This document shows positions 1 through 64,000 of a DNA stretch of 64,000 nucleotides, in pieces. The notes beneath the pieces are model-generated. The model was not told the origin of the DNA and made no database searches. It was given only the letters and a program-made list of their open reading frames with translations. The number at the start of each line of letters is the position of its first letter. The stretch's first letter is position 1. The stretch lies in assembly GCA_018824305.1 (NCBI GenBank), contig JAHJGM010000019.1:1-64000 (forward strand), written 5' to 3'. The translations under genes were made by a program, and so were the position numbers. The DNA is from a bacterium. GTDB taxonomy: Bacteria > Campylobacterota > Campylobacteria > Campylobacterales > Sulfurimonadaceae.

Positions 1-38
1 ATGATAAAATTATATGTATATTTTAGTAAGGAGAATTG

Positions 39-1412
39 ATGAAAAAAATTGTAGGCATTTTATCTGCCACAATACTGCTATATGCAAATAGTATAAATTA
101 TTCAGATTCACTCTCTCTTGATCAGGCTATCGAGATAGTAAAATCAGACAACCTTGAGATCAAAGCGGCCAAGTTTGATGAACAGATGGCCGAAGAAGAC
201 TCTGATATCGCAAGCGGGTATAACTATGGGAGTTTGACGCTTACTCAGGATTTTGCAAGAAGTAACGATGCCGGAAATGTTTTCGGGTTTAAACTTGCAT
301 CTCGTGAAGCCAGCTTCGGTGATTTTGGATTTTCAGAGTTTTCTCTTCCAAGTACTCCGGCACAGCAACAAGCATTACTTTTGACACAACCAAAAGATTT
401 AAACTATCCAGGTGACAGAAATTTCTTTCAAAGCAAATTGAAATATGAACTAGCGATCTTCACAGGTTTTAAACTCTCAAGTTATAAAAACATAGCAGAA
501 GCTATGAAAAAGATGAAAACACTTGATAAAGACCAGCTTTTAAATGAAAAAGTCTATCAGATCAAAAAAAGCTACTATGATATGGCATTGCTTGAAGATG
601 CAATAAAAAACCTTAATATCATCCTTAAAAATATTGCCACTTTAGAAGATATGACCAAAAATATGATAAAAGAGGGATATGCAAAAAATGTCGACCTTCT
701 TGAAGTCCAAGCAAAAAAAGGTAATGTCGAACGTCTTGTAAACCAGATGAAATTAAATGAGAAACTTTTATACCAATACCTTAGCTTCTTGCTCAATAAA
801 GATATCACATCCATACAGACTCCAACCGAAGATATAAAAATGCCAGACATTAAAGATAGCGATATTATCACCAATAATATTGACATTCAAAAAGCTTCTA
901 CAGGTCTTGAAATCAGAAGTGATATGGTCACTGCACAACAAGCCGCTTATTATCCTACCATAGGAGCGTTTGCTGAAGTATCTACGGCAGATAAAAACTT
1001 TTTAGAAAATGCAGATGATCATAAAGCATATACACTGGGTGCAAGACTTACTTGGAACCTCTTCAATGGCGGGATCGACAGTTCATCGGTACAAAAAGCT
1101 CAAATTGAAAAGCTAAAAACCCAGACACAGGTAGAACTTGCCAAAAAAGGGATCATCCTCCAAGTGGCAAAGATAAAAACGCAGATAGAATCGTATAACG
1201 GTGATATTGCATCTTTGAAAAAAGAGCTTAAACTTGCGAATCAGATATATGAAAACTATGAAGCAAGATATCGCGAACAACTTGCATCTATGAGCGATGT
1301 CATCATCAAACAATCAGAGCAGATTGAAAAAATACTTAAACTGCAAGAGGTAAGAAACAAAAGAAATGAACGTATTTTTGCCTTAGAAAACATATCAAAC
1401 GGAGACAGATAA
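39..1412 (+). CDS. TolC-family outer membrane efflux protein
   Basis: Outer-membrane channel of a tripartite efflux system; the trimer would span the outer membrane and periplasm and dock to the adaptor and RND pump encoded just downstream. The start is the ATG at 39, five bases after an AAGGAG ribosome site at 28-33; a TTG one codon earlier is in frame but badly spaced. Residues 1-18 are a signal peptide (MKKIVGILSATILLYANS). The rest is long amphipathic helices typical of the OEP family, with the repeated structure seen as two helical halves (about residues 140-250 and 330-450). Length of 457 residues is normal. Its stop shares one base with the next start (TAATG), so the pair is translationally coupled. 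The substrate cannot be told from sequence. Confidence 0.9.
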   Translation: MKKIVGILSATILLYANSINYSDSLSLDQAIEIVKSDNLEIKAAKFDEQMAEEDSDIASGYNYGSLTLTQDFARSNDAGNVFGFKLASREASFGDFGFSEFSLPSTPAQQQALLLTQPKDLNYPGDRNFFQSKLKYELAIFTGFKLSSYKNIAEAMKKMKTLDKDQLLNEKVYQIKKSYYDMALLEDAIKNLNIILKNIATLEDMTKNMIKEGYAKNVDLLEVQAKKGNVERLVNQMKLNEKLLYQYLSFLLNKDITSIQTPTEDIKMPDIKDSDIITNNIDIQKASTGLEIRSDMVTAQQAAYYPTIGAFAEVSTADKNFLENADDHKAYTLGARLTWNLFNGGIDSSSVQKAQIEKLKTQTQVELAKKGIILQVAKIKTQIESYNGDIASLKKELKLANQIYENYEARYREQLASMSDVIIKQSEQIEKILKLQEVRNKRNERIFALENISNGDR

Positions 1413-2200
1413 TGAAAAAAATTTTAGCTATGGTACTTCTTAGTTCAGCACTTTTTGCTGAGCCGATCACACTCTCAGGAAGTGTTATCTCAGACAATCA
1501 AAAGATGATCACAAGCCGTTTTATGGGATTTGTAACACAAGTCAATGTATCTGAGGGGGAGCATGTAAAAAAAGGGCAACTTCTTTACACGATCGATTCA
1601 AAAGAGATAGACTCATCACTCAATCAAGTAGAACTCGGTATTTCCCAAGCACAGTTATCATTGCAGATGTATCAAAACCAATATGAAAACGTAAAATTAA
1701 ATCTAGAACGTCATAAACGTCTTTTAGAAAAAGATATGGTCTCAAAATATGATGTGGAAAACCTTTCATTAGCAGCTAAAAACCTTGAAGATATGATCTC
1801 TATCGCGACGAAACAGGTAGAACAGGCAAAAGCACGTCTTGTAGAGGTCAAGAACCAGTATCAATACTTAAATATCGAAGCTCCGAACAATGGCGTTGTC
1901 ATCGCTAAAAATATCAAAGTGGGTGAGATGGCGATGCCGGGTATGCCTGCGATCGTACTTTCGGATCTTACTGATCTTAAAATATCCGTCGAGATAGCCG
2001 AGGGAGATCTGCAAAAATTTCCTTACGGAAAAAAAGTTACCGTAGCGATACCCTCTACAGGAATCACGACTTCAGGAAAAGTAACGGCGATCATCCCAAA
2101 TTCAAATCCTATGACACACTCGTTTAAGATCAAAGTATCGTTTAAAAACAACAATGGTGTCGTATATCCCGGTATGTACGCGACCATAACTGCTGAGTAA
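1412..2200 (+). CDS. RND efflux periplasmic adaptor (HlyD/MFP family)
   Basis: Membrane-fusion protein linking the RND pump to the TolC-like channel. A signal peptide is visible (MKKILAMVLLSSALFAEP). The order is a split barrel-sandwich/lipoyl domain (SRFMGFVTQVNVSEGEHVKKG at the front, APNNGVVIAKNIKVGEMAMPG after the hairpin), an alpha-helical coiled hairpin at about residues 65-145, and a C-terminal beta-barrel ending at 262. At 262 residues it is short for the family (usually 350-400), mainly because it lacks the C-terminal membrane-proximal domain. The start overlaps the tolC-like stop by one base, and the pump gene follows after 9 bases, so all four genes form one operon. Confidence 0.88.
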   Translation: MKKILAMVLLSSALFAEPITLSGSVISDNQKMITSRFMGFVTQVNVSEGEHVKKGQLLYTIDSKEIDSSLNQVELGISQAQLSLQMYQNQYENVKLNLERHKRLLEKDMVSKYDVENLSLAAKNLEDMISIATKQVEQAKARLVEVKNQYQYLNIEAPNNGVVIAKNIKVGEMAMPGMPAIVLSDLTDLKISVEIAEGDLQKFPYGKKVTVAIPSTGITTSGKVTAIIPNSNPMTHSFKIKVSFKNNNGVVYPGMYATITAE

Positions 2201-2209
2201 GGTAAAAAG

Positions 2210-3793
2210 ATGAAACATAAACCATACGTACCTAAAGACGTGGCAGGTAAATTAGCTAAGACGTTTATACAAAACCCTCTTACGATGGTGCTTGGTATAT
2301 TTTTGCTTGCACTTGGCTACATCTCTTTAGAAGTCATGCCGCGTGAAGAAAATCCTCAGATGGTTGTCAGCGGTTCTACCGTCATCGTAGCTCTTCCCGG
2401 TGCTACTGCTGCAGAAGTGGAACGCGTCATAGTAAAACCGCTTGAGAGAAAGCTCAAAGAGGTCAAAGGTGTCGAGCATATTTACGGTACGGCGATGGAT
2501 AACGTCGGTATCGTTAATGCGGCATTTTTCATAGGTGAGAACAAAGAGGATTCAAACCTTAAAGTCTATGACAAGATCATGCAAAACTCAAATATGTTTC
2601 CAAAAGGTGCTATGAATCCCATCATAAAACCTCTAGATATCGATGTCGACATCCCTATAGTCTCTGTCGCGTTTTTCAGCAATGATAAAAATATGTCTGA
2701 AACCGACCTGTATGACAATGTCAAGACGATGCAGCATTATATCAACGGACTTCCGAACGTTGCCGTTACCGATCTAAAAGGCGGGCATAAACACCAGTTT
2801 AATATAGAAGTAGATATCAATAAACTGGCAGGTTATAATCTTTCTTTAGGTCAGATCACGCAAGCCGTTCAATCTCTTTCATACAATGTGCCGAATATTA
2901 AAAACAGAACAAAAGACAATGAAATAGTCATCTTTGGCGTAAAAAATGCCATACAGACTATCGAAGATATCGACAACATCATCGTTGCGGATTATTTTGG
3001 TTCTCCTATCTATTTGAAACAAGTAGCTACTGTAACAGACGGCTATAATTATCAAAACTTTCAATCTGCACAGATCAGTATTCAAAGCGATCATTCATTT
3101 AGCAAACTCCAAAATCAGGTCACGCTTACAATATCAAAACTCCAAGGCACAAATGCAGTTATCATAGCAGATGCCGTAAAAGAGGAGCTGAGCAAATACA
3201 AAGATATGCTGGCAAAAAACGGCATCAACTATGTTATTACAAGAAATGACGGCGAACGTGCAAACGATGCCGTCAATGAGCTCGTGTTTCACCTTATCTT
3301 GTCTATTATCATCATTGCGATACTGCTTATTTTTGTACTTGGATGGAGAGAATCGCTTATCGTTACCTTCACGGTTCCTGCTATCCTTGCTATTACCTTG
3401 TTTGTAGCATATTTGAGCGGTCAAACCATCAACAGGATAACCCTGTTTGCATTCCTGCTCAGCCTTGGTCTTTTGGTCGATGCGGCCATCATCGTTATCG
3501 AAAACATCCACCGCCACTACCATTCTGTAGATTCTGCGCACAAAGATAAAGATGAACTGATGATAGAAGCGACGGATGAGATCGGTGCACCGACGAACAT
3601 CGCTACTCTTGCGATCATCATGACGATGATACCGATGGCCTTTGTCGGACAGATGATGGGTCAGTTCATGAAACCGATTCCCGCAAACGTGCCTGTAGCT
3701 CTTGTAGCTTCACTGTTTGTAGCTTATATATTCACTCCTTACCTGGCAGTAAGAATTTTAAAAAGACCTAAGCATAATGAGGAGCACAAATAA
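2210..3793 (+). CDS. RND efflux transporter, N-terminal half
   Basis: Encodes the first of the two internal repeats of an AcrB/HAE-type RND pump: TM1 at about residues 17-38, the large periplasmic porter loop, then TM2-TM6. The TM4 proton-relay motif is present as LGLLVDAAIIVIENI, with the first Asp of the usual DD pair kept and the second replaced by Ala, as in some heavy-metal and HAE family members. The protein ends (RPKHNEEHK) in the cytoplasmic linker that joins the two halves in ordinary pumps. The gene stop overlaps the next start by one base (TAATG at 3791-3795), and a GAGGAG site at 3779-3784 serves the second half, so the split looks genuine and not a recent frameshift. Substrate unknown. 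Confidence 0.88.
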   Translation: MKHKPYVPKDVAGKLAKTFIQNPLTMVLGIFLLALGYISLEVMPREENPQMVVSGSTVIVALPGATAAEVERVIVKPLERKLKEVKGVEHIYGTAMDNVGIVNAAFFIGENKEDSNLKVYDKIMQNSNMFPKGAMNPIIKPLDIDVDIPIVSVAFFSNDKNMSETDLYDNVKTMQHYINGLPNVAVTDLKGGHKHQFNIEVDINKLAGYNLSLGQITQAVQSLSYNVPNIKNRTKDNEIVIFGVKNAIQTIEDIDNIIVADYFGSPIYLKQVATVTDGYNYQNFQSAQISIQSDHSFSKLQNQVTLTISKLQGTNAVIIADAVKEELSKYKDMLAKNGINYVITRNDGERANDAVNELVFHLILSIIIIAILLIFVLGWRESLIVTFTVPAILAITLFVAYLSGQTINRITLFAFLLSLGLLVDAAIIVIENIHRHYHSVDSAHKDKDELMIEATDEIGAPTNIATLAIIMTMIPMAFVGQMMGQFMKPIPANVPVALVASLFVAYIFTPYLAVRILKRPKHNEEHK

Positions 3794-5505
3794 TGTTTGC
3801 AAAATTTGAACAAGCCGTATTAACTGGTATTCAAAGCCAAAAGCAAAGAAAGTTCATCCTTATCGGTACAGTTGTCGGACTTATCTTATCTATTATGATG
3901 ATACCTACCGAACTCGTTTTGGCAAAAATGCTTCCCGGAAAGAACAACGACACTTTTAATATCTATGTAAAACTTCCGCAGGGAAGCTCTATCGAGCAGA
4001 CCACAAGCGTGACAAACTGTGTCGCTTCGATTGTCCAAAAAGAAAAAGAGGTCACGGATCTGGAAGTTTTCCTAGGTATGGGTTCTCCTCTTGATTTTGC
4101 CGGACTCATCAAAGGTTCACAGTTTAAAAACTCTGAAAATGTCGCTGAACTGGTCGTGAACTTGACTAAAAAACATGAGAGGGAAGAACCCTCTTACATG
4201 ATGGTTCAACGCCTTCGTCCAGTTGTAGTAAAAAGCTGTGAACCGATCGTAAAAAACAGCGATATATCTTTTGTCGAACCGCCTGCAGGTCCCCCTACCC
4301 TTGCTGCCATCGTTGCAGAGATATATGGAAAAGATGCTGATGGTATCAGGGTTTTGGCACAAAAAGTTGAAACTATCTTCAAAAAGACACAGGGTCTTGT
4401 CGATATCGATACAATGGAAGATACTATCTACGATACTTTTGATATCAAAGTAAATCCTGAAAAAGCGGCCCGTTCTGGTGTCAGTATCAAACAGATAAAC
4501 GACATTATGTATCTTGCGTTTGAGGGAATGGACATAGCTGTTAAAAACTCTCCGAAATACAATGACCAGATACCGGTATTTTTATCGCTCAGCAATGATT
4601 CTAAAAGATTTACGACCAAAGACTTGGATGCAGTTCAGGCGAAACTTTCAAGTTTAAAACTTATGAACAAATTCGGTATGATGGTCCCTGTTACAGAGTT
4701 GGTGAGCATACAGCCTACGAAATCTCATCCTATCATCATGAGCAAAGACCTGCATGAGATGACAAACGTGATGGCAGAAACCGATATGGTCTCTCAAGTC
4801 TATCCACTAATCGATGCAAGAGCTCAGATATTAAAAGAGCTTGCGAATGATTATGAGATAACAAAGACGGGTCTGTTTGATCTGGAGTTCAAAGATAAAA
4901 AAAGCGGGAACATCTACGAATTGAAATGGGACGGAGAGATGAAAGTCACCCTCGATACTTTTAGAGATCTCGGCGGTGCTTTCATTGCAGCTCTTATCCT
5001 TATTTTCCTGCTTATGGTCGTTTATTACAAAAGTTATACATTAAGCGGGATCATCCTTGTCGGAAGTTTCTTATCTATCATAGGTGTGATCTTGGGGCAT
5101 TGGGTTATGGATATTTTTACGACCGATACGTTCTTTTTGACTGCAACATCATTGATCGGGTTTATCGCACTGATCGGTATCAGTTCTCGTAATTCGCTGC
5201 TGCTGATAGATTTTACAAAATCATTGATGCATGACAAAGGTATGCATAAAGCCGAAGCTATCGCTTATGCAACTGCAACTCGTGCAAAACCTATTTTCCT
5301 AACAGCTACTGCCATTATCTTGGCATCTACGCTTCTTGCGGGTGATGCAGTATTTGGAGGACTCGGTGTTTCACTGATATTTGGGACTATTGCAGCAGTG
5401 ATAGCGTCACTTATCGTCGTTCCGATACTTTTATATAATGCAGATCTGGAAAGACATTTCCATTTTCATGAAAAACAAGCTGTATCTATTACAGACCCTC
5501 TATAA
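3793..5505 (+). CDS. RND efflux transporter, C-terminal half
   Basis: Second internal repeat of the RND pump: TM7 at about residues 20-44 (FILIGTVVGLILSIMMIPTE), the second porter loop, then TM8-TM12 from about residue 395. The TM10 motif GISSRNSLLLIDF puts Arg where AcrB has Lys940, a known variant. Together with the preceding gene it gives 1097 residues, the usual full length for one RND polypeptide, so the two products presumably assemble as a hetero-complex equal to three full pumps. It has its own ribosome site (GAGGAG, 8 bases before ATG). It is the last gene of the efflux operon and is followed by a hairpin at 5513-5536. Confidence 0.88.
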   Translation: MFAKFEQAVLTGIQSQKQRKFILIGTVVGLILSIMMIPTELVLAKMLPGKNNDTFNIYVKLPQGSSIEQTTSVTNCVASIVQKEKEVTDLEVFLGMGSPLDFAGLIKGSQFKNSENVAELVVNLTKKHEREEPSYMMVQRLRPVVVKSCEPIVKNSDISFVEPPAGPPTLAAIVAEIYGKDADGIRVLAQKVETIFKKTQGLVDIDTMEDTIYDTFDIKVNPEKAARSGVSIKQINDIMYLAFEGMDIAVKNSPKYNDQIPVFLSLSNDSKRFTTKDLDAVQAKLSSLKLMNKFGMMVPVTELVSIQPTKSHPIIMSKDLHEMTNVMAETDMVSQVYPLIDARAQILKELANDYEITKTGLFDLEFKDKKSGNIYELKWDGEMKVTLDTFRDLGGAFIAALILIFLLMVVYYKSYTLSGIILVGSFLSIIGVILGHWVMDIFTTDTFFLTATSLIGFIALIGISSRNSLLLIDFTKSLMHDKGMHKAEAIAYATATRAKPIFLTATAIILASTLLAGDAVFGGLGVSLIFGTIAAVIASLIVVPILLYNADLERHFHFHEKQAVSITDPL

Positions 5506-5512
5506 CTTTTTT

Positions 5513-5536
5513 CGTACATGTGACACTACATGTACG
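5513..5536. terminator. Hairpin after the efflux operon
   Basis: A perfect 9-base inverted repeat, CGTACATGT and ACATGTACG, flanks a six-base loop (GACACT), 8 bases after the RND stop codon. It is followed by a pyrimidine-rich stretch with TTTTT at some distance, so it is a weak candidate intrinsic terminator. Both arms contain the ACATGT palindrome that recurs elsewhere in the window. Confidence 0.5.
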
Positions 5537-5656
5537 ATCTCTCCAACTTTTTATAAATTTAGTTTATATCTGACATCTTATCCCTAACAAAAAAAATGAT
5601 ACAATAACAGAATATATTTTTTTATATTATGTATCACAAAAATGCGGAGTCATTAG

Positions 5657-7276
5657 ATGTTAAACTATTTTCAAAATCTCAATATTACTGCAAAACTGCA
5701 GATATCAATATTTGTCTTACTGTTTCTTATGCTAAGCGGATCTATCCTATGGCTTCAAAGCTATAACAAAGAGAATGCGATTATGATGATCGAAAACAAG
5801 GGGATAACGATTGCAAAAGGTACGATCGACAGTTTAAATATGATGATGTTAACAAGTACCATATCGGATGTAGAAAATAGAAAACTTTATTATAAAAAAA
5901 CATCTTCTCAAAGTGATATAAAAGAGTTTTATGCCTTTAGGACGAAAGATCTGATCAAAGATTACGGTGAAGGTCTGCCGAGTGAAAGGATCAGAGACAC
6001 GCTCGATCAAAAAAGTATCGATACAAAAACGGTTGTCATGGATATGGATGAGACAGATAAAAAGAGTTTAAGGGTCACAGTACCGTTCATCGCACAAAAA
6101 GATTATAAAGGTACAAACTGTCTGATGTGTCATAATGTAGAAGAAGGCACCGTATTAGGCGGTGCTACTATCGACCTAGACATATCTCAAGAGCTTGAAA
6201 ACATCAAAGCACAAACACAGATCATGTGGGTAGGCATGATAATTCTTCAAATCATAATACAAATCGTGATTTATATTATTATGAAACTTCTAGTCGGTAA
6301 TCAGGTCGAAACTATAATAGAAAAGTTGTCAAAAATGAAGGGAGATTTTTCAAAACGCCTACCTATTACATTTAATGACGAAATTGGAAAAATATCTCAC
6401 TATGTAAATGAGTTTTTGGAAGATTCAGCGACTTTTATCATAGAAACAAGACATGCCGTCATAAACAATCAAGAGGTTGCTCATAAGATAAATATGATGA
6501 CCATAAGAGAAAAAGAGGAGATTCATAAGGGATGTATTCTTTTAAATACGATGATTGACTATACTTTAGCTATAGATGTCATAATGAAAGAATCCAATGA
6601 GATCAACACCGAATCTGTCAAGGGGATCAATGAAGCCGACAACTCTCTAGGAGATGCTGCCAAAGAGATCAACTTGATGATAGACGACATACAGGCAAAT
6701 GTCCTTAGAGCAGCTGAAGTCGTCCAAGAAGTAGACCGATTGCATAATTCGATATCAGACGTTCAAAGTATATTGACCATCATAGCCGAAACGGCTGAAC
6801 AGACTAATCTGCTTGCACTTAATGCCGCCATCGAAGCTGCGCGTGCAGGCGAACACGGACGCGGATTTGCCGTTGTTGCAGATGAAGTAAGAAAGTTAGC
6901 TGAAAAAACTCAAAAATCACTGATCCAGAGCGGTGCGACATTTAACATATTACAGCAGATCGCAAATCAGACAATCGAAAATATCAAAGATCAATCCTCG
7001 GCATTGGACAAACTAAACCAAAACAGCGATTCTGTTAAAAGCAAGATAATCGATGTAGCATCCAAACTGCAAACGACAAAAAACAATACCAATATTGTAT
7101 TTAATAAAAACAGTGAGATCTCAAAAGATATCGAACTTATACACAAAAGTACCAATGATGTACAATGTGTGGCAAATGAAAGCTCAAGAACCATTGATGA
7201 ACTTATAGAATTGGCTGGTGTTTTAAAAGATGATGCAAATCTATTAAGTGATAAAATAAAAAAATTTCATGTATAA
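5657..7276 (+). CDS. Methyl-accepting chemotaxis protein with heme-binding sensor domain
   Basis: Transmembrane chemoreceptor. TM1 is at about residues 16-34, a periplasmic domain covers about 35-188, and TM2 is at about 190-213. Near the end of the periplasmic domain is a CxxCH motif (C155, C158, H159), the attachment site for c-type heme, followed by [10 protein letters not shown]; this layout matches the heme-binding Tll0287/DUF3365-type sensor domains. The cytoplasmic part has the conserved signalling tip ([20 protein letters not shown], then [15 protein letters not shown], about residues 390-430). There is no C-terminal CheR-binding pentapeptide. Start ATG at 5657 follows CGGAG at 5645-5649. 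Likely role: redox, oxygen or NO taxis through CheA/CheW (inference). It may work with the kinase downstream, which is in the same direction. Confidence 0.88.
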
Positions 7277-7372
7277 ATCAGTGTTTTAAAAATTTTATAT
7301 CGAACCAGTGTCATTAGGATCAAAGTTTCAAAAAGTCACTTTGCCAAGAGATAGGTTTTTTAGGAGTATTTC

Positions 7373-9715
7373 ATGAATAATGTAAATTTCAATCCCCTAT
7401 TGGAAAAGATAAATACCTTGGAAATCGAGATTGCCAAGTATAGACACAGAGAAACAGAACTGAGAGAGAGTGAAGAAAAATATAGACAATTGTTTGAAAC
7501 TTCACGTGATGCCCTGATGACTCTTTCACCTCCATCATGGAAATTCAACAGTGCGAACAAAGCTGCCTTGGAACTGTTTGAAGTTGCGAGTGTAGCCGAG
7601 TTCACTGCTCTTGGTCCATGGGATCTCTCCCCGAAGCAACAGCCAGACAAGCGTCCCTCCGCAGAAAAAGCACAGGAAATGATTGAAATAGCGATGCAAG
7701 AAGGTTCCAATTTTTTTGAATGGGAGCACCAAACTTTCGATGGGAAAACATTTGCAGCAGATGTGTTGCTTACACGCTTGGAATTTGGCGGACAGATATT
7801 GGCACAAGCCACAGTACGTGATATCAGCGAACGCAAGCGATCAGAAATGCTACTCAAACAAGAGCGTGATTTCTCTGCTAAACTCATTGAGAATGCACCT
7901 GTAATCATATTGGTACTCAACGAAGAGGGCAAGATTGTTCGATTCAACCATTTCATGGAAACGATCTCAGGTTACACTCAAAATGACGTTAAAGGCAAAG
8001 ATTGGTTCAGTACCTTTCTTCCAAAAGAGCATATAGAAAAAACGAAAAAACTATTTTTTCAAACCATTGACGATATGCAAACGAACGGACATATAAATTC
8101 AATCCTTACAAAAGACGGCACTGAAAAAATAATTGAATGGTATAACAAGAGATTGACGGATGCGCACAACAATACGATCGGTATACTTTCTATAGGATTG
8201 GATATTACCCGTTATAAGCAAATTGAGAATGAACTGCACAGAAGCGAAGAGCACTTTCGAACTCTCGTAGAATCTACAAACGACTTGTTGTGGGAAGTTG
8301 ATGCTAACGGTCGCTATACATATATCAGCCCACAGATAGAAACAATGCTGGGGTACAGACCTCAAGAAATTTTAGGCAAATCGCCTTTTGAGCTTATGCC
8401 TCCCGAAGAAGCTCAGCGAGTCGGCAGTATATTTAAGGAATGTGTCAATCAACGCGCTCCGATTGTTATGCTAAACAATATAAATATCTGCAAAAACGGA
8501 ACTCAAAAGATTTTTGAGACAAGCGGTGTCGCATTTTTTGACAAGATTGGAAATTTTTCAGGCTACCGCGGTATAGACAGAGATATTACACGACATCAAC
8601 TTACGGAACAGACACTCCATGACAGTGAGGAGAAATTCAGAAGCATCACGGCTTCTGCCCAAGATGCGATTGTCATGATGGACAACGATGGAAAAATTTC
8701 CTATTGGAATATAGCAGCAGAAAAGATCTTCGGCCATACTGAAAAAGAGGCGATAGGGCAGATGTTACATACATTCATTACTCCCAAGAGGTTTCTGGCG
8801 GCACACAAAATCGGTTTCAGCCATTTCAAAAGAACAGGAGAGGGACCGGCTGTCGGAAAGACCCTTGAACTGATCGGCGTGAAAAAAGACGGTACCGAGT
8901 TTCCTATAGAACTTTCACTCTCGGCAAACAAGATAAACGGTATGTGGAACGCTATCGGCATTATCCGTGACATTACCGAACGAAAAGAGATGGAACAGGA
9001 GCTCAAACAAAAAGAGGAGATGATGATAAGCCAATCACGCCAAGCTGCCATGGGGGATATGATCGCCATGATCGCACACCAATGGCGCCAGCCCATTACA
9101 GTAATAAGCATGGTGGCAAACAACATAGAAGTGAATATCGAGCTTGAAGATGAGATCACGACTGAAGAGCTCAAAAGAATGGCAGATGTAATCAGCGAGC
9201 AGACCCAACACCTTTCCAAAACTATCGACGACTTTAGAAACTTCTTCAAACCAAACCAAGACAAAGTGCAGACTACGATCGGCAATGTGATGGAAGAGAC
9301 ATTGAAGATTATTGGCACAAGTCTGAAAAACAACAACATCGCGGTAACGATAATAAATAACAGTGAGACCGAACTCTTGACCTATTCAAACCAGCTGCTT
9401 CAGGTCTTTTTGAACATACTCGGCAATGCCAAAGATATCCTGCTGTGCAGGATGGTCGCAGATGCCAAAGTTACCGTAACGATCAATGAGACAAAAGACT
9501 CAATCGTGACGACGATCTGCGACAACGGCGGAGGCATTCCGGATAATGCCATAAAACGATTAGGTGAGCCATATTTTACGACCAAAAAAAATGACGGTAC
9601 CGGTCTTGGACTCTACATGTCCATGACCATTGTCGCAAAACACCTTAACGGCAGCCTGACATGGGAAAACAGAGATGATGGTGCCTGCTTCATCGTTACC
9701 CTGCCAAAGGAGTAA
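7373..9715 (+). CDS. Soluble multi-PAS sensor histidine kinase
   Basis: Cytoplasmic two-component sensor with no membrane segment. After a short coiled coil (residues 10-35) come four PAS domains at roughly 36-155, 160-280, 288-410 and 415-540, several ending in the PAC-like DISERK/DITERK motif. The dimerisation/phosphotransfer helix carries H569 in the motif IAHQWRQP, the form common in Campylobacterota. The HATPase domain has the N box (NILGNAKD), G1 (DNGGGIP), F box (PYFTTKK) and G2 (GTGLGLYMS). ATG at 7373 follows AGGAG at 7362-7366. No response regulator lies beside it, so its partner is elsewhere. The signal is unknown. Confidence 0.88.
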   Translation: MNNVNFNPLLEKINTLEIEIAKYRHRETELRESEEKYRQLFETSRDALMTLSPPSWKFNSANKAALELFEVASVAEFTALGPWDLSPKQQPDKRPSAEKAQEMIEIAMQEGSNFFEWEHQTFDGKTFAADVLLTRLEFGGQILAQATVRDISERKRSEMLLKQERDFSAKLIENAPVIILVLNEEGKIVRFNHFMETISGYTQNDVKGKDWFSTFLPKEHIEKTKKLFFQTIDDMQTNGHINSILTKDGTEKIIEWYNKRLTDAHNNTIGILSIGLDITRYKQIENELHRSEEHFRTLVESTNDLLWEVDANGRYTYISPQIETMLGYRPQEILGKSPFELMPPEEAQRVGSIFKECVNQRAPIVMLNNINICKNGTQKIFETSGVAFFDKIGNFSGYRGIDRDITRHQLTEQTLHDSEEKFRSITASAQDAIVMMDNDGKISYWNIAAEKIFGHTEKEAIGQMLHTFITPKRFLAAHKIGFSHFKRTGEGPAVGKTLELIGVKKDGTEFPIELSLSANKINGMWNAIGIIRDITERKEMEQELKQKEEMMISQSRQAAMGDMIAMIAHQWRQPITVISMVANNIEVNIELEDEITTEELKRMADVISEQTQHLSKTIDDFRNFFKPNQDKVQTTIGNVMEETLKIIGTSLKNNNIAVTIINNSETELLTYSNQLLQVFLNILGNAKDILLCRMVADAKVTVTINETKDSIVTTICDNGGGIPDNAIKRLGEPYFTTKKNDGTGLGLYMSMTIVAKHLNGSLTWENRDDGACFIVTLPKE

Positions 9716-9735
9716 ACAATCCCATATATCCATTT

Positions 9736-10545
9736 CTATTGCAAGGAGATCCCTTTTTTGTTACTCCATGCGATAAACGACCATATAAAAGGTTTGGGAT
9801 GAAGATTATTTTGTTCTATATGTGATCTATAGTATTCTCTCGCTTTTTGCTGCTGTTTATCATCGATCCCGCCTAAACTCCAGATCAGAGAGTTCACAAA
9901 CTCATCTTCATTAGAACTTTTTACGCTTCCTTTATTGGTAGTGATATAATCGATCGTCGGCAGATACCCGTTTTTATATAAAAGAATCGGAATATACCAG
10001 AAGTCCGGCTTAGTAATTATCTTTTTACCGATAAAATCCAGTATCTCCATATCAACAAAACTGCCACCCGCTTTATATGTGATATAACATGCTTTTGTTA
10101 CTTGCGCCGTCATTTTCAAAAGTGCTTTATCTATGTCTTGAACCTCAACACTTCTGGATGCGACGGCGATATCTGCCAAAGGAAGCTTACTCCAATCATC
10201 TTCCCAGCCTATATGATAGGTCTTTATATTTGTGATGCCCTCTTTTGCCGCGTATACTTCAAGTTCTTCAAGCATTTTGAGTGAAAAATCTATGGCTATG
10301 ACCTGTTTTACTTTTTTTGCAAGGGGGATAGCCAGTGTCCCCGGTCCGCAGCCTATATCAAGTACAATATCTTCCGCAGAAATATCCATGTGGGATATGA
10401 AATCATCGATATATGGTGATCTCTGCACCGAGACTGCCATCTCTTTTGATTTATTGTCCCAATCATCACTGCTCTTGCCCTTAAAATCCGTTAATGCTTT
10501 ATGCTCTTTATACATACTCGCAAAATCTATCTCTTGTAAAAACAT
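9736..10545 (-). CDS. Class I SAM-dependent methyltransferase
   Basis: Rossmann-fold methyltransferase of 269 residues. The SAM-binding motif I is VLDIGCGPGTLAIPLA (about residues 60-75), followed by the acidic strand end VIAIDFSLKMLEELE. It has a well-placed AGAGGAG site before ATG at 10545. It is the last gene of the 14-gene minus-strand run that starts with the globin gene, and a membrane-protein gene ends 16 bases upstream. The substrate is not visible. Because it sits with uptake and receptor genes it could modify a metal chelator or act in metal-cofactor metabolism, but that is only a guess from position. Confidence 0.8.
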   Translation of the reverse strand: MFLQEIDFASMYKEHKALTDFKGKSSDDWDNKSKEMAVSVQRSPYIDDFISHMDISAEDIVLDIGCGPGTLAIPLAKKVKQVIAIDFSLKMLEELEVYAAKEGITNIKTYHIGWEDDWSKLPLADIAVASRSVEVQDIDKALLKMTAQVTKACYITYKAGGSFVDMEILDFIGKKIITKPDFWYIPILLYKNGYLPTIDYITTNKGSVKSSNEDEFVNSLIWSLGGIDDKQQQKAREYYRSHIEQNNLHPKPFIWSFIAWSNKKGISLQ

Positions 10546-10561
10546 CGTTTCTCCTCTTTGT

Positions 10562-11038
10562 TTATTGGTTGTTTTTCATCGCTCGTATCTGATTTTCCAA
10601 TATCATCGCGACGATTTTCAGCGCATCGTACGAACTCCGCTGTGCGATACTTTCCAAGCTATCTTCCACACTGTCGACGATTATATTTTTTTCTTTTAGC
10701 AACAAGACCGCTGTATCTCGACTTATTTTCACACTATCGCATATCTCTTGAAAAGGCCTGCTTTTAAGAGTTTTAAGCAGTTTATGATTATCGCATTCCT
10801 GAATTGGCTCATGAAATCTCATGACTAGATCGCTTATCATCTTTTTGAGTTTATGCTTTCTCAGGTAGATATGTATCGGCAGGACAAGCAAAAAGATCAT
10901 CCCCATCGACTTATGGACAATGAGAGCATTTTGAGCATACTCGTCATCAAACATCATCAACGCACTTAGAGCTATCATCGTAATGAAGACGCTCATCAAA
11001 AAAATGATCGCCAGTTTTAAAAACATCTCTGCATTCAC
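10562..11038 (-). CDS. Small membrane protein, DUF4405-like N-terminus
   Basis: 158-residue protein I do not recognise with certainty. Two membrane helices are clear, about residues 6-30 and 40-60. The second carries H42 and H56 (HKSMGMIFLLVLPIH), a His-x13-His spacing of the kind that binds heme in b-type cytochromes and DUF4405-like proteins. The C-terminal 95 residues are soluble, with a helix-rich part that looks like a small HTH-like segment (RPFQEICDSVKISRDTAVLL). The start is GTG at 11038, overlapping the stop of the preceding gene as GTGA; ATG four codons later is an alternative. It is part of the ModE-linked run. Function unknown; heme binding is inference. Confidence 0.6.
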   Translation of the reverse strand: MNAEMFLKLAIIFLMSVFITMIALSALMMFDDEYAQNALIVHKSMGMIFLLVLPIHIYLRKHKLKKMISDLVMRFHEPIQECDNHKLLKTLKSRPFQEICDSVKISRDTAVLLLKEKNIIVDSVEDSLESIAQRSSYDALKIVAMILENQIRAMKNNQ

Positions 11039-11247
11039 TTAAACCGCCTTTGCTTACATGTAAAGCTTTCAACACTCCATCTTCTGTAAAGACAGTTATA
11101 ACAGCTACTTTGTTCAACGGATGTGACGAACTCGTCTTCATCTTTGTCAAGAGCGAACTCCTTACATGTAGATGCTGCTTCCATCGCTTTTACATAACTT
11201 TTTTTGCCATATTTGAAAATATGGTTCGCTCCCTCTGTATAAAACAT
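11035..11247 (-). CDS. Small four-cysteine protein, function unknown
   Basis: 70 residues, no signal peptide or membrane helix. Four cysteines, C28, C49, C52 and C64, lie in TCKEF, SCYNCLYRRW and FTCKQ, a pattern that could hold a metal ion or an iron-sulfur cluster. The start ATG at 11247 lies 8 bases after the stop of the TiaS-like gene, and the stop overlaps the next GTG start, so it is tightly fixed in the operon. Two TACATGTA palindromes fall inside this 213-base gene (near 11055 and 11162), both read as Thr-Cys-Lys. I do not recognise the family. Its position among uptake genes suggests metal handling (inference). Confidence 0.6.
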   Translation of the reverse strand: MFYTEGANHIFKYGKKSYVKAMEAASTCKEFALDKDEDEFVTSVEQSSCYNCLYRRWSVESFTCKQRRFK

Positions 11248-11255
11248 CCCTACCC

Positions 11256-11987
11256 TTAGTACTCTTGCAAATCTTCTCTTACCAAAGGTTTGTAAAAACC
11301 TCCGTACTTTTCTAGGAGCAAGACCGATTTATGCTCTTTATATACCCCTTTTAAATACTCTTTTACTATTACGGAGGTATTCTCATCCACAGGATCGCAA
11401 TTTATCAGTCTCACCTCATCAAACAGCCTTAACGATAACAGCTCCTTAACGCTTATGATCTCTTTATCCAAAGTGATCTTTCCTTTGATGCGTCCGTCAT
11501 TTCCGTACAACCTCAAAGCCACACCTGCGAGTGCGCCTATGACCCCGTTGCCTTCGTTTTTCCATCCCTTTAAAAAAAGGTTTTGCGATTTTGCGACAAC
11601 AAAAGCGTTTTCTTTGATCAGGACTCTTTTTTTTGCGCTCAGACCGTAGTTTATTAAAGCGTATCTGTCATCTATGTCTTTTTCGTAACCTATGCAGATA
11701 CCCGGTGAAGAGGAAGATGCACTTTTTTGAGACACATAATCGACTACGAACTCTTTGACTTCCTGAAGTTCCTGTTCATTCAGATGAGTCGTAAAACACA
11801 TCGAACTGTTATGCGACGTATAGTTGATCTCTTCATGCAGCAGCAGTTGATGACGGGTAACAGATGTCGTTTTTGTATAATAGCGCTCTATATGTTCCTT
11901 TATATCTTCGCATATCTCACCCGTTGAAGTGTAATATCCCAACTCGTCGGTATCATCTATGGCTATGTATGTTTTATATCTTTGCAT
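11256..11987 (-). CDS. TiaS-like protein (agmatinylcytidine synthetase catalytic-domain family)
   Basis: 243 residues beginning with IAIDDTDELGYYTSTGEI, which resembles the DDTD...TT nucleotide-binding signature of archaeal TiaS, the enzyme that attaches agmatine to tRNA-Ile2. Archaeal TiaS is about 420 residues and has extra OB-fold and zinc-ribbon domains; this protein appears to carry only the front part, with a glycine-rich segment (EGNGVIGALAGVALRLYGNDG) around residue 155. Bacteria normally use TilS at that tRNA position, so tRNA modification is unlikely. It is encoded 16 bases after the second TonB-dependent receptor and 8 bases before the four-Cys gene. A kinase-like or ligase-like role in the metal-uptake locus is possible. 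Family call is from motif recognition only. Confidence 0.55.
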   Translation of the reverse strand: MQRYKTYIAIDDTDELGYYTSTGEICEDIKEHIERYYTKTTSVTRHQLLLHEEINYTSHNSSMCFTTHLNEQELQEVKEFVVDYVSQKSASSSSPGICIGYEKDIDDRYALINYGLSAKKRVLIKENAFVVAKSQNLFLKGWKNEGNGVIGALAGVALRLYGNDGRIKGKITLDKEIISVKELLSLRLFDEVRLINCDPVDENTSVIVKEYLKGVYKEHKSVLLLEKYGGFYKPLVREDLQEY

Positions 11988-12003
11988 CTGTTACGCCTCT
12001 CAT

Positions 12004-13980
12004 CTAAAATTTATATGCTAGATTTGCAAAATACTCGCGTCCGGTCATAGGAAATGCCATGTCGTATCGTACAAGTTCATCTGTCAGATTTTTCACGCCG
12101 ATTTCAGCAGTAATAGCTTTTATGGTATAAATAGCTTTGATGTCAAATGTCGTAAAATCGGGATTTATGACATAGCTCTTATCCAGTTTTTGTTCGTACG
12201 CACCGCTTCGAAACTTCATATTTGCATATGCCGAGAAACCTGCTCCTATCTCTTTTTGGGCAAAAGCAAATAACTGATGTTTTGGTACGTCTGTCTGTTT
12301 GACACTCGTATCTTCCGTATTTTTTACCCAGATATAGGTGTAGTTCCCGCCGGCTTCCAAACCGTCGACTTTGTAGTTCAACTCAAACTCTCCGCCCACA
12401 TGATTAAATGTACCGACGTTTTGATTTTGTGTCAAAGAGGTGTTTTGATCCCATACGACACTCTGAATAGCATCTTCCACTCTTGTAAAAAAACCGTTCA
12501 CGCGACCTGTCAATGCATCATAGTTTTTTTGATAACTGAGCTCATAATGAGTTGAGATCTCGTTTTTAAGATCGGGATTAGGAACCGCCGTACCGAGTTT
12601 TCTTGAGTATCGGTCTTTCATAGAGGGCATATATGTTTTTCTTGAGACACTTGCTTTTACTTTTGAACTCGTATCTAAGGAGTATATAAGAGCGACTTGA
12701 GGACTCACTGAACTTTCAGTCTGTTTTGAGAGCATATCCTGATAAGCAGCAGTCGTATCATATATCTTATCAGCCGTTCTTTGGTCATAACTGATGCCGC
12801 CGAAAAGTTCAAGTTTTGACGTTATCTCGAATGTATCTTCAAGACCTAAAGAAAGGGTATGATCTTCATAGTTTTCAGTCAATGTTTTAGACTCGGTGAC
12901 TTTATCGAGGTCATAACCCTTATGCACATCTTTTTTAAAATTTGCCGCCGCTTTTATGAAATTATCGCCCAGTTGTATCCCGTATTCAAGACGCGCACCG
13001 GCACTATAGTCTTCATAACGGCTTTTAAAAGAGGATCCTTTGTTCATCGTTGTATAAGTGGCATCGTCATACGCAAACAAGGAGTTTGTAAACTTATCGT
13101 AATAAGCCAGTGCTTTTATATAACTCTCGTCAAAATTCTTTTGTCCCACCACAGAGACAGTCTCTTTATCCCATACAGGCCAGTCCCAATACTTTGTTTT
13201 GCTATATTCGGTGTCAGTCGCAGGAGGCTGTTGTTTCTTGCCTTTTTGATTTGCATAAGAGATCGCCACCTCACTTTGATCGTCTGCTATATATCCCGCC
13301 TTTAAACTTATCTTGCGGTCGTCTGCTTGTGAACGGAGGCTATCTCCCAGCGGCTGCGAAGCAGTAGCGGTATAATCGTTGCTGAGTCTGTAATGGTCTT
13401 GTTCTCGCACAACTGCTCCAAGCTGTGCATAATAGTGTCCTTGACGTGTTCCTATGTTCAGGGATTCTTCATGTCTGGCCATCTTGCCTATACTATCAAC
13501 GACTATGCCGGCTTTGATCTCACCCTCTAAAGCTTTGGTCGGCTTTTTAGAGACTATGTTCACGACACCACCCATCGTATTTGCACCGTAAACGACTGAC
13601 GAGTATCCTTTAGACACATCGATCTCACCTATATCGGAGGTTAAAAAACGCGCATAGTCAAAATTACCGTCATAGGGAACATACACAGGGATACCATCGA
13701 TAAACACCCCTATTCTATTCGCGTTAAATCCTCTTATGTAGAGTGTCGATTCGCCGCGGCCGCCTTGAACGTCTTGATTGACTCCGCTTATATTGTCCAA
13801 AGCCTCAGATACCGTTTCAGAGTTGTTCTGCGCGATAGTTTTAGAGTCTATACTCTGTTCAAAAAGATTTATCTCTTTTGTACTGTTGTTATTGTCTTGT
13901 ACATTGATCTGTCCAAGAGTGAAAGTATCCGCCAAAGCGGCACATGCCGCGAATGAAACCATTATCAAATGTTTTTTCAT
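12004..13980 (-). CDS. TonB-dependent outer membrane receptor (second of two)
   Basis: 658-residue receptor. A signal peptide (MKKHLIMVSFAACAALA) precedes a short TonB-box region (FTLGQINVQD). The plug domain covers about residues 35-150 with the usual motifs (SEALDNISGVN, YIRGFNANRIGVFIDGIP, YGANTMGGVVNIVSKK), followed by a 22-strand barrel ending in the terminal aromatic signature (YFANLAYKF). ATG at 13980 follows AAGGAG closely. It lies 11 bases after the luciferase-like gene in the ModE-linked operon. The ligand is unknown; with a FecCD-type ABC importer and ModE nearby, a molybdate, tungstate or metallophore substrate is more likely than plain iron-siderophore, though iron cannot be excluded. 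Confidence 0.88.
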   Translation of the reverse strand: MKKHLIMVSFAACAALADTFTLGQINVQDNNNSTKEINLFEQSIDSKTIAQNNSETVSEALDNISGVNQDVQGGRGESTLYIRGFNANRIGVFIDGIPVYVPYDGNFDYARFLTSDIGEIDVSKGYSSVVYGANTMGGVVNIVSKKPTKALEGEIKAGIVVDSIGKMARHEESLNIGTRQGHYYAQLGAVVREQDHYRLSNDYTATASQPLGDSLRSQADDRKISLKAGYIADDQSEVAISYANQKGKKQQPPATDTEYSKTKYWDWPVWDKETVSVVGQKNFDESYIKALAYYDKFTNSLFAYDDATYTTMNKGSSFKSRYEDYSAGARLEYGIQLGDNFIKAAANFKKDVHKGYDLDKVTESKTLTENYEDHTLSLGLEDTFEITSKLELFGGISYDQRTADKIYDTTAAYQDMLSKQTESSVSPQVALIYSLDTSSKVKASVSRKTYMPSMKDRYSRKLGTAVPNPDLKNEISTHYELSYQKNYDALTGRVNGFFTRVEDAIQSVVWDQNTSLTQNQNVGTFNHVGGEFELNYKVDGLEAGGNYTYIWVKNTEDTSVKQTDVPKHQLFAFAQKEIGAGFSAYANMKFRSGAYEQKLDKSYVINPDFTTFDIKAIYTIKAITAEIGVKNLTDELVRYDMAFPMTGREYFANLAYKF

Positions 13981-13991
13981 TTATTCTCCTT

Positions 13992-14999
13992 TTATATATG
14001 TGGTCTGATTTTTGAATTAAAAGTGTTGAGCATTATTTTGCTCTCTCCGAAATCCGCCGTGGCGGGTTTTAAGATAAGATGTACATTTTTAACCTCCCTG
14101 TCGATCTCTTTTATTTTTGCTATACAATCCTCTTGTGTCCCGATAATCCCGTTGAGTAAGAAATTCTCTCCCGCAAAAAACTCATATCTCTGTTCTAAAA
14201 GTTTTTTGTAGTTCTCCTCATCCCATACAGGCTTCATACTTTGTGCCGAAGCCGCCCTCATCGACTTTATAAAATGATCTATCGCCGGTTTTGCTATATC
14301 TACAGCCGCTTCTTTCGTGTCTGCCACACAAAAAACCCGTAGTATCACCGTTTCAGGGTAAGAACCTGCGATCTCTTTATAAAGCTTTTGCATCTCTACG
14401 CATTCTTGAACAGTTGCACCCTGAGAGAACATCAGCCCATAGCCGTGTCTTGCAGCAAACTCTACCGTTACTGGACTTGAAAAAGTCGCTATATAAAAAG
14501 GAATCTTTTCTCTCAGTGGTTTAGGGTGCAGATCCACTCCGTCAAAATCAATATATTTTCCATGATATAACGATAGATTCTGATTGACAAGCGCATCTAC
14601 CGCCTCCACGGATTCAAACATCATATCCCGCAATTCATCGCTGCTTTTTAAAAAGTGTTTGCTGTCTGCCGCAAATCCCCCCTTAGCAAACCCCGCATTG
14701 ATACGTCCGACGCTTAGATGTTCTAAAACGTTGATACTCTCAGAGAGTCTTATAGGGTTATAAAAAGGCGCCAAAAAACCTGCCGTTCCAAGTTTGATGC
14801 GGTCTGTTTTTGCAGCAGCGTAAGCCATTAGCAGCGATGGATCTGGGATCACGCTAAACCCGTTAAAATGATGCTCGCCAAACCATACCTCGTCAAATCC
14901 AAGCTGTTCGGCATAAACTACCTGCCTTATCTGTTCAAAGATCGCTTCATTCACGCTTGTATCATAATTCTCAACGAGACAAAATAGCCCTACTTTCAC
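13992..14999 (-). CDS. Luciferase-like flavin-dependent monooxygenase
   Basis: 335 residues of the bacterial luciferase-like (LLM) TIM-barrel family: N-terminal strand MKVGLFCLVE, the motif FDEVWFGEHHF at about residue 34, RIKLGTAGFLAPFYNP for the phosphate/flavin side and LSVGRINAGFAKGGFA near residue 110. Such enzymes use reduced FMN (or F420 in other groups) and oxygen. The start is GTG at 14999 and it overlaps the stop of a 38-codon gene as GTGA, so translation is coupled. Sitting inside a metal-uptake operon it may oxidise or break down an organic metal ligand, or help make one; nothing in the sequence decides this. Confidence 0.82.
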   Translation of the reverse strand: MKVGLFCLVENYDTSVNEAIFEQIRQVVYAEQLGFDEVWFGEHHFNGFSVIPDPSLLMAYAAAKTDRIKLGTAGFLAPFYNPIRLSESINVLEHLSVGRINAGFAKGGFAADSKHFLKSSDELRDMMFESVEAVDALVNQNLSLYHGKYIDFDGVDLHPKPLREKIPFYIATFSSPVTVEFAARHGYGLMFSQGATVQECVEMQKLYKEIAGSYPETVILRVFCVADTKEAAVDIAKPAIDHFIKSMRAASAQSMKPVWDEENYKKLLEQRYEFFAGENFLLNGIIGTQEDCIAKIKEIDREVKNVHLILKPATADFGESKIMLNTFNSKIRPHI

Positions 15000-15112
15000 A
15001 TCTGTTCCTTGATGAATTTGTCAAATGAGCTATCCATCAATCCAAGATTAAACGGATTGCATGATAACGCGATGATTGCAGATATACCGATTTTTTTATA
15101 GAGAGTTATCAT
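14996..15112 (-). CDS. Small 38-residue protein between binding protein and monooxygenase genes
   Basis: A short reading frame of 38 codons that fills the whole gap between its neighbours. It starts with ATG at 15112 inside the last codons of the binding-protein gene, six bases after a GGGAG site, and its TGA overlaps the GTG start of the monooxygenase gene. The product begins MITLYKKIGISAIIALSCN: two lysines, then a short hydrophobic stretch ending at Cys18, resembling a minimal signal or lipoprotein leader (ALSC is a poor but possible lipobox). The tail is mixed charged (MDSSFDKFIKEQM). Double overlap and the ribosome site argue that it is translated. Function unknown. Confidence 0.5.
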   Translation of the reverse strand: MITLYKKIGISAIIALSCNPFNLGLMDSSFDKFIKEQM

Positions 15113-16124
15113 CTTTATCTCCCATATTTTGAATATTATTCGACTCTTTTTGCGTGATGTCTACATGTAAGAAAAGGCGATTAAATCTTTGCAGTTCATC
15201 CTCAAATGAGTTTGGTAAAAGCTTCGGATAAAAAGTATGGATCAGCCATCTGATACCCATCAGACGCATAAATGAGGGCGGTCTTGTGATATAGTTAAAA
15301 GGTTGTGATGGAACAATATAGACTTTCCCCTCTTTCATGGCTCTTAAGTTTTTAAATCTGATATCGTTAAAAATATCTTTGAAAAAACTTTTTTCCATGA
15401 CTACGATCACATCGGGGTCAGAAAGTATGATTTTCTCCATACCGATCTTTTCCATACCGTAGTTTGAGCTCATCTTACATGTAAGGGCATTTTTTGCTCC
15501 GCTGTATTTAAACGGCTCAAGATGAAAAGAGCCTTCACATTCGCTAAAAAGCCCATCTAACCCCTCTGCAAAGTAGTAACGAACTTTTTTATGTTTTGAC
15601 AACTCACCCTGCAGACTCTCTATGAGCGAAAGAGTTTCCTTTGTATAGCTTATGAGTTCATCGGCTCTTGCTCTGTTACCCGTCAGTTTTGCATAAAGTT
15701 CAAACTGGCTTACAAGGTCATTGATCGAGTCGTTTCTCACAAGCAGCACGGGAATACTCAGCTTTTCAAACTTATGCAGGATGTTCTCAGCTCCGTTCAT
15801 CTTCCCCCACATGATGATGACATCAGGTTTAGATGCAGCAAGAAGCTCAAAGTTCGGTGTCTGTCCCTGTCCAAAGAAACCTCCTACGACAGGTTTATTT
15901 GCCGCCTCTTTTGCATAAAGTTTTTGCTCATCGTTAAAAGGCATGTTGAGTGCTGCGACAAGTGAGGGATCAAATGCCAAAACACTCATCGTAAGCGGCG
16001 GTGAAGCGGCGTATATCTTTGTCACATGATCGCTTACATGTACGCTTCGCCCGTAATCATCCACTATTACTTTCGCTTCTGCATGTAAAAGTAGTACCAT
16101 TAAAATAAAAACTATTTTCATCAT
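15096..16124 (-). CDS. FecB/BtuF-type substrate-binding protein (second of two)
   Basis: Periplasmic binding protein for a class II (BtuCD/FecCD-type) ABC importer. I place the start at ATG 16124, where it overlaps the ATPase stop as ATGA; an upstream in-frame start at 16151 would lie inside the ATPase gene and put extra residues before the signal peptide (MMKIVFILMVLLLHAEA). The body has the two lobes joined by a long helix and conserved stretches YAASPPLTMSVLAFDP, VGGFFGQGQTPNFELL and FNYITRPPSFMRLMGIRWL. It shares these with the other binding protein encoded at 20213-21265, including the His/Cys/Glu-bearing YYFAEGLDGLFSECEGSFHLE segment, so the two are paralogues. It contains three TACATGTA palindromes. 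Confidence 0.85.
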   Translation of the reverse strand: MMKIVFILMVLLLHAEAKVIVDDYGRSVHVSDHVTKIYAASPPLTMSVLAFDPSLVAALNMPFNDEQKLYAKEAANKPVVGGFFGQGQTPNFELLAASKPDVIIMWGKMNGAENILHKFEKLSIPVLLVRNDSINDLVSQFELYAKLTGNRARADELISYTKETLSLIESLQGELSKHKKVRYYFAEGLDGLFSECEGSFHLEPFKYSGAKNALTCKMSSNYGMEKIGMEKIILSDPDVIVVMEKSFFKDIFNDIRFKNLRAMKEGKVYIVPSQPFNYITRPPSFMRLMGIRWLIHTFYPKLLPNSFEDELQRFNRLFLHVDITQKESNNIQNMGDKDDNSL

Positions 16125-16906
16125 CTTTGACCTTTTAAAATTGGGATACACAACTGTTTGTCATCATAAGTTATGATCTTCGCGTCGATGTTGTAAATAT
16201 CCTGCATCATCGCATCTGTTATCACTTCGCTACTTGTCCCGCTTGCTATGATGTGACCCTCGTCCATCACTACGACTCTGCTTGATACCAAAATGGCATG
16301 GTCAGGATAATGGGTCGTTTTTAAAAACGTATATCCCATGGAACTAAGCTCGTTTATCAACTCCAAAAGCCGCATCTGATTTCCGTAGTCAAGCCCCGAG
16401 ACCGGTTCATCCATAATGAAAGTCTTTGCTTCTTGGGTCAGTGCGCGAGCAAGAAGCACCATCTGTTTTTGACCCCCGCTCAATTCTCCAAAAGCTCTGT
16501 TTGCAAGAGAGGCTATCCCTATCGTTTTGAGTGCCGTTCGAGCTATATCAAAATCATTTTTTGAGGGTGATGCAAAGAGTCCGAGTTTAAAGACTCTTCC
16601 CATCACGACCATATCCAGCACGCTGTAATTAAAGGGAACATTGTGATACTGCGGTATATAAGCGATATGCGATGCCATCTCTTTTTGGGAATATGTATGC
16701 AGATCACGACCTGCGATCTTTATCTCGCCTTTGCCTTTTATGAGTCCGAGGATAAGACGGATAAGCGTACTTTTTCCGCACCCGTTTGCACCGAGCAGAC
16801 TGACGACTTCACCCTTATGAAGTTCAAAATCCACATCTTTGAGGACATCTCTTTTAGGATAGGAAAAGTTGAGTCCTTTTACCGATACGATTGGTTCTAG
16901 TTCCAT
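16121..16906 (-). CDS. FecE/BtuD-type ABC transporter ATPase
   Basis: ATP-binding subunit of the importer, 261 residues. Walker A is GANGCGKST (about residues 39-47), the Q-loop lies in YIPQYHNVPF, the signature is LSGGQKQMVLLARAL and Walker B is TFIMDEPVSGLD, followed by the H-switch in KTTHYPDH. It overlaps the permease gene by 10 bases at its start and the binding-protein gene by 4 bases at its end. Homologues handle iron-siderophore, heme, cobalamin or, in the Haemophilus MolBCA case, molybdate and tungstate. The linked ModE site favours the last possibility here. Confidence 0.9.
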   Translation of the reverse strand: MELEPIVSVKGLNFSYPKRDVLKDVDFELHKGEVVSLLGANGCGKSTLIRLILGLIKGKGEIKIAGRDLHTYSQKEMASHIAYIPQYHNVPFNYSVLDMVVMGRVFKLGLFASPSKNDFDIARTALKTIGIASLANRAFGELSGGQKQMVLLARALTQEAKTFIMDEPVSGLDYGNQMRLLELINELSSMGYTFLKTTHYPDHAILVSSRVVVMDEGHIIASGTSSEVITDAMMQDIYNIDAKIITYDDKQLCIPILKGQR

Positions 16907-17925
16907 GCTGCCCTCGCATTTTTGAGTACGATCACAAATATAGGGATGCCGATAAGCGATGTGAGTATCCCGATAGGTATCTCGACACTAAGTGCGAGTC
17001 TTGAAACGGAATCTGCAAGAAGCAAAAAGATGGCTCCAAGAATAGCAGAAAGCGGGATTAGCACGCGATGAGAAGGTCCTATAGCCATACGGATAATATG
17101 CGGGATGATAAGTCCTATCCAACCGATGATGCCCGCCATAACGACAGAGAGCGAACTTGCAAGCGTCGCAAGTAAAATAGCGACTATACGAATAAGCTTC
17201 ACATTGATACCAAGCGCTTTTGCCTCCTCGTCTCCAAGACTTAAGATATCAAAATATTTACTCATGACGATCATCAAAGCGACACTGATAAGCATCGGAA
17301 CGCTCAAAAGCAGCACATTTGAAAGTTCGGTACTTGAGAGACTCCCCATCAGCCAGTAGACGATTGCGGGCAGAGTACTGTAGGGATCTGCCACATACTT
17401 GATGACTGAGAGAAGCGAGGTAAACAAAGACCCGCTGATAACACCGCCAAGCACAAGCATAACGGTAGAGCGGGAATTTGTCACCATAGTTGCGACGATG
17501 ACTGCAAACCCTACAGCTATAAAACCAAATAAAAAAGCCAGTATCTGCACCACAAACCACTGCTCGCTTATAAGCATCCCAAGAGCTGCTCCAAAAGAAG
17601 CTCCTGCCAATACTCCGAGAATACCGGGAGAGACTAGAGGATTGACAAACATCGCTTGAAATACAGCTCCCGACGTTGCAAGCGACGAACCGATAAGTAT
17701 CGCCAAGATCACCCGCGGCAGACGTATCTCCATGATAATATTGTCCAAAAGAGCAAAAGTCGCGATATCCCCGTTTGTACTGCCGAAGAACTTATAATCC
17801 AGATAGCTAATGAATGTATGAAAATCTATGGGGTACTGACCCCATAGAAGCGATAATATTGCAAAAAGTATAAGCAGGAGAGTCGAAACGACGATCCACT
17901 TGGTATGATTTGTAAGATTCATCAT
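16897..17925 (-). CDS. FecCD/BtuC-type ABC transporter permease
   Basis: 342-residue inner-membrane permease with about ten hydrophobic helices. Family landmarks are RLPRVILAILIGSSLATSGAVFQ near residue 73, VSPGILGVLAGASFGAALG near 95 and the cytoplasmic coupling region GINVKLIRIVAI. The late GIIGWIGLIIPHIIRM motif is typical of BtuC and FecCD. The first two codons are both ATG (17925 and 17922), and no strong ribosome site is visible, consistent with coupling to the receptor gene that ends 4 bases before. Only one permease gene is present, so it probably works as a homodimer served by both binding proteins. Confidence 0.9.
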   Translation of the reverse strand: MMNLTNHTKWIVVSTLLLILFAILSLLWGQYPIDFHTFISYLDYKFFGSTNGDIATFALLDNIIMEIRLPRVILAILIGSSLATSGAVFQAMFVNPLVSPGILGVLAGASFGAALGMLISEQWFVVQILAFLFGFIAVGFAVIVATMVTNSRSTVMLVLGGVISGSLFTSLLSVIKYVADPYSTLPAIVYWLMGSLSSTELSNVLLLSVPMLISVALMIVMSKYFDILSLGDEEAKALGINVKLIRIVAILLATLASSLSVVMAGIIGWIGLIIPHIIRMAIGPSHRVLIPLSAILGAIFLLLADSVSRLALSVEIPIGILTSLIGIPIFVIVLKNARAAWN

Positions 17926-17929
17926 ATCA

Positions 17930-20173
17930 CTAGTATTTTAGATTTATGCTGCCGTACAGACCAAATCTTGCACCTGTTTGGTAAGTGCTAGAAGTCGTCG
18001 TAGAAGCCAACACATTATCTGCTGTAATGATCGTAGAGATATACTTTTCATCCGTAAGGTTTGTTGCCGTGATTCTATAGAGTGTACTATTTGAACCAAA
18101 CAGTGAAGCGCCTTTATAAGAAGCATCCATATCTACTAACGCAAATGCATCCATTTTTTGGGTGTTTTCAACATCGCCGTATCTGCTTGACGTATATCTT
18201 ACACTCGGTGTAAATGTCCAGTTGTCAAAATAATAAGACACGGCACCTTTTGCCATAATCTCAGGCGCATCTGGTAGTTGATTCCCTTTTATATCCGTTG
18301 TCGAAGTCGATGATGATTGAAAATCCTGTGTAAAGGCAAATTTATTGTATGACAAACTCAAAAGAAATTCGAGGCTCTCATTAATAGGTCCGTTTGCCGC
18401 AAACTCTGCACCATATCCAAGTGCGTCACCGACATTAGCAGGATAGCTTACTCCATACTGCGAGTCATAGACATTTGCCTGTTTGTTTTTTACAAAAGAG
18501 ACGAACAGACTTGGATTTAAAGTCACGGCACCTACATTTGTCTTGACCCCAAGATCTATATTGTCCGATGTCTCAAGGTTCAGCTTATCCCATAGACTTT
18601 GCAAGGTCACGCCTTTACTTACAAAAGTGGATCTGTTTGACACATAGGTCGGGTAAAGATTCACATCAAAACCGTACGTTCTTGAGTAATCCAAATAGAG
18701 TGAACTCTCATTTGTCAGCTCATACCCTAAATATACAGAAGGGATGAATGTATGAAATGTTTTTGAACTTACACTTGCCCAAGTATCGTATGTAGATGTT
18801 GCAAGTGCCGTGTCATAATCTTGACTGGTGGCACTGCTTGTACCCGTGTAACTGTCGATCGCACCGATAGTAAATGTTTGATACTGCATACCCAAAGAGT
18901 AATGAAAACTGCTCATATCCCCGCTGAGTTCGACAAACGGAGACTCTATGGTATGATGGTCGCTTTTTGCAAGGATCCCATAACCGTCAAAGACTAGATT
19001 TCCGTTTACGACCTTATATTTTTTTTGATCCGTCGGCGGTCCGGGAGGCAGCTGTTTATGGTACCAATAGCCGATCTTTGCTTTCAACGCTTCATCAAAT
19101 GCATGTTCATACGATACGATGCCGCCGTAAAGATCGTGATCCATGTGCCAATCCATAACACGGTTTTTGGTCGAGTCTGAGTTGACTTTAGAGAACCAGT
19201 AATCCCCTACATCCTTTTTATAGTAGGGTTTAAATACGATCTTGTCATCGTTTGTCGGTTTATACTCAAAATTTCCAAACAATGCCGTCGTATCGAAACT
19301 CTGTTTGTTCCAATCATAGTAATTGACATCATTGCTTGCTGTCGGCTGCGTCATCGCATAATCTTGATTAAAATAGCTACCAAGATCACTCGCCTGTGCA
19401 TAGCTCAGACTTGCATAGTTATGGTGGTTATCGGAATTTCTCACCATGGTAAGATCTGCTTTGAAGTCGTCGGTCGGCTCATACGAGAGACCAAGCATCC
19501 CGTTGAGTCTTTTTAGCTCACCCTTGCCTTTTGATTTTTCATTCGATGTCGATGAAAAAGATCCGAAGATACTAAAATCGCCGATTTTCCCCGTATCTGT
19601 TCTTAAAAACGTCCTTTTGAAATTGTTGCTTCCAAAAGATTGGGAGACTGTAGCTCCCGCTTTTTTACTCGGTGCCATGATGTTCATATCTATTTTCCCT
19701 ATCAAACTGGAAAAACCGAGATTTTTATCAACGCTCAAATATCCTTTATAAAGATCTATCGAGGATACATTTTCCATATCTATCATCTCTTTGCCGCCGC
19801 CGGGATTACTCGATAAAGGGATACCCTCTATCATATAAACACCGCCGGGACCTGATTGAGATTTGCCGCGTATCCTGATAGGGTCATGATATGATGGTTC
19901 GTTCGAACCCGTCTCATCGACGGGCGTAAAATTTACGGAGGGCGAGAACTGGATGACCGTATAAGGGTTCATATTTGCCTGTGTACTCAAAGTAGAGATG
20001 CTTTTTTGTGTATAACTCTGAGTATTTTGTTTTTGTGAAAGATTGCCGTCTTTAAAGAACTCGTCACTATCGCTTTGAAGTGTCGAGTTTACGACGATCT
20101 TTTCAATACTGAGCGGACTAGCCGCAAGAGCCGTTGCGGCGACTAACGATATCATGTAGTATCCTAATTTCAT
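17930..20173 (-). CDS. TonB-dependent outer membrane receptor (first of two)
   Basis: 747-residue receptor with signal peptide (MKLGYYMISLVAATALAAS) and TonB-box-like IEKIVV right after it. The plug carries NMNPYTVIQFSPSVNF, RIRGKSQSGPGGVYMIEGIP and SSIDLYKGYLSVD; the barrel follows to a C-terminal aromatic residue (GSINLKY). It is unrelated in plug sequence to the second receptor gene at 12004-13980, so the two probably bind different ligands or forms. The ribosome site (AAAAGGGG) sits next to T7 and T8 runs (read as A on the coding strand) at 20185-20200. It lies between the first binding-protein gene and the permease gene. Confidence 0.87.
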   Translation of the reverse strand: MKLGYYMISLVAATALAASPLSIEKIVVNSTLQSDSDEFFKDGNLSQKQNTQSYTQKSISTLSTQANMNPYTVIQFSPSVNFTPVDETGSNEPSYHDPIRIRGKSQSGPGGVYMIEGIPLSSNPGGGKEMIDMENVSSIDLYKGYLSVDKNLGFSSLIGKIDMNIMAPSKKAGATVSQSFGSNNFKRTFLRTDTGKIGDFSIFGSFSSTSNEKSKGKGELKRLNGMLGLSYEPTDDFKADLTMVRNSDNHHNYASLSYAQASDLGSYFNQDYAMTQPTASNDVNYYDWNKQSFDTTALFGNFEYKPTNDDKIVFKPYYKKDVGDYWFSKVNSDSTKNRVMDWHMDHDLYGGIVSYEHAFDEALKAKIGYWYHKQLPPGPPTDQKKYKVVNGNLVFDGYGILAKSDHHTIESPFVELSGDMSSFHYSLGMQYQTFTIGAIDSYTGTSSATSQDYDTALATSTYDTWASVSSKTFHTFIPSVYLGYELTNESSLYLDYSRTYGFDVNLYPTYVSNRSTFVSKGVTLQSLWDKLNLETSDNIDLGVKTNVGAVTLNPSLFVSFVKNKQANVYDSQYGVSYPANVGDALGYGAEFAANGPINESLEFLLSLSYNKFAFTQDFQSSSTSTTDIKGNQLPDAPEIMAKGAVSYYFDNWTFTPSVRYTSSRYGDVENTQKMDAFALVDMDASYKGASLFGSNSTLYRITATNLTDEKYISTIITADNVLASTTTSSTYQTGARFGLYGSINLKY

Positions 20174-20212
20174 TTCATAACCCCTTTTTTTACTTTTTTT
20201 TATCCGTAAATA

Positions 20213-21265
20213 TTATTTTGAACAGCCCTTCCACTCAAGTGGAAGATGCTGCATTCCCATAATGTTCTCGACCTGTTTATCTGTAAGTTTCACATTCATA
20301 AAAAGTGCATAGAACTCTTTGATCTGTTTATTCATATCGATCTTGTACTCTTTTGGATGGAATATCTGTGCAAGCCACTCTACCCCCAATATCCGCATAA
20401 ATGAAGGCGGTCTGTCGATCCAATTAAACGGTGAATTCGGCACCAAATGAACGTTATGGTTTTTCACTGCACGCAGATTTTTCCAAAGAGGATTTATCGT
20501 AACCGCTTTATATGTAAAAGCACTTTGCACGATGATAACGTCAGGATCGTATGTCAAAAGTTTTTCAAAATTGATTTTTTCCAAGCCTAAAAGTCCGCTT
20601 TGCTGACATTTATGAACATTTTCCCCTCCTGCAAAGTTCAAAGCTTCCACATGAAATGACTCGTCACACTCGGTAGAAAGACCGTCAACGCCCTCCGCGT
20701 AGTAGTAACGCGTAGGCTTGAGGTCACTTACACCTTTGCTTACATGTAAGATTATTTTTGCTGCATAATCCGAAAGCTCTTTTCCACGCTCTGATTCATT
20801 CATAGCATCTGCTGCAAATGTGATAGCACGAGGCATCTCCTCGATCTTTCTAAAAGGTATCGTGATCGTCGGCAGTTTTGTCTTGTCGATAGCGTTTTTA
20901 ACAGTCGCAAAGACCATGTCGTCCTGCCAGACAAGTACCAAGTCGGGTTTATCTTTCAGAAGAGTCTCAAGATTGATATTTTTTCCTCCGCCATGAAAAG
21001 AACCAAGAACCGGCAAAGAGAGAAACTTCTCATGTAAAAGCTCTTTTGTCGCAAAATTGTTCGCATTGTTCGCTTTAAAATTCAAGCCTATCATCTTGTT
21101 AGGATCGATTGCATAGATAAGATAGTTCATTGGCGGTGACGAACCAAACACTCTATTGACAACATCGGGTACGATCACGTCGTTATTGTTCGTGTCTTGT
21201 ATGATCTTTGCGTCTAGTTGAAACGCTAAAACACTCATGATAAATAACCGAAATAAAAAATTCAT
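20213..21265 (-). CDS. FecB/BtuF-type substrate-binding protein (first of two)
   Basis: 350-residue periplasmic binding protein with signal peptide (MNFLFRLFIMSVLAFQLDA). Conserved family parts: VFGSSPPMNYLIYAIDP, VLGSFHGGGKNINLETLL, YYYAEGVDGLSTECDESFHVE and FNWIDRPPSFMRILGVEWL. It is a paralogue of the protein encoded at 15096-16124. The C-terminus ends HLPLEWKGCSK, with a late Cys absent from the paralogue. Its start is 11 bases after the tonB stop. With one permease for two binding proteins, the pair may widen the ligand range or pass ligand from different receptors. Confidence 0.85.
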   Translation of the reverse strand: MNFLFRLFIMSVLAFQLDAKIIQDTNNNDVIVPDVVNRVFGSSPPMNYLIYAIDPNKMIGLNFKANNANNFATKELLHEKFLSLPVLGSFHGGGKNINLETLLKDKPDLVLVWQDDMVFATVKNAIDKTKLPTITIPFRKIEEMPRAITFAADAMNESERGKELSDYAAKIILHVSKGVSDLKPTRYYYAEGVDGLSTECDESFHVEALNFAGGENVHKCQQSGLLGLEKINFEKLLTYDPDVIIVQSAFTYKAVTINPLWKNLRAVKNHNVHLVPNSPFNWIDRPPSFMRILGVEWLAQIFHPKEYKIDMNKQIKEFYALFMNVKLTDKQVENIMGMQHLPLEWKGCSK

Positions 21266-21276
21266 TTTAAATTTCC

Positions 21277-22032
21277 TTATGATTTTTTTAGTGAAAAAGC
21301 GATTGGAATCTTCAAATCAACCTTTTTTTCTAAATGAGGATATTCTCCATCCAGCGATGAAACTGTCTGTAGAGCTTTCTTGTCCAATGTAGAACTTCCA
21401 CTGCTCGAAACTATATGGATATCTTCAAGACACCCTTGCGTATTTAATGAAAATGAGACAACTACGACACCTTCAATACCTAGTTTCTTCGCAATGGCCG
21501 GATAGCATAAAGCTTTTTCTATCATCAATCGTATTTTTGCTAATTCTTCTTTACCTATATCATTGAAATGGGCTTTCTTGGTAGGTAACATTTTGTTTAT
21601 TGAAGGAGAAGTCACATGTGAAGAATCAGCTGTGACAGAATCCTCTTTAGCTTTCTGCTCTACATTGGGTCGTTGAGGCGTAAACGCCTCAGAAGATTTC
21701 ACTACTTTGCTAATAACGGGTGGAATCTTCTGAAGCGTTTTTACTTTTTCGACTTTTTTTACTCTTTTATTTTTTTGCTTTTTTTCTATTTTTGGAACAA
21801 CAGCTTTAAGAACCTCGTTTTTAGGCTCCTCTTGTACGTACTCGGCCAAAGAGACGACCACTGTTTTTTCCTCTGCATGTAAGGGCACAGGTTCTGCAAT
21901 ATCTGAGCGAAACACCAATAGCAAAACCGTTACATGTAAAGATAATGATAAAATGAATGACTTTAATTTTAAAAAATCCCCATTATTTAAATATATCTTA
22001 TTTGATATAACGATTCCACTAAAAAAACTCAT
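21277..22032 (-). CDS. tonB: TonB energy-transducing protein
   Basis: Couples inner-membrane proton motive force to the outer-membrane receptors. I choose ATG at 22032, one base after the globin stop (TAG-G-ATG); an upstream in-frame ATG at 22104 would run into the globin gene. The anchor helix is at about residues 24-42 (FILSLSLHVTVLLLVF), with the SxxxH pattern in SLSLH. A Lys/Pro/Glu-rich linker (VPKIEKKQKNKRVKKVEKVK) spans the periplasm, and the C-terminal domain has YPAIAKKLGIEGVVVVSFSL and SSGSSTLDKKALQ. ExbB and ExbD are not in the window, so this TonB relies on a pair encoded elsewhere. It is dedicated by position to the two receptors downstream. Confidence 0.87.
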   Translation of the reverse strand: MSFFSGIVISNKIYLNNGDFLKLKSFILSLSLHVTVLLLVFRSDIAEPVPLHAEEKTVVVSLAEYVQEEPKNEVLKAVVPKIEKKQKNKRVKKVEKVKTLQKIPPVISKVVKSSEAFTPQRPNVEQKAKEDSVTADSSHVTSPSINKMLPTKKAHFNDIGKEELAKIRLMIEKALCYPAIAKKLGIEGVVVVSFSLNTQGCLEDIHIVSSSGSSTLDKKALQTVSSLDGEYPHLEKKVDLKIPIAFSLKKS

Positions 22033-22033
22033 C

Positions 22034-22651
22034 CTAGTTACTCTCTTTTTTTTGAGCGATCGGCTCTTTAAACATATCCGTAAAAGGAAACCTTTGAATA
22101 TCAAGCACTGTCGTCCGTCTGTTGATCATTCGTATAGAGAGTGCTTCGATCCAGTTCCAAAACTCTTCTATACACTCTGCAGGCATCGAAAGCTCTTTGA
22201 TCGTCTTTTTGTACATCATCAGCCAGATCTCTCTTGCTTTTTCATCTATCGTCATATGAAAATGTCTCATTCTCAGAGCCGGATGCCCATATTGCGACGA
22301 GTACACCTTCCCTCCGCCAAGCGCTTCTACAAAAAAATCTCCCGTCTTTTTGGTAGCAAATTCAAAGACAGCGTCATCGCTTGAAAAGAAACTTCCGATA
22401 GAACTTTTTCGCAGCAGTCTATGATGATAAAACACCATATCTCTGATGTTTTTTTCACCCCACAATCTATAAAGTTTATTTGTAGGAAAAACAACTTCGG
22501 GAAAAACAAAATCTATCTTTGCCTCGGCAGTTCTAACAAACTCTAGCGCACCTTGAAACTCTGAAGTACCGCAAGTTCTAAAAGTCGGTATTTTTGAGTA
22601 GTCGATCGAGTGATTTATATTACCACTAACTTTTTGTTCTACATGTACCAT
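22034..22651 (-). CDS. Truncated hemoglobin-like protein
   Basis: Heme protein of the truncated (2-on-2) globin superfamily. ATG at 22651 is preceded by AAAGGAG at good spacing; a longer frame from 22705 lacks such a site. After an unusual N-terminal extension of about 55 residues, the globin core begins at NKLYRLWGEKNIRDMVFYHH, with SFFSSDD, and the heme-side motif YGHPALRMRHFHMTIDEKARE, whose RMRH His fits the proximal F8 ligand. It then ends in FWNWIEALSIRMINRR. It is the first gene after the ModE operator. Possible roles are oxygen or NO binding near molybdenum enzymes or the flavin monooxygenase (inference). Confidence 0.78.
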   Translation of the reverse strand: MVHVEQKVSGNINHSIDYSKIPTFRTCGTSEFQGALEFVRTAEAKIDFVFPEVVFPTNKLYRLWGEKNIRDMVFYHHRLLRKSSIGSFFSSDDAVFEFATKKTGDFFVEALGGGKVYSSQYGHPALRMRHFHMTIDEKAREIWLMMYKKTIKELSMPAECIEEFWNWIEALSIRMINRRTTVLDIQRFPFTDMFKEPIAQKKESN

Positions 22652-22774
22652 ACAAACTCCTTTATATCTAAAATGATATAATGATTTACAAAACAATAGA
22701 TGCAAATGATATTCTCATAAAAGTTAAACAATTTTGTACTGTTTCAACAAATATCCAATGAGAAGTTACATTTT

Positions 22775-22798
22775 CGTTATGTTTTGTAATATATAACG
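22775..22798. promoter_or_regulatory. ModE-type operator
   Basis: Imperfect-spacer palindrome with perfect outer arms: CGTTAT, 12 bases, ATAACG; one flanking base on each side also pairs (TTCGTTAT and ATAACGAA, 22773-22800). The right side reads TATATAACG. This agrees with the Escherichia coli modA operator architecture (CGTTATAT...ATAACG, 24 bases), as I recall it. It lies about 124 bases upstream of the globin start and 40 bases after the modE stop, so it most likely controls the 14-gene minus-strand run. Binding has to be shown. Confidence 0.72.
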
Positions 22799-22837
22799 AA
22801 TTATATACAAAAAAATCTTAATTTTTATTTTTGTATC

Positions 22838-23617
22838 CTATAGACCGACGATAATATTGTTATAGGCTATAGACGCGTACGCTTTTTGACCGACATTAAA
22901 AGAATCCATCTCCTCTTTATTCAGCAGAGTTATCAGCAATGTCTTGTCATTGATGCGAAGTGCAAGCTCAGAATTGAGCTTCGTGCTTTGGATGTATTCG
23001 ATCGTTCCCTCTAAAATATTTAAATTCTCGATATTATCAGGCTTACTTGCCAAAATTTTTATATCACTGGATTTTATGATCGCATATATTTCACTGCCTA
23101 CATGCAGGTTCATATTGTTGGCTGATTTGGCCGTAATAGTAGAGAAGAGCTCAGTACCGCCTGAGAGGGTTATCGTGATGATCGAACTTAGTTCATCGGA
23201 GCTGATCTTTGATATGACTGATGGGATCTGATTTCTTGCACTGGTCGTAAGGAAAGTTCTATTGAGAATTTTTGCCAATAGTTCAGGACTATCCCCTGCT
23301 TCACTGAATCTGTCTATAAACTGGCGGTGAAGTTCATATAATCTGTCATACGTTTTTATTAACTCATGAGCATACGGGGTGAGTATAGTTCCACCTCCAC
23401 CCTTTCCTCCGACTTTTCTTTGTATGATCGGCTCATCTGCAAGTTCATTCATGCTGTTGATGCGTTCCCATGCTGCCTTATAGCTCATCTTCATCTCTTT
23501 TGCCGCAGCATTGATAGAACCAGTTTTTTCAATGAGATTTAGAAGCTCTATCCTTCCAGAACCTAAAAAACTGTGCCCATCTTTCGTAAGCCAGAAACGA
23601 CCGTCTATTTTCATCAT
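22838..23617 (-). CDS. modE: ModE-family molybdate-responsive transcriptional regulator
   Basis: 259 residues, the full ModE length. The N-terminal winged helix-turn-helix (residues 15-80) has GSINAAAKEMKMSYKAAWERI and the wing GGKGGGGTILTPYA. Two C-terminal TOBE/Mop domains follow at about 125-190 and 195-258 (ARNQIPSVISKISSDELSSI is typical of the first), which bind molybdate or tungstate in E. coli ModE. Start is one of two adjacent ATGs at 23617/23614 after AAAGGTAG. A ModE-type operator lies just downstream, ahead of the uptake operon, giving a local regulator-target pair. Confidence 0.9.
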   Translation of the reverse strand: MMKIDGRFWLTKDGHSFLGSGRIELLNLIEKTGSINAAAKEMKMSYKAAWERINSMNELADEPIIQRKVGGKGGGGTILTPYAHELIKTYDRLYELHRQFIDRFSEAGDSPELLAKILNRTFLTTSARNQIPSVISKISSDELSSIITITLSGGTELFSTITAKSANNMNLHVGSEIYAIIKSSDIKILASKPDNIENLNILEGTIEYIQSTKLNSELALRINDKTLLITLLNKEEMDSFNVGQKAYASIAYNNIIVGL

Positions 23618-23740
23618 AAACTACCTTTATCACTAAAACTATAGATTTAAAATCATATACTAATTATTACATTTTACAATTTTTTACATAAATTTGAAGA
23701 GAAAAAAAGCGCTAAAATAGGATTTTAAGAGGAGAAACTC

Positions 23741-23766
23741 AGACAGAAAAAGGGAGTTTTCTGTCT
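23741..23766 (-). terminator. Hairpin downstream of serA
   Basis: Perfect 10-base inverted repeat (AGACAGAAAA and TTTTCTGTCT) with a six-base loop, 17 bases beyond the serA stop codon on the minus strand. There is no long T run after it on that strand, so strength is uncertain, but its place between serA and the divergently regulated modE region fits transcription termination. Confidence 0.6.
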
Positions 23767-23783
23767 AAAATATTGAAAGATTA

Positions 23784-25370
23784 TTAGATTTTTGCGTAAC
23801 TCACACTGATACAAGCATCAAGATTAGCAAGCTCTTTTAACACTGTATCATTTACCGGACTATCTACGATAATCACAGCTAATGCTTCAGATTTAGAGTT
23901 TCTGCCAAGACGGAAATCCGCAATGTTCACTTTATGGCTCGCGAGTATTGTACCGACATTGCCTATGACTCCGGGAACATCAGTATTTTTAAAGAATATC
24001 ATATTGCCTTTTAAAGCTACATCAACGCTAAATCCATCTATCTCGACCATACGTTGAATACTATCATCAAACATAGTCGCTCTGATAGTCGTCGTCTGTT
24101 TATCAGTCGTAAGTTTCACAGTGATAAGGTTTTTATACACAGATGAATCAGCTAATGCTTCAGTCTCGACTTTAATCCCTTTTTCTTTAGCAATGAAATC
24201 AGCATTTACATAGTTGATCGTATCTCCGCTGTTTTCAGCCAATGCACCGACCGTGACAAATGTTGAAAGAGAATCGACAAACTCAGCTATTGCACCCTGC
24301 CCGCTTACTTTAATAGAAACAACAGGAGCACGATTTTTCTGAGAAGCTAAGAACCCCAGTTTTTGTCCCATCTCCATATACGGTTTTACAAATGCAGGTA
24401 TTTTGCTTTCATCTATCGGAAGATTCAATGCATTTGGATATGCCATACCTTTTGCTGCCTGAATTGCTTGTTCAGCAGCTTGTACACCGATGTTATACTG
24501 AGACTCATACGTATTTGCACCTAAGTGAGGAGACACGATAATATTATCTAAGTCAAGTAAAGGATTACTTGTAGCAGGTTCTTTGACAAAAACATCTATA
24601 CCTGCAAAACGGATCTTACCGGATTTTAGGCCGTTATAAAGAGCTTCTTCATTATAAAGACCGCCGCGCGCACAGTTGACCAACACTACGCCGTCTTTCA
24701 TCTTAGCGATCTCTTTTTCGTTGATCATGTCTACAGTCTCACTGTTTTTTGGCGTATGGATCGTAATAACGTCACAAGCCAAAATATCATCAAAGTTTTC
24801 AGTATACACCATATCTAGATCAGTTACTTTAGACGGGTGGATATATGGATCGTATGCAACAATATCCATCTCGAAAGCTTTTGCACGTTTTGCAACGCGT
24901 GAACCGATATTACCAAAACCGATAACACCCAGTTTTTTGCCTTTTAGTTCATAACCGTACCATTTTTCACGTTTCCAGATACGTTGATTTTTAAGATGAT
25001 CGTGAGAATACGGGAACATTCTCATACATGAAAGCATATGTGCCATAGTAAGCTCAACTGCTGCTATGGTATTAGCTGTAGGGACGTTCATAACGATGAT
25101 ACCCTCTTTTGAACATCCAGGAATATCGACATTATCAACACCTACACCGGCACGTACGATAGCCTTCATATTTTTAGCGTGTGCAATGAACTTCTCATCC
25201 ACATCAGTAGAACTGCGTGTAATTGCGATATCAGCATCTACTAACATATTTAAAAGTTCTGTTTTATCGACATCTGCAGCAAAAATATAGTTTATATTTT
25301 CATCATCTTGAAGCATTTTAAGTCCAGCTTCATGAATATGATCACAAACGATTACTGTACTTTTTTCCAT
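23784..25370 (-). CDS. serA: D-3-phosphoglycerate dehydrogenase
   Basis: First step of serine biosynthesis, oxidising 3-phosphoglycerate with NAD. 528 residues, the long form with an extra substrate-binding domain and C-terminal ACT domain. NAD motif GVIGFGNIGSRVAKRA is near residue 146; catalytic Arg in NCARGG, Glu in GIDVFVKEPA and His in VSPHLGANTYESQ are present. The C-terminal ACT domain (about 455-528) carries NTDVPGVIGNVGTILASH and likely mediates serine feedback. The start overlaps the upstream gene by 19 bases. The serA-hypothetical-rpsA order matches Campylobacter. Confidence 0.95.
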   Translation of the reverse strand: MEKSTVIVCDHIHEAGLKMLQDDENINYIFAADVDKTELLNMLVDADIAITRSSTDVDEKFIAHAKNMKAIVRAGVGVDNVDIPGCSKEGIIVMNVPTANTIAAVELTMAHMLSCMRMFPYSHDHLKNQRIWKREKWYGYELKGKKLGVIGFGNIGSRVAKRAKAFEMDIVAYDPYIHPSKVTDLDMVYTENFDDILACDVITIHTPKNSETVDMINEKEIAKMKDGVVLVNCARGGLYNEEALYNGLKSGKIRFAGIDVFVKEPATSNPLLDLDNIIVSPHLGANTYESQYNIGVQAAEQAIQAAKGMAYPNALNLPIDESKIPAFVKPYMEMGQKLGFLASQKNRAPVVSIKVSGQGAIAEFVDSLSTFVTVGALAENSGDTINYVNADFIAKEKGIKVETEALADSSVYKNLITVKLTTDKQTTTIRATMFDDSIQRMVEIDGFSVDVALKGNMIFFKNTDVPGVIGNVGTILASHKVNIADFRLGRNSKSEALAVIIVDSPVNDTVLKELANLDACISVSYAKI

Positions 25371-25852
25371 TGTTTCTCCTCTACATAAGGCAAAATTTTT
25401 GCATTTATATCATAAGTTTTTAAAGCTTTTACTAATGAATCCAATTTACTCTTCTCTTGTGAATAAATTAGAAGTTTTGTGTCCAAATGCTCTTTTTTTA
25501 AATAATATCTTATTTTATATTGTTTTAATACTTCTTGTAAACAAAAAAATTGATAAGAATCAGTGATAGACGCATTTACTTGATAAATCTTTTTCAAAGC
25601 GATCTTCTCTGAAAGTTCCAAATCAACAAAAACCTCATTGACAGGATAAAAATATCCATTCTGTTCACTTTTTGAGAAATGATTCACCCATAATTCTTCA
25701 GGTTTTTCATCATCGATTTTCTTGATCTTGAACTTTAGTTTATCTACCATTTGTATATTCTCTGAGGGATTAATATCTATCAGGAATATAATAATAAAAA
25801 CAGCCACCCCAATCGTTACAATCGGAGTCAGCCATTTAAAAGCACTTTGCAT
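25352..25852 (-). CDS. Conserved membrane-anchored protein of unknown function
   Basis: 166 residues. One N-terminal membrane helix at about residues 8-26 (LTPIVTIGVAVFIIIFLID) followed by a soluble, lysine-rich domain presumably in the periplasm; no cleavage site is evident. No motif I recognise. It is encoded 1 base after the rpsA stop region and overlaps serA by 19 bases, and Campylobacter jejuni has a small hypothetical gene in the same place (Cj0892c), so the gene is conserved in this setting. Function cannot be assigned. Confidence 0.75.
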   Translation of the reverse strand: MQSAFKWLTPIVTIGVAVFIIIFLIDINPSENIQMVDKLKFKIKKIDDEKPEELWVNHFSKSEQNGYFYPVNEVFVDLELSEKIALKKIYQVNASITDSYQFFCLQEVLKQYKIRYYLKKEHLDTKLLIYSQEKSKLDSLVKALKTYDINAKILPYVEEKQWKKVQ

Positions 25853-25853
25853 T

Positions 25854-27509
25854 TTATTGTAGTTGGTCTTTAATTAAATCACCTAAAGAGTGAGATTCAT
25901 TGTCATTGATCTCATTCATCAACTCTTGATTTTTGATATAGTCCAATTTCTTAATTGATAGACGGATACGGTCACGACGAGTATCGATTGAAGCGATTGC
26001 CGCTTCGATATCTGAGCCGATCTCTAACTCTTCTTTTACTAAAGGAGCCAAGTCTTCATCACGAATAAGTGCATCGATACCATCTTCAAGTTGTACAAAA
26101 ATACCGAAATCTTTGATATCACGGATTTTGCCGCGTACTACTTGGTTCACTTTGTGAGTAGTAGCAAATTTATCGATCGGGCTTTCTTGTAAAGCTTTAG
26201 CGTTTAAAGAGATCTTTTGATCTTCTTTATTGATTTTTGCTATTTTAACTTTTACTTCATCGCCTACTTTTAGGAAATCTTTACATTTAACGTTCTTTTC
26301 CCAGCTTGCATCTTGATTATGAAGTAGTCCTTCAACACTGCCGATACGTACAAATGCACCAAAATCAGTTAATGATGTTACAACACCGTCAACAACATCA
26401 CCTTCGTGGAAATTCTTAGCAAATTCATCAAAAGGTTTTGCTAAAAGACGTTTTAGTGATACACGTAGTTTATGAGTTTTAGGGTTGATCTCAATAACTT
26501 CAACATCTATCTCTTGTCCTACCGATAAATAATCTGCAGGATTTTTAACGTTTTTATCCCAAGTAATTTCAGAAATGTGTAGGAAACCTTCAATATCATT
26601 ACCAAGGTCAACAAATACGCCGTAAGCTTCAACATTGCTTACTGTTACTGTGATTGTATCGCCTTCATCCAATTCATCTTCGACTTCTGCCCAAGGATCC
26701 GGCTGAACAGCTTTGATAGAAAGTGACAGATGACGTTTGTCTTTATCGTAAGAGATAGCTTTAACTGTTACTACGTCACCCTCTTTATAAAGTTTAGACG
26801 GGTTAACAGGCCCTTTGTAAGAGATCTCGTTATAGTGAACTAGACCGTCAACACCACCAACGTCTACGAACATACCGTAGCTAGTGATCTTTTTGATCGT
26901 ACCTTCAACGATTACATCTTCTGCCATCAATGCATCGATGATCTCTTTTTTACGTTTACGCTCTTCGTTAAACAGTTTACGGCGTGAAACGACTATAGTG
27001 TTTTCAGCATCATCTATTTTAACGACTTGAGCTTTGATCTTACGGCCGACAACATCTTCATTATCTTTAAATGCTGCTAATGAACGAGGCATAAAGAATG
27101 ATACATCATCAGCTTCAACAACGTAACCACCACGATTTTTCTTAGTGATAGTACCTTCGATTATTAAATCTTCGAAGTTTTCTTTATTTGCTTGTATGAA
27201 ATCTAGAGTTTTCTTTTGTTCAAGAACTTTTTTATAAGATATCTTTGGACGTTCATTGTAGTGTCCCGTTACCATAACAGTAATCTTATCACCTACATTA
27301 AACGCAAGTTCTCCGTTTTCATCACGTAATTCATCTAAACTAAGAATACCCTCTAGCTTATCGCCTACGCCTACTAAAGCTCTATTATCTTCTACTTGAA
27401 TCTCTACTATTTCGCCTTCTGTAATACGGTTTGATTCTTGCTCTTTTAAAGAGGCCTCAAACATCTCAGCAAAATTTTCTTCTTCTAATGGTTCGTTATC
27501 GAATGCCAT
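25854..27509 (-). CDS. rpsA: 30S ribosomal protein S1
   Basis: 551 residues with six S1 RNA-binding repeats, at roughly 35-105, 120-185, 200-270, 288-355, 372-440 and 458-528; clear repeat hallmarks are GMFVDVGGVDGLVHYNEIS, GVFVDLGNDIEGFLHISEI and GAFVRIGSVEGLLHNQD. S1 binds mRNA at the ribosome during initiation. ATG at 27509 follows AAGGGA, and a perfect TATAAT lies at 27543-27548 on the minus strand. It begins a rpsA-hypothetical-serA operon. In Campylobacter ispH lies immediately upstream of it; here ispH is 24 kb away. Confidence 0.96.
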   Translation of the reverse strand: MAFDNEPLEEENFAEMFEASLKEQESNRITEGEIVEIQVEDNRALVGVGDKLEGILSLDELRDENGELAFNVGDKITVMVTGHYNERPKISYKKVLEQKKTLDFIQANKENFEDLIIEGTITKKNRGGYVVEADDVSFFMPRSLAAFKDNEDVVGRKIKAQVVKIDDAENTIVVSRRKLFNEERKRKKEIIDALMAEDVIVEGTIKKITSYGMFVDVGGVDGLVHYNEISYKGPVNPSKLYKEGDVVTVKAISYDKDKRHLSLSIKAVQPDPWAEVEDELDEGDTITVTVSNVEAYGVFVDLGNDIEGFLHISEITWDKNVKNPADYLSVGQEIDVEVIEINPKTHKLRVSLKRLLAKPFDEFAKNFHEGDVVDGVVTSLTDFGAFVRIGSVEGLLHNQDASWEKNVKCKDFLKVGDEVKVKIAKINKEDQKISLNAKALQESPIDKFATTHKVNQVVRGKIRDIKDFGIFVQLEDGIDALIRDEDLAPLVKEELEIGSDIEAAIASIDTRRDRIRLSIKKLDYIKNQELMNEINDNESHSLGDLIKDQLQ

Positions 27510-27542
27510 ACACTTTTCCCTTGTTACATATAAAATTGTGTG

Positions 27543-27548
27543 ATTATA
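27543..27548 (-). promoter_or_regulatory. -10 element of rpsA
   Basis: TATAAT on the minus strand, 34 bases before the rpsA start codon, preceded by a T-rich stretch (TTTTTTCG) and no clear -35 box, as is usual for sigma-70 promoters in this phylum. Confidence 0.6.
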
Positions 27549-27636
27549 ACGAAAAAACTGTTACATATATATTAATTTTATAATTTGTATCTCAAAAAAC
27601 GATTTAACTAAAAATAAAAATAAATAAAAATCAGAG

Positions 27637-27642
27637 TATAAT
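27637..27642 (+). promoter_or_regulatory. -10 element of pgm
   Basis: Perfect TATAAT 28 bases before the pgm start codon, in an A/T-rich region without a clear -35 box. It would give a leader of about 20 bases that includes the AGAGGG ribosome site. Confidence 0.55.
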
Positions 27643-27669
27643 TTAGCATATATAGAAAGAGGGAAATAT

Positions 27670-29271
27670 ATGTCATTAAACAGATTAGCCGGAAAAAAAG
27701 CACCAAAAGAGATATTAGTAAACGTCACGGATTTAATAGATAATTATTACCATAAAAAACCTGATTTGTCACAACAGTCCAATCTTGTTTCATTTGGGAC
27801 TTCCGGTCACAGAGGCAGTTCGTTTCTAGGCAGTTTCAATGAAGAACATATTTTAGCTATTACACAGGCAGTGGTCGATTACAGAAAAGACAAGGTCAAA
27901 AACGGACTTTTTATAGGGATGGATACACACGGACTTTCCACTCCTGCACATAAAACCGCTTTAGAAGTTTTGGCTGCGAATAAAGTCACCACTTACTACA
28001 GTTTAAAATACACACCTACGCCTGTTATCTCAAATGCTATTCTAACGCATGAAGATACCGACGGCATCGTCGTGACTCCATCGCACAATCCGCCAGAAGA
28101 CGGAGGGTTTAAATATAACGGCACAAACGGTGGTCCTGCGGCTGAAGATGCGACTTTATGGATAGAAAACAGAGCCAATGAGATCTTAAAAAATGCTCTC
28201 AAAGATGTCAAAAGAATCCCTTATGAGGAAGCTATACGTTCGGAGTATCTAATTGAATACGATTTTATAACACCCTACGTGGATGGACTCAAAGACGTCA
28301 TAGACATGGAAGTCATTAAAAATTCCAAGATCAAGATTGGTGCCGATGCACTCGGCGGTTCAGGGATGGAGTATTATACCGCTATCAAAAACACCTACGG
28401 TCTGGATATGACCGTTTTTAACGATACGCCTGATTTTACATTTTCCTTTATGCATTGCGACAAAGACGGCAAGATCAGGATGGATTGTTCAAGTCCTTAT
28501 GCGATGGCAGGGCTTATCGAACTAAAAGACAAGTTTGATATAGCATTTGGAAACGACACGGATTTTGACAGACACGGCATCGTCACAAAAAGCAAAGGAC
28601 TTTTAAACCCAAACCACTATCTTGCTGTTGCAATCGACTATTTGACAAAATACAGAGATTTTCAAGGATTCGGCATCGGCAAAACTCTTGTAAGCAGCTC
28701 TATGATAGACAGAGTATGTGCAGACAACGGGATAAAGGTGTTTGAGACACCTGTAGGTTTTAAATGGTTTGTCGAACCGATGATTGACAAAGAGATCTTT
28801 TTTGCCGGAGAGGAGAGTGCGGGAGCGAGCTTCCTGAGAAAAGACAAAAATGTCTGGAGTACAGATAAAGACGGCATCATCATGACGCTTTTAAGTGCCG
28901 AGATACTGGCTAAGACCGGAATCGATCCCGGTGAATATTATGAAAATCTGACAAAAAAATTCGGCAATCCCGTCTATGCAAGAATAGATGCCCCGGCTAA
29001 TTTTGAACAAAAAAAGGTACTTAAAAACTTATCGCCAAATGATATAAAAACGACTATGCTTGCAGGCGAAAAGATAGAAAAGATACTCACCACCGCAGAC
29101 AACGGAGCGAAAATAGGCGGGCTGAAAGTCGTCTCGCAAAATGGATGGTTTGCGATCAGACCCTCTGGAACCGAGGATGTCTATAAGATATACGCTGAAA
29201 GCTTTATAGATGAAAACCATCTTAGATCTATCCAGCACGAAGCACAGGAGATCGTAAAATCACTGTTTTGA
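27670..29271 (+). CDS. pgm: Phosphoglucomutase, alpha-D-glucose phosphate-specific
   Basis: Interconverts glucose 1-phosphate and glucose 6-phosphate, linking glycogen turnover to glycolysis. 533 residues, the usual bacterial Pgm size. All four active-site loops are intact: the phosphoserine loop VTPSHNPPEDGGFKYN (about residue 136), the metal loop FGNDTDFDRHGI, the sugar loop GEESAGASF and the phosphate-binding RPSGTEDVYKIY near the end. It is the first gene of a plus-strand trio facing the glycogen operon tail to tail, which fits with it being the working mutase of this locus. Confidence 0.94.
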   Translation: MSLNRLAGKKAPKEILVNVTDLIDNYYHKKPDLSQQSNLVSFGTSGHRGSSFLGSFNEEHILAITQAVVDYRKDKVKNGLFIGMDTHGLSTPAHKTALEVLAANKVTTYYSLKYTPTPVISNAILTHEDTDGIVVTPSHNPPEDGGFKYNGTNGGPAAEDATLWIENRANEILKNALKDVKRIPYEEAIRSEYLIEYDFITPYVDGLKDVIDMEVIKNSKIKIGADALGGSGMEYYTAIKNTYGLDMTVFNDTPDFTFSFMHCDKDGKIRMDCSSPYAMAGLIELKDKFDIAFGNDTDFDRHGIVTKSKGLLNPNHYLAVAIDYLTKYRDFQGFGIGKTLVSSSMIDRVCADNGIKVFETPVGFKWFVEPMIDKEIFFAGEESAGASFLRKDKNVWSTDKDGIIMTLLSAEILAKTGIDPGEYYENLTKKFGNPVYARIDAPANFEQKKVLKNLSPNDIKTTMLAGEKIEKILTTADNGAKIGGLKVVSQNGWFAIRPSGTEDVYKIYAESFIDENHLRSIQHEAQEIVKSLF

Positions 29272-29297
29272 CAAAAACTTGATCTAAAGGAGCCAAT

Positions 29298-30104
29298 ATG
29301 AGAGTGATCAGCCTGATAAACGGATCTATAATTTCAGAGACCACGGCAATTTATGCTTTAAATTACGCAAAGAGGCTCGATGCAATACTTGACTTGGTCT
29401 ATATAAAAGGCACGGACTCATTAAGCGACGTCAGAAAAAGTGTCGAAGAGTTAAATATTCTCAGCTCCTCTTGTGATTTAGAGAGCGAATTTCTTATTTT
29501 TGAAAACTTTCAAGAGTTTACGGTTTACGTCAAAGAGAAAGATATCGATGTCATCTTTTGTTCCACCAGGCAGAACCATTCTATTTTTGACAAATCGTTT
29601 ACTCAGATTCTCATAAGAGCCAATTTAGCAGTCGATTTAGCCGTCGTCAAAGTAGTCAAGCTTTCGATGCAAAATAGCATCGAAAAAATAATTTTGCCTG
29701 TCAGAAACTCTAAACTCTCCGTAAAAAAATTCTCATTTTTTACTACTTTTGCTCTTACATATAATGCCAAGGCCGAAGTATACTCGATCGATAAAGTCTC
29801 AAAAAATAAAATGGCGACGATGAACATCCAAAAAGAGAAGACAAGACTCAAAGAGATCATCTTTAATTTTAGACACTATCTCAGACTCTCAAAATTGTTG
29901 GATTTCAAATTTTCTATAAAACACGACTATGCAATGACCGAAGGGGACAGAGTAAAAGCTCACATAGCCAATCACGGATATGATTTAGCAATAGTCGGCG
30001 GGCATCATCAAGAAAGCTTTTTTTATCAGCATCCCATCGATATCCTTTTTAAGCATCCTATGTTAAATGTTATATATTTCATTCCTTTCAAGGATGAACT
30101 GTGA
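29298..30104 (+). CDS. Universal stress protein-like protein (two Usp-like halves)
   Basis: 268 residues that fold plausibly as two alpha/beta Usp-type units (about 1-130 and 135-268): each half has an alternating strand-helix pattern, and the second ends with HIANHGYDLAIVGGHHQESFFY, like the GxxGSx9 region of Usp proteins but without the classical nucleotide-binding Gly/Ser motif. It follows pgm after 26 bases, and its TGA overlaps the GTG start of the P-type ATPase, so it may regulate or stabilise that pump. Exact function unknown. Confidence 0.65.
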   Translation: MRVISLINGSIISETTAIYALNYAKRLDAILDLVYIKGTDSLSDVRKSVEELNILSSSCDLESEFLIFENFQEFTVYVKEKDIDVIFCSTRQNHSIFDKSFTQILIRANLAVDLAVVKVVKLSMQNSIEKIILPVRNSKLSVKKFSFFTTFALTYNAKAEVYSIDKVSKNKMATMNIQKEKTRLKEIIFNFRHYLRLSKLLDFKFSIKHDYAMTEGDRVKAHIANHGYDLAIVGGHHQESFFYQHPIDILFKHPMLNVIYFIPFKDEL

Positions 30105-32782
30105 AAGCTTATCAACTCAGTCCGCAAAAATTATTCAAAGAGTTTAGAACAGGTCAAGAGGGACTATCTACCAGTGATGTAGCAAAAAGACAAAGAGATT
30201 TTGGAAAAAATCTTATTGAAAGAAAAGAGAAAAAAAATTATCTCAAAGAGTATTTCAAACAATATATAGAGTTCTTTCCTATTCTTCTTGAGATAGCCGG
30301 AGTCTTAGCGTTTATTGCCGAATATTATCAACCTGATCAGGGGAATAATATTTTAGGTTATGCGATTTTCGGTGCTGTTATCATCAATGCCTCTTTTACT
30401 TTTTGGCAGAACTTTAAAGCCGATAAAGCGATGGATGCACTTTTAAAGCTTATGCCTACTATCATCAAAGTCAAACGTGAGGGGAAGATTCTGGAAGTCG
30501 ATGCCAGTGAATTGGTTCCGGGAGACCTCATTGTTTTGGAAGAGGGAGACAAAATTGCAGCCGATGCCGTTTTACTGGAGGCTAACGAGCTATATATCAA
30601 TATCTCCTCACTAAACGGGGAATCAAAACCAAGCAGAAGAGAACTTACAAGTGAACATGCAAAACGTGAGATAGATGCTAAAAATATGGTCTATGCAGGA
30701 ACAAGTGTCGTAAATGGAAGCGGAGAAGCCATTGTCGTTGCCACAAGTATGGCTACGGAGTTCGGTAAGATCGCCACTCTGACAAACAATATTGAAAAAG
30801 GTCTTACACCGCTTGAAAAAGAGGTGATCAATATGACAAAGATCCTTACCGTCTTAGCCCTGCTTGCAGGTGTCGTATTTTTTCTATTGGGATATTTTTC
30901 CGGTAAAGGGATCCTTATCGCAGCTATATTTGCACTCTCTTTAATAGTAGCGAACGTTCCTGAAGGTCTTCTTCCTACCATTACCTTATCCCTCTCCCTT
31001 GCTTCACAAAGAATGGCCAAAAAAAATGCTCTCATTAAAAACTTGGCCTCTGTTCAAACACTGGGGAGTGTCACTACGATATGTACCGATAAAACAGGTA
31101 CACTCACCAAAAATGAGATGACGCTCAAAGAGATCTATCTCACAAGCGGTGAAAAAATCTCTATCAGCGGAAACGGCTACGACACGATAGGTGAGTTCAG
31201 TATTAATAATGAAAGTGAAAACTCTAAAGAGCACTTAAAAACACTGCTCAAAGCAGGATTGTTCAATTCAAGAGCCAGTATAGACGAGAACAACAAGATC
31301 ATTGGTGATCCGACCGAATTAGCCATTGTCGTTGCAGCAAAAAAATACAATGTAGAAAATGGTTTTCAAAAAATAAAAGAGAACCCTTTTAGCAGTGAGC
31401 GAAAGATGATGTCTACTTTCGGTAATCTTGATGGCAAAGAGATCCTCTGTGTAAAAGGTGCACCGGAGGTCATCTTTGCAAAGATCTCACATTATCAAGA
31501 TAAGAATGAGAGAAAAACATTTGATGAAGATACTCACAACAGAGTTCAAAAAGAGCTTGAAGATTTTGAAAATAAAGCATATCGGGTTTTGGCTATCGCT
31601 GTGAATGATAAAGATGATGAAGAGAATCTGACTCTAATCGGACTTGTCGCCATCATGGATATTGCAAGACCTGAAGTCAAAGATGCACTCACAAGATGCT
31701 ACACAGCCGGGATCAGAACGATAATGATCACCGGAGACAACGCAAATACTGCTGCAGCCATCGGCAAACAGATCGGACTAAAGTATGACGGTGTAGTAAC
31801 CGGTAATGAAGTAGCGCAGATGAGCAGTGAAGAGCTTGAATATCTCTTGGAGGAAAAAACGGTTATATTTGCAAGGATGGCAAGCAACCAAAAACTAAAG
31901 ATCGCCGAGGCACTTCAGAAAAACGGTGAAGTCGTAGCGATGACGGGCGATGGCGTCAACGACTCGCCTTCACTGAAAAAAGCGGATATCGGTATAGCGA
32001 TGGGAAGCGGTACGGATGTGGCAAAAGAGTCAAGTGATATGATACTGCTTGATGACAATTTCAACTCTATCGTTTCGGCTATCGAAGAGGGAAGAACGGT
32101 CTATTTCAACATCAAAAAATTCGTGACTTATATCCTTTCATCCAATGTTCCGGAGATCGTGCCCTATATCCTCTCTTTCTTTTTAAAGATCCCGAACCCT
32201 CTTTCCGTCATCCAGATCCTCTCCATCGATCTAGGTTCAGACATGCTGCCAGGACTCGCACTCGGAAGTGAGAAGCCGGAAAAAAACATCATGAAAAGAC
32301 CGCCTGTAGGCAAAGATGAGAAGATATTGGATTGGGAAGTTTTTAAACGCGGATATTTTTTCATAGGTGTCATCGAAGCAAGTGCCGCGATGTTTGCATT
32401 TATGAGTTTTCTTCTCTCACATGGCTGGCAATATGGACAGGTCGATCTGCATGATCCTGTCTTTCATGCCCAAGCCATGACAATGACTCTTTTGGGTGCC
32501 ATTACAAGTCAGCTTGCCAATGCATGGACGATGAGAAGCTGGGACTTTAATATCTGGACTATCAGCTGGAAATCGAACAAAACGCTTCTTTTCGCCTGGG
32601 CAGTCGTTTTGGTTTGGATATATATGCTTTTAAATGTGGAGGCTGTTCAAAAAGTGTTTAATACTGCCCATGTACCGCTAAATGATCTTTGGATACTGCT
32701 CCCGTTTCCGATACTGGTCTTAGTAGCTCATGAGAGCTATAAATATATCAGATTAAAAAAGATGCAATATATCGATATTTAG
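30101..32782 (+). CDS. P-type cation-transporting ATPase, P2 (Na,K/Ca-like) class
   Basis: 893-residue ion pump. The start is GTG at 30101, overlapping the Usp-like stop (GTGA), with AAGGA six bases before. Domains in order: cation ATPase N-terminus (1-70), TM1-2, actuator with SSLNGESKPSRRE, TM3-4, phosphorylation site D330 in CTDKTGTLT, nucleotide domain with the K-containing VKGAPEVI, hinge TGDGVNDSP, then six C-terminal helices. TM4 reads VANVPEGLLPTIT and TM6 DLGSDMLPGLAL followed by MKRPP, closer to Na,K-ATPase (class IIC) than to SERCA. No Cys-Pro-Cys or N-terminal metal-binding domain, so not a heavy-metal pump. Transported ion (Na+, K+, Ca2+ or H+) is not determinable here. Confidence 0.88.
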   Translation: MKAYQLSPQKLFKEFRTGQEGLSTSDVAKRQRDFGKNLIERKEKKNYLKEYFKQYIEFFPILLEIAGVLAFIAEYYQPDQGNNILGYAIFGAVIINASFTFWQNFKADKAMDALLKLMPTIIKVKREGKILEVDASELVPGDLIVLEEGDKIAADAVLLEANELYINISSLNGESKPSRRELTSEHAKREIDAKNMVYAGTSVVNGSGEAIVVATSMATEFGKIATLTNNIEKGLTPLEKEVINMTKILTVLALLAGVVFFLLGYFSGKGILIAAIFALSLIVANVPEGLLPTITLSLSLASQRMAKKNALIKNLASVQTLGSVTTICTDKTGTLTKNEMTLKEIYLTSGEKISISGNGYDTIGEFSINNESENSKEHLKTLLKAGLFNSRASIDENNKIIGDPTELAIVVAAKKYNVENGFQKIKENPFSSERKMMSTFGNLDGKEILCVKGAPEVIFAKISHYQDKNERKTFDEDTHNRVQKELEDFENKAYRVLAIAVNDKDDEENLTLIGLVAIMDIARPEVKDALTRCYTAGIRTIMITGDNANTAAAIGKQIGLKYDGVVTGNEVAQMSSEELEYLLEEKTVIFARMASNQKLKIAEALQKNGEVVAMTGDGVNDSPSLKKADIGIAMGSGTDVAKESSDMILLDDNFNSIVSAIEEGRTVYFNIKKFVTYILSSNVPEIVPYILSFFLKIPNPLSVIQILSIDLGSDMLPGLALGSEKPEKNIMKRPPVGKDEKILDWEVFKRGYFFIGVIEASAAMFAFMSFLLSHGWQYGQVDLHDPVFHAQAMTMTLLGAITSQLANAWTMRSWDFNIWTISWKSNKTLLFAWAVVLVWIYMLLNVEAVQKVFNTAHVPLNDLWILLPFPILVLVAHESYKYIRLKKMQYIDI

Positions 32783-32793
32783 CAGTCCGCTTT

Positions 32794-34716
32794 TTACTTT
32801 ATCTTTTGAAGATAAACGACACTTAGCGGAGGCAGCGTCACTTTAAGCATATTTTTTCTTCCGTGACACGACTGTGGAATCGATCGCATCGGTTCACTGT
32901 TGGTGATACCGTTTCCTCCAAACTCAACATAATCAGAGTTAAATATCTCTATATACTCCCCGCTGCTTGGAATTCCTATTTCATAATTCGTATGCTCTTT
33001 GTCTGAAAAGTTGCACACTACAATAATAGGCTTGATCCCTCTTCCGCCGATTCGGATGAAAGAGATGACGTTTGCCGTATAGTCATTCTCATCTATCCAT
33101 GCAAAACCGCTGCTCAGTACATCATTCTTATAAAAAGCAGGCTCTTGGGCATAAAGTTTATTTAAACTCTTAACTATTTTTTGTATACCCGTATGTTCTC
33201 TATACTCTAAAAGGTGCCAGTCAAGACTCTGTTTGAAGTTCCACTCAGCAAACTGTGCGAACTCCGCTCCCATAAAGAGCAGTTTTTTCCCGGGATGAGC
33301 GATCATCAATGAAAAAAGTGCCCTTAAGTTGGCAAACTTTTTCTCATGACTTCCCGGCATCTTATTGATAAGCGAACCCTTCATATGAACTACTTCATCG
33401 TGACTAAGAGGTAAAAGATAGTTTTCATTGTACATGTAGACAAAACTGAATGTCAGGTTTTGATGGTGATGCTGTCTAAAAAACGGATCGACTTTCATAT
33501 ATTTTAAGATATCGTGCATCCAACCCATGTTCCATTTGTATCCGAACCCGAGTCCGCCACTGCTAACAGGACGGCTTACCATAGAGTAATTTGTGGACTC
33601 TTCGGCAAACATCATAATATCGTCGAACTCTGCGTATGTAGTCGTATTGAGTTGTTTTAAGAACTGTACTGCCCCGCGATTGACATTGCTTCCATCCTCA
33701 TTTGGTACCCATTCGCCCTCTTTTCTTGCATAATCAAGATAAAGCATGGAAGCGACCGCATCGACTCTGATACCGTCGATATGATACTTCTCTAGCCAAA
33801 AGATAGCCGAACTCACCAAAAAAGCACGTACTTCATTCCTGTCGTAGTTAAAAATAGCACTGCCCCACTCCGGATGAAAACCTTTTCTTGGATCTTCATG
33901 TTCATACAGACAAGTCCCGTCAAAGTTCATAAGACCATGCCCGTCTGTGACAAAGTGAGAGGGAACCCAGTCTAAGATAACACCGATCCCGTTACTGTGC
34001 ATGATATCTACAAAAGCCATAAACTCATCTGGTGTCCCATAACGTGATGTCGGAGCGAAATATCCGGTCACCTGATAACCCCATGAACCTTCAAACGGAA
34101 ATTCCGTGATAGGCATGAGTTCTACATGCGTAAAGTTCATCTCTTTTAAATACTCGGCCAACTCATTTGCAGCTTCAATATATGTCAAGAAGCGGTTACC
34201 CTCTTCTACTTTTCTTCTCCACGAACCAAGATGGACTTCATAAATAGAGATAGGCGCCGTGTGGGAATTATTTTTATGACGCGATTTCATCCATTGTTGA
34301 TCATTCCAGATATATCCCTCTATATTCCAGACCCTTGAAGCAGAACTGGGCGCGACCTCTGCAAAAAAAGCATAAGGATCGGCTTTTTGACGGCTTACAT
34401 GTGAAGAGTTTGAGTCGATATGGTATTTATATGTCATACCCTGTTTGACGTCTGTAATGAACCCTTCCCAGATTCCTGAACTGTCCTCGCGGAGCTTTAA
34501 GGGATGAGAAGCTGCATTATAATCATTAAAATCCCCCATAACCGATACCGCGTTTGCATTTGGTGCCCATAGCGCAAAATAAACTCCCTCTGCACCGTCT
34601 CGTTTCATAAAATGTGAACCTAGATGATTGTAGAGTTTTGCGTGCGTACCCTCTTTGAAAAGATAGATGTCAAAGTCGCTAAAGAGTGTTACGTCATAAA
34701 AGATTTCGTACTTCAT
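32794..34716 (-). CDS. glgB: 1,4-alpha-glucan branching enzyme
   Basis: GH13 enzyme making alpha-1,6 branches in glycogen. 640 residues: N-terminal CBM48 (about 35-125, YFALWAPNANAVSVMGDFND), catalytic barrel, and C-terminal beta domain. Conserved segments include DWVPSHF, the nucleophile Asp in GIRVDAVASMLYLDY, the acid Glu in MFAEEST and LPLSHDEVVH. The start ATG overlaps the glgA stop (ATGA). It is the last gene of the minus-strand glycogen run; only 11 bases separate its stop from that of the convergent P-type ATPase gene. Confidence 0.95.
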   Translation of the reverse strand: MKYEIFYDVTLFSDFDIYLFKEGTHAKLYNHLGSHFMKRDGAEGVYFALWAPNANAVSVMGDFNDYNAASHPLKLREDSSGIWEGFITDVKQGMTYKYHIDSNSSHVSRQKADPYAFFAEVAPSSASRVWNIEGYIWNDQQWMKSRHKNNSHTAPISIYEVHLGSWRRKVEEGNRFLTYIEAANELAEYLKEMNFTHVELMPITEFPFEGSWGYQVTGYFAPTSRYGTPDEFMAFVDIMHSNGIGVILDWVPSHFVTDGHGLMNFDGTCLYEHEDPRKGFHPEWGSAIFNYDRNEVRAFLVSSAIFWLEKYHIDGIRVDAVASMLYLDYARKEGEWVPNEDGSNVNRGAVQFLKQLNTTTYAEFDDIMMFAEESTNYSMVSRPVSSGGLGFGYKWNMGWMHDILKYMKVDPFFRQHHHQNLTFSFVYMYNENYLLPLSHDEVVHMKGSLINKMPGSHEKKFANLRALFSLMIAHPGKKLLFMGAEFAQFAEWNFKQSLDWHLLEYREHTGIQKIVKSLNKLYAQEPAFYKNDVLSSGFAWIDENDYTANVISFIRIGGRGIKPIIVVCNFSDKEHTNYEIGIPSSGEYIEIFNSDYVEFGGNGITNSEPMRSIPQSCHGRKNMLKVTLPPLSVVYLQKIK

Positions 34717-36194
34717 AATGCCGGCTTTGACATGTTTTGTCTGTCAAGGATATATCTATAGACGGCCTCGTAACTTTTTGCTGAATCATCCCAGCTGAAA
34801 TGCTCTTTCATCGCTCGTTCCTGCATATCTTTAAACGCCTTTTTATCTTTATGATAGATCTCTACTGCCCACAATACGGTGTAGTATAATGCTGCCGAAC
34901 TTGCATCGTAAAATTTGAACCCGTTGCCGTTTTCGTGATGCTCGTCAAAATTTACGATCGTATCATCCAAACCGCCTGCCGCACGAACGATAGGCAACGT
35001 ACCGTAACGAAGACTATATATCTGATTGAGTCCGCAAGGTTCAAAGAGTGAGGGCATTAAGAACATATCACATCCTGCTTCTATCTTGTGTGCCAGTACA
35101 TCATTATAGCCTACATGTAAGCCAAAATTTGGACGATGATGTGCGATATGTCCAAAATACCCCTCTGCCCATTTTTCTCCCGTACCGAGCATAATGATCT
35201 GAACGTCAAGATCTAACAGCCCATGTATCGCTTCAGCGATAAGCCCTATACCTTTTTGATCTACAAAACGCCCGACAAAACCGATAACAGGCACATCATC
35301 ACGCAATTCTAAATGAAAATGTCTTTGAATGTCTCGTTTACACTCTAACTTTCCATCCATGTTATCAACATCATATTTTTTCGCTATTGCATTGTCAACA
35401 GACGGATTCCATTCATCATAATCCACACCGTTTAGTATTCCAAAAAGTTTATCACTGTGTGCTCTAATATGATTTTCAAGTCCAAAACCAAAATCAGAGG
35501 TCTGGATCTCCTGCGCATATTTTTTTGAGACTGTCGTAACGGCATCGGCGTGCATAATCCCGCCTTTTAAAAGGTTTACGCTATTAAAGCTCTCGAACTC
35601 ATGTGCATTGAAATGCTCCCATCCCACTTCCATAACGTCCATAAGATTTTTATGGAAATTTCCTTGATGCTGAAGATTATGAATTGTCAGGACTGTCTTT
35701 GCAAAAGCGAAATCATGCACAAATCTAGTCTTTGCCAAAAGTGGCATAGCCGCCGTATGCCAATCGTTTGCATGGATGATATCAGGCGTAAAATGCAGCA
35801 TCTTACAAAGTTGCAGGGCTGCTTTTGAGAGAAATATAAAACGGTTGGCATTATCTTCAAATGAACCTTCATGGTCATCATAAAGTCCACTTCTGCCAAA
35901 ATACCTCTCGTAATCTATAAAATAAACAGGCACATCACTTTGAGCAAGCGTAGTGGTATAAACAGCGGCCCATAGCTCACCCATAGCACCCATCGGTACA
36001 CCAAGCGGGGCTTCAAGCTTCACTAATTTACTTTTATCTATCTGATAATATCTAGGCATCACGACTATAATGTTATGCCCTAGCTTTTTTATTGCTTTTG
36101 GAAGAGCCCCCGCCACATCGGCAAGCCCACCTGTTTTTGCAAATCCAACCACTTCAGAGGCTGCAAATAAGATATTTAACTTCTTTTCACTCAT
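34713..36194 (-). CDS. glgA: Glycogen synthase (first of two)
   Basis: GT5 enzyme extending alpha-1,4-glucan from an NDP-glucose donor. 493 residues: the N-terminal GT5 domain has the donor loop KTGGLADVAGALPKA (about residue 20) and HANDWHTA; the C-terminal domain has GFVGRFVDQKG and the acidic EPCGLNQIYSLRYGTLPIV motif. Overlaps of four bases with glgB and the ROK kinase gene place it firmly in the operon. A paralogue is encoded two genes away. No stand-alone glgC is present in the window, so which NDP-glucose is used is open. Confidence 0.92.
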   Translation of the reverse strand: MSEKKLNILFAASEVVGFAKTGGLADVAGALPKAIKKLGHNIIVVMPRYYQIDKSKLVKLEAPLGVPMGAMGELWAAVYTTTLAQSDVPVYFIDYERYFGRSGLYDDHEGSFEDNANRFIFLSKAALQLCKMLHFTPDIIHANDWHTAAMPLLAKTRFVHDFAFAKTVLTIHNLQHQGNFHKNLMDVMEVGWEHFNAHEFESFNSVNLLKGGIMHADAVTTVSKKYAQEIQTSDFGFGLENHIRAHSDKLFGILNGVDYDEWNPSVDNAIAKKYDVDNMDGKLECKRDIQRHFHLELRDDVPVIGFVGRFVDQKGIGLIAEAIHGLLDLDVQIIMLGTGEKWAEGYFGHIAHHRPNFGLHVGYNDVLAHKIEAGCDMFLMPSLFEPCGLNQIYSLRYGTLPIVRAAGGLDDTIVNFDEHHENGNGFKFYDASSAALYYTVLWAVEIYHKDKKAFKDMQERAMKEHFSWDDSAKSYEAVYRYILDRQNMSKPAL

Positions 36195-37030
36195 CTACTT
36201 TCCTTTAATAAAAGTGCGCCTTTTAACGGAGCATTTTGCATCTGGGTTTTTACTATCTTTAGTTTTTGTAAAGCTATGGGCATCGCATAATCCTTGACCT
36301 TAGAATTTATTATCTCCAAAATATCTTCATCTGCGGCAATGATCCCGCCGCCAAGGACTAAGATCTCCGGATTAAATAGAGTAATGACACTCCCGAGGGC
36401 AAAAAGCAAAGCTTTTTCAAACTCATCGTAGATCTTTTTTGCATCCATATTTGTACTTACTCTTAAATCGGTCAATCTCAAAGAATCTTCTATAAAATTG
36501 TGTTTTTTAAATTTTATGATTCCGGAACCCGAAGCAAAAAGTTCTAAACAGTTGTTTTTTCCGCATCCGCATCGAAAGGGTGCATCTTTATATGGGATAT
36601 GCCCTATCTCCGTAGCGACGCCGCTATATCCCGTGATCAGATTATGTGAACTCACGACACCAAGACCAAGTCCCGTTCCCACATACAAAGCACAGATATC
36701 GCCGCTGTCAAAATAAGTCGATTCGGCCAAAACCGCACAATCCAGATCGTTTTCTATGAAAAGCTTTACATCGAATCTTTTTTCAAAATAGTTTTTTATA
36801 TCATGATTATCGATTTTCATATTTGGAGCAGAAATGATCACTCCATCTTTGACTTGTCCTGCATAAGCGATACAGATATTTTTTATCTGTTTTTGCTCAT
36901 TTAAAATCGTCTCTATCCAACTTGAAAGTCCGATTTCTGCAGTTTTTGCAGACAATGACGAAACGACTCCCTCATCATCTGAAATCTCTGCACGACAATT
37001 CGTCCCGCCGGCATCTATGCTTAAGGTCAT
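36191..37030 (-). CDS. ROK-family sugar kinase, probable glucokinase
   Basis: 279 residues. The ATP motif DAGGTNCRAEI is at the start, the sugar-binding ENDLDCAVLAE near residue 95, and the ROK zinc motif with GHIPYKD followed by CGCGKNNCLE at about 145-165. ExGH-type sugar recognition appears as TEIGH. Phosphorylating glucose released by the GH57 enzymes fits the location between two glycogen synthase genes, with four-base overlaps to both. Family members can also use N-acetylmannosamine or fructose, but the context favours glucose. Confidence 0.87.
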   Translation of the reverse strand: MTLSIDAGGTNCRAEISDDEGVVSSLSAKTAEIGLSSWIETILNEQKQIKNICIAYAGQVKDGVIISAPNMKIDNHDIKNYFEKRFDVKLFIENDLDCAVLAESTYFDSGDICALYVGTGLGLGVVSSHNLITGYSGVATEIGHIPYKDAPFRCGCGKNNCLELFASGSGIIKFKKHNFIEDSLRLTDLRVSTNMDAKKIYDEFEKALLFALGSVITLFNPEILVLGGGIIAADEDILEIINSKVKDYAMPIALQKLKIVKTQMQNAPLKGALLLKESR

Positions 37031-38421
37031 TCCAAACTCTTATAAAGTTTAAGATACTCTAATGCACTAGGTTCAAATGAGAAATCGCAATCCATGTTAA
37101 ACTCAATAATCGATTTAAATTTCTCACTCTCTTTTTTCAACGATAAAGCTCGATCAACTGCGGCGATCAGCTCTTTTTTATTCTGCTTTTTGAAAACGAT
37201 ACCGCTGCCGCATCTCATCTCGCCCTCATGGACACTGTCTTTTAGTCCACCCACTGCATGTACGACAGGTATGGTTCCATAGCGCATCGCTATCATTTGA
37301 TTTAGTCCGCACGGCTCAAACAGAGAGGGCATCAATAAAAAATCTGCAGAGGCGTACATATGATGAGACAACTGCTCATCATATCTCTCGCAAAATTCAA
37401 AATTTTCATGCTCTTTTGAAAACTGCTTCAATTTTTCAGAGAACTTGATATTGCCTTCGCCTAATACAAATATATTTATTTTTTTCTCTAGCAATCCCTT
37501 TAACGAATCTATCAAAAGCTCGATCCCTTTTTGCTCGACCAATCTTGCCAGCATAACGAATAAAGGACGTCTTGGGTCTTTTAATTTTGTCTTTTTGATA
37601 AATTCGACTTTATTCTTATGTTTGTTCTCCAAGCTCGATTTATCATACATGTAAGACAATACGGTGTCATTTAAAGGATTGAAGATAGTCTCATTAATAC
37701 CGTTTAAGATACCGCTTAATTTCTCTTTATGACAAGATAAAAAGCCTTCGAGTCCGCATCCGAACTCTTTGGTCAGAATCTCTTTTGCATATGTCGGACT
37801 TACCGTTGTTATCAGATCACTGTAAGCAATACCGGCTTTTAAAAAATTCACATTTTTGTAAAATTCTAAGGCATCCATCGTAAAATATTTCTCGTCTATG
37901 CCTAATCTCTCAAGTGAACTTTTTCCAAAGACACCCTGATAAGCAAGATTGTGGATCGTAAATATAGTTTTTATCTTCAACTGACGCTCTTTAATGAAAA
38001 GCGTACATAATGCACTATGCCAATCGTTTACATGTAAGAGATCTATCTCTAAAGCTAAAGAAAGTTCCACAACAGCCATACAAAAGATTCCAAAACGCAG
38101 ATCATTATTGGCATAATCTTTATCTTTGTCACAATAAAGATTTTCTGTCTCACTTAAAAATGGAGCTTCGATAAAATATGTTTTGACCTCATCGGCATCT
38201 TTGATATAGAGATTTATCTTATAGTCGATCCCGCCCAAACATATTTTGAACGATCTGTTATAATCAAACTCCTCTTTGTTCATACAGCCGTACAGGGGCA
38301 TGACTCTAGATATCTGAACGTGACTTTTCAATATATTTGGAAGTGCATCCGCAACATCAGCCAATCCACCGCTTTTAGCGTATGGAAATATCTCACTAGC
38401 AGCAAAAAGAACCTTCATCAT
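37027..38421 (-). CDS. Glycogen/starch synthase (second of two)
   Basis: 465-residue GT5 paralogue of GlgA. I start it at ATG 38421, which follows the galT stop as TAGGATGATG and has GAGGGG at good spacing; the longer frame from 38466 begins inside galT. Key motifs: KSGGLADVADALPNIL, LLHVNDWHSALC, LVEQKGIELL and EPCGLNQMIAMRYGTIPVV. The two synthases share the catalytic elements but differ widely elsewhere, so they are not a recent duplication. One may initiate or work with a different NDP-glucose (inference). Confidence 0.9.
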   Translation of the reverse strand: MMKVLFAASEIFPYAKSGGLADVADALPNILKSHVQISRVMPLYGCMNKEEFDYNRSFKICLGGIDYKINLYIKDADEVKTYFIEAPFLSETENLYCDKDKDYANNDLRFGIFCMAVVELSLALEIDLLHVNDWHSALCTLFIKERQLKIKTIFTIHNLAYQGVFGKSSLERLGIDEKYFTMDALEFYKNVNFLKAGIAYSDLITTVSPTYAKEILTKEFGCGLEGFLSCHKEKLSGILNGINETIFNPLNDTVLSYMYDKSSLENKHKNKVEFIKKTKLKDPRRPLFVMLARLVEQKGIELLIDSLKGLLEKKINIFVLGEGNIKFSEKLKQFSKEHENFEFCERYDEQLSHHMYASADFLLMPSLFEPCGLNQMIAMRYGTIPVVHAVGGLKDSVHEGEMRCGSGIVFKKQNKKELIAAVDRALSLKKESEKFKSIIEFNMDCDFSFEPSALEYLKLYKSLE

Positions 38422-38422
38422 C

Positions 38423-39436
38423 CTAATCCCCTCGTAAGAGCTTTGCACACTCTTCCGGAGGTACACTGTTTATCGCCATACCTGTAGATATCTCAAATCC
38501 GCCAAGATTATAGATACGCGGAGTAATACGCAGACAAAAGCGATAGTTTGTATTAAAATAATTAAAATACTGCTCATTTTCAAAATTTTTATTGAGCGGG
38601 ATCATATCGAATGAAAGATTGTAGTCAAATCTGCCAAGTTGTATACTTAGCTTTTCAAATACTCTTTTTATCAATGCGGATAGATCCGTGATATCTTTTC
38701 TGCTGCATTTAGAGAGACTAGCTATGTTTACAGTCGGAGCAATCATCACTTCAAAAGGATAAGCGCTGGCAAATGGACAAAAAGCCAAGAAATTACCGAT
38801 CTCATTGAGCACTCTTGTTTTAGCAAGCATCTCGTTATGCAGTACATCTTCCAAAATGCCTCGTCCATGATTATTATAATATTTCAGATTTCTCTCTAAA
38901 AAAAGCATCTCACTTTTTGGCATAATCGGAAGTGCCAATATTTGAGTATGTGGGTGATCTTGCGTTGCTCCTGCATTTTGACCGACATTTTTAAATATAC
39001 TGAGGTATATCAGTCGTTTATCATTTTTCAGATCTTCAATACGGATAATCATACTTCTTAACCAGTTTTCAACTGCGGTGACATCCAGATCTACTAAGTC
39101 ACAATTATGGCAAGGCGAATCTATAAGTATCTCATGCGCACCGACTCCCGGGACAGACTCGAACATCCCGTCTCTGCTTGAACCGTCTTCCAATTCGATC
39201 TGTACAGCTTTATAGAGATTCGGGACTACTCTTGTTTTCCATGATGACAGATCTGCACCGTTTTCTCTCATCGCATATACTTCATTAGGTGTCAGATCTT
39301 CATTGCCTTCACAAAAAGGGCATGTTGAGTTGGTACTTTTTTTCTTGGACAGATCATTTACATTAGGTCTATATAGCCTCTCAGGAGCTATTAGGACATA
39401 TTTGTTATGAATTCTATCTAATCTTATCTCAGACAT
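38423..39436 (-). CDS. galT: Galactose-1-phosphate uridylyltransferase family protein
   Basis: 337-residue GalT-type nucleotidyltransferase of the HIT superfamily. Zinc-site CPFCEGNEDLTPNE at about residue 38, ENVG-type loop as FKNVGQNAGATQDHPHTQ, with the catalytic His in HPHTQ near residue 170. No galK, galE or galM lies nearby, and the gene is inside the glycogen cluster, so it may handle glucose 1-phosphate/NDP-glucose exchange instead of the Leloir galactose route (inference). It overlaps the GH57 gene upstream by 8 bases. Confidence 0.85.
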   Translation of the reverse strand: MSEIRLDRIHNKYVLIAPERLYRPNVNDLSKKKSTNSTCPFCEGNEDLTPNEVYAMRENGADLSSWKTRVVPNLYKAVQIELEDGSSRDGMFESVPGVGAHEILIDSPCHNCDLVDLDVTAVENWLRSMIIRIEDLKNDKRLIYLSIFKNVGQNAGATQDHPHTQILALPIMPKSEMLFLERNLKYYNNHGRGILEDVLHNEMLAKTRVLNEIGNFLAFCPFASAYPFEVMIAPTVNIASLSKCSRKDITDLSALIKRVFEKLSIQLGRFDYNLSFDMIPLNKNFENEQYFNYFNTNYRFCLRITPRIYNLGGFEISTGMAINSVPPEECAKLLRGD

Positions 39437-41465
39437 CGGATAACTCCAAATCTACTTTTAATTTGAACTTCGAATAAAACGACAATGTAAGTACCAACGA
39501 TACTTCCTGCGCCATTTTACTAAAGCCTGTTTCACTTTTAGAGATAGTATTTAAAATGTACGCGAAGATATCGCATTTTTGATTGATTTTTAACTTTAAG
39601 ACTTTTTTTGTAAAGTCATCAACCATTACAAGTTCATCGCAATTATACTGATAAAAACCATCTTCTAAACTCTTGTCGTTAAAGGTGACTTTATACGGGT
39701 GTGCAAAATGAAAGTTAAACTCCTGTGCATAAAAAAGTTTCTCTTTATATTCACTGTCGCATTTTAAATCCAAAGAGATTGCATCTGTTTTAAACTGATA
39801 CTCTTTTTTCAGTTTTGTTTCATAGCACCAGTCCAGATATATCCCGCCTGTTCTGCTAAAGCTATGTTTATTTTTATTGAGTATAAAAGGCTGATTTGCA
39901 AAGTCGGCGATATCAGTAAAACTCGCACTTTTAAAACTTTCTAGCGTAACCTCATCACGGCTAAAATGATCGATAAACGAATATTTTGGATGCCAGTCAT
40001 AGATTAATTCCGATTTAAAATCATCATCCAGCTCAATTGAATCATTATGGATAGTAGCTATAGCATCCTCATTTTCTTTTATCTGCATCAAATCTTTTTC
40101 TTGAGGATGCAGCAATTTTTCATGATAAGCCTCTTTTTGCCTCATCAATGTATTTTGCCAATTAAAGAGAGTGTCAAATGACCCAAATTCCATCATTTGT
40201 CCGCCAAATTTGCTAGAAAAGACAGCACTAAGATTTTTTGTTATGACTTTTAGTTCATCATAACCGTCTTTGTCTATATCGAGTATTTCAAATGTGATCT
40301 CACCTTTTGCCTTTGTACTTTCGAGTTCTAAAAGATATTTATATGCATTATCTCGGAGATTTGGAAGATATATCCCGCCAAATATACCATGCCAAAAAAC
40401 ATCGTTCGTTTGAAGTCTAAAAAGAGATTCTAATGATTTTTTAGGCAGTTTATCTTGCTGTTGACTAAAATAAAGCATTCGTTTATGTAAGTAATTGCTC
40501 TCTATATATTTTATAAAGAAGTTCTTCCATATCCCGCCTTTTATAAACGATATGCCGATATCATTAAAATATTGTTCTCCCACAGCGTGTTTCAACTCTT
40601 CTAAGGCTAAGGATTGCTTGCTTTTAAGACTCCATTCTCCCATCTCAAAATATGAGGTGTTGTTTAAATACGCTATGCCTAAAGGACGGTTTTTTTTCAT
40701 ATAAGTACCGTAATGCTGTGTCACTATCCTTTCATCAGCCAAGATAGCTTCTATAAACTGTTTCAGCCAATGTTTCTCATACACCCATTCATGCGTTTTT
40801 GGCCATAAACCGAACTTTTCCGCATCGTCAAAGACAATAGCGGCAGAATTATCATTTATGGCACATGCCAAAATAGACTCTATTGCTCTTTGTGCACTAA
40901 AAAAAGGTAAAGCATATCTGAGAGATTTTGATATAGGAAAAAGATTTACCTCTTTGGCACTCTCTTCTGTCGTATAATAACCATCCAAAGTATTTGGATC
41001 AAAACCGCTGCTTAAAAAATGATAATCATCAACGACGACATAATCAATCCCACATGCCGCTAGATCCGGGACCAGTGCCGATTCCCATACTCGCTCAGTC
41101 AGCCATAATCCCGTCGGTCTTACTTTGAAATATTTTTTGATATATTTATTTAATTTATTTATTTGCGATATGCGGTCTTGTGAAGGGATAGCACTTAATA
41201 CAGGCTCATAATATCCTGCACTTAACCACTCGATTGAACCCTGTCGTGTCAAATACTGCATGTTTTCAAATAAGTCATGATGATGTATCCTGATCTGATC
41301 AAGCAGCCATCCGCTGCAATGTACTGCAAACTTGAACTCAGGGTACTTCGCCATGGTTTCAAAAAACGGTTTGTAGCAAAGTTCGATCGCATCGTTGACG
41401 GAATCACTAAAATTATCGACCGGTTGATGCATATGAATACCAAATAATAACGATACTGTTTTCAT
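39429..41465 (-). CDS. GH57 alpha-amylase / 4-alpha-glucanotransferase
   Basis: 678 residues. The five GH57 regions are visible: HMHQP at residue 11, GSIEWLSAGYYEP near 90, the nucleophile Glu in GLWLTERVWES near 125, the acid Asp in IVFDDAEKFGLWP near 215. C-terminal DUF1925/DUF1926-type beta domains follow (about 290-670), as in the Thermococcus 4-alpha-glucanotransferases. No signal peptide, so it works on internal glycogen or maltodextrin. It is encoded 8 bases after the second GH57 gene. Confidence 0.87.
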   Translation of the reverse strand: MKTVSLLFGIHMHQPVDNFSDSVNDAIELCYKPFFETMAKYPEFKFAVHCSGWLLDQIRIHHHDLFENMQYLTRQGSIEWLSAGYYEPVLSAIPSQDRISQINKLNKYIKKYFKVRPTGLWLTERVWESALVPDLAACGIDYVVVDDYHFLSSGFDPNTLDGYYTTEESAKEVNLFPISKSLRYALPFFSAQRAIESILACAINDNSAAIVFDDAEKFGLWPKTHEWVYEKHWLKQFIEAILADERIVTQHYGTYMKKNRPLGIAYLNNTSYFEMGEWSLKSKQSLALEELKHAVGEQYFNDIGISFIKGGIWKNFFIKYIESNYLHKRMLYFSQQQDKLPKKSLESLFRLQTNDVFWHGIFGGIYLPNLRDNAYKYLLELESTKAKGEITFEILDIDKDGYDELKVITKNLSAVFSSKFGGQMMEFGSFDTLFNWQNTLMRQKEAYHEKLLHPQEKDLMQIKENEDAIATIHNDSIELDDDFKSELIYDWHPKYSFIDHFSRDEVTLESFKSASFTDIADFANQPFILNKNKHSFSRTGGIYLDWCYETKLKKEYQFKTDAISLDLKCDSEYKEKLFYAQEFNFHFAHPYKVTFNDKSLEDGFYQYNCDELVMVDDFTKKVLKLKINQKCDIFAYILNTISKSETGFSKMAQEVSLVLTLSFYSKFKLKVDLELSDV

Positions 41466-41473
41466 TTCATCTC

Positions 41474-43495
41474 CTAAACAAACCAGTTATGACTGTAATC
41501 ATTACCAAGATCTATCTTAAGTTCGCCAAAACCCGGAAGCGTTTGCACTACCATCCCGTCTTTTTCAAGTTCAAATCTTATATTTATATCATCCGCATCT
41601 ATTTTACTTTTATCTATACTCATCTCGAGTACGTTTTTATATGCAACGTTTACTTCCAGATCGCCTATAAACACTGTCTGGGTTTGAACTCCTATTTTTC
41701 CTCTGACATTTATCGGGTCTATGATGATCTCTATTGAATCATCCGCTCCCAACTCTTTTGTCTTAGCTTCAAATGTAAAATAAAGCTTTTCGTCATCCTG
41801 TCCGTATAGAATTCTCTTTATCGGCCCTCTTTGTTTATCCATGGTCGAAAATATCTTGCTTTCATCCACAACGCCGCAGCCTATCCACTCAAAGAAAGAG
41901 TCATGTTTGCCATTGATCGAGGGAGAGATATCAGATTGTGGTTTGAGCCAAAAATGCTGTGCACTTTTATTTTCAATGATCGGAATAAAAAGATCTGAAG
42001 GAGGTGTGATGTTTATCAGATTATAAATATCTATAAGATGAGACCTGAACAACTCATCAAATTCTCCTCCAAAGTCGCTAAAATGATCATCTCCATACCA
42101 CCAAAACCAATCAGAACACTCTGCGATGAGGAACTGTTCTGTTATTTTTTCATTGATCTCTTGACTAAGTGAATCTTTATGATGCTCATAATCCCTTTTT
42201 GTCAGATAGATAAGCTCCCATGCTCTTGTTTTTTCTCTATGCCCTACCCATGTGTTAAACTCTCCATGAATCCAACTTCCCGGTGCCAAATGTGTCAGAT
42301 TTTTTGCTGGTAGATTACAAACTTCTTCCATTGTTATCGTTTCGCACCATGCAGAATTTTTTAGTTTTCCATACATTGAATCGAAAAAATCAAATCCGTT
42401 TTTTTTAAAAAACTCCCACGCGTTTTCACCGTCTAGTATCACAAATACAGTGGAGTTTGGATCCATGTTTTGTATTTTTTCCAACTCTTTTAGAAAATTT
42501 GTCGCTGCTTCTCGTGAATCTGTATGTCTATATGTAAAGCCGATCAGATCACTTAAATAATGGTCACGAAAACAGATGCACATCTCATTAAATATATAGG
42601 GAGAATAGATATCTTTTCTATTATTGGAGTTTAATGATTTAAACAGTATCTGCTCATCCGTCGCTATCCATTTTATGCCGCATGATTTTAAAAGTTCTAC
42701 ACTTTTTTCATCAACGCCACCCTCTGCAGGCCAAAAACCTTCCGGAACAAAACCGAATGTTTCAACAAAAAGCTCTTTGGCTCTTTGTACCTGTAAAAGT
42801 GCATCATCTTTAAGATAAAGATAATCTTTTGGTATATTTGTAGCCGTATTTGCTATGCGAGCATTATTCATGTCCATAAGCAAAGGCAAGATAGGATGAT
42901 TTAGCGGTGTCGTGGATATCATGATCACACCGTCGTTTTTCAGTTTTATGTAGTAATCAAAAATTCCAGAGATAAACTTTGACAACTCATCTAAAAGTAA
43001 GAACTTGTCTTCATACGTATAATCTCTTTGGCGCTTTATCAAATCTTTGACGACATCATTATTTTCTTGAAGATAGACACCACACCAAGAGAGTATAAAC
43101 AATATCTCAAGCTCGATCAATTCACTATTGTTAAAATGATCTTGAATATAGAGTTCTTTATACCTTACAAACGGTATCACCATGGTCTCATAATTTGCAC
43201 TTTTACAGATCTTGATAACCCAATTTCTGTCGTCTTCTTCCAAGTATGCCGGATTTTCTGCCCAAAGAGCCAAAAATTTATCGCTTTTTTGAGGTTCTTG
43301 ATAATAAAGTTTTAGTTGTTGCATCAGCGGAGGCGTAATATTATATGTAGCCTTGACGCCCTCATGCTGTGCCATCATCCAAGGCATATCGTAATAATCT
43401 TTGATCGCATGTAGAAAGACCCAAGGCATCTGCATCACACCGCTACTGTTACGATAATCGGGCTGATGCATATGCCACATAAAACTCAGTTTCAA
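41474..43495 (-). CDS. GH57 glycoside hydrolase (amylopullulanase/alpha-amylase type)
   Basis: 673 residues, cytoplasmic. GH57 signature WHMHQPDYR at residue 7, nucleophile Glu in GFWPAEGGVDEKSVELL near 265, acid Asp in FVILDGENAWEFF near 355, and the following HLAPGSWIHGEFNTWVGH segment typical of the alpha-amylase/amylopullulanase branch of the family. A C-terminal all-beta domain of about 150 residues resembles those of bacterial GH57 proteins. It differs strongly from the neighbouring GH57 enzyme. Probable role in glycogen breakdown or reshaping. Confidence 0.86.
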   Translation of the reverse strand: MKLSFMWHMHQPDYRNSSGVMQMPWVFLHAIKDYYDMPWMMAQHEGVKATYNITPPLMQQLKLYYQEPQKSDKFLALWAENPAYLEEDDRNWVIKICKSANYETMVIPFVRYKELYIQDHFNNSELIELEILFILSWCGVYLQENNDVVKDLIKRQRDYTYEDKFLLLDELSKFISGIFDYYIKLKNDGVIMISTTPLNHPILPLLMDMNNARIANTATNIPKDYLYLKDDALLQVQRAKELFVETFGFVPEGFWPAEGGVDEKSVELLKSCGIKWIATDEQILFKSLNSNNRKDIYSPYIFNEMCICFRDHYLSDLIGFTYRHTDSREAATNFLKELEKIQNMDPNSTVFVILDGENAWEFFKKNGFDFFDSMYGKLKNSAWCETITMEEVCNLPAKNLTHLAPGSWIHGEFNTWVGHREKTRAWELIYLTKRDYEHHKDSLSQEINEKITEQFLIAECSDWFWWYGDDHFSDFGGEFDELFRSHLIDIYNLINITPPSDLFIPIIENKSAQHFWLKPQSDISPSINGKHDSFFEWIGCGVVDESKIFSTMDKQRGPIKRILYGQDDEKLYFTFEAKTKELGADDSIEIIIDPINVRGKIGVQTQTVFIGDLEVNVAYKNVLEMSIDKSKIDADDINIRFELEKDGMVVQTLPGFGELKIDLGNDYSHNWFV

Positions 43496-43504
43496 TTGAT
43501 ATCC

Positions 43505-46009
43505 TTATTTGCTAGACCATTCCGTCATTTTTGCATTGTAACTCTCATAAAGGGCTTTCCCCGCTTTTTCATCTATGGCTTGAATATAAATATTGAGACT
43601 CTCACTATATTGATCCGGGATCATCAATATCCAATCAGTACTATTCTCCCAAATTTTTACACCGTCGTTCAATGATGATTTTTTGCCTTTTGCATCTTCT
43701 AGGAATCTTCTCATCATCTTGCCTTTTGATGATTGCGGACAATCTACTTTAAATGCCTTGTAATAAAAATCATCTATTTTTTTTGAGACTTCAGATAACT
43801 TAATGTTATTGTTACTTAGTAACTCCATGATCTTTAAACTTGCATACATGGCATCCCTGGTATAGCTAAATTCTTTAAAACTGAAATTACCGTGAACCGT
43901 TGCAATAAGATCATACTTTCTAAGCTGTTCGACTTTAAAATCAGAGTATTTGCCGCGTTCTATAATAAGATTTTCAAAATAGATTATATCCGGTGACCAA
44001 CTAGGTAAAAACACCATTTTTTTCTTTTTGTCTTTAGCTTCCATATTTAAAAGATACAAGACACTGTAAAGTGCTTTTATCTTATCTAAGACCTCTCCAT
44101 CATCGGTTACTAAACTGATCTTTTGCAGATTCGGATAGATTATAACACCCATATCATAACTTAGACTTCGTACTATCTTAGAGATATTTTCTTCCGAACG
44201 TTTTCGCAAGGCACGCATATTTGAGAGTTTTTGTTCATCATAATAGGCATTTAAAACGATATTTTCTATCCCTAGATCATTTAAGATAAGAGGAAACATC
44301 TCTGCGGTACTCCCGTGCATTAAATCAACCGCGACTGAAAAATTACTGTATTTGATGCTTGAATGGTCTAAAGTTTTTTCAATCGCATATTTATAGCTGG
44401 TACACTCTGTCTTGTAATGTGTCTCATATATCTTACCAATTTTTGAATATTCGACTCTTCTAAATTTTTCGGTAAAAAATGCTTTTTCTATACTTTTTGC
44501 CAAATTTGAATTAATTCTGATCGCATCATCGTTAAAAAGAGTGATCTCAGAGTTAGTAGGGTCTACGATTGATCTCTTGAAATGAGCTCCTGCTATCAGA
44601 TTGATATCATTTGCCAATGTAAATCTGAGTACCGGCTGAGGAGCGCTTTTAATATCTTGGACATTGATACCTGCTGATAAAAGTCCGCCTAAAAAAGCCC
44701 GCTTAAGCATACGAGAGCTTCTATCATCATCTCTTCCCACTATGACCATTGAACCCACAGGGAGCTGTGCTGCAAACGCTTCGGCCAACTTTGTAACCAT
44801 CTCGCATGAAAGTTCTATGTTACTTGTTCCAAATACGGTTCCATTTTCAAAAATAGAGTTTTTATATCTGCTTCCAAGAACTATGTTGTGACTTATGATC
44901 GATGCGGCTTCTATTTTTTTATCAGGCCAGATCACGACATCCTGTTCAAACGATGTCAATTCTCCTACTTCACAACCCTCAGACAATATCAATCCGGCCT
45001 TGGCTACGACATTCTTTCCTATCATATTATTATTACAAATAATACAATTATCCAATTTGACATGTTTGTCTATCTCGACATTGTCCCATATTACACAGTT
45101 TCTAACCTTGCCGAGAGCGCCTATCGTGACATTGTCACCTATAACGACATTGTTTAGTTTTACACCTTTTTTCAAGGTGATGTTATCTCCCAGTACGACA
45201 GTACCCATGATCTCCACGGTCGGATCCAGATCATACTTTGATGCAGTGTATAAGACACCATCGGGATACTCTTTTTTATATCCCGGAATATCAAAACTAA
45301 TTCTACAGTTTAAAATATCTTCATATACCTCTCTGTAACTCTCAGGATTTCCGACATCTCGCCAGTATCCGCTGAGATTGTATCCCATTAAATTTATCTC
45401 TTTTTGCATCAATGAGGGGAAAAGATCTTTCGCAAAATCAAAATTTTCATTCTCGGGAATATAATTTAAGATCTCCGGTTCTATAATATAAATACCCGTA
45501 TTTATAGTATCGCTAAACACCTCTCCCCAACTCGGTTTTTCTAAAAATTTTTCTATAATATTCTCTTCATTTGCAATAACGACGCCAAATTGTAAAGGGT
45601 TTTCAACAGAAGTCAGACCGATAGAAAGTTTTGATTTTTTACTTGTATGAAAATCAAACAGTTTTTGAAAATCAAAATCCGTGACAAGATCTCCGCTGAT
45701 AACTATAAAGTTGTCATCCCCTATATGCTCTTGAGCAAGCTTAACGGCACCTGCTGTACCATAGTCATCATCAGGAACCACATATGTGATCTTGATACCG
45801 AAATCACTGCCGTCTTTAAAATATTTTTGAATTATCTCCGGTTTGAAATACAAGAGTACTATAAACTCTTTTATGCCAAGGTCCTTGAGCATCATCATCG
45901 TATGCTCCATCATCGGCCTATTCAAAATAGGTAACATCGGTTTTGGTATAGAATGCGTCAATGGTTGAATTCTAGTACCAAATCCACCTGCCATCACTAC
46001 TGCTTTCAT
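43505..46009 (-). CDS. Nucleotidyltransferase-hexapeptide-phosphohexomutase fusion
   Basis: 834 residues in three parts. Residues 1-230 are a sugar-phosphate nucleotidyltransferase with AGGFGTRIQPLT and the metal Asp in VISGDLVTDFD. Residues 250-365 are left-handed beta-helix hexapeptide repeats (GDNVTIGALGKVRNCVIWDN). Residues 375-834 look like a phosphoglucomutase/phosphomannomutase fold, but the phosphoserine loop (normally TASHNP) is GAHFKRSIVDP near residue 470 and no DGDGDR metal loop is seen, so mutase activity is doubtful. Similar fusions are known in cyanobacteria and others, annotated as mannose-1-phosphate guanylyltransferases. Here it probably makes an NDP-sugar for the glycogen synthases. 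Confidence 0.8.
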   Translation of the reverse strand: MKAVVMAGGFGTRIQPLTHSIPKPMLPILNRPMMEHTMMMLKDLGIKEFIVLLYFKPEIIQKYFKDGSDFGIKITYVVPDDDYGTAGAVKLAQEHIGDDNFIVISGDLVTDFDFQKLFDFHTSKKSKLSIGLTSVENPLQFGVVIANEENIIEKFLEKPSWGEVFSDTINTGIYIIEPEILNYIPENENFDFAKDLFPSLMQKEINLMGYNLSGYWRDVGNPESYREVYEDILNCRISFDIPGYKKEYPDGVLYTASKYDLDPTVEIMGTVVLGDNITLKKGVKLNNVVIGDNVTIGALGKVRNCVIWDNVEIDKHVKLDNCIICNNNMIGKNVVAKAGLILSEGCEVGELTSFEQDVVIWPDKKIEAASIISHNIVLGSRYKNSIFENGTVFGTSNIELSCEMVTKLAEAFAAQLPVGSMVIVGRDDDRSSRMLKRAFLGGLLSAGINVQDIKSAPQPVLRFTLANDINLIAGAHFKRSIVDPTNSEITLFNDDAIRINSNLAKSIEKAFFTEKFRRVEYSKIGKIYETHYKTECTSYKYAIEKTLDHSSIKYSNFSVAVDLMHGSTAEMFPLILNDLGIENIVLNAYYDEQKLSNMRALRKRSEENISKIVRSLSYDMGVIIYPNLQKISLVTDDGEVLDKIKALYSVLYLLNMEAKDKKKKMVFLPSWSPDIIYFENLIIERGKYSDFKVEQLRKYDLIATVHGNFSFKEFSYTRDAMYASLKIMELLSNNNIKLSEVSKKIDDFYYKAFKVDCPQSSKGKMMRRFLEDAKGKKSSLNDGVKIWENSTDWILMIPDQYSESLNIYIQAIDEKAGKALYESYNAKMTEWSSK

Positions 46010-46021
46010 ATATATTGCTCC

Positions 46022-46981
46022 TTAATCGAGATAATTTATTGCATTTAAAAGATGCTGCGGAAGCTGATATCTGTTTGATACGACCTCTTCGATCTCCATA
46101 AAATCAAATTTGCCGCTATTATAAACAACGACTTTATTTGAATTGTTATGTTCCAAAAGATAATCGATCGCGTAGATCGTAAAATCAAAAGCCATCATCC
46201 TGTCATATACAGTCGGGTTTCCGCCCCTTTGAATATGCCCCAATATGCTGACCCTTGTCTCTAAGGCAAACGTATCTTGGATCCAACTATGGATCTCGGA
46301 TGTTTTTTTAGCACCTTCGGAGATGATCGCAAGAACATAGTTTCTTCCATCTTTAATCTCTTGAGAGAGCTTTTTTTCTAATGCCTCTTTTTCAAACTTC
46401 ACTTCCGGTATAACACAGATTTCGGCTCCACTGATAATAGCGGACACTATTGCCAGATAACCACAGTCTCGACCCATCACTTCTACAAGAAAAGCACGAT
46501 TAAACGATGAAGCGGTATCTCGTATCTTATCTAGTGCATCACGTATTACGTTTAATGCGGTATCGACACCAAGACAATATTCCGTTCCATAGATATCATT
46601 ATCAATAGTGGAAGGAATACCCACAAAATTGATATCAAACTCTGAACTGAACTTTTGCATCGCCCTAAAAGTCCCGTCACCGCCTAAAACGACTAGACCC
46701 TTTACACCTAATGCTTTAAGATTATTGTATGCCTGTTCTCTGTATTTATATTCAAAAAATCTTTTTGAACGTGATGAACGGATTATCGTGCCGCCGATAT
46801 GCACGATACCTGCCACATCTTGATGCGTGGCTTTTTTTATTTTATTATCTATAAGACCTTCTAAGCCGTCATAAATAAGATAGGCCTCTTCACCTCTTTT
46901 ATATGTATAATCAACAAATTTTTTTATAGCCGGATTCATACCGGGTGCATCACCGCCAGAAGAAATAATTGCTAATGCCAT
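46022..46981 (-). CDS. pfkA: 6-phosphofructokinase
   Basis: 319 residues from ATG 46981, which has GAGG seven bases ahead; a TTG two codons earlier is less likely. Motifs: ISSGGDAPGMNPAI, LGGDGTFRAM and GIPSTIDNDIYGTEYCLGVDTAL. The Gly after GGD (position 104 in E. coli) and Ser at the 124 position fit ATP rather than pyrophosphate as donor. Many Campylobacterota lack phosphofructokinase; here it allows sugar released from glycogen to enter glycolysis. It is 12 bases from the fusion gene and 27 from glgP. Confidence 0.93.
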   Translation of the reverse strand: MALAIISSGGDAPGMNPAIKKFVDYTYKRGEEAYLIYDGLEGLIDNKIKKATHQDVAGIVHIGGTIIRSSRSKRFFEYKYREQAYNNLKALGVKGLVVLGGDGTFRAMQKFSSEFDINFVGIPSTIDNDIYGTEYCLGVDTALNVIRDALDKIRDTASSFNRAFLVEVMGRDCGYLAIVSAIISGAEICVIPEVKFEKEALEKKLSQEIKDGRNYVLAIISEGAKKTSEIHSWIQDTFALETRVSILGHIQRGGNPTVYDRMMAFDFTIYAIDYLLEHNNSNKVVVYNSGKFDFMEIEEVVSNRYQLPQHLLNAINYLD

Positions 46982-47008
46982 TGTCAAACCTCACTTATCG
47001 AAAATCTC

Positions 47009-48658
47009 TTAAGCCTTGAAATTAAACATCAAGTCGTAATACTCCGTAGCCATTCTTCCAGAATCGAACTCTACCTCTATCTCTGTCATGGCATTCTTTA
47101 TGATCTTAATCCATTTTTTCTCTTCATTGTAATAAGTAGGTAAAATCCTGTTTTCCAAAATATCCATCATATTTTGATTATCGATCTTATCTTGTTCATC
47201 TATCCTTAACGTATGGTCAACCTCGGGAATAGTAAAAGCATTTCTATGATCCCTTGCAAATTCAGGATGCCATCCGTCATTTATTGAAAAATGTATAGAT
47301 CCGTTCATACTTGCACTCATGCCGCTTGTCCCGCTTGCTTCCCTTGTGATTCTTGGAGTATTTAACCAAAGATCACTTCCCTGTTTTAAAATTCTGGAAA
47401 GTGACAGTTCATACCCTGTAAGAACTGCAATATTGTGATATCTGTGACTGATACTTATCAATTCATTAAAGATACTGATCGCACCGTGGTCTGTAGGATA
47501 GGGTTTTCCTGCCCAAATGATCTGCACCGGCATTTCACTGTTTTCTATCAGTTTTATAAACCTTTCATAATCATATTTAAGCAACCCAGGTCTCTTATAT
47601 TCGGCAAATCTTCTTGCCCACACTATAGTAAAGACTTCAGGATCGAACATCTTTCCCGTCTGGTCTGCGACCACGTCAAAAAGATTCTTTTTAAGGTGTT
47701 TTTTTCTTGCAAGCAGTTCGTAGTCTTCATGCTCATCCAAGGCACGGATAAGAGTTTTATCAGTCCAATACTTTTTATTTTGGGCATTTGTTATTGAGAT
47801 GATTTCACATCTCCCATCCACATCGGCCCACATCTCATTTGAAACTTTTTCATGAATCTTCGAGACAGCATTGGCTCTTTTTGCGACTCTTAATGCTCCT
47901 ACCGTTAAACTAAAATGATTATCATGAACATATCCGCTTAATTTGCGGGCTTCCTCTAAACTGAGACCGCTAAAAAATCCCATCTCATGTAAAAAGTGTA
48001 TGTCATGTATCTCATTTCCTGCAGCTTCTGGAGTATGGGTTGTAAAGACCACATGCTCTCTTAACATATTCAAATCAGGATAATGTTTATATAGTTCATA
48101 CACCAAAGGCAGTGCGTGTCCTTCGTTCATATGGTAGACATCGACTTTTCTATTGATCGCTTCTAATATCTTAACCCCGCCGACACCTAATACTATCTCT
48201 TGAGCAACCCTTGTTCTTTCATTTCCGTCATACAATTTATGCGTGATCGTCCGGGAAAGGTAATCGTTTTCGTCCGTATCGGTAGAAAGAAGGATGATCG
48301 GAGCGGTACCGAAGACATCAGGATGTAAAAGAAACGCTTTTATTACTACATCCTTATTTTGAATCTTGACCGTAACTCTTTCACTAAGCTCCTCAAGAAA
48401 ATAATAAAACTTTCTTGTATAGTTTGGCTTTAATGTACGATCTTCGTTTCTTTCTTGATCGTAGTACCCAAAACTCCACAAGAGCCCTATTCCAAGAATA
48501 TTCTGCTTTAAATCGTATGCACTACGCATATGTGAACCGGCTAAAAAGCCTAATCCACCTGAATATATCTTAAGCGCTTGATCAATTGCAAATTCCATTG
48601 AGAAATAAGCTACACTCGTACTGTATTTTTTATTTATGTCATAGCTATGAAGTTTCAT
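47009..48658 (-). CDS. Alpha-glucan phosphorylase family protein (GT35), PLP lysine absent
   Basis: 549 residues, the compact form of the glycogen phosphorylase family. Recognisable parts are YFSMEFAIDQALKIYSGGLGFLAGSH, HMNEGHALPLVYE, FTTHTPEAAGNE and REASGTSGMSASMNGS. In active enzymes the last motif reads EASGTxxMK, with the Lys forming the Schiff base with pyridoxal phosphate; here that position is Ser448 (codon AGT). The protein may therefore not phosphorolyse glucan, or may use a different residue. It lies 5 bases after the chemoreceptor gene and heads the metabolic part of the glycogen run. Confidence 0.8.
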   Translation of the reverse strand: MKLHSYDINKKYSTSVAYFSMEFAIDQALKIYSGGLGFLAGSHMRSAYDLKQNILGIGLLWSFGYYDQERNEDRTLKPNYTRKFYYFLEELSERVTVKIQNKDVVIKAFLLHPDVFGTAPIILLSTDTDENDYLSRTITHKLYDGNERTRVAQEIVLGVGGVKILEAINRKVDVYHMNEGHALPLVYELYKHYPDLNMLREHVVFTTHTPEAAGNEIHDIHFLHEMGFFSGLSLEEARKLSGYVHDNHFSLTVGALRVAKRANAVSKIHEKVSNEMWADVDGRCEIISITNAQNKKYWTDKTLIRALDEHEDYELLARKKHLKKNLFDVVADQTGKMFDPEVFTIVWARRFAEYKRPGLLKYDYERFIKLIENSEMPVQIIWAGKPYPTDHGAISIFNELISISHRYHNIAVLTGYELSLSRILKQGSDLWLNTPRITREASGTSGMSASMNGSIHFSINDGWHPEFARDHRNAFTIPEVDHTLRIDEQDKIDNQNMMDILENRILPTYYNEEKKWIKIIKNAMTEIEVEFDSGRMATEYYDLMFNFKA

Positions 48659-48663
48659 GATAT

Positions 48664-49950
48664 CTACTTATTTTTAAATTTCTTTTCTATTAGCTGTTCC
48701 AAATCGTTAAACAGCACACCCGTCGCTTTTTCTATCTGCTTTACATCATCTAAGACTGCTTGCATATCTATATCTCCTAGCTTATGTATAGAATCCAATA
48801 TATCCTGGGCTTTAGTGTGTACCACCATATGAGGATTTTCTATCTCTTTATATCCTTCGACTTTTCCAAAGTGCTCCTTGCCATATGCTTTATACCACTG
48901 TCCCAAACGGCAAGAATCATGATCTGACAACTTATTTTCATTATGCATTGCCATCAATATTTTTTTATAAGCTGATACCTTGAAGAGAACATGATCGATC
49001 TGCACCAAAGAGACAAAAAGTTTTTCAGATGCGTGCTCAACTACACTGCTTGTCTCATATGCTTTTTTATCCAACTCTTTTGTAGTTTTTTCTAGAATAT
49101 CCGTTTTTTCTTTTGAATCTGCCGTAAATTTTTGCGATTGCAATGCTTTTTGTTTTATCGATTCGACACTTTTATTTAACTGCTCTATCACTTCCGTGAT
49201 ATCTTCTGCAGAATCTTGTGTCGTTTCAGCCAATTTTCTGACTTCATCAGCGACTACCGCAAATCCTTTCCCATATTCACCGGCACGTGCAGCTTCTATG
49301 GCCGCGTTTAATGCAAGTAGATTTGTTCTTTCTGCTATCTCTTTGATCAAAGACATAGTCTCATTGATCTCAGCCGCATTGTCTGAAAGATTTTTGATCT
49401 CATTTACCGTATCTTCCATTGAACTGTTCAGGTTTTTCATAACGCTATCGACTTCACCTATATTGACTGTCATCTTTTTAGATTCTTGTGCCGTAAAATT
49501 AGCGTTTTCAACCACAGTTTTAAGCAGCTCGGTATTTGCCAGGACACTTGTTTGAATATGAGTCAGATTATTTTTGAGCCATCCGTCATCCACATTATCG
49601 ATTGCCTGTGTCAAATCAAAATTCTTTTTGGCTTCCATACCTTTTATAATAGTCTCACTTGCAAGGTCAATAGAGTTTGCTGCCAATGCAAAATTTCCTT
49701 TCAGACCGTTTGTGTAAAGTTTTACATCGGTATTTCCGGACGCAGCATCCGTAATCACTTTTCTACTGTTTTTGATAAATGATTCTAACTGATCACACAC
49801 ACTGTTCATAGCTTCAACAACAGGTGCCAAGGGATCATTTTGATCATAACTCGTTATCCTTGTTTCCAAGATACCGTTATTAATATCATTAGCCATAGCT
49901 TTAATCGACAATATTATATCTTGGTGCTCTTTTGTGAAAGTTTCAAACAT
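48664..49950 (-). CDS. Cytoplasmic methyl-accepting chemotaxis protein with CZB domain
   Basis: 428 residues, no membrane helix. A HAMP-like helical region at about 20-110 is followed by the signalling domain with tip [20 protein letters not shown] then [15 protein letters not shown] (about 200-250). The C-terminal CZB zinc-binding domain spans about 320-410: [16 protein letters not shown] and HMVVH supply the His/Cys zinc ligands. CZB receptors sense zinc-linked or oxidant signals such as hypochlorous acid in other bacteria. Upstream genes encode a PAS protein and CheV, so this may receive a signal from the PAS protein, as in CetA/CetB pairs. Confidence 0.9.
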
Positions 49951-49960
49951 AACTACTCCC

Positions 49961-50497
49961 TTAATTTAATTCATTTTGTAATCTATGTATATATTTGTGG
50001 TATGTCTTAGACTTTAACACACTCTCTTTAAACCACAAAACAGCCTCATCTACTCCAAGTAATATCTCTTTTTCACGCAATTTCTGATATATAGAAGATA
50101 TCTCGACTATTGCCTTTGGATTAGGTGCTCGTCTTTCACTGTTGTAACCGATTATATTCCCGTCTTTATCAAAATCCGGAGTAATAAAAGCAAAAACCCA
50201 GTAAAAAGAACCGTCTCTGCCGAGATTTTTTATATAACAGTAAAAATCTTTCCCATCTTCTATCGTATCCCACATCATTTTATAAATTGCTCTTGGCATA
50301 TCAGGATGCCTGGATATATTATGATTTTTGCCCAGTAACTCTTCTAAATCTGTTCCGGATATTCTTAGCATCGTAGAATTGGCATATTTAATATTCCCTA
50401 GTATGTCTGTTTTTGAGACTATCAAATCATCAGCATTTAAAAATTTTTCTGAAAAACCTATAGTTTTATTATATGGATTATAATTATGAATTTTCAT
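49961..50497 (-). CDS. PAS-domain energy-taxis protein (CetB/Aer-like)
   Basis: 178 residues, soluble. One PAS domain (about 20-130) with the Aer-type core: [40 protein letters not shown] and [21 protein letters not shown]. Such PAS domains bind FAD in E. coli Aer and in Campylobacter CetB, where PAS and receptor are separate proteins as they are here. The start ATG overlaps the cheV stop (ATGA) and has GGGAGAG ahead of it. Redox or energy sensing for the CZB chemoreceptor is inferred. Confidence 0.85.
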
Positions 50498-51516
50498 TCT
50501 TTCTCTCCCATAAACTTTTCAACTTCCTCATAAATTTTAAGTGGTTCTGTTTTTGGAATAAATGCACTTGCACCCATATCTTCAAGTTTTTTTACGACAC
50601 CGATATTACTCATGGAAGTATTAACGATAATCGGTATTGTTTTTGATTTTGAACGGATAAACTCGACTGCTTTATACCCATCCATCATCGGCATCTCTAT
50701 GTCGGTAATTACACATCCAAGCTCTTTTAGCGCATGATCCTCATTTTTTAAAAACCATGCTTTAAACTCCAATCCATTGTTAAAATAGAGTATATTTAAG
50801 TTTGATGCACGAAAAGTTTTTTCAAGCACCTTTGATGCTACAGGAGAATCTTCTAGAATTGCCAAAATTTTCTTTGATTTTATACTTGGCTTATTCATAG
50901 TCTCAAAATCATGTAATTTATGTTTGCTGACCTCCGGAAAAACTTCATCAAGCATTTTTTCTACATCTATGACAAAACAGATAGCCTCAGAATCTTGCTC
51001 GTCGCTTTCAACAGCAACTGCCAGTTTTTTCTCTTTTTTTCTTTTATGTCTTTTTTTACTACGTGTTTTACTGGTTGATATCTTAGTTATATATGTTATT
51101 TTATTGTCAGTAGTATCTGCTCTTTCTAGATCTTCACTGCTCTTTGAGGCTATTGTAATGATTTTTTTTACAGGGAATGCGATGAGACTTTGATTAAACT
51201 CGGCCAGTACCAAGATATCATAATTTTCAATTTTTGCATTTTCAGGGTTAGTGTCGCCTAACCATCTAAGAAGATTGACAAGAGGATAGGGTTTGCCACG
51301 CAGTACAGCCATCCCCATCATAAAAGGGCTGTCGGAAAGTCCACCTGTAAACTTGGCATCTTTGATCATCGCAAACTCTTTGATTTTTGCGATATTGATC
51401 CCATATACAGTATCTGACATCGTTTGAAATGCCGCTATTTGCATCACATTCTTTTTATGAGACATCGTCATCTCATCAAGTTCGTTTATGAGATGACTTT
51501 CAGAAATCGTATCCAT
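50494..51516 (-). CDS. cheV: Chemotaxis protein CheV
   Basis: CheW-like coupling domain (about 20-205) fused to a receiver domain (about 215-340). I start at ATG 51516, eight bases after AAGGGG; a GTG three codons earlier touches that ribosome site. Receiver residues are intact: acidic pair in LAILEDSP, phospho-acceptor Asp in CVITDIEMPMMDG, Thr in NTSMS and Lys in FIPKTEP. A striking Lys/Arg-rich insert (KTRSKKRHKRKKEKK) followed by an acidic run interrupts the CheW domain at about residue 145. First gene of the chemotaxis-glycogen run. Confidence 0.9.
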   Translation of the reverse strand: MDTISESHLINELDEMTMSHKKNVMQIAAFQTMSDTVYGINIAKIKEFAMIKDAKFTGGLSDSPFMMGMAVLRGKPYPLVNLLRWLGDTNPENAKIENYDILVLAEFNQSLIAFPVKKIITIASKSSEDLERADTTDNKITYITKISTSKTRSKKRHKRKKEKKLAVAVESDEQDSEAICFVIDVEKMLDEVFPEVSKHKLHDFETMNKPSIKSKKILAILEDSPVASKVLEKTFRASNLNILYFNNGLEFKAWFLKNEDHALKELGCVITDIEMPMMDGYKAVEFIRSKSKTIPIIVNTSMSNIGVVKKLEDMGASAFIPKTEPLKIYEEVEKFMGEKE

Positions 51517-51566
51517 CGCCAGCACCCCTTTATTGCAACTATATTAGATTATCTTATCGAAAAACT

Positions 51567-51593
51567 ATTACAAATCTTAACACAATTTGTAAT
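51567..51593 (-). terminator. Inverted repeat between ispH and cheV
   Basis: Perfect 9-base arms ATTACAAAT and ATTTGTAAT with a nine-base loop. On the minus strand it is followed after two bases by TTTTT, so it could end the pheST-aroA-ispH transcript (63 bases past the ispH stop). It also lies 50 bases ahead of the cheV start, where a TAATAT -10-like sequence occurs at 51541-51546, so an operator role is equally possible. Confidence 0.45.
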
Positions 51594-51655
51594 AATTAAA
51601 ATTAAATATTGATTAGAAACAAACTGTTACAATAATTCACACTGCACTATTTTAT

Positions 51656-52477
51656 CTATTTACTAATTGCAGATACGACTTTTTGAATGATCCAATCAGG
51701 AGTGGAGGCACCGGCACTTATGCCGCAATGTTTTTTAGAAGCAAACCATGACATATCTATATCTTTTTCATCCTCGATATGATAGCTGTTGTTACAATAC
51801 TCTTTGGCGATACTGTATAGCTGTTTTGTATTTGATGAGTTTTTCCCGCCGATAATAATCATAATATCTGCTTTTTTTGCAAGCTTTCTTACGGCATCTT
51901 GATTTTCAAACGTTGCATTACAGATAGTGTTAAAAACTCTTACCTCTTTATGTCGCGGGATGAGATAATCGGCTATTTGCAGATATTCTTCGACTTTTCT
52001 GGTCGTCTGTGCGACAAGCGCTATGCGCTCTTTTAACTTTAGGTTTTCTAGATCTTCTATGGATGTAACGACATAAGCGCCATCAGTAGCATAACTTTTT
52101 ACACCTTTTATCTCAGGATGCGCTTCATCACCGAATATGACGATATCATATCCCTGCTCACTCATCTCTTCACATATCTGTTGAGGCTTGGTAACATAAG
52201 GACATGTAGCATCGACGACTTCAACGCCTTTAGTATGTAAAAACTGCAGTTCGGATTTTGGGATTCCATGAGTTCTGATCACCGCTTTATCACCGGTTTT
52301 AAAAGTAGAGATATCTTCTGTTAAACCTACTTTATAATCAGTGTCAAGTCTTTGAATCTCTTTTGCATTATGTATAAGCGGTCCATACGTGACTGAATTC
52401 TTATTATCTTCTGCTATCTTAATAGCACGCTTTACACCAAAACAAAATCCATAATTCTCGGCAAGCTCTATTTTCAT
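51656..52477 (-). CDS. ispH: 4-hydroxy-3-methylbut-2-enyl diphosphate reductase
   Basis: Last step of the MEP isoprenoid pathway, an iron-sulfur enzyme. 273 residues from ATG 52477, eight bases after AAGGAG; the in-frame GTG at 52495 overlaps that ribosome site. The three cluster cysteines are present in GFCFGVKRA (residue 12), ATCPYVTKP (near 95) and TICNATFENQ (near 190), with the catalytic Glu in HPEIKG-type segment EAHPEIKGV. It closes the pheS-pheT-aroA-ispH operon. Confidence 0.95.
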   Translation of the reverse strand: MKIELAENYGFCFGVKRAIKIAEDNKNSVTYGPLIHNAKEIQRLDTDYKVGLTEDISTFKTGDKAVIRTHGIPKSELQFLHTKGVEVVDATCPYVTKPQQICEEMSEQGYDIVIFGDEAHPEIKGVKSYATDGAYVVTSIEDLENLKLKERIALVAQTTRKVEEYLQIADYLIPRHKEVRVFNTICNATFENQDAVRKLAKKADIMIIIGGKNSSNTKQLYSIAKEYCNNSYHIEDEKDIDMSWFASKKHCGISAGASTPDWIIQKVVSAISK

Positions 52478-52529
52478 TTCATTGTCTCCTTGCACTGAAG
52501 CTTCACCTCTCGGTGAAAAATATTATAAA

Positions 52530-53810
52530 CTAACTCAGTTCAATTCTTGTCAAGTTTTGTAAAAGTTCAAAGAAGTTTGGAAACGATGTGTTGATACAAT
52601 CGATATCTTGAACATCCATACCGCATCTGAGACCTGCGATGATAAAACTCATCGCTATTCTATGATCACCGTGACTGTTGATTGTAGCACTTCTCAGCTC
52701 ACCGCCCGTAACGCTATAACCGTCTTGCACTTCATCGACTTCTATTCCGCAGGCCCTTAGACCCTCTACGACGGTCGATATCCTGTCACTCTCTTTTACA
52801 CGAAGCTCTTCGGCATTTTTTATAACACTTACACCCTCAGCGCATGCAAAAGCAATAGAAAGTGCTGGTAGTTCATCTATAAGCCAAGAGATATTATCCT
52901 CAACCGTTATTGCTTTAAGCGGTGCATATCTTACCGTGATGTCGCCGATTGGTTCATACTTGTCGTCTGTCAATTCATACCTGATGTCCGCACCCATGCG
53001 TTCTAGCGCTTTGAATGCTTCGATACGTGTTTTGTTTAAAGTAACACCTTGCAGTGTGATTGATGAATCAGGAGTGATCGCAGCTGCCACTGCAAAGAAA
53101 AATGCACTGGACGGATCAGCGGGAATACGGATATCTAAAGGCGATAAAAGCTTTGTAAGCGGAGTGATCGTGGTCTTGAGACCATCGACTTTAATATCAG
53201 CTCCCATCCCTTTTAACATTCTCTCCGTATGGTCACGGCTCAGTTCAGGCTCACTGTATGTACAGATACCGTCTGATCTCAGCGCTGCTAATATCATCGC
53301 ACTTTTTACCTGAGCAGAGGCTATCTTGCTCTCATAATTAAATGCTTTTAAAGATGAACCTCTAATGCTTAGCGGTGCCAAGTCACCGTCATTTCTCCCA
53401 TCAAGTTTTGCACCGATGTTGCGAAGCGGCGCAGTTACTCTTTTCATAGGACGACGGCGAAGATATTCATCACCTGTTAATACAAAATGCCCTTTTGCCG
53501 AGCTCAAAAGTCCGCAAAACAGACGTATTCCGGTTCCCGAGTTTCCACAGTCTAAAATGTTTTCACTCTCTTTGATACCCGATGAACTGATCGTTATCAC
53601 TTCTCCGTTATCCACCACTTTAGCACCGAGATTTTTTACGATCTCCAATGAGTTTAAAGTATCCTCGGCACGTAAAAAGTTTTTTATAGTCGATTCTCCC
53701 TCAGCAAGCATTGCAAACATGACACTACGGTGAGATATAGACTTGTCAGACGCTATTTTTTCTGTTTTAAAATCAAACTTATGTGTCGCATATACTTTTA
53801 CGCTTTTCAT
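52530..53810 (-). CDS. aroA: 3-phosphoshikimate 1-carboxyvinyltransferase (EPSP synthase)
   Basis: Sixth step of the shikimate pathway. 426 residues with SDKSISHRSVMFAMLAEGES at the N-terminus, LDCGNSGTGIRLFCGLLS near 85, the SAQVKSAMILAAL segment and late LRVKESDRIST and GDHRIAMSF motifs. Both inverse alpha/beta domains are complete. The start overlaps the pheT stop (ATGA), so it is in one operon with pheS, pheT and ispH. Confidence 0.96.
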   Translation of the reverse strand: MKSVKVYATHKFDFKTEKIASDKSISHRSVMFAMLAEGESTIKNFLRAEDTLNSLEIVKNLGAKVVDNGEVITISSSGIKESENILDCGNSGTGIRLFCGLLSSAKGHFVLTGDEYLRRRPMKRVTAPLRNIGAKLDGRNDGDLAPLSIRGSSLKAFNYESKIASAQVKSAMILAALRSDGICTYSEPELSRDHTERMLKGMGADIKVDGLKTTITPLTKLLSPLDIRIPADPSSAFFFAVAAAITPDSSITLQGVTLNKTRIEAFKALERMGADIRYELTDDKYEPIGDITVRYAPLKAITVEDNISWLIDELPALSIAFACAEGVSVIKNAEELRVKESDRISTVVEGLRACGIEVDEVQDGYSVTGGELRSATINSHGDHRIAMSFIIAGLRCGMDVQDIDCINTSFPNFFELLQNLTRIELS

Positions 53811-56149
53811 CTCAGAGTAAGCCCCAATTTTTCATTTAATGCATTTAAGACAGTGTCCATAGTCGATGTAATATCTTCATCTTCCAAAGTTTTTGTCAGA
53901 GACTGTAATACAAAACGGATAGTCAAACTTGCATTTTCACCAAGTTTCTCATCTTCATACTTATCAACCGGATAAAAACGGACGATCTCTTCTGTCTTAT
54001 TTTCGCTTATGACGTTTTGAATATCTTTATAGTTTAAGCTGTTTGGAACCAAAACACTCAGGTCTCTAAAAGATGCCTGATATTTAGAATAGGCTTTTAC
54101 CTCTACAAGATTAAACGACAACTTATCAAAATCGATCTCACATATAAAAGTCTCATCGAGGTCAAACTCATCTTGCACAACAGGATGAAGTTTATATAAC
54201 TCCCCTATTTCCATACCATCAAGCAGTATCTTTGCAGACTGATAAGGATTTGCCAGACTGTGTACCGGTTCATTTTTAACCAGATCTATATCTCCGATGA
54301 CATTTGAAACCAATTGGACAAAAGTTCCAAAATCCATTTTTTTAGATTTTCCGCTGTTTAATATCCCGTCTTTACTACTGTCACCGCTATAGATAAATGC
54401 CATTTTGGCAGACTCTGTTCTTGAAGTTGAAAAAACAGTTCCTATCTCAAAAAGTCTGACATCTTTATATCCTGATTTTATATTTGAACTTGCAGCATTC
54501 AAAAGCCCAAGCATCAATGTAGGACGCATAGTATCAAGCGTATTGACTATCGGATTTAATAACTCCAGACTCTCATCTATACATGTAAAGCCGTACTCTT
54601 TCAGTTTTACCTTCTCGTTAAATACGAAATGTACCGTTTCAAAAAAGCCCTGAGCCGCTGCGCTGTTTCTGTATTTTCTCAATTTTTTAAATTGAAAGTA
54701 ACCGTCTGAAAGCGGATTTTTCTCTTTTAACGTAAACGGCTTTGATGGGATATTGTCTATACCCACAAGACGTACTATCTCTTCGACGATATCCTGTTTG
54801 TTTGCGATATCATGGCGATATCTAGGAACAGACACGACAAAGCTGTTTCCTTGAGATTTTCCAATATCAAATCCAAGATTTTGAAGTATTTTTGTTATGG
54901 TGGTCTTATCTATTTTTGCACCGATGATACTGTTGATATCGTCTATACTTATACTGACTACAACACCTTCGTATTGATCACACAGTTCGATATTGCCGCC
55001 GTAAATATCCGATTCACTGAACTTTTCAAATAATCCTATGAAATAGTTAAGTCCAATATTTAATTTTGGTTCGCTTCCTCTTGAAGTCCTATAAAACAAC
55101 GGCCCGTTTTCGATCTTATTTTCTGCCATCTGCTTAGAGATGATGTGTGGAGGGATATAACTTGCCTCAAGTATCACAAGTCCCTCTGATGAACTCATCT
55201 TTGAATTCTCACACTGTTTAATACCCACAATAGAAGCCGGTTTGTCTTTTGCGTAAATAGTGGCATATCCCAAACTGTCTACCGACAGAGATATTTTTGC
55301 TTTTTTATCGACCTCTTCGCCATCTTTAAAGAAATTGTAATCATATGCCCGAAGTATGACACCCGTGGTATATGTAGAGTAAAACAATACCGAATCCAAA
55401 TCAGATTTTTGTTTCTCTTCGATCTGTGCTAAGCGCAAAGTGATAATAAAAGGAAGTTTGATCTCTTTGACATCAACTGCTTTATATCTTAGATTGACAT
55501 TCAAGCCGTCTGTATGAGAAAGTTGAAGAACTCTTCCTATTCCCATGCGTCTGTCTATATCCTGAGCATCGTCTATCTTTTTCAGTGGACGGCTGTATGC
55601 GGCACACAGATCACGAGCAACACCGTATATACTGAGACAATCACCTCTGTTTGCAGTCAGTTCGATCTCTATTAGCGTATCTTGCAAGTACTCGTTTTCA
55701 CTAAGTTCTTGACCGAGTTTGAATTCGCCTATCGAGGAATCGAGTTCCATAATACCTTCGCCGATATTAACAAGTCCAAGTTCTGTAGCCGAGCATATCA
55801 TACCTTCACTCTCGACTCCGCGAAGTTTGACGGGTTTGATCTTTAGTCCGTTTGGCATAATCGCGCCCACGGTAGCAACTGCTACATGTAGACCTTTTCT
55901 GACATTGGCAGCACCACAGACTATTTGACGGATACTTGTTCCGATATCTACTTTACAGACATTCAGCTTTTCTGCATCCGGATGTTTCTCACATTCGACT
56001 ACATGCCCAAAAACTATCTTGTTTGGTATTTTGTACTCGACGACTCTGTCTACTTCCAAACCGATCGAGTTCAGCGTTTTACATAACTCATCGCAAGATT
56101 TATCTTCAATACTGATAAATTCGTTTAACCAACTTTTTGTAACTATCAT
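53807..56149 (-). CDS. pheT: Phenylalanyl-tRNA synthetase beta chain
   Basis: 780 residues, full length. An N-terminal EMAP-like tRNA-binding domain (about 40-150, [21 protein letters not shown]), B3/B4 editing region (about 205-370), B5 domain (about 395-470, [20 protein letters not shown]) and the C-terminal FDX-ACB anticodon-binding domain ending at 780 ([20 protein letters not shown]). Overlaps both pheS and aroA by four bases. Confidence 0.96.
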
Positions 56150-57138
56150 TGAAACTGCTCCAATAGTCTGACATCTCCTTCAAATAACGAACGAAGGTCT
56201 CCGATATGATGTATAAGCATTGCAAAACGTTCAACACCTAGTCCAAATGCGTATCCGCTTACATCTTCATATTCAACCGCTTTAAATACGTTTGGATCGA
56301 CGATACCGCATCCCAAAACTTCCAACCATCCCGTATGTGAACATACACGACATCCCTCACCGTGACAGAAGATACAAGAGATATCTACTTCAGCCGAAGG
56401 TTCTGTAAACGGGAAAAAGCTTGGTCTAAAACGAACTTCCACCTCACCGAACATATATTTTAAAAAATCTTCTAATATATATTTTAGATTTGCAAAAGAT
56501 ACTTTCCCCGCATCATCTACAAGTAATCCCTCGACCTGATGAAACATCGGAGTGTGCGTCAGGTCGTAATCGCGTCTAAACACGGCACCGGGAGCTATCA
56601 TACGGATAGGCGGTTTTGTGTGAAGCATCGTTCTGATCTGAACAGGCGAAGTATGAGTACGTAAAAGCATCTCGTCTTTAAAATAAAACGTATCTTGCAT
56701 ATCGCGCGCAGGATGATACTTCGGAAGATTCAGTGCTTCAAAGTTATGAAAATCGTCCTCTACCATCGGTCCCGTCTCTACAGAAAAGTTCATCGATGAA
56801 AAGTACTCTACGATTCTGTCCATTGTCTCCATTACGGGATGCAGAGCACCTTTTCTTGATGTAGTAGAATACAAAGAGACATCAAGTGCTTCTGCTTTCA
56901 TCGCTTCTTGAAGTTCTTTTGTCTGAAGGATGATCTTTTGTTCGTTAAATAACGAAGTCAATTCACCTTTATGCGTATTTAGCTCTTTGGCAAATGATGC
57001 TTTTTCCTCATTGAGTACAGCTTTCATCTTTTCAAACTGTTCTGCTAAGATACCTTTTTTTCCAAAAATAGCTATTCGTATATTTTCTAAATCTTCAACA
57101 CTATTAGCTGATCTGATTTTTTCATACCACTCTTTCAA
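56146..57138 (-). CDS. pheS: Phenylalanyl-tRNA synthetase alpha chain
   Basis: 330 residues, class II synthetase catalytic chain. Motif 2 appears as [23 protein letters not shown] and motif 3 as [18 protein letters not shown]; the phenylalanine pocket residues lie in [16 protein letters not shown]. The only good start is TTG at 57138, seven bases after GGAG. A perfect TATAAT at 57169-57174 on the minus strand gives a short leader. First gene of the operon. Confidence 0.95.
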
Positions 57139-57168
57139 ATAGAGTCTCCAGTAATTAATTTAAAAGCG

Positions 57169-57174
57169 ATTATA
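57169..57174 (-). promoter_or_regulatory. -10 element of the pheS operon
   Basis: TATAAT on the minus strand, 31 bases before the TTG start of pheS. No convincing -35 box. No leader peptide or attenuator-like hairpin is visible between it and pheS. Confidence 0.55.
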
Positions 57175-57243
57175 CAGAAATATCTATTACAAAAAGCTTC
57201 ATAAAGTCGCTCCTGCCCATTTTTAAAGTAAAAAAAATACATT

Positions 57244-57249
57244 TATGAT
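57244..57249 (+). promoter_or_regulatory. -10-like element of the HIT-family gene
   Basis: TATGAT, one mismatch from TATAAT, 46 bases before the HIT-family start codon, in an A/T-rich region; a second weaker match (TATTAT) is at 57257-57262. Confidence 0.35.
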
Positions 57250-57294
57250 AAAATCGTATTATGATTATTTTAATAATATAAAAAAGGTTATAAA

Positions 57295-57651
57295 ATGTGT
57301 TTATTTTGTAAAATCGTTGAAAAGAAAATCCCGGCTAATGTTGAACTAGAAAATGATAATTTTTTAGCATTCCATGATATAAATCCTAAGGCTCCCGTAC
57401 ATATACTTGCCATTCCAAAACACCACGTAGACAGTTTTAATGAAGTATCCGCTGAGACTATGAGCGGTATGACGACTTTTATACAAGAACTTACAAAAAA
57501 ACTCGGCATAGATAAAAGCGGCTATAGAGTGATTACAAATGTCGGTGAAAACGGCGGACAGGAAGTAAAACATCTTCATTGGCATGTTCTCGGCGGTTCA
57601 AAACTAAAATGGGATCATCTTTCAGACGCAGACCCTAAAGACTTTTTTTAA
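57295..57651 (+). CDS. HIT-family purine nucleoside phosphoramidase-like protein
   Basis: 118 residues of the HinT branch of the histidine triad family. CLFCKI at the N-terminus gives a CxxC pair, AIPKHHVDS is the conserved middle strand, and the active-site triad is HLHWHVLGG near residue 100. ATG at 57295 follows AAAGGT. Divergent from pheS, an arrangement also found in Campylobacter (HIT gene beside pheS). Confidence 0.92.
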   Translation: MCLFCKIVEKKIPANVELENDNFLAFHDINPKAPVHILAIPKHHVDSFNEVSAETMSGMTTFIQELTKKLGIDKSGYRVITNVGENGGQEVKHLHWHVLGGSKLKWDHLSDADPKDFF

Positions 57652-57660
57652 AGATGAAAA

Positions 57661-58866
57661 ATGCTTAAAAAAACATTACTAGTTCTAGCACTTATCTCTC
57701 TTGCCGAGGGAGAAACTTTCAAAGAGTTTCAACAAAAGCAGATGCAGCAAGAAAGTGCCGATAAACAGGAGTTCTATACATATAAAAAAGCTCAGGAAGA
57801 TGCTTTTGAAGAGTATAAAAAAGCACAATTAAAAGCTTTTGACGACTATAAAAAAGAGTTGGGTGTTTACTGGAGCGATCCAAAGATCTCCACTCAAAAA
57901 GAGTGGCTAGCCTATACTCCCGATAAAAAGACAAGAACAGATGTAGATTTTGAAAAAAATACGATCACTGTACAAACAATCGCTTCATCGCCTGAAGACG
58001 CGAAAGAAAAATTAAAAGATGCTCTTGCAAAAGCAGTGACCGTTGATAATAAAACCGTTCAAGAGACCGATCCTCTTGAAAAGATATTGGCTAAGATCAA
58101 AAAACCGATAGGTGTCGTTGACGCTCCTGTGACAAATGAGCCAATTCTTTCCAATGTCATATTTGACACAAAACCGACTAAAAACAGTGTGGCACAATAC
58201 GTGAACGACAATGTTAAAAACAGTAATATAGAAGTAGTACAATCAAAAATAGAGGGTTCAAACGTATATAGTCTCAAGATCGAGATGCCATCAGATTCTA
58301 TGCAGAAAAAATCTAAACAGTATTACGAAGATGTAAAGAACTACGCTTCTAAAGAGAATCTGAATGTTCCTCTTGTTTTTGCGATCATGCAGACTGAAAG
58401 CTGTTTCAATCCAAGAGCCAAATCATACATACCTGCATTTGGACTTATGCAGATCGTTCCTAGCAGTGCAGGAATGGATGCATACAACTATCTTTATAAT
58501 GAAAGAAAACTCGTTTCATCTAGTTATCTTTATAACAGCACAAACAATATAAAAATGGGAAGTGCTTACTTGCATATTTTATATTTCAAATATTTAAAAG
58601 AGATCAAAAATCCCACCAGCAGACTCTATTGCACGATCGCTGCCTATAATACAGGAGCCGGCAATATAGCATGGGCATTTAACAGAAATAAGAATCTATC
58701 AAGCAAACAAAAATACTCTATGAGTTATGCGGCAGATGATATAAATTCCATCTCTTCAGATCAAGTCTATAACAAACTTTTAAAAGATCTGAGATTTGAC
58801 GAACCAAAACTTTATTTGAAAAATGTATCAAAACGAATGGTCGCTTATAGTAAGGTTTACGAGTAA
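57661..58866 (+). CDS. MltC-like membrane-bound lytic murein transglycosylase
   Basis: 401 residues. A signal peptide (MLKKTLLVLALISLAEG) lacks a lipobox Cys, so the protein is probably soluble in the periplasm. A repeated coiled segment (YKKAQEDAFEEYKKAQLKAFDDYKK, split here in the reader's mind as three AFxxYKK units) covers about 40-66. Residues 70-215 match the MltC-type N-terminal domain (VDFEKNTITVQT). The SLT domain starts near 235 with catalytic Glu246 in IMQTESCFNP, then AFGLMQIVPSSAG and CTIAAYNTGAGN. Encoded 9 bases after the HIT-family gene. Confidence 0.87.
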   Translation: MLKKTLLVLALISLAEGETFKEFQQKQMQQESADKQEFYTYKKAQEDAFEEYKKAQLKAFDDYKKELGVYWSDPKISTQKEWLAYTPDKKTRTDVDFEKNTITVQTIASSPEDAKEKLKDALAKAVTVDNKTVQETDPLEKILAKIKKPIGVVDAPVTNEPILSNVIFDTKPTKNSVAQYVNDNVKNSNIEVVQSKIEGSNVYSLKIEMPSDSMQKKSKQYYEDVKNYASKENLNVPLVFAIMQTESCFNPRAKSYIPAFGLMQIVPSSAGMDAYNYLYNERKLVSSSYLYNSTNNIKMGSAYLHILYFKYLKEIKNPTSRLYCTIAAYNTGAGNIAWAFNRNKNLSSKQKYSMSYAADDINSISSDQVYNKLLKDLRFDEPKLYLKNVSKRMVAYSKVYE

Positions 58867-58884
58867 GGAGAGATTTCTCCTTAC
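58863..58884. terminator. Hairpin between convergent lytic transglycosylase and osmC-like genes
   Basis: Perfect 9-base inverted repeat GTAAGGAGA / TCTCCTTAC with a GATT loop, beginning at the last base before the stop codon's TAA. Its right arm runs straight into a TTACATGTAA palindrome (58881-58890). Its place between two converging genes fits a bidirectional terminator, though T runs are short. Confidence 0.62.
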
Positions 58885-58896
58885 ATGTAAGAAGTT

Positions 58897-59361
58897 TTAT
58901 TGCGGACAGCTCTCTATTTCGCCCATATCTATCTTCGTACCACCGCCTGATATCATAGACTCATTCTCTCTGATAATCTTTCCGTTATGGATAATCGTAT
59001 AACTTATCTTGACGCTGTCGCGGATAGTGTTTATAGTCGAGCAGTAAGTCTCCAGTGATGCCATAACAAAACGTGCGGCCATAGTATCGTCCGCATCCGA
59101 GTCAAAACTATATGTCAGATGAAGAGTATTGAATTTACGCGGAAAATCATCATTTCTGACGACATCGCCCTCAATACTAAGATTTTTTACCGTCTTGCCC
59201 TGATTTTTCGGGATCATAACGACATCCGTTGCACTACATGTGATGATACCGCTTAAAAAATACTCAATAGGACTGATCTCTGGGCAATCGATTATAAAGC
59301 TATTTTTCTCTGTTTTAGCTTCAAATTTCATACCATCTTTGTGTGTGACGACTACTTTCAT
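58897..59361 (-). CDS. OsmC/Ohr-family protein
   Basis: 154 residues with the OsmC fold layout: N-terminal beta sheet, then SPIEYFLSGIITCSATDVVMI with the first redox Cys (about residue 42) and the second in ASLETYCSTINTI (about 107). Members reduce organic peroxides with these two cysteines. The gene starts 2 bases after the argH stop, suggesting co-transcription with argH. Substrate not known. Confidence 0.85.
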   Translation of the reverse strand: MKVVVTHKDGMKFEAKTEKNSFIIDCPEISPIEYFLSGIITCSATDVVMIPKNQGKTVKNLSIEGDVVRNDDFPRKFNTLHLTYSFDSDADDTMAARFVMASLETYCSTINTIRDSVKISYTIIHNGKIIRENESMISGGGTKIDMGEIESCPQ

Positions 59362-59363
59362 GA

Positions 59364-60746
59364 CTATTTCTCCAAAAGATAATTTTTAAAATATGTCAGC
59401 TGCTCCAGCGTACCTTTTGTAGAGGTCCCGCCCTGTGAAACTCTTGCATTCATCGAGTTCTTGATAGATAATTTTTCTATAACGTCGCTTTTGATTCTAT
59501 TATCTATTTTTTCTAGTTCTTCATATGCAATATCGCTTAAGTCTATACGAAGTTCTTCGCTTTTTGCAACAGCTTTTCCTGTGATGAAGTGTGCTTCTCT
59601 AAAAGGGATACCACATCTTTCTACAAGATAATCAGCCAGATCAGTTGCACTCAAATGCCCTACTTTACAAGCTTGGTGCATATTGTCCACTTTTATATCC
59701 ATAGTTTTAAGTGCTTCTTTTAGTATCTCTAAAGATATCTCGGCCGTTTCTACTGCATCAAAGACACCCTCTTTATCCTCTTGTGTGTCTTTGTTGTACG
59801 CAAGAGGAAGACCTTTCATAACTGTTAAAAGTCCCATCAATGAACCGTAAACACGACCTGTCTTTCCGCGTAAAAGCTCAGGAACATCCGGGTTTTTCTT
59901 TTGAGGCATAATCGATGAACCTGTAGAATACTCGTCACTGAGTTCGACAAACTTAAACTCATAACTCGACCACATTACAAGCTCTTCGCTCAAACGAGAG
60001 ATATGCATCATCATCGTAGAGATATTAAAAAGGATCTCTAGGGCGAAATCACGGTCACTGACCGTGTCCAAACAGTTCACACTCACTGAATCAAAACCTA
60101 AAAGTTCTGCCGTTACGCTACGGTCTATATTGTGAGGTGTCCCTGCAAGTGCAGCACATCCAAGAGGAGATACATTGTTACGTCTGTATGAGTCTTCAAA
60201 TCTCTCGATATCGCGTTTAAACATAGAGACATACGCTAACAGGTGAAAAGCGAAATTGATCGGCTGAGCGTGTTGAAGGTGTGTCATTCCAGGTAAAAGT
60301 GTCTCAGTATGATTTTCTGCGATATCAACCAAAACAGCCATCACTTTTTTGATCGCAACGGATATCTCTTTATTTTTACGTAAAACATATCGTCTAAAAT
60401 CAACAGCGACTTGGTCATTTCTGCTTCTTGCGGTATGAAGTTTCTTACCGGCATCGCCGATAAGAGCAGTCAATCTTTTTTCAATCCCCATATGAAGATC
60501 TTCATCGCTGATCTTCCACTCAAATTCACCGGATTCTATCTCATCTCTTATCTGATTTAATCCGCTTATAATAGAATCTAATTCATCTTTTGTTAAAATT
60601 GATTGTTTTTGAAGCATCGTAGCATGGGCAATAGAGCCTTCGATATCTTCACGGTATAGTTTTCTGTCAAACATGATTGAAGCATTAAAATCATCCAGTA
60701 AAGATGACGCACCCTTACTAAAACGACCAGACCACATCTTATCCAT
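59364..60746 (-). CDS. argH: Argininosuccinate lyase
   Basis: Last step of arginine biosynthesis. 460 residues, typical length. Conserved parts: [20 protein letters not shown] at the start, [15 protein letters not shown] near 110, [17 protein letters not shown] with the catalytic His near 155, and the superfamily signature [19 protein letters not shown] near 275. ATG at 60746 follows TTTGGAGATAT. No other arg gene is close. Confidence 0.96.
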
Positions 60747-60856
60747 AATATCTCCAAAGTAAAAAAGTTTCGAATTTTAACTTAAGTTAATGTAAGTTTC
60801 GCTTAGAAAAAAGCGTTATGAGAGAAGTGAGATAACCTAAAAAAGATTACATCACA

Positions 60857-61195
60857 TTAATTGCAAGCTGGAACTTTACCACTGTCTTTTGCATATTCTA
60901 CAAGAAAATCTTTAAGGTGTTTTGCTTTTTTTTGAAATTTATCACTGTTAAAATATTCCCAAGAGTCTTTTGCTTTATCACTTTTTAGATGCAGGTCTGC
61001 TAGTTCAGCACCTTTATCTTTAAGCATTTTCTTCCATGTTCTCATATTTTTTGATGCGGCAATAGCTTGCCCGCCACCATGGCAATGACGACACTCTTTC
61101 ACATACACTCTCTGTCCTTTATAAACAGCAGCTTCGGACGTTACCTGAGTAATAAAAAAAACTGAAATTATGTAAAATATTATTTTATTCACCAC
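60857..61195 (-). CDS. Small c-type cytochrome
   Basis: 112 residues: signal peptide (about 1-23), then one heme-attachment motif CRHCH near residue 35 followed by GGG, and a helical C-terminus ending KVPACN with an extra Cys. No Met clearly placed as the sixth ligand. The start is one of two adjacent GTG codons (61195, 61192) after AAGGAA. Probably a periplasmic electron carrier; partner unknown. It stands alone between argH and the ubiD-like gene. Confidence 0.82.
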   Translation of the reverse strand: MVNKIIFYIISVFFITQVTSEAAVYKGQRVYVKECRHCHGGGQAIAASKNMRTWKKMLKDKGAELADLHLKSDKAKDSWEYFNSDKFQKKAKHLKDFLVEYAKDSGKVPACN

Positions 61196-61281
61196 GTATT
61201 CCTTATAAAATAGAATTACCTATATTACATCAGCTTTTATAATAACTACCTTATACTAAAAGTATCACATTTATTTAATTT

Positions 61282-63096
61282 TTAAATCTGATACTTTTTG
61301 TACGATTGTTCATCCAAAGTCCATAGTTTACGAGCTTTTAAACTATCTATCACACTTTGTGTACATTCTACGTCACCGGGCCATTCTCTAGTAAATCCGT
61401 CTAAAATATTTTTGTTTGTACCGTCTAGGCCGACCATAGACTCGGATATGAAAATATCGCGTGTCGCATCGATATTGTTAGCCACTCTCCAGATAAGCAT
61501 ATAGGCATTTGAAATATCATTTTTTTCCTCATCCACAAAGACGACAATGCGTATATTTGCGCTTAAAGCGATAAGAGCATTAAAGCACTCTTTCATATTC
61601 CTTGTTTTTTTTACCGAAACAACAGAGATAGGGTTCTTTGTATGTCGCATATATTGCTGCAATCCTCTAATCTCCGGACATACACTCTGAGCCTGCTTTA
61701 AAAGTTCTTCATCACCTAGAAGTTGCGGTGCATTCACGATGTTTGCAGCAGTGACATCGATCCCGAGTTTTCCACCCACAAGTGCTTCTGGAGATGAGTG
61801 GTCTAGTGCATCCATGACACCTTCTGTAATAAACAGACGTTTTGGATCAAATCTGTTAAGTACATACGTCGCTAAAGCATCATAGTTTGTAAGTTTTGGC
61901 GCGGCCGCATCTAAAAATATAGCATGTTTGACAAAACTCATCTGTCCTGAACCCCAAAACAGGTGCATAAACTGTCTTGCATGACCCTTATAGAGTGTCT
62001 GCATCTTTGCAAGTATCAGATTGTGGAACACACCGTTTTCAGGCATATGATAATCTATAAGATCAGGCGCATTTGTTTTTAAAAGAGGTAAAAAGATCCG
62101 CTCAGTCGCCCATCCCATATATTTGTCTTCCAAAGGCGGTTTTCCCACAACTGTAGCAAGATACACAGGATCTTTTTTAGTGGTAATAGCGCTTACTTCC
62201 ATAAACGGGTATTTCTCTTTTAATGTGTAATATCCGGTATGATCGCCAAAAGGTCCTTCTATCTTAAATTCTGCAGTCTCGACCCACCCCTCTATAACAT
62301 AATCCACATCATGAGGTATATAAAGCGGTGTCGTCAAAGAAGAAACAAGTTTTGCAGGCTCTTTCTTTATGAGACCATATAAAAGTAGTTCATTCACACC
62401 ATAAGGCAGAGGTGCCGTTGCACACCATGTATATAAAGGGTCTCCACCGATTGCGATAGTAACCGGCATCTTCTTACCTGCTTTTTGGTATTGGTCAAAA
62501 AAGTGAGATGAGTCTTTATGAATCTGCCAGTGCATACCCAGATGTTTTTTATCATACACCTGTAGTCTGTACATCCCAAGATTTACCATCTCCCCGTCTA
62601 AACTCTGAGTATAGACCTGTCCCATTGTGATGAAAGGTCCACCATCCTCTTCCCAAGTTGTTAGGATTGGAAGTCTATACAGGTCAATATCGTCATTAAA
62701 ATACTTGATTTTTTGACATTCCCCCTCTCCTTTTAAACGTTTTGGAAAGATATTTTTCAATGCAAAAAGTTCACCTAACATCGATATCTTCGCTTTAAAC
62801 CCGCTTGGCGGTTTCATATGCAATAGCTTTGTTATCTCGTCTGCCACTGATTCGATCGGTCTACCAAAAAGAAGTTCGCATCTTTTATATGAACCGAAAA
62901 TATTCATTAAAACAGGAGTATCGAACTCCACTCCGTTTTTTGAGTCAACAGGATGTGTAAAAAGCAAAGCTTTACCGCCATCTTTTTTCTTTACTTCAGC
63001 GTAAGCAAGATGAGGGATCTCTAAATATATATCAACTTTTTCATTGATAATCGTAAGCTGATTTTCTCTTCTAAGTAACTCTATTGTTTTTTGCAT
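61282..63096 (-). CDS. ubiD: UbiD-family decarboxylase, probably menaquinone biosynthesis
   Basis: 604 residues of the prenylated-FMN-dependent UbiD family. Conserved parts include KGEGECQKIKYFNDDIDLYRLPI, GGPFITMGQVYTQ, MHWQIHKDSSHFF, the EGPFGDHTGYY stretch and IFLDAAAPKLTNYD. Campylobacterota make menaquinone by the futalosine route, in which a UbiD-type enzyme decarboxylates a late intermediate, so that role is likely. It lies 67 bases downstream of hemC, as in Campylobacter. Confidence 0.88.
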   Translation of the reverse strand: MQKTIELLRRENQLTIINEKVDIYLEIPHLAYAEVKKKDGGKALLFTHPVDSKNGVEFDTPVLMNIFGSYKRCELLFGRPIESVADEITKLLHMKPPSGFKAKISMLGELFALKNIFPKRLKGEGECQKIKYFNDDIDLYRLPILTTWEEDGGPFITMGQVYTQSLDGEMVNLGMYRLQVYDKKHLGMHWQIHKDSSHFFDQYQKAGKKMPVTIAIGGDPLYTWCATAPLPYGVNELLLYGLIKKEPAKLVSSLTTPLYIPHDVDYVIEGWVETAEFKIEGPFGDHTGYYTLKEKYPFMEVSAITTKKDPVYLATVVGKPPLEDKYMGWATERIFLPLLKTNAPDLIDYHMPENGVFHNLILAKMQTLYKGHARQFMHLFWGSGQMSFVKHAIFLDAAAPKLTNYDALATYVLNRFDPKRLFITEGVMDALDHSSPEALVGGKLGIDVTAANIVNAPQLLGDEELLKQAQSVCPEIRGLQQYMRHTKNPISVVSVKKTRNMKECFNALIALSANIRIVVFVDEEKNDISNAYMLIWRVANNIDATRDIFISESMVGLDGTNKNILDGFTREWPGDVECTQSVIDSLKARKLWTLDEQSYKKYQI

Positions 63097-63122
63097 TCTT
63101 TCTCTTTATGGTGTTGAACTCT

Positions 63123-63142
63123 TCTCCCTGCATGTAGGGAGA
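63123..63142. terminator. Hairpin between hemC and the ubiD-like gene
   Basis: Perfect 7-base arms TCTCCCT / AGGGAGA with the loop GCATGT. It is 22 bases past the hemC stop and lacks a T run on the minus strand, so it may attenuate or stabilise the transcript instead of ending it. The loop holds part of the recurring CATGT motif. Confidence 0.4.
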
Positions 63143-63163
63143 TTTGATGTGGCGGTTTAATTG

Positions 63164-64000
63164 TTATAGCGTGGAGACTATGTTGGATGCCATAACTTCT
63201 GCACGGACTAAAAGCTCTTTGGCACCTTTGTTTATCAAATCTTGACCTATCTCTCTACCGATAGTCCTGTAATCCGATACTTTTGCTGTCATATCTTCTC
63301 TTAATATCTCAGAACCATCAGGTAAACCTAAGATCACTTTTATAGAGATATCTTCACCCTTTACTACGGCATTGACACCTATAGGCACTTGACATCCACC
63401 ATCTAATGAATCGACAAAATCTCTCTCAACCGTCGTTGCTATCATCGTAGAATCATCTTGCAGTCTGCTTACTATCTTGATCACTTCAGGATCATTGATA
63501 GCTTCTATACCTAATGCGCCCTGCCCCATCGATGGAACCATCTCATCTAATGAAATAGGATAGACATATTTCACGGAATCTGTAAAACCTAAACGGTTTA
63601 TACCCGCAGATGCTAAAATGATAGCATCAAAATCACCGTTTTTAAGTTTTTTGATACGTGTATCTACATTTCCGCGTAGATCTTTAATAACTAGATCAGG
63701 GCGCAGGCGCTCTATCTGCATTCTGCGTCTTAGTGATGATGTCCCAACTACTGCACCTTTTGGAAGTGCTTCTATACTTTCATATTTTTCACTTAAAAGT
63801 GCATCTCTTGAATCTTCACGCTCCGTAATAGCAGCAAGCACAAAACCCTCAGGAAGCTCTGTCGGTACATCTTTTAAAGAGTGTACTGCGATTTGGGCCT
63901 CGCCGCGCTGCATAGCTTCTTCCAGCTCTTTTAAAAACAGACCCTTACCGCCTATTTGAGAAAGAGCTTTATCCAATATTCTGTCGCCTGTCGTTACTAT
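63164..64000 (-). CDS. hemC: Porphobilinogen deaminase (5' end beyond window)
   Basis: Heme pathway enzyme joining four porphobilinogens. The frame is open to the window edge and starts mid-protein with IVTTGDRILDKALSQIGGKG, so about 40 N-terminal residues are missing. Present are KGLFLKELEEAM, AVHSLKDVPTELPEGF, GTSSLRRRMQIERLRPD, the LRGNVDTRIKKL segment and the dipyrromethane-cofactor Cys in SLDGGCQVPIGVNA. An internal TTG at 63976 should not be taken as the start. Confidence 0.94.
   Translation of the reverse strand: MVTTGDRILDKALSQIGGKGLFLKELEEAMQRGEAQIAVHSLKDVPTELPEGFVLAAITEREDSRDALLSEKYESIEALPKGAVVGTSSLRRRMQIERLRPDLVIKDLRGNVDTRIKKLKNGDFDAIILASAGINRLGFTDSVKYVYPISLDEMVPSMGQGALGIEAINDPEVIKIVSRLQDDSTMIATTVERDFVDSLDGGCQVPIGVNAVVKGEDISIKVILGLPDGSEILREDMTAKVSDYRTIGREIGQDLINKGAKELLVRAEVMASNIVSTL

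Follow-up and report, generated by a model that had tools for sequence, protein, structure and literature searches.

The window analysed here, a 64,000-nucleotide stretch of a Sulfurimonadaceae genome (contig JAHJGM010000019.1), contains a minus-strand operon at positions 9736-22651, downstream of modE and a perfect ModE operator (Table 1). Thirteen genes are clear, and the count rises to 14 if either a 38-codon open reading frame or modE is included. In transcript order, the first half encodes a truncated globin, TonB, binding protein 1, TonB-dependent receptor 1, a FecCD permease, an ATPase and binding protein 2; these are followed by a luciferase-like monooxygenase, receptor 2, a TiaS-like protein, a four-Cys protein, a His-x13-His membrane protein and a methyltransferase. 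Neighbouring genes overlap or are separated by at most 39 bases, with the sole exception of the interval separating binding protein 2 from the monooxygenase, which is about 96 bases long and is occupied by the 38-codon frame. No terminator-like site was found just 3' of the methyltransferase gene. The first-pass annotation had described a 14-gene operon, and its content, order and strand are retained, with the gene number amended to 13 clear genes and the one wider gap added.

Table 1. Features of the operon and of its upstream region. Positions refer to the window.
Feature	Position	Strand	Basis
modE, ModE_repress and TOBE/Mop (molybdate-binding) domains	22838..23617	-	TIGR00637, TIGR00638, Pfam TOBE
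ModE-type operator CGTTATATATTACAAAACATAACG	22775..22798		Perfect 6-12-6 inverted repeat, CGTTAT-N12-ATAACG, between modE and globin gene
Truncated (bacterial-type) globin	22034..22651	-	PF01152 54 bits, cut-off 21
TonB, start codon uncertain	21277..22032	-	PF03544 64 bits, cut-off 24.6
Periplasmic binding protein 1	20213..21265	-	PF01497; PDB sequence matches 4pag 2e-76, MolA 3psa 1e-12
TonB-dependent receptor 1	17930..20173	-	PF00593 and PF07715 above cut-off
FecCD-type permease, MolB-like	16897..17925	-	PF01032; nearest solved structure HI1471 MolB
ABC transporter ATPase	16121..16906	-	PF00005
Periplasmic binding protein 2	15096..16151	-	PF01497; PDB matches 4pag 6e-57, MolA 2e-12
38-codon open reading frame, putative gene	14999..15115	-	Read from sequence; without family match
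Luciferase-like monooxygenase	13992..14999	-	PF00296 178 bits
TonB-dependent receptor 2, hemin-receptor-like	12004..13980	-	PF00593, PF07715; TIGR01785 below cut-off
TiaS-like protein (core)	11256..11987	-	Weak TIGR03280 and TiaS profile matches; invariant DDTD; family member with TiaS-type fold
Four-Cys protein (core)	11035..11247	-	Without known family; four invariant cysteines; TiaS-like fusions
Small membrane protein, conserved His-x13-His	10562..11038	-	Both His invariant in alignment; cytochrome b561 match weak, under cut-off
Class I methyltransferase	9736..10545	-	PF13649 43 bits, cut-off 27

The operator is the sole perfect ModE-type site found by pattern scan in the 2.4 Mb genome, and its half-sites and spacing are presumably those of the E. 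coli modA operator. When up to one mismatch is allowed, two sites occur in the window against 0.27 expected, a number reached in 5 of 100 shuffles, while the genome-wide count of five does not exceed the six obtained for a reversed control pattern, so that only the perfect site is significant by itself. The modE product scores 100.6 bits against TIGR00637 (cut-off 98.5) and 74.4 bits against TIGR00638 (cut-off 55). The presence of modE and a ModE-type operator ahead of the operon, as noted earlier, is borne out by both the repeat and the domains. A second box, with one mismatch, is located on another contig, where it lies upstream of a gene for an outer-membrane porin, itself followed by modA, and ModE therefore probably also controls this porin-mod operon. 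A scan of window positions 7000-26000 for the Moco/Tuco riboswitch (RF01055, E up to 0.5) gave no match. On these sequence features, the operon is predicted to be controlled by ModE, without a Moco/Tuco riboswitch.

Among solved structures, the permease is closest to HI1471 MolB (2nq2, 1e-60), followed by FhuB (1e-50) and BtuC (6e-39). For binding proteins 1 and 2, MolA ranks third (1e-12 and 2e-12, respectively), below two structural-genomics proteins of unstated ligand. MolA binds both molybdate and tungstate (PMC4031551), and its match to the binding proteins, together with the position of the permease nearest MolB, would favour plain high-affinity import of molybdate or tungstate (or thiomolybdate or thiotungstate) through receptors and a MolBC-A-like importer; the TiaS-like and four-Cys proteins would then act in metal insertion or storage as opposed to ligand chemistry. 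We consider this improbable, as a small soluble anion would not usually call for TonB receptors or surface-anchored proteins, the same genome has ModABC, and the link between the enzyme pair and the transporter holds across phyla. Other parts of the operon could be read in favour of a different cargo. Receptor 2 is hemin-receptor-like by profile, its score against the heme/hemoglobin receptor profile TIGR01785 (140 bits) being under the cut-off of 316.85, and with the globin, the His-x13-His membrane protein and a permease of the FecCD family it would suit uptake of heme, a tetrapyrrole or an iron-siderophore by a system that adjoins modE by chance.

TiaS, the archaeal tRNA-Ile2 agmatidine synthetase, provides the top Foldseek matches for a TiaS-like family member from another locus (L118; E 2e-9), extending over the N-terminal fold of about 160 residues. 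The DDTD motif is shared with TiaS and is invariant in the TiaS-like family. The likeness is confined to this part: the window protein scores 31 bits against the full-length TiaS profile (cut-off 600), with residues 3-154 of 422 matched, and carries a C-terminal part of its own. The TiaS-like protein further differs from TiaS in being bacterial and transport-linked, in having a four-Cys partner, and in a motif that reads YTSHNSS as opposed to YKTRGNG in the Pyrococcus TiaS chain. There is also a weak match (E 1e-9) to the C-terminal half of methanogenesis marker protein 11 (TIGR03280), at 37.6 bits against a cut-off of 255.8. In the four-Cys family, the four cysteines as well as D, E, R and W residues are invariant across all 58 relatives, and at five loci the TiaS-like and four-Cys proteins are fused. 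Given this conservation and the fusions, the two proteins very probably work as a pair. A search of the PDB with the four-Cys family profile yielded no credible match, and the four-Cys part of the predicted model is of low confidence, so nothing is drawn from its shape.

A profile scan identified at least 232 places in GTDB genomes that encode a TiaS-like protein. The protein is found in 21 of 298 Campylobacterota genomes, fragments counted, and the nearest relatives of the window copy are from Sulfurimonadaceae. Comparison of the best 80 of the 232 places, with genes called by simple ORF choice, covered Campylobacterota, Bacillota, Geobacter and Desulfuromonas relatives, Ferrimonas, Marinobacter, Glaesserella and others. 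Cultured carriers include Sporomusa ovata, Clostridium magnum, Syntrophomonas wolfei, Malaciobacter halophilus and Ferrimonas. The neighbourhoods do not support the 14-gene set as a unit, as first proposed; what is conserved is a core of FecCD permease, ATPase, binding protein, TiaS-like protein and four-Cys protein. Outside this core, the globin, monooxygenase, methyltransferase and small membrane protein, found for the most part in Campylobacterota, are lineage-specific additions, as is the second receptor. An ECF-type importer with a PF09819-like S component stands in for the FecCD type in Sporomusa, Clostridium magnum, Desulfosporosinus and others, and in monoderms the first genes encode surface proteins with Big_5, SLH or LPXTG parts, in the position of the diderm receptors.

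Rfam riboswitch scans of 48 loci outside Campylobacterota, in addition to the window, placed a Moco/Tuco riboswitch in 25 of the 48. At 21 of the 48 loci it lies directly upstream of the TiaS-like operon on the same strand, above the gathering score; 20 of these 21 are P3-less, as classed by spacing or, for a later batch, by length alone. In printed alignments the P3 hairpin is missing in L060 and L067, including the tupA-linked RNA of L067, and is kept in L121. P3-less Moco/Tuco RNAs are assigned to the tungsten cofactor from genomic context in passages of Regulski 2008 (PMC2408646), which also mention an S. wolfei operon where three RNAs of this kind accompany genes without assigned function. 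One of our TiaS-like loci (L071) belongs to an S. wolfei strain and may be the three-RNA operon of those passages.

Of the 11 Campylobacterota loci from outside Campylobacter, seven have ModE boxes (nine boxes against about 0.2 expected), all of those checked being intergenic, and L045 and L046 share the modE-box-globin order of the window. Co-occurrence with modE or ModE sites, which the first-pass annotation had proposed as a check, is thus seen in most Campylobacterota relatives, Campylobacter being the exception, where the scanned loci have no recognisable box. Several Campylobacter loci also contain truncated TiaS-like genes and no transporter, and we therefore conclude that the system is being lost there or is under different control. 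Genes for modA, modB, modD, tupA, moeA, moaC or modE flank 13 of the 80 loci. Only one cobalamin riboswitch was seen (L120), upstream of an apparent cobalamin adenosyltransferase gene and separated by over 4 kb from the TiaS-like gene that follows; none was found on a core operon among the 48 loci scanned outside Campylobacterota. Heme or B12 uptake was rejected on this basis.

The core is thus found in groups as far apart as Campylobacterota and Clostridia, under two unrelated switches that sense molybdenum or tungsten (Mo/W). Together with the mod and tup neighbours, and with the attribution of the sole cobalamin riboswitch to another gene, this makes heme, tetrapyrrole or siderophore uptake beside modE by chance very improbable. 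The original assignment to molybdenum or tungsten is strongly supported by the riboswitches, ModE boxes and modABC, modD, tupA and moeA neighbours at related loci, as independent evidence from other phyla, and by the permease being nearest to MolB among solved structures.

MoaC was found in 48 of 50 carriers, both exceptions being draft MAGs, and AOR-type tungsten enzymes in 40 of 50, each being a count without matched background. The window genome encodes MoaC, five molybdopterin-oxidoreductase matches and ModABC, and a TupA query gave no match in it. ModA is present in all 20 Campylobacterota tested, including carriers of intact and of decayed copies. Because the window genome has separate mod genes, the operon would constitute a second, accessory Mo/W route in this organism. 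ModE and modABC without a TupA match would fit either molybdenum or tungsten in the window organism; for Bacillota, tungsten is indicated by the P3-less RNAs together with the tupA neighbours and AOR enzymes.

These data also bear on salvage, resembling B12 uptake, of the pterin cofactor itself (Moco/Tuco, molybdopterin or something derived from its breakdown), with the TiaS-like/four-Cys pair repairing or reactivating the pterin. Such salvage would agree with the cofactor-sensing riboswitches on the operons, with the replacement of the importer in some lineages by an ECF transporter, the kind that commonly carries vitamins, and with the action of TiaS itself on a nitrogen heterocycle. It is nevertheless unlikely, given that synthesis is not replaced in the carriers that keep MoaC, that the window system is under ModE, a sensor of the oxyanion, and that free Moco is unstable. 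Cofactor auxotrophy, with salvage instead of synthesis, is unsupported, since among the 50 carriers MoaC is missing only from the two draft MAGs.

That the system serves Mo/W acquisition is, in our view, highly probable, and we lean with modest confidence towards a fuller statement comprising surface capture, entry of Mo/W into the cell, probably bound in an organic complex, and ATP-dependent processing in the cytoplasm by the TiaS-like and four-Cys proteins. ModE would probably repress the operon when Mo/W is plentiful, as Tuco/Moco riboswitches would in other phyla, a direction of regulation that we infer along with the order of the steps. The receptors and TonB would take a Mo or W complex from outside, and the binding proteins and MolBC-like class II importer would bring it into the cytoplasm, where the TiaS-like ATP-dependent enzyme and its four-Cys partner may modify the ligand or free the metal for Moco/Tuco synthesis. 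The window lineage may additionally use the monooxygenase, methyltransferase and redox/heme proteins for this. This scheme draws on the computed gene content, linkage across phyla, operator and riboswitch placement, MolB relation, TiaS-type fold and TiaS/four-Cys fusions. A complexed cargo is argued from the TonB receptors, the Big_5/SLH surface proteins of monoderms and the separate oxyanion transporters in the same genomes. Counting against it, MolBC-A transports free molybdate (PMC4031551), and the cargo could thus be the oxyanion. No metallophore synthesis genes were seen among the families of the operon. Chelate uptake and processing, as put forward at the outset, remains the best fit, with the ligand, the substrate and the chemistry of the TiaS-like protein being what we infer. 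More tentatively, at a little short of even, several phyla may share a pathway for an organic W/Mo compound, either a metallophore complex or a pterin cofactor, in which a TiaS-derived ATP-dependent enzyme and a four-thiolate partner open or remake the metal-ligand complex after import.

Of the known systems, MolBC-A (HI1470-1472), the class II molybdate/tungstate importer of Haemophilus influenzae, resembles the present operon in its permease (MolB being the nearest solved structure), in binding proteins that may be related (MolA ranking third) and in Mo/W-linked control, whereas the present operon also encodes TonB with a pair of receptors, has two binding proteins, and includes the TiaS-like and four-Cys proteins. 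The oxyanion importers ModABC, TupABC and WtpABC also supply Mo/W under ModE or riboswitch control and are sometimes neighbours of the present system; however, they belong to another importer class and have neither receptor nor dedicated enzymes. TonB-dependent systems for siderophores, heme and B12 (Fhu, Fec, Btu, Hmu) have the same receptor, TonB, binding protein, FecCD permease and ATPase, but not the Mo/W switches and importer-linked enzyme pair seen here across phyla. Genes of unknown function under Moco RNAs are likewise a feature of the riboswitch regulons in the passages of PMC2408646, and TonB-type channel genes near molybdopterin riboswitches were already noted in the Pelobacter carbinolicus genome paper (PMC3543383). 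The relevant passages of these two papers contain no description of the TiaS/four-Cys core or its unity across phyla, and no description of the core was found in open-licence papers on Mo/W uptake linked to TonB, on molybdophores, on methanogenesis marker 11 or on Moco riboswitch regulons.

The system thus looks widespread in bacteria yet undescribed. If our reading is true, the Mo/W nutrition of many anaerobes would not depend only on oxyanion uptake by ModABC, TupABC or WtpABC, but would include a second, surface-capturing route with its own enzyme pair, by which Mo/W enters as a complex. A TiaS-related enzyme family would also gain a role, and some of the unknown genes under Moco/Tuco riboswitches would be explained.

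In the TiaS-like tree, the copy from Glaesserella australis (Pasteurellaceae; locus L054) clusters with a Campylobacter copy with a support of 100/99, and this grouping suggests that the gene was transferred. A QRPTase-family protein resembling ModD recurs as a neighbour of the system, at L054 as well as at loci L022, L023, L024, L045 and L046.

Among Syntrophomonas relatives the TiaS-like gene occurs as a tandem trio, and neither the DDTD nor the YTSHNSS motif survives in the middle copy. The Campylobacter-like loci L034-L041 (genus g8) are copies of the system in decay, with the gene shortened to about 107-160 residues and the importer gone. A stop interrupts the TiaS-like gene of L032, and the receptor of L027 is spread over three ORFs.

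Two further genes were found to accompany the TiaS-like gene: that for the cluster 59 small protein, in Geobacter and Desulfotomaculum relatives, and, chiefly in operons with an ECF transporter, that for an iron-sulfur oxidoreductase that possibly contributes a redox step.

On contig C15 (L123), modA is preceded by a porin gene with a ModE-like box upstream of it, and the two genes could form a ModE-controlled porin-mod operon.

Coordinates of features at the compared loci
Feature	Position	Remarks
ModE-like box, one mismatch	C15:19314-19337 (L123)	window organism's own genome; upstream of outer-membrane porin gene
Three tandem TiaS-like genes	L103:9995-12310; L109:6181-8452	Syntrophomonas relatives
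Cluster 59, small conserved protein, about 70-110 residues	L094:293-541; L098:46-381; L104:6739-7005	adjoins TiaS-like gene
Membrane-linked iron-sulfur oxidoreductase	L084:10991-13054; L089:6690-8705; L121:2732-4837	CCG and Fer4 domains
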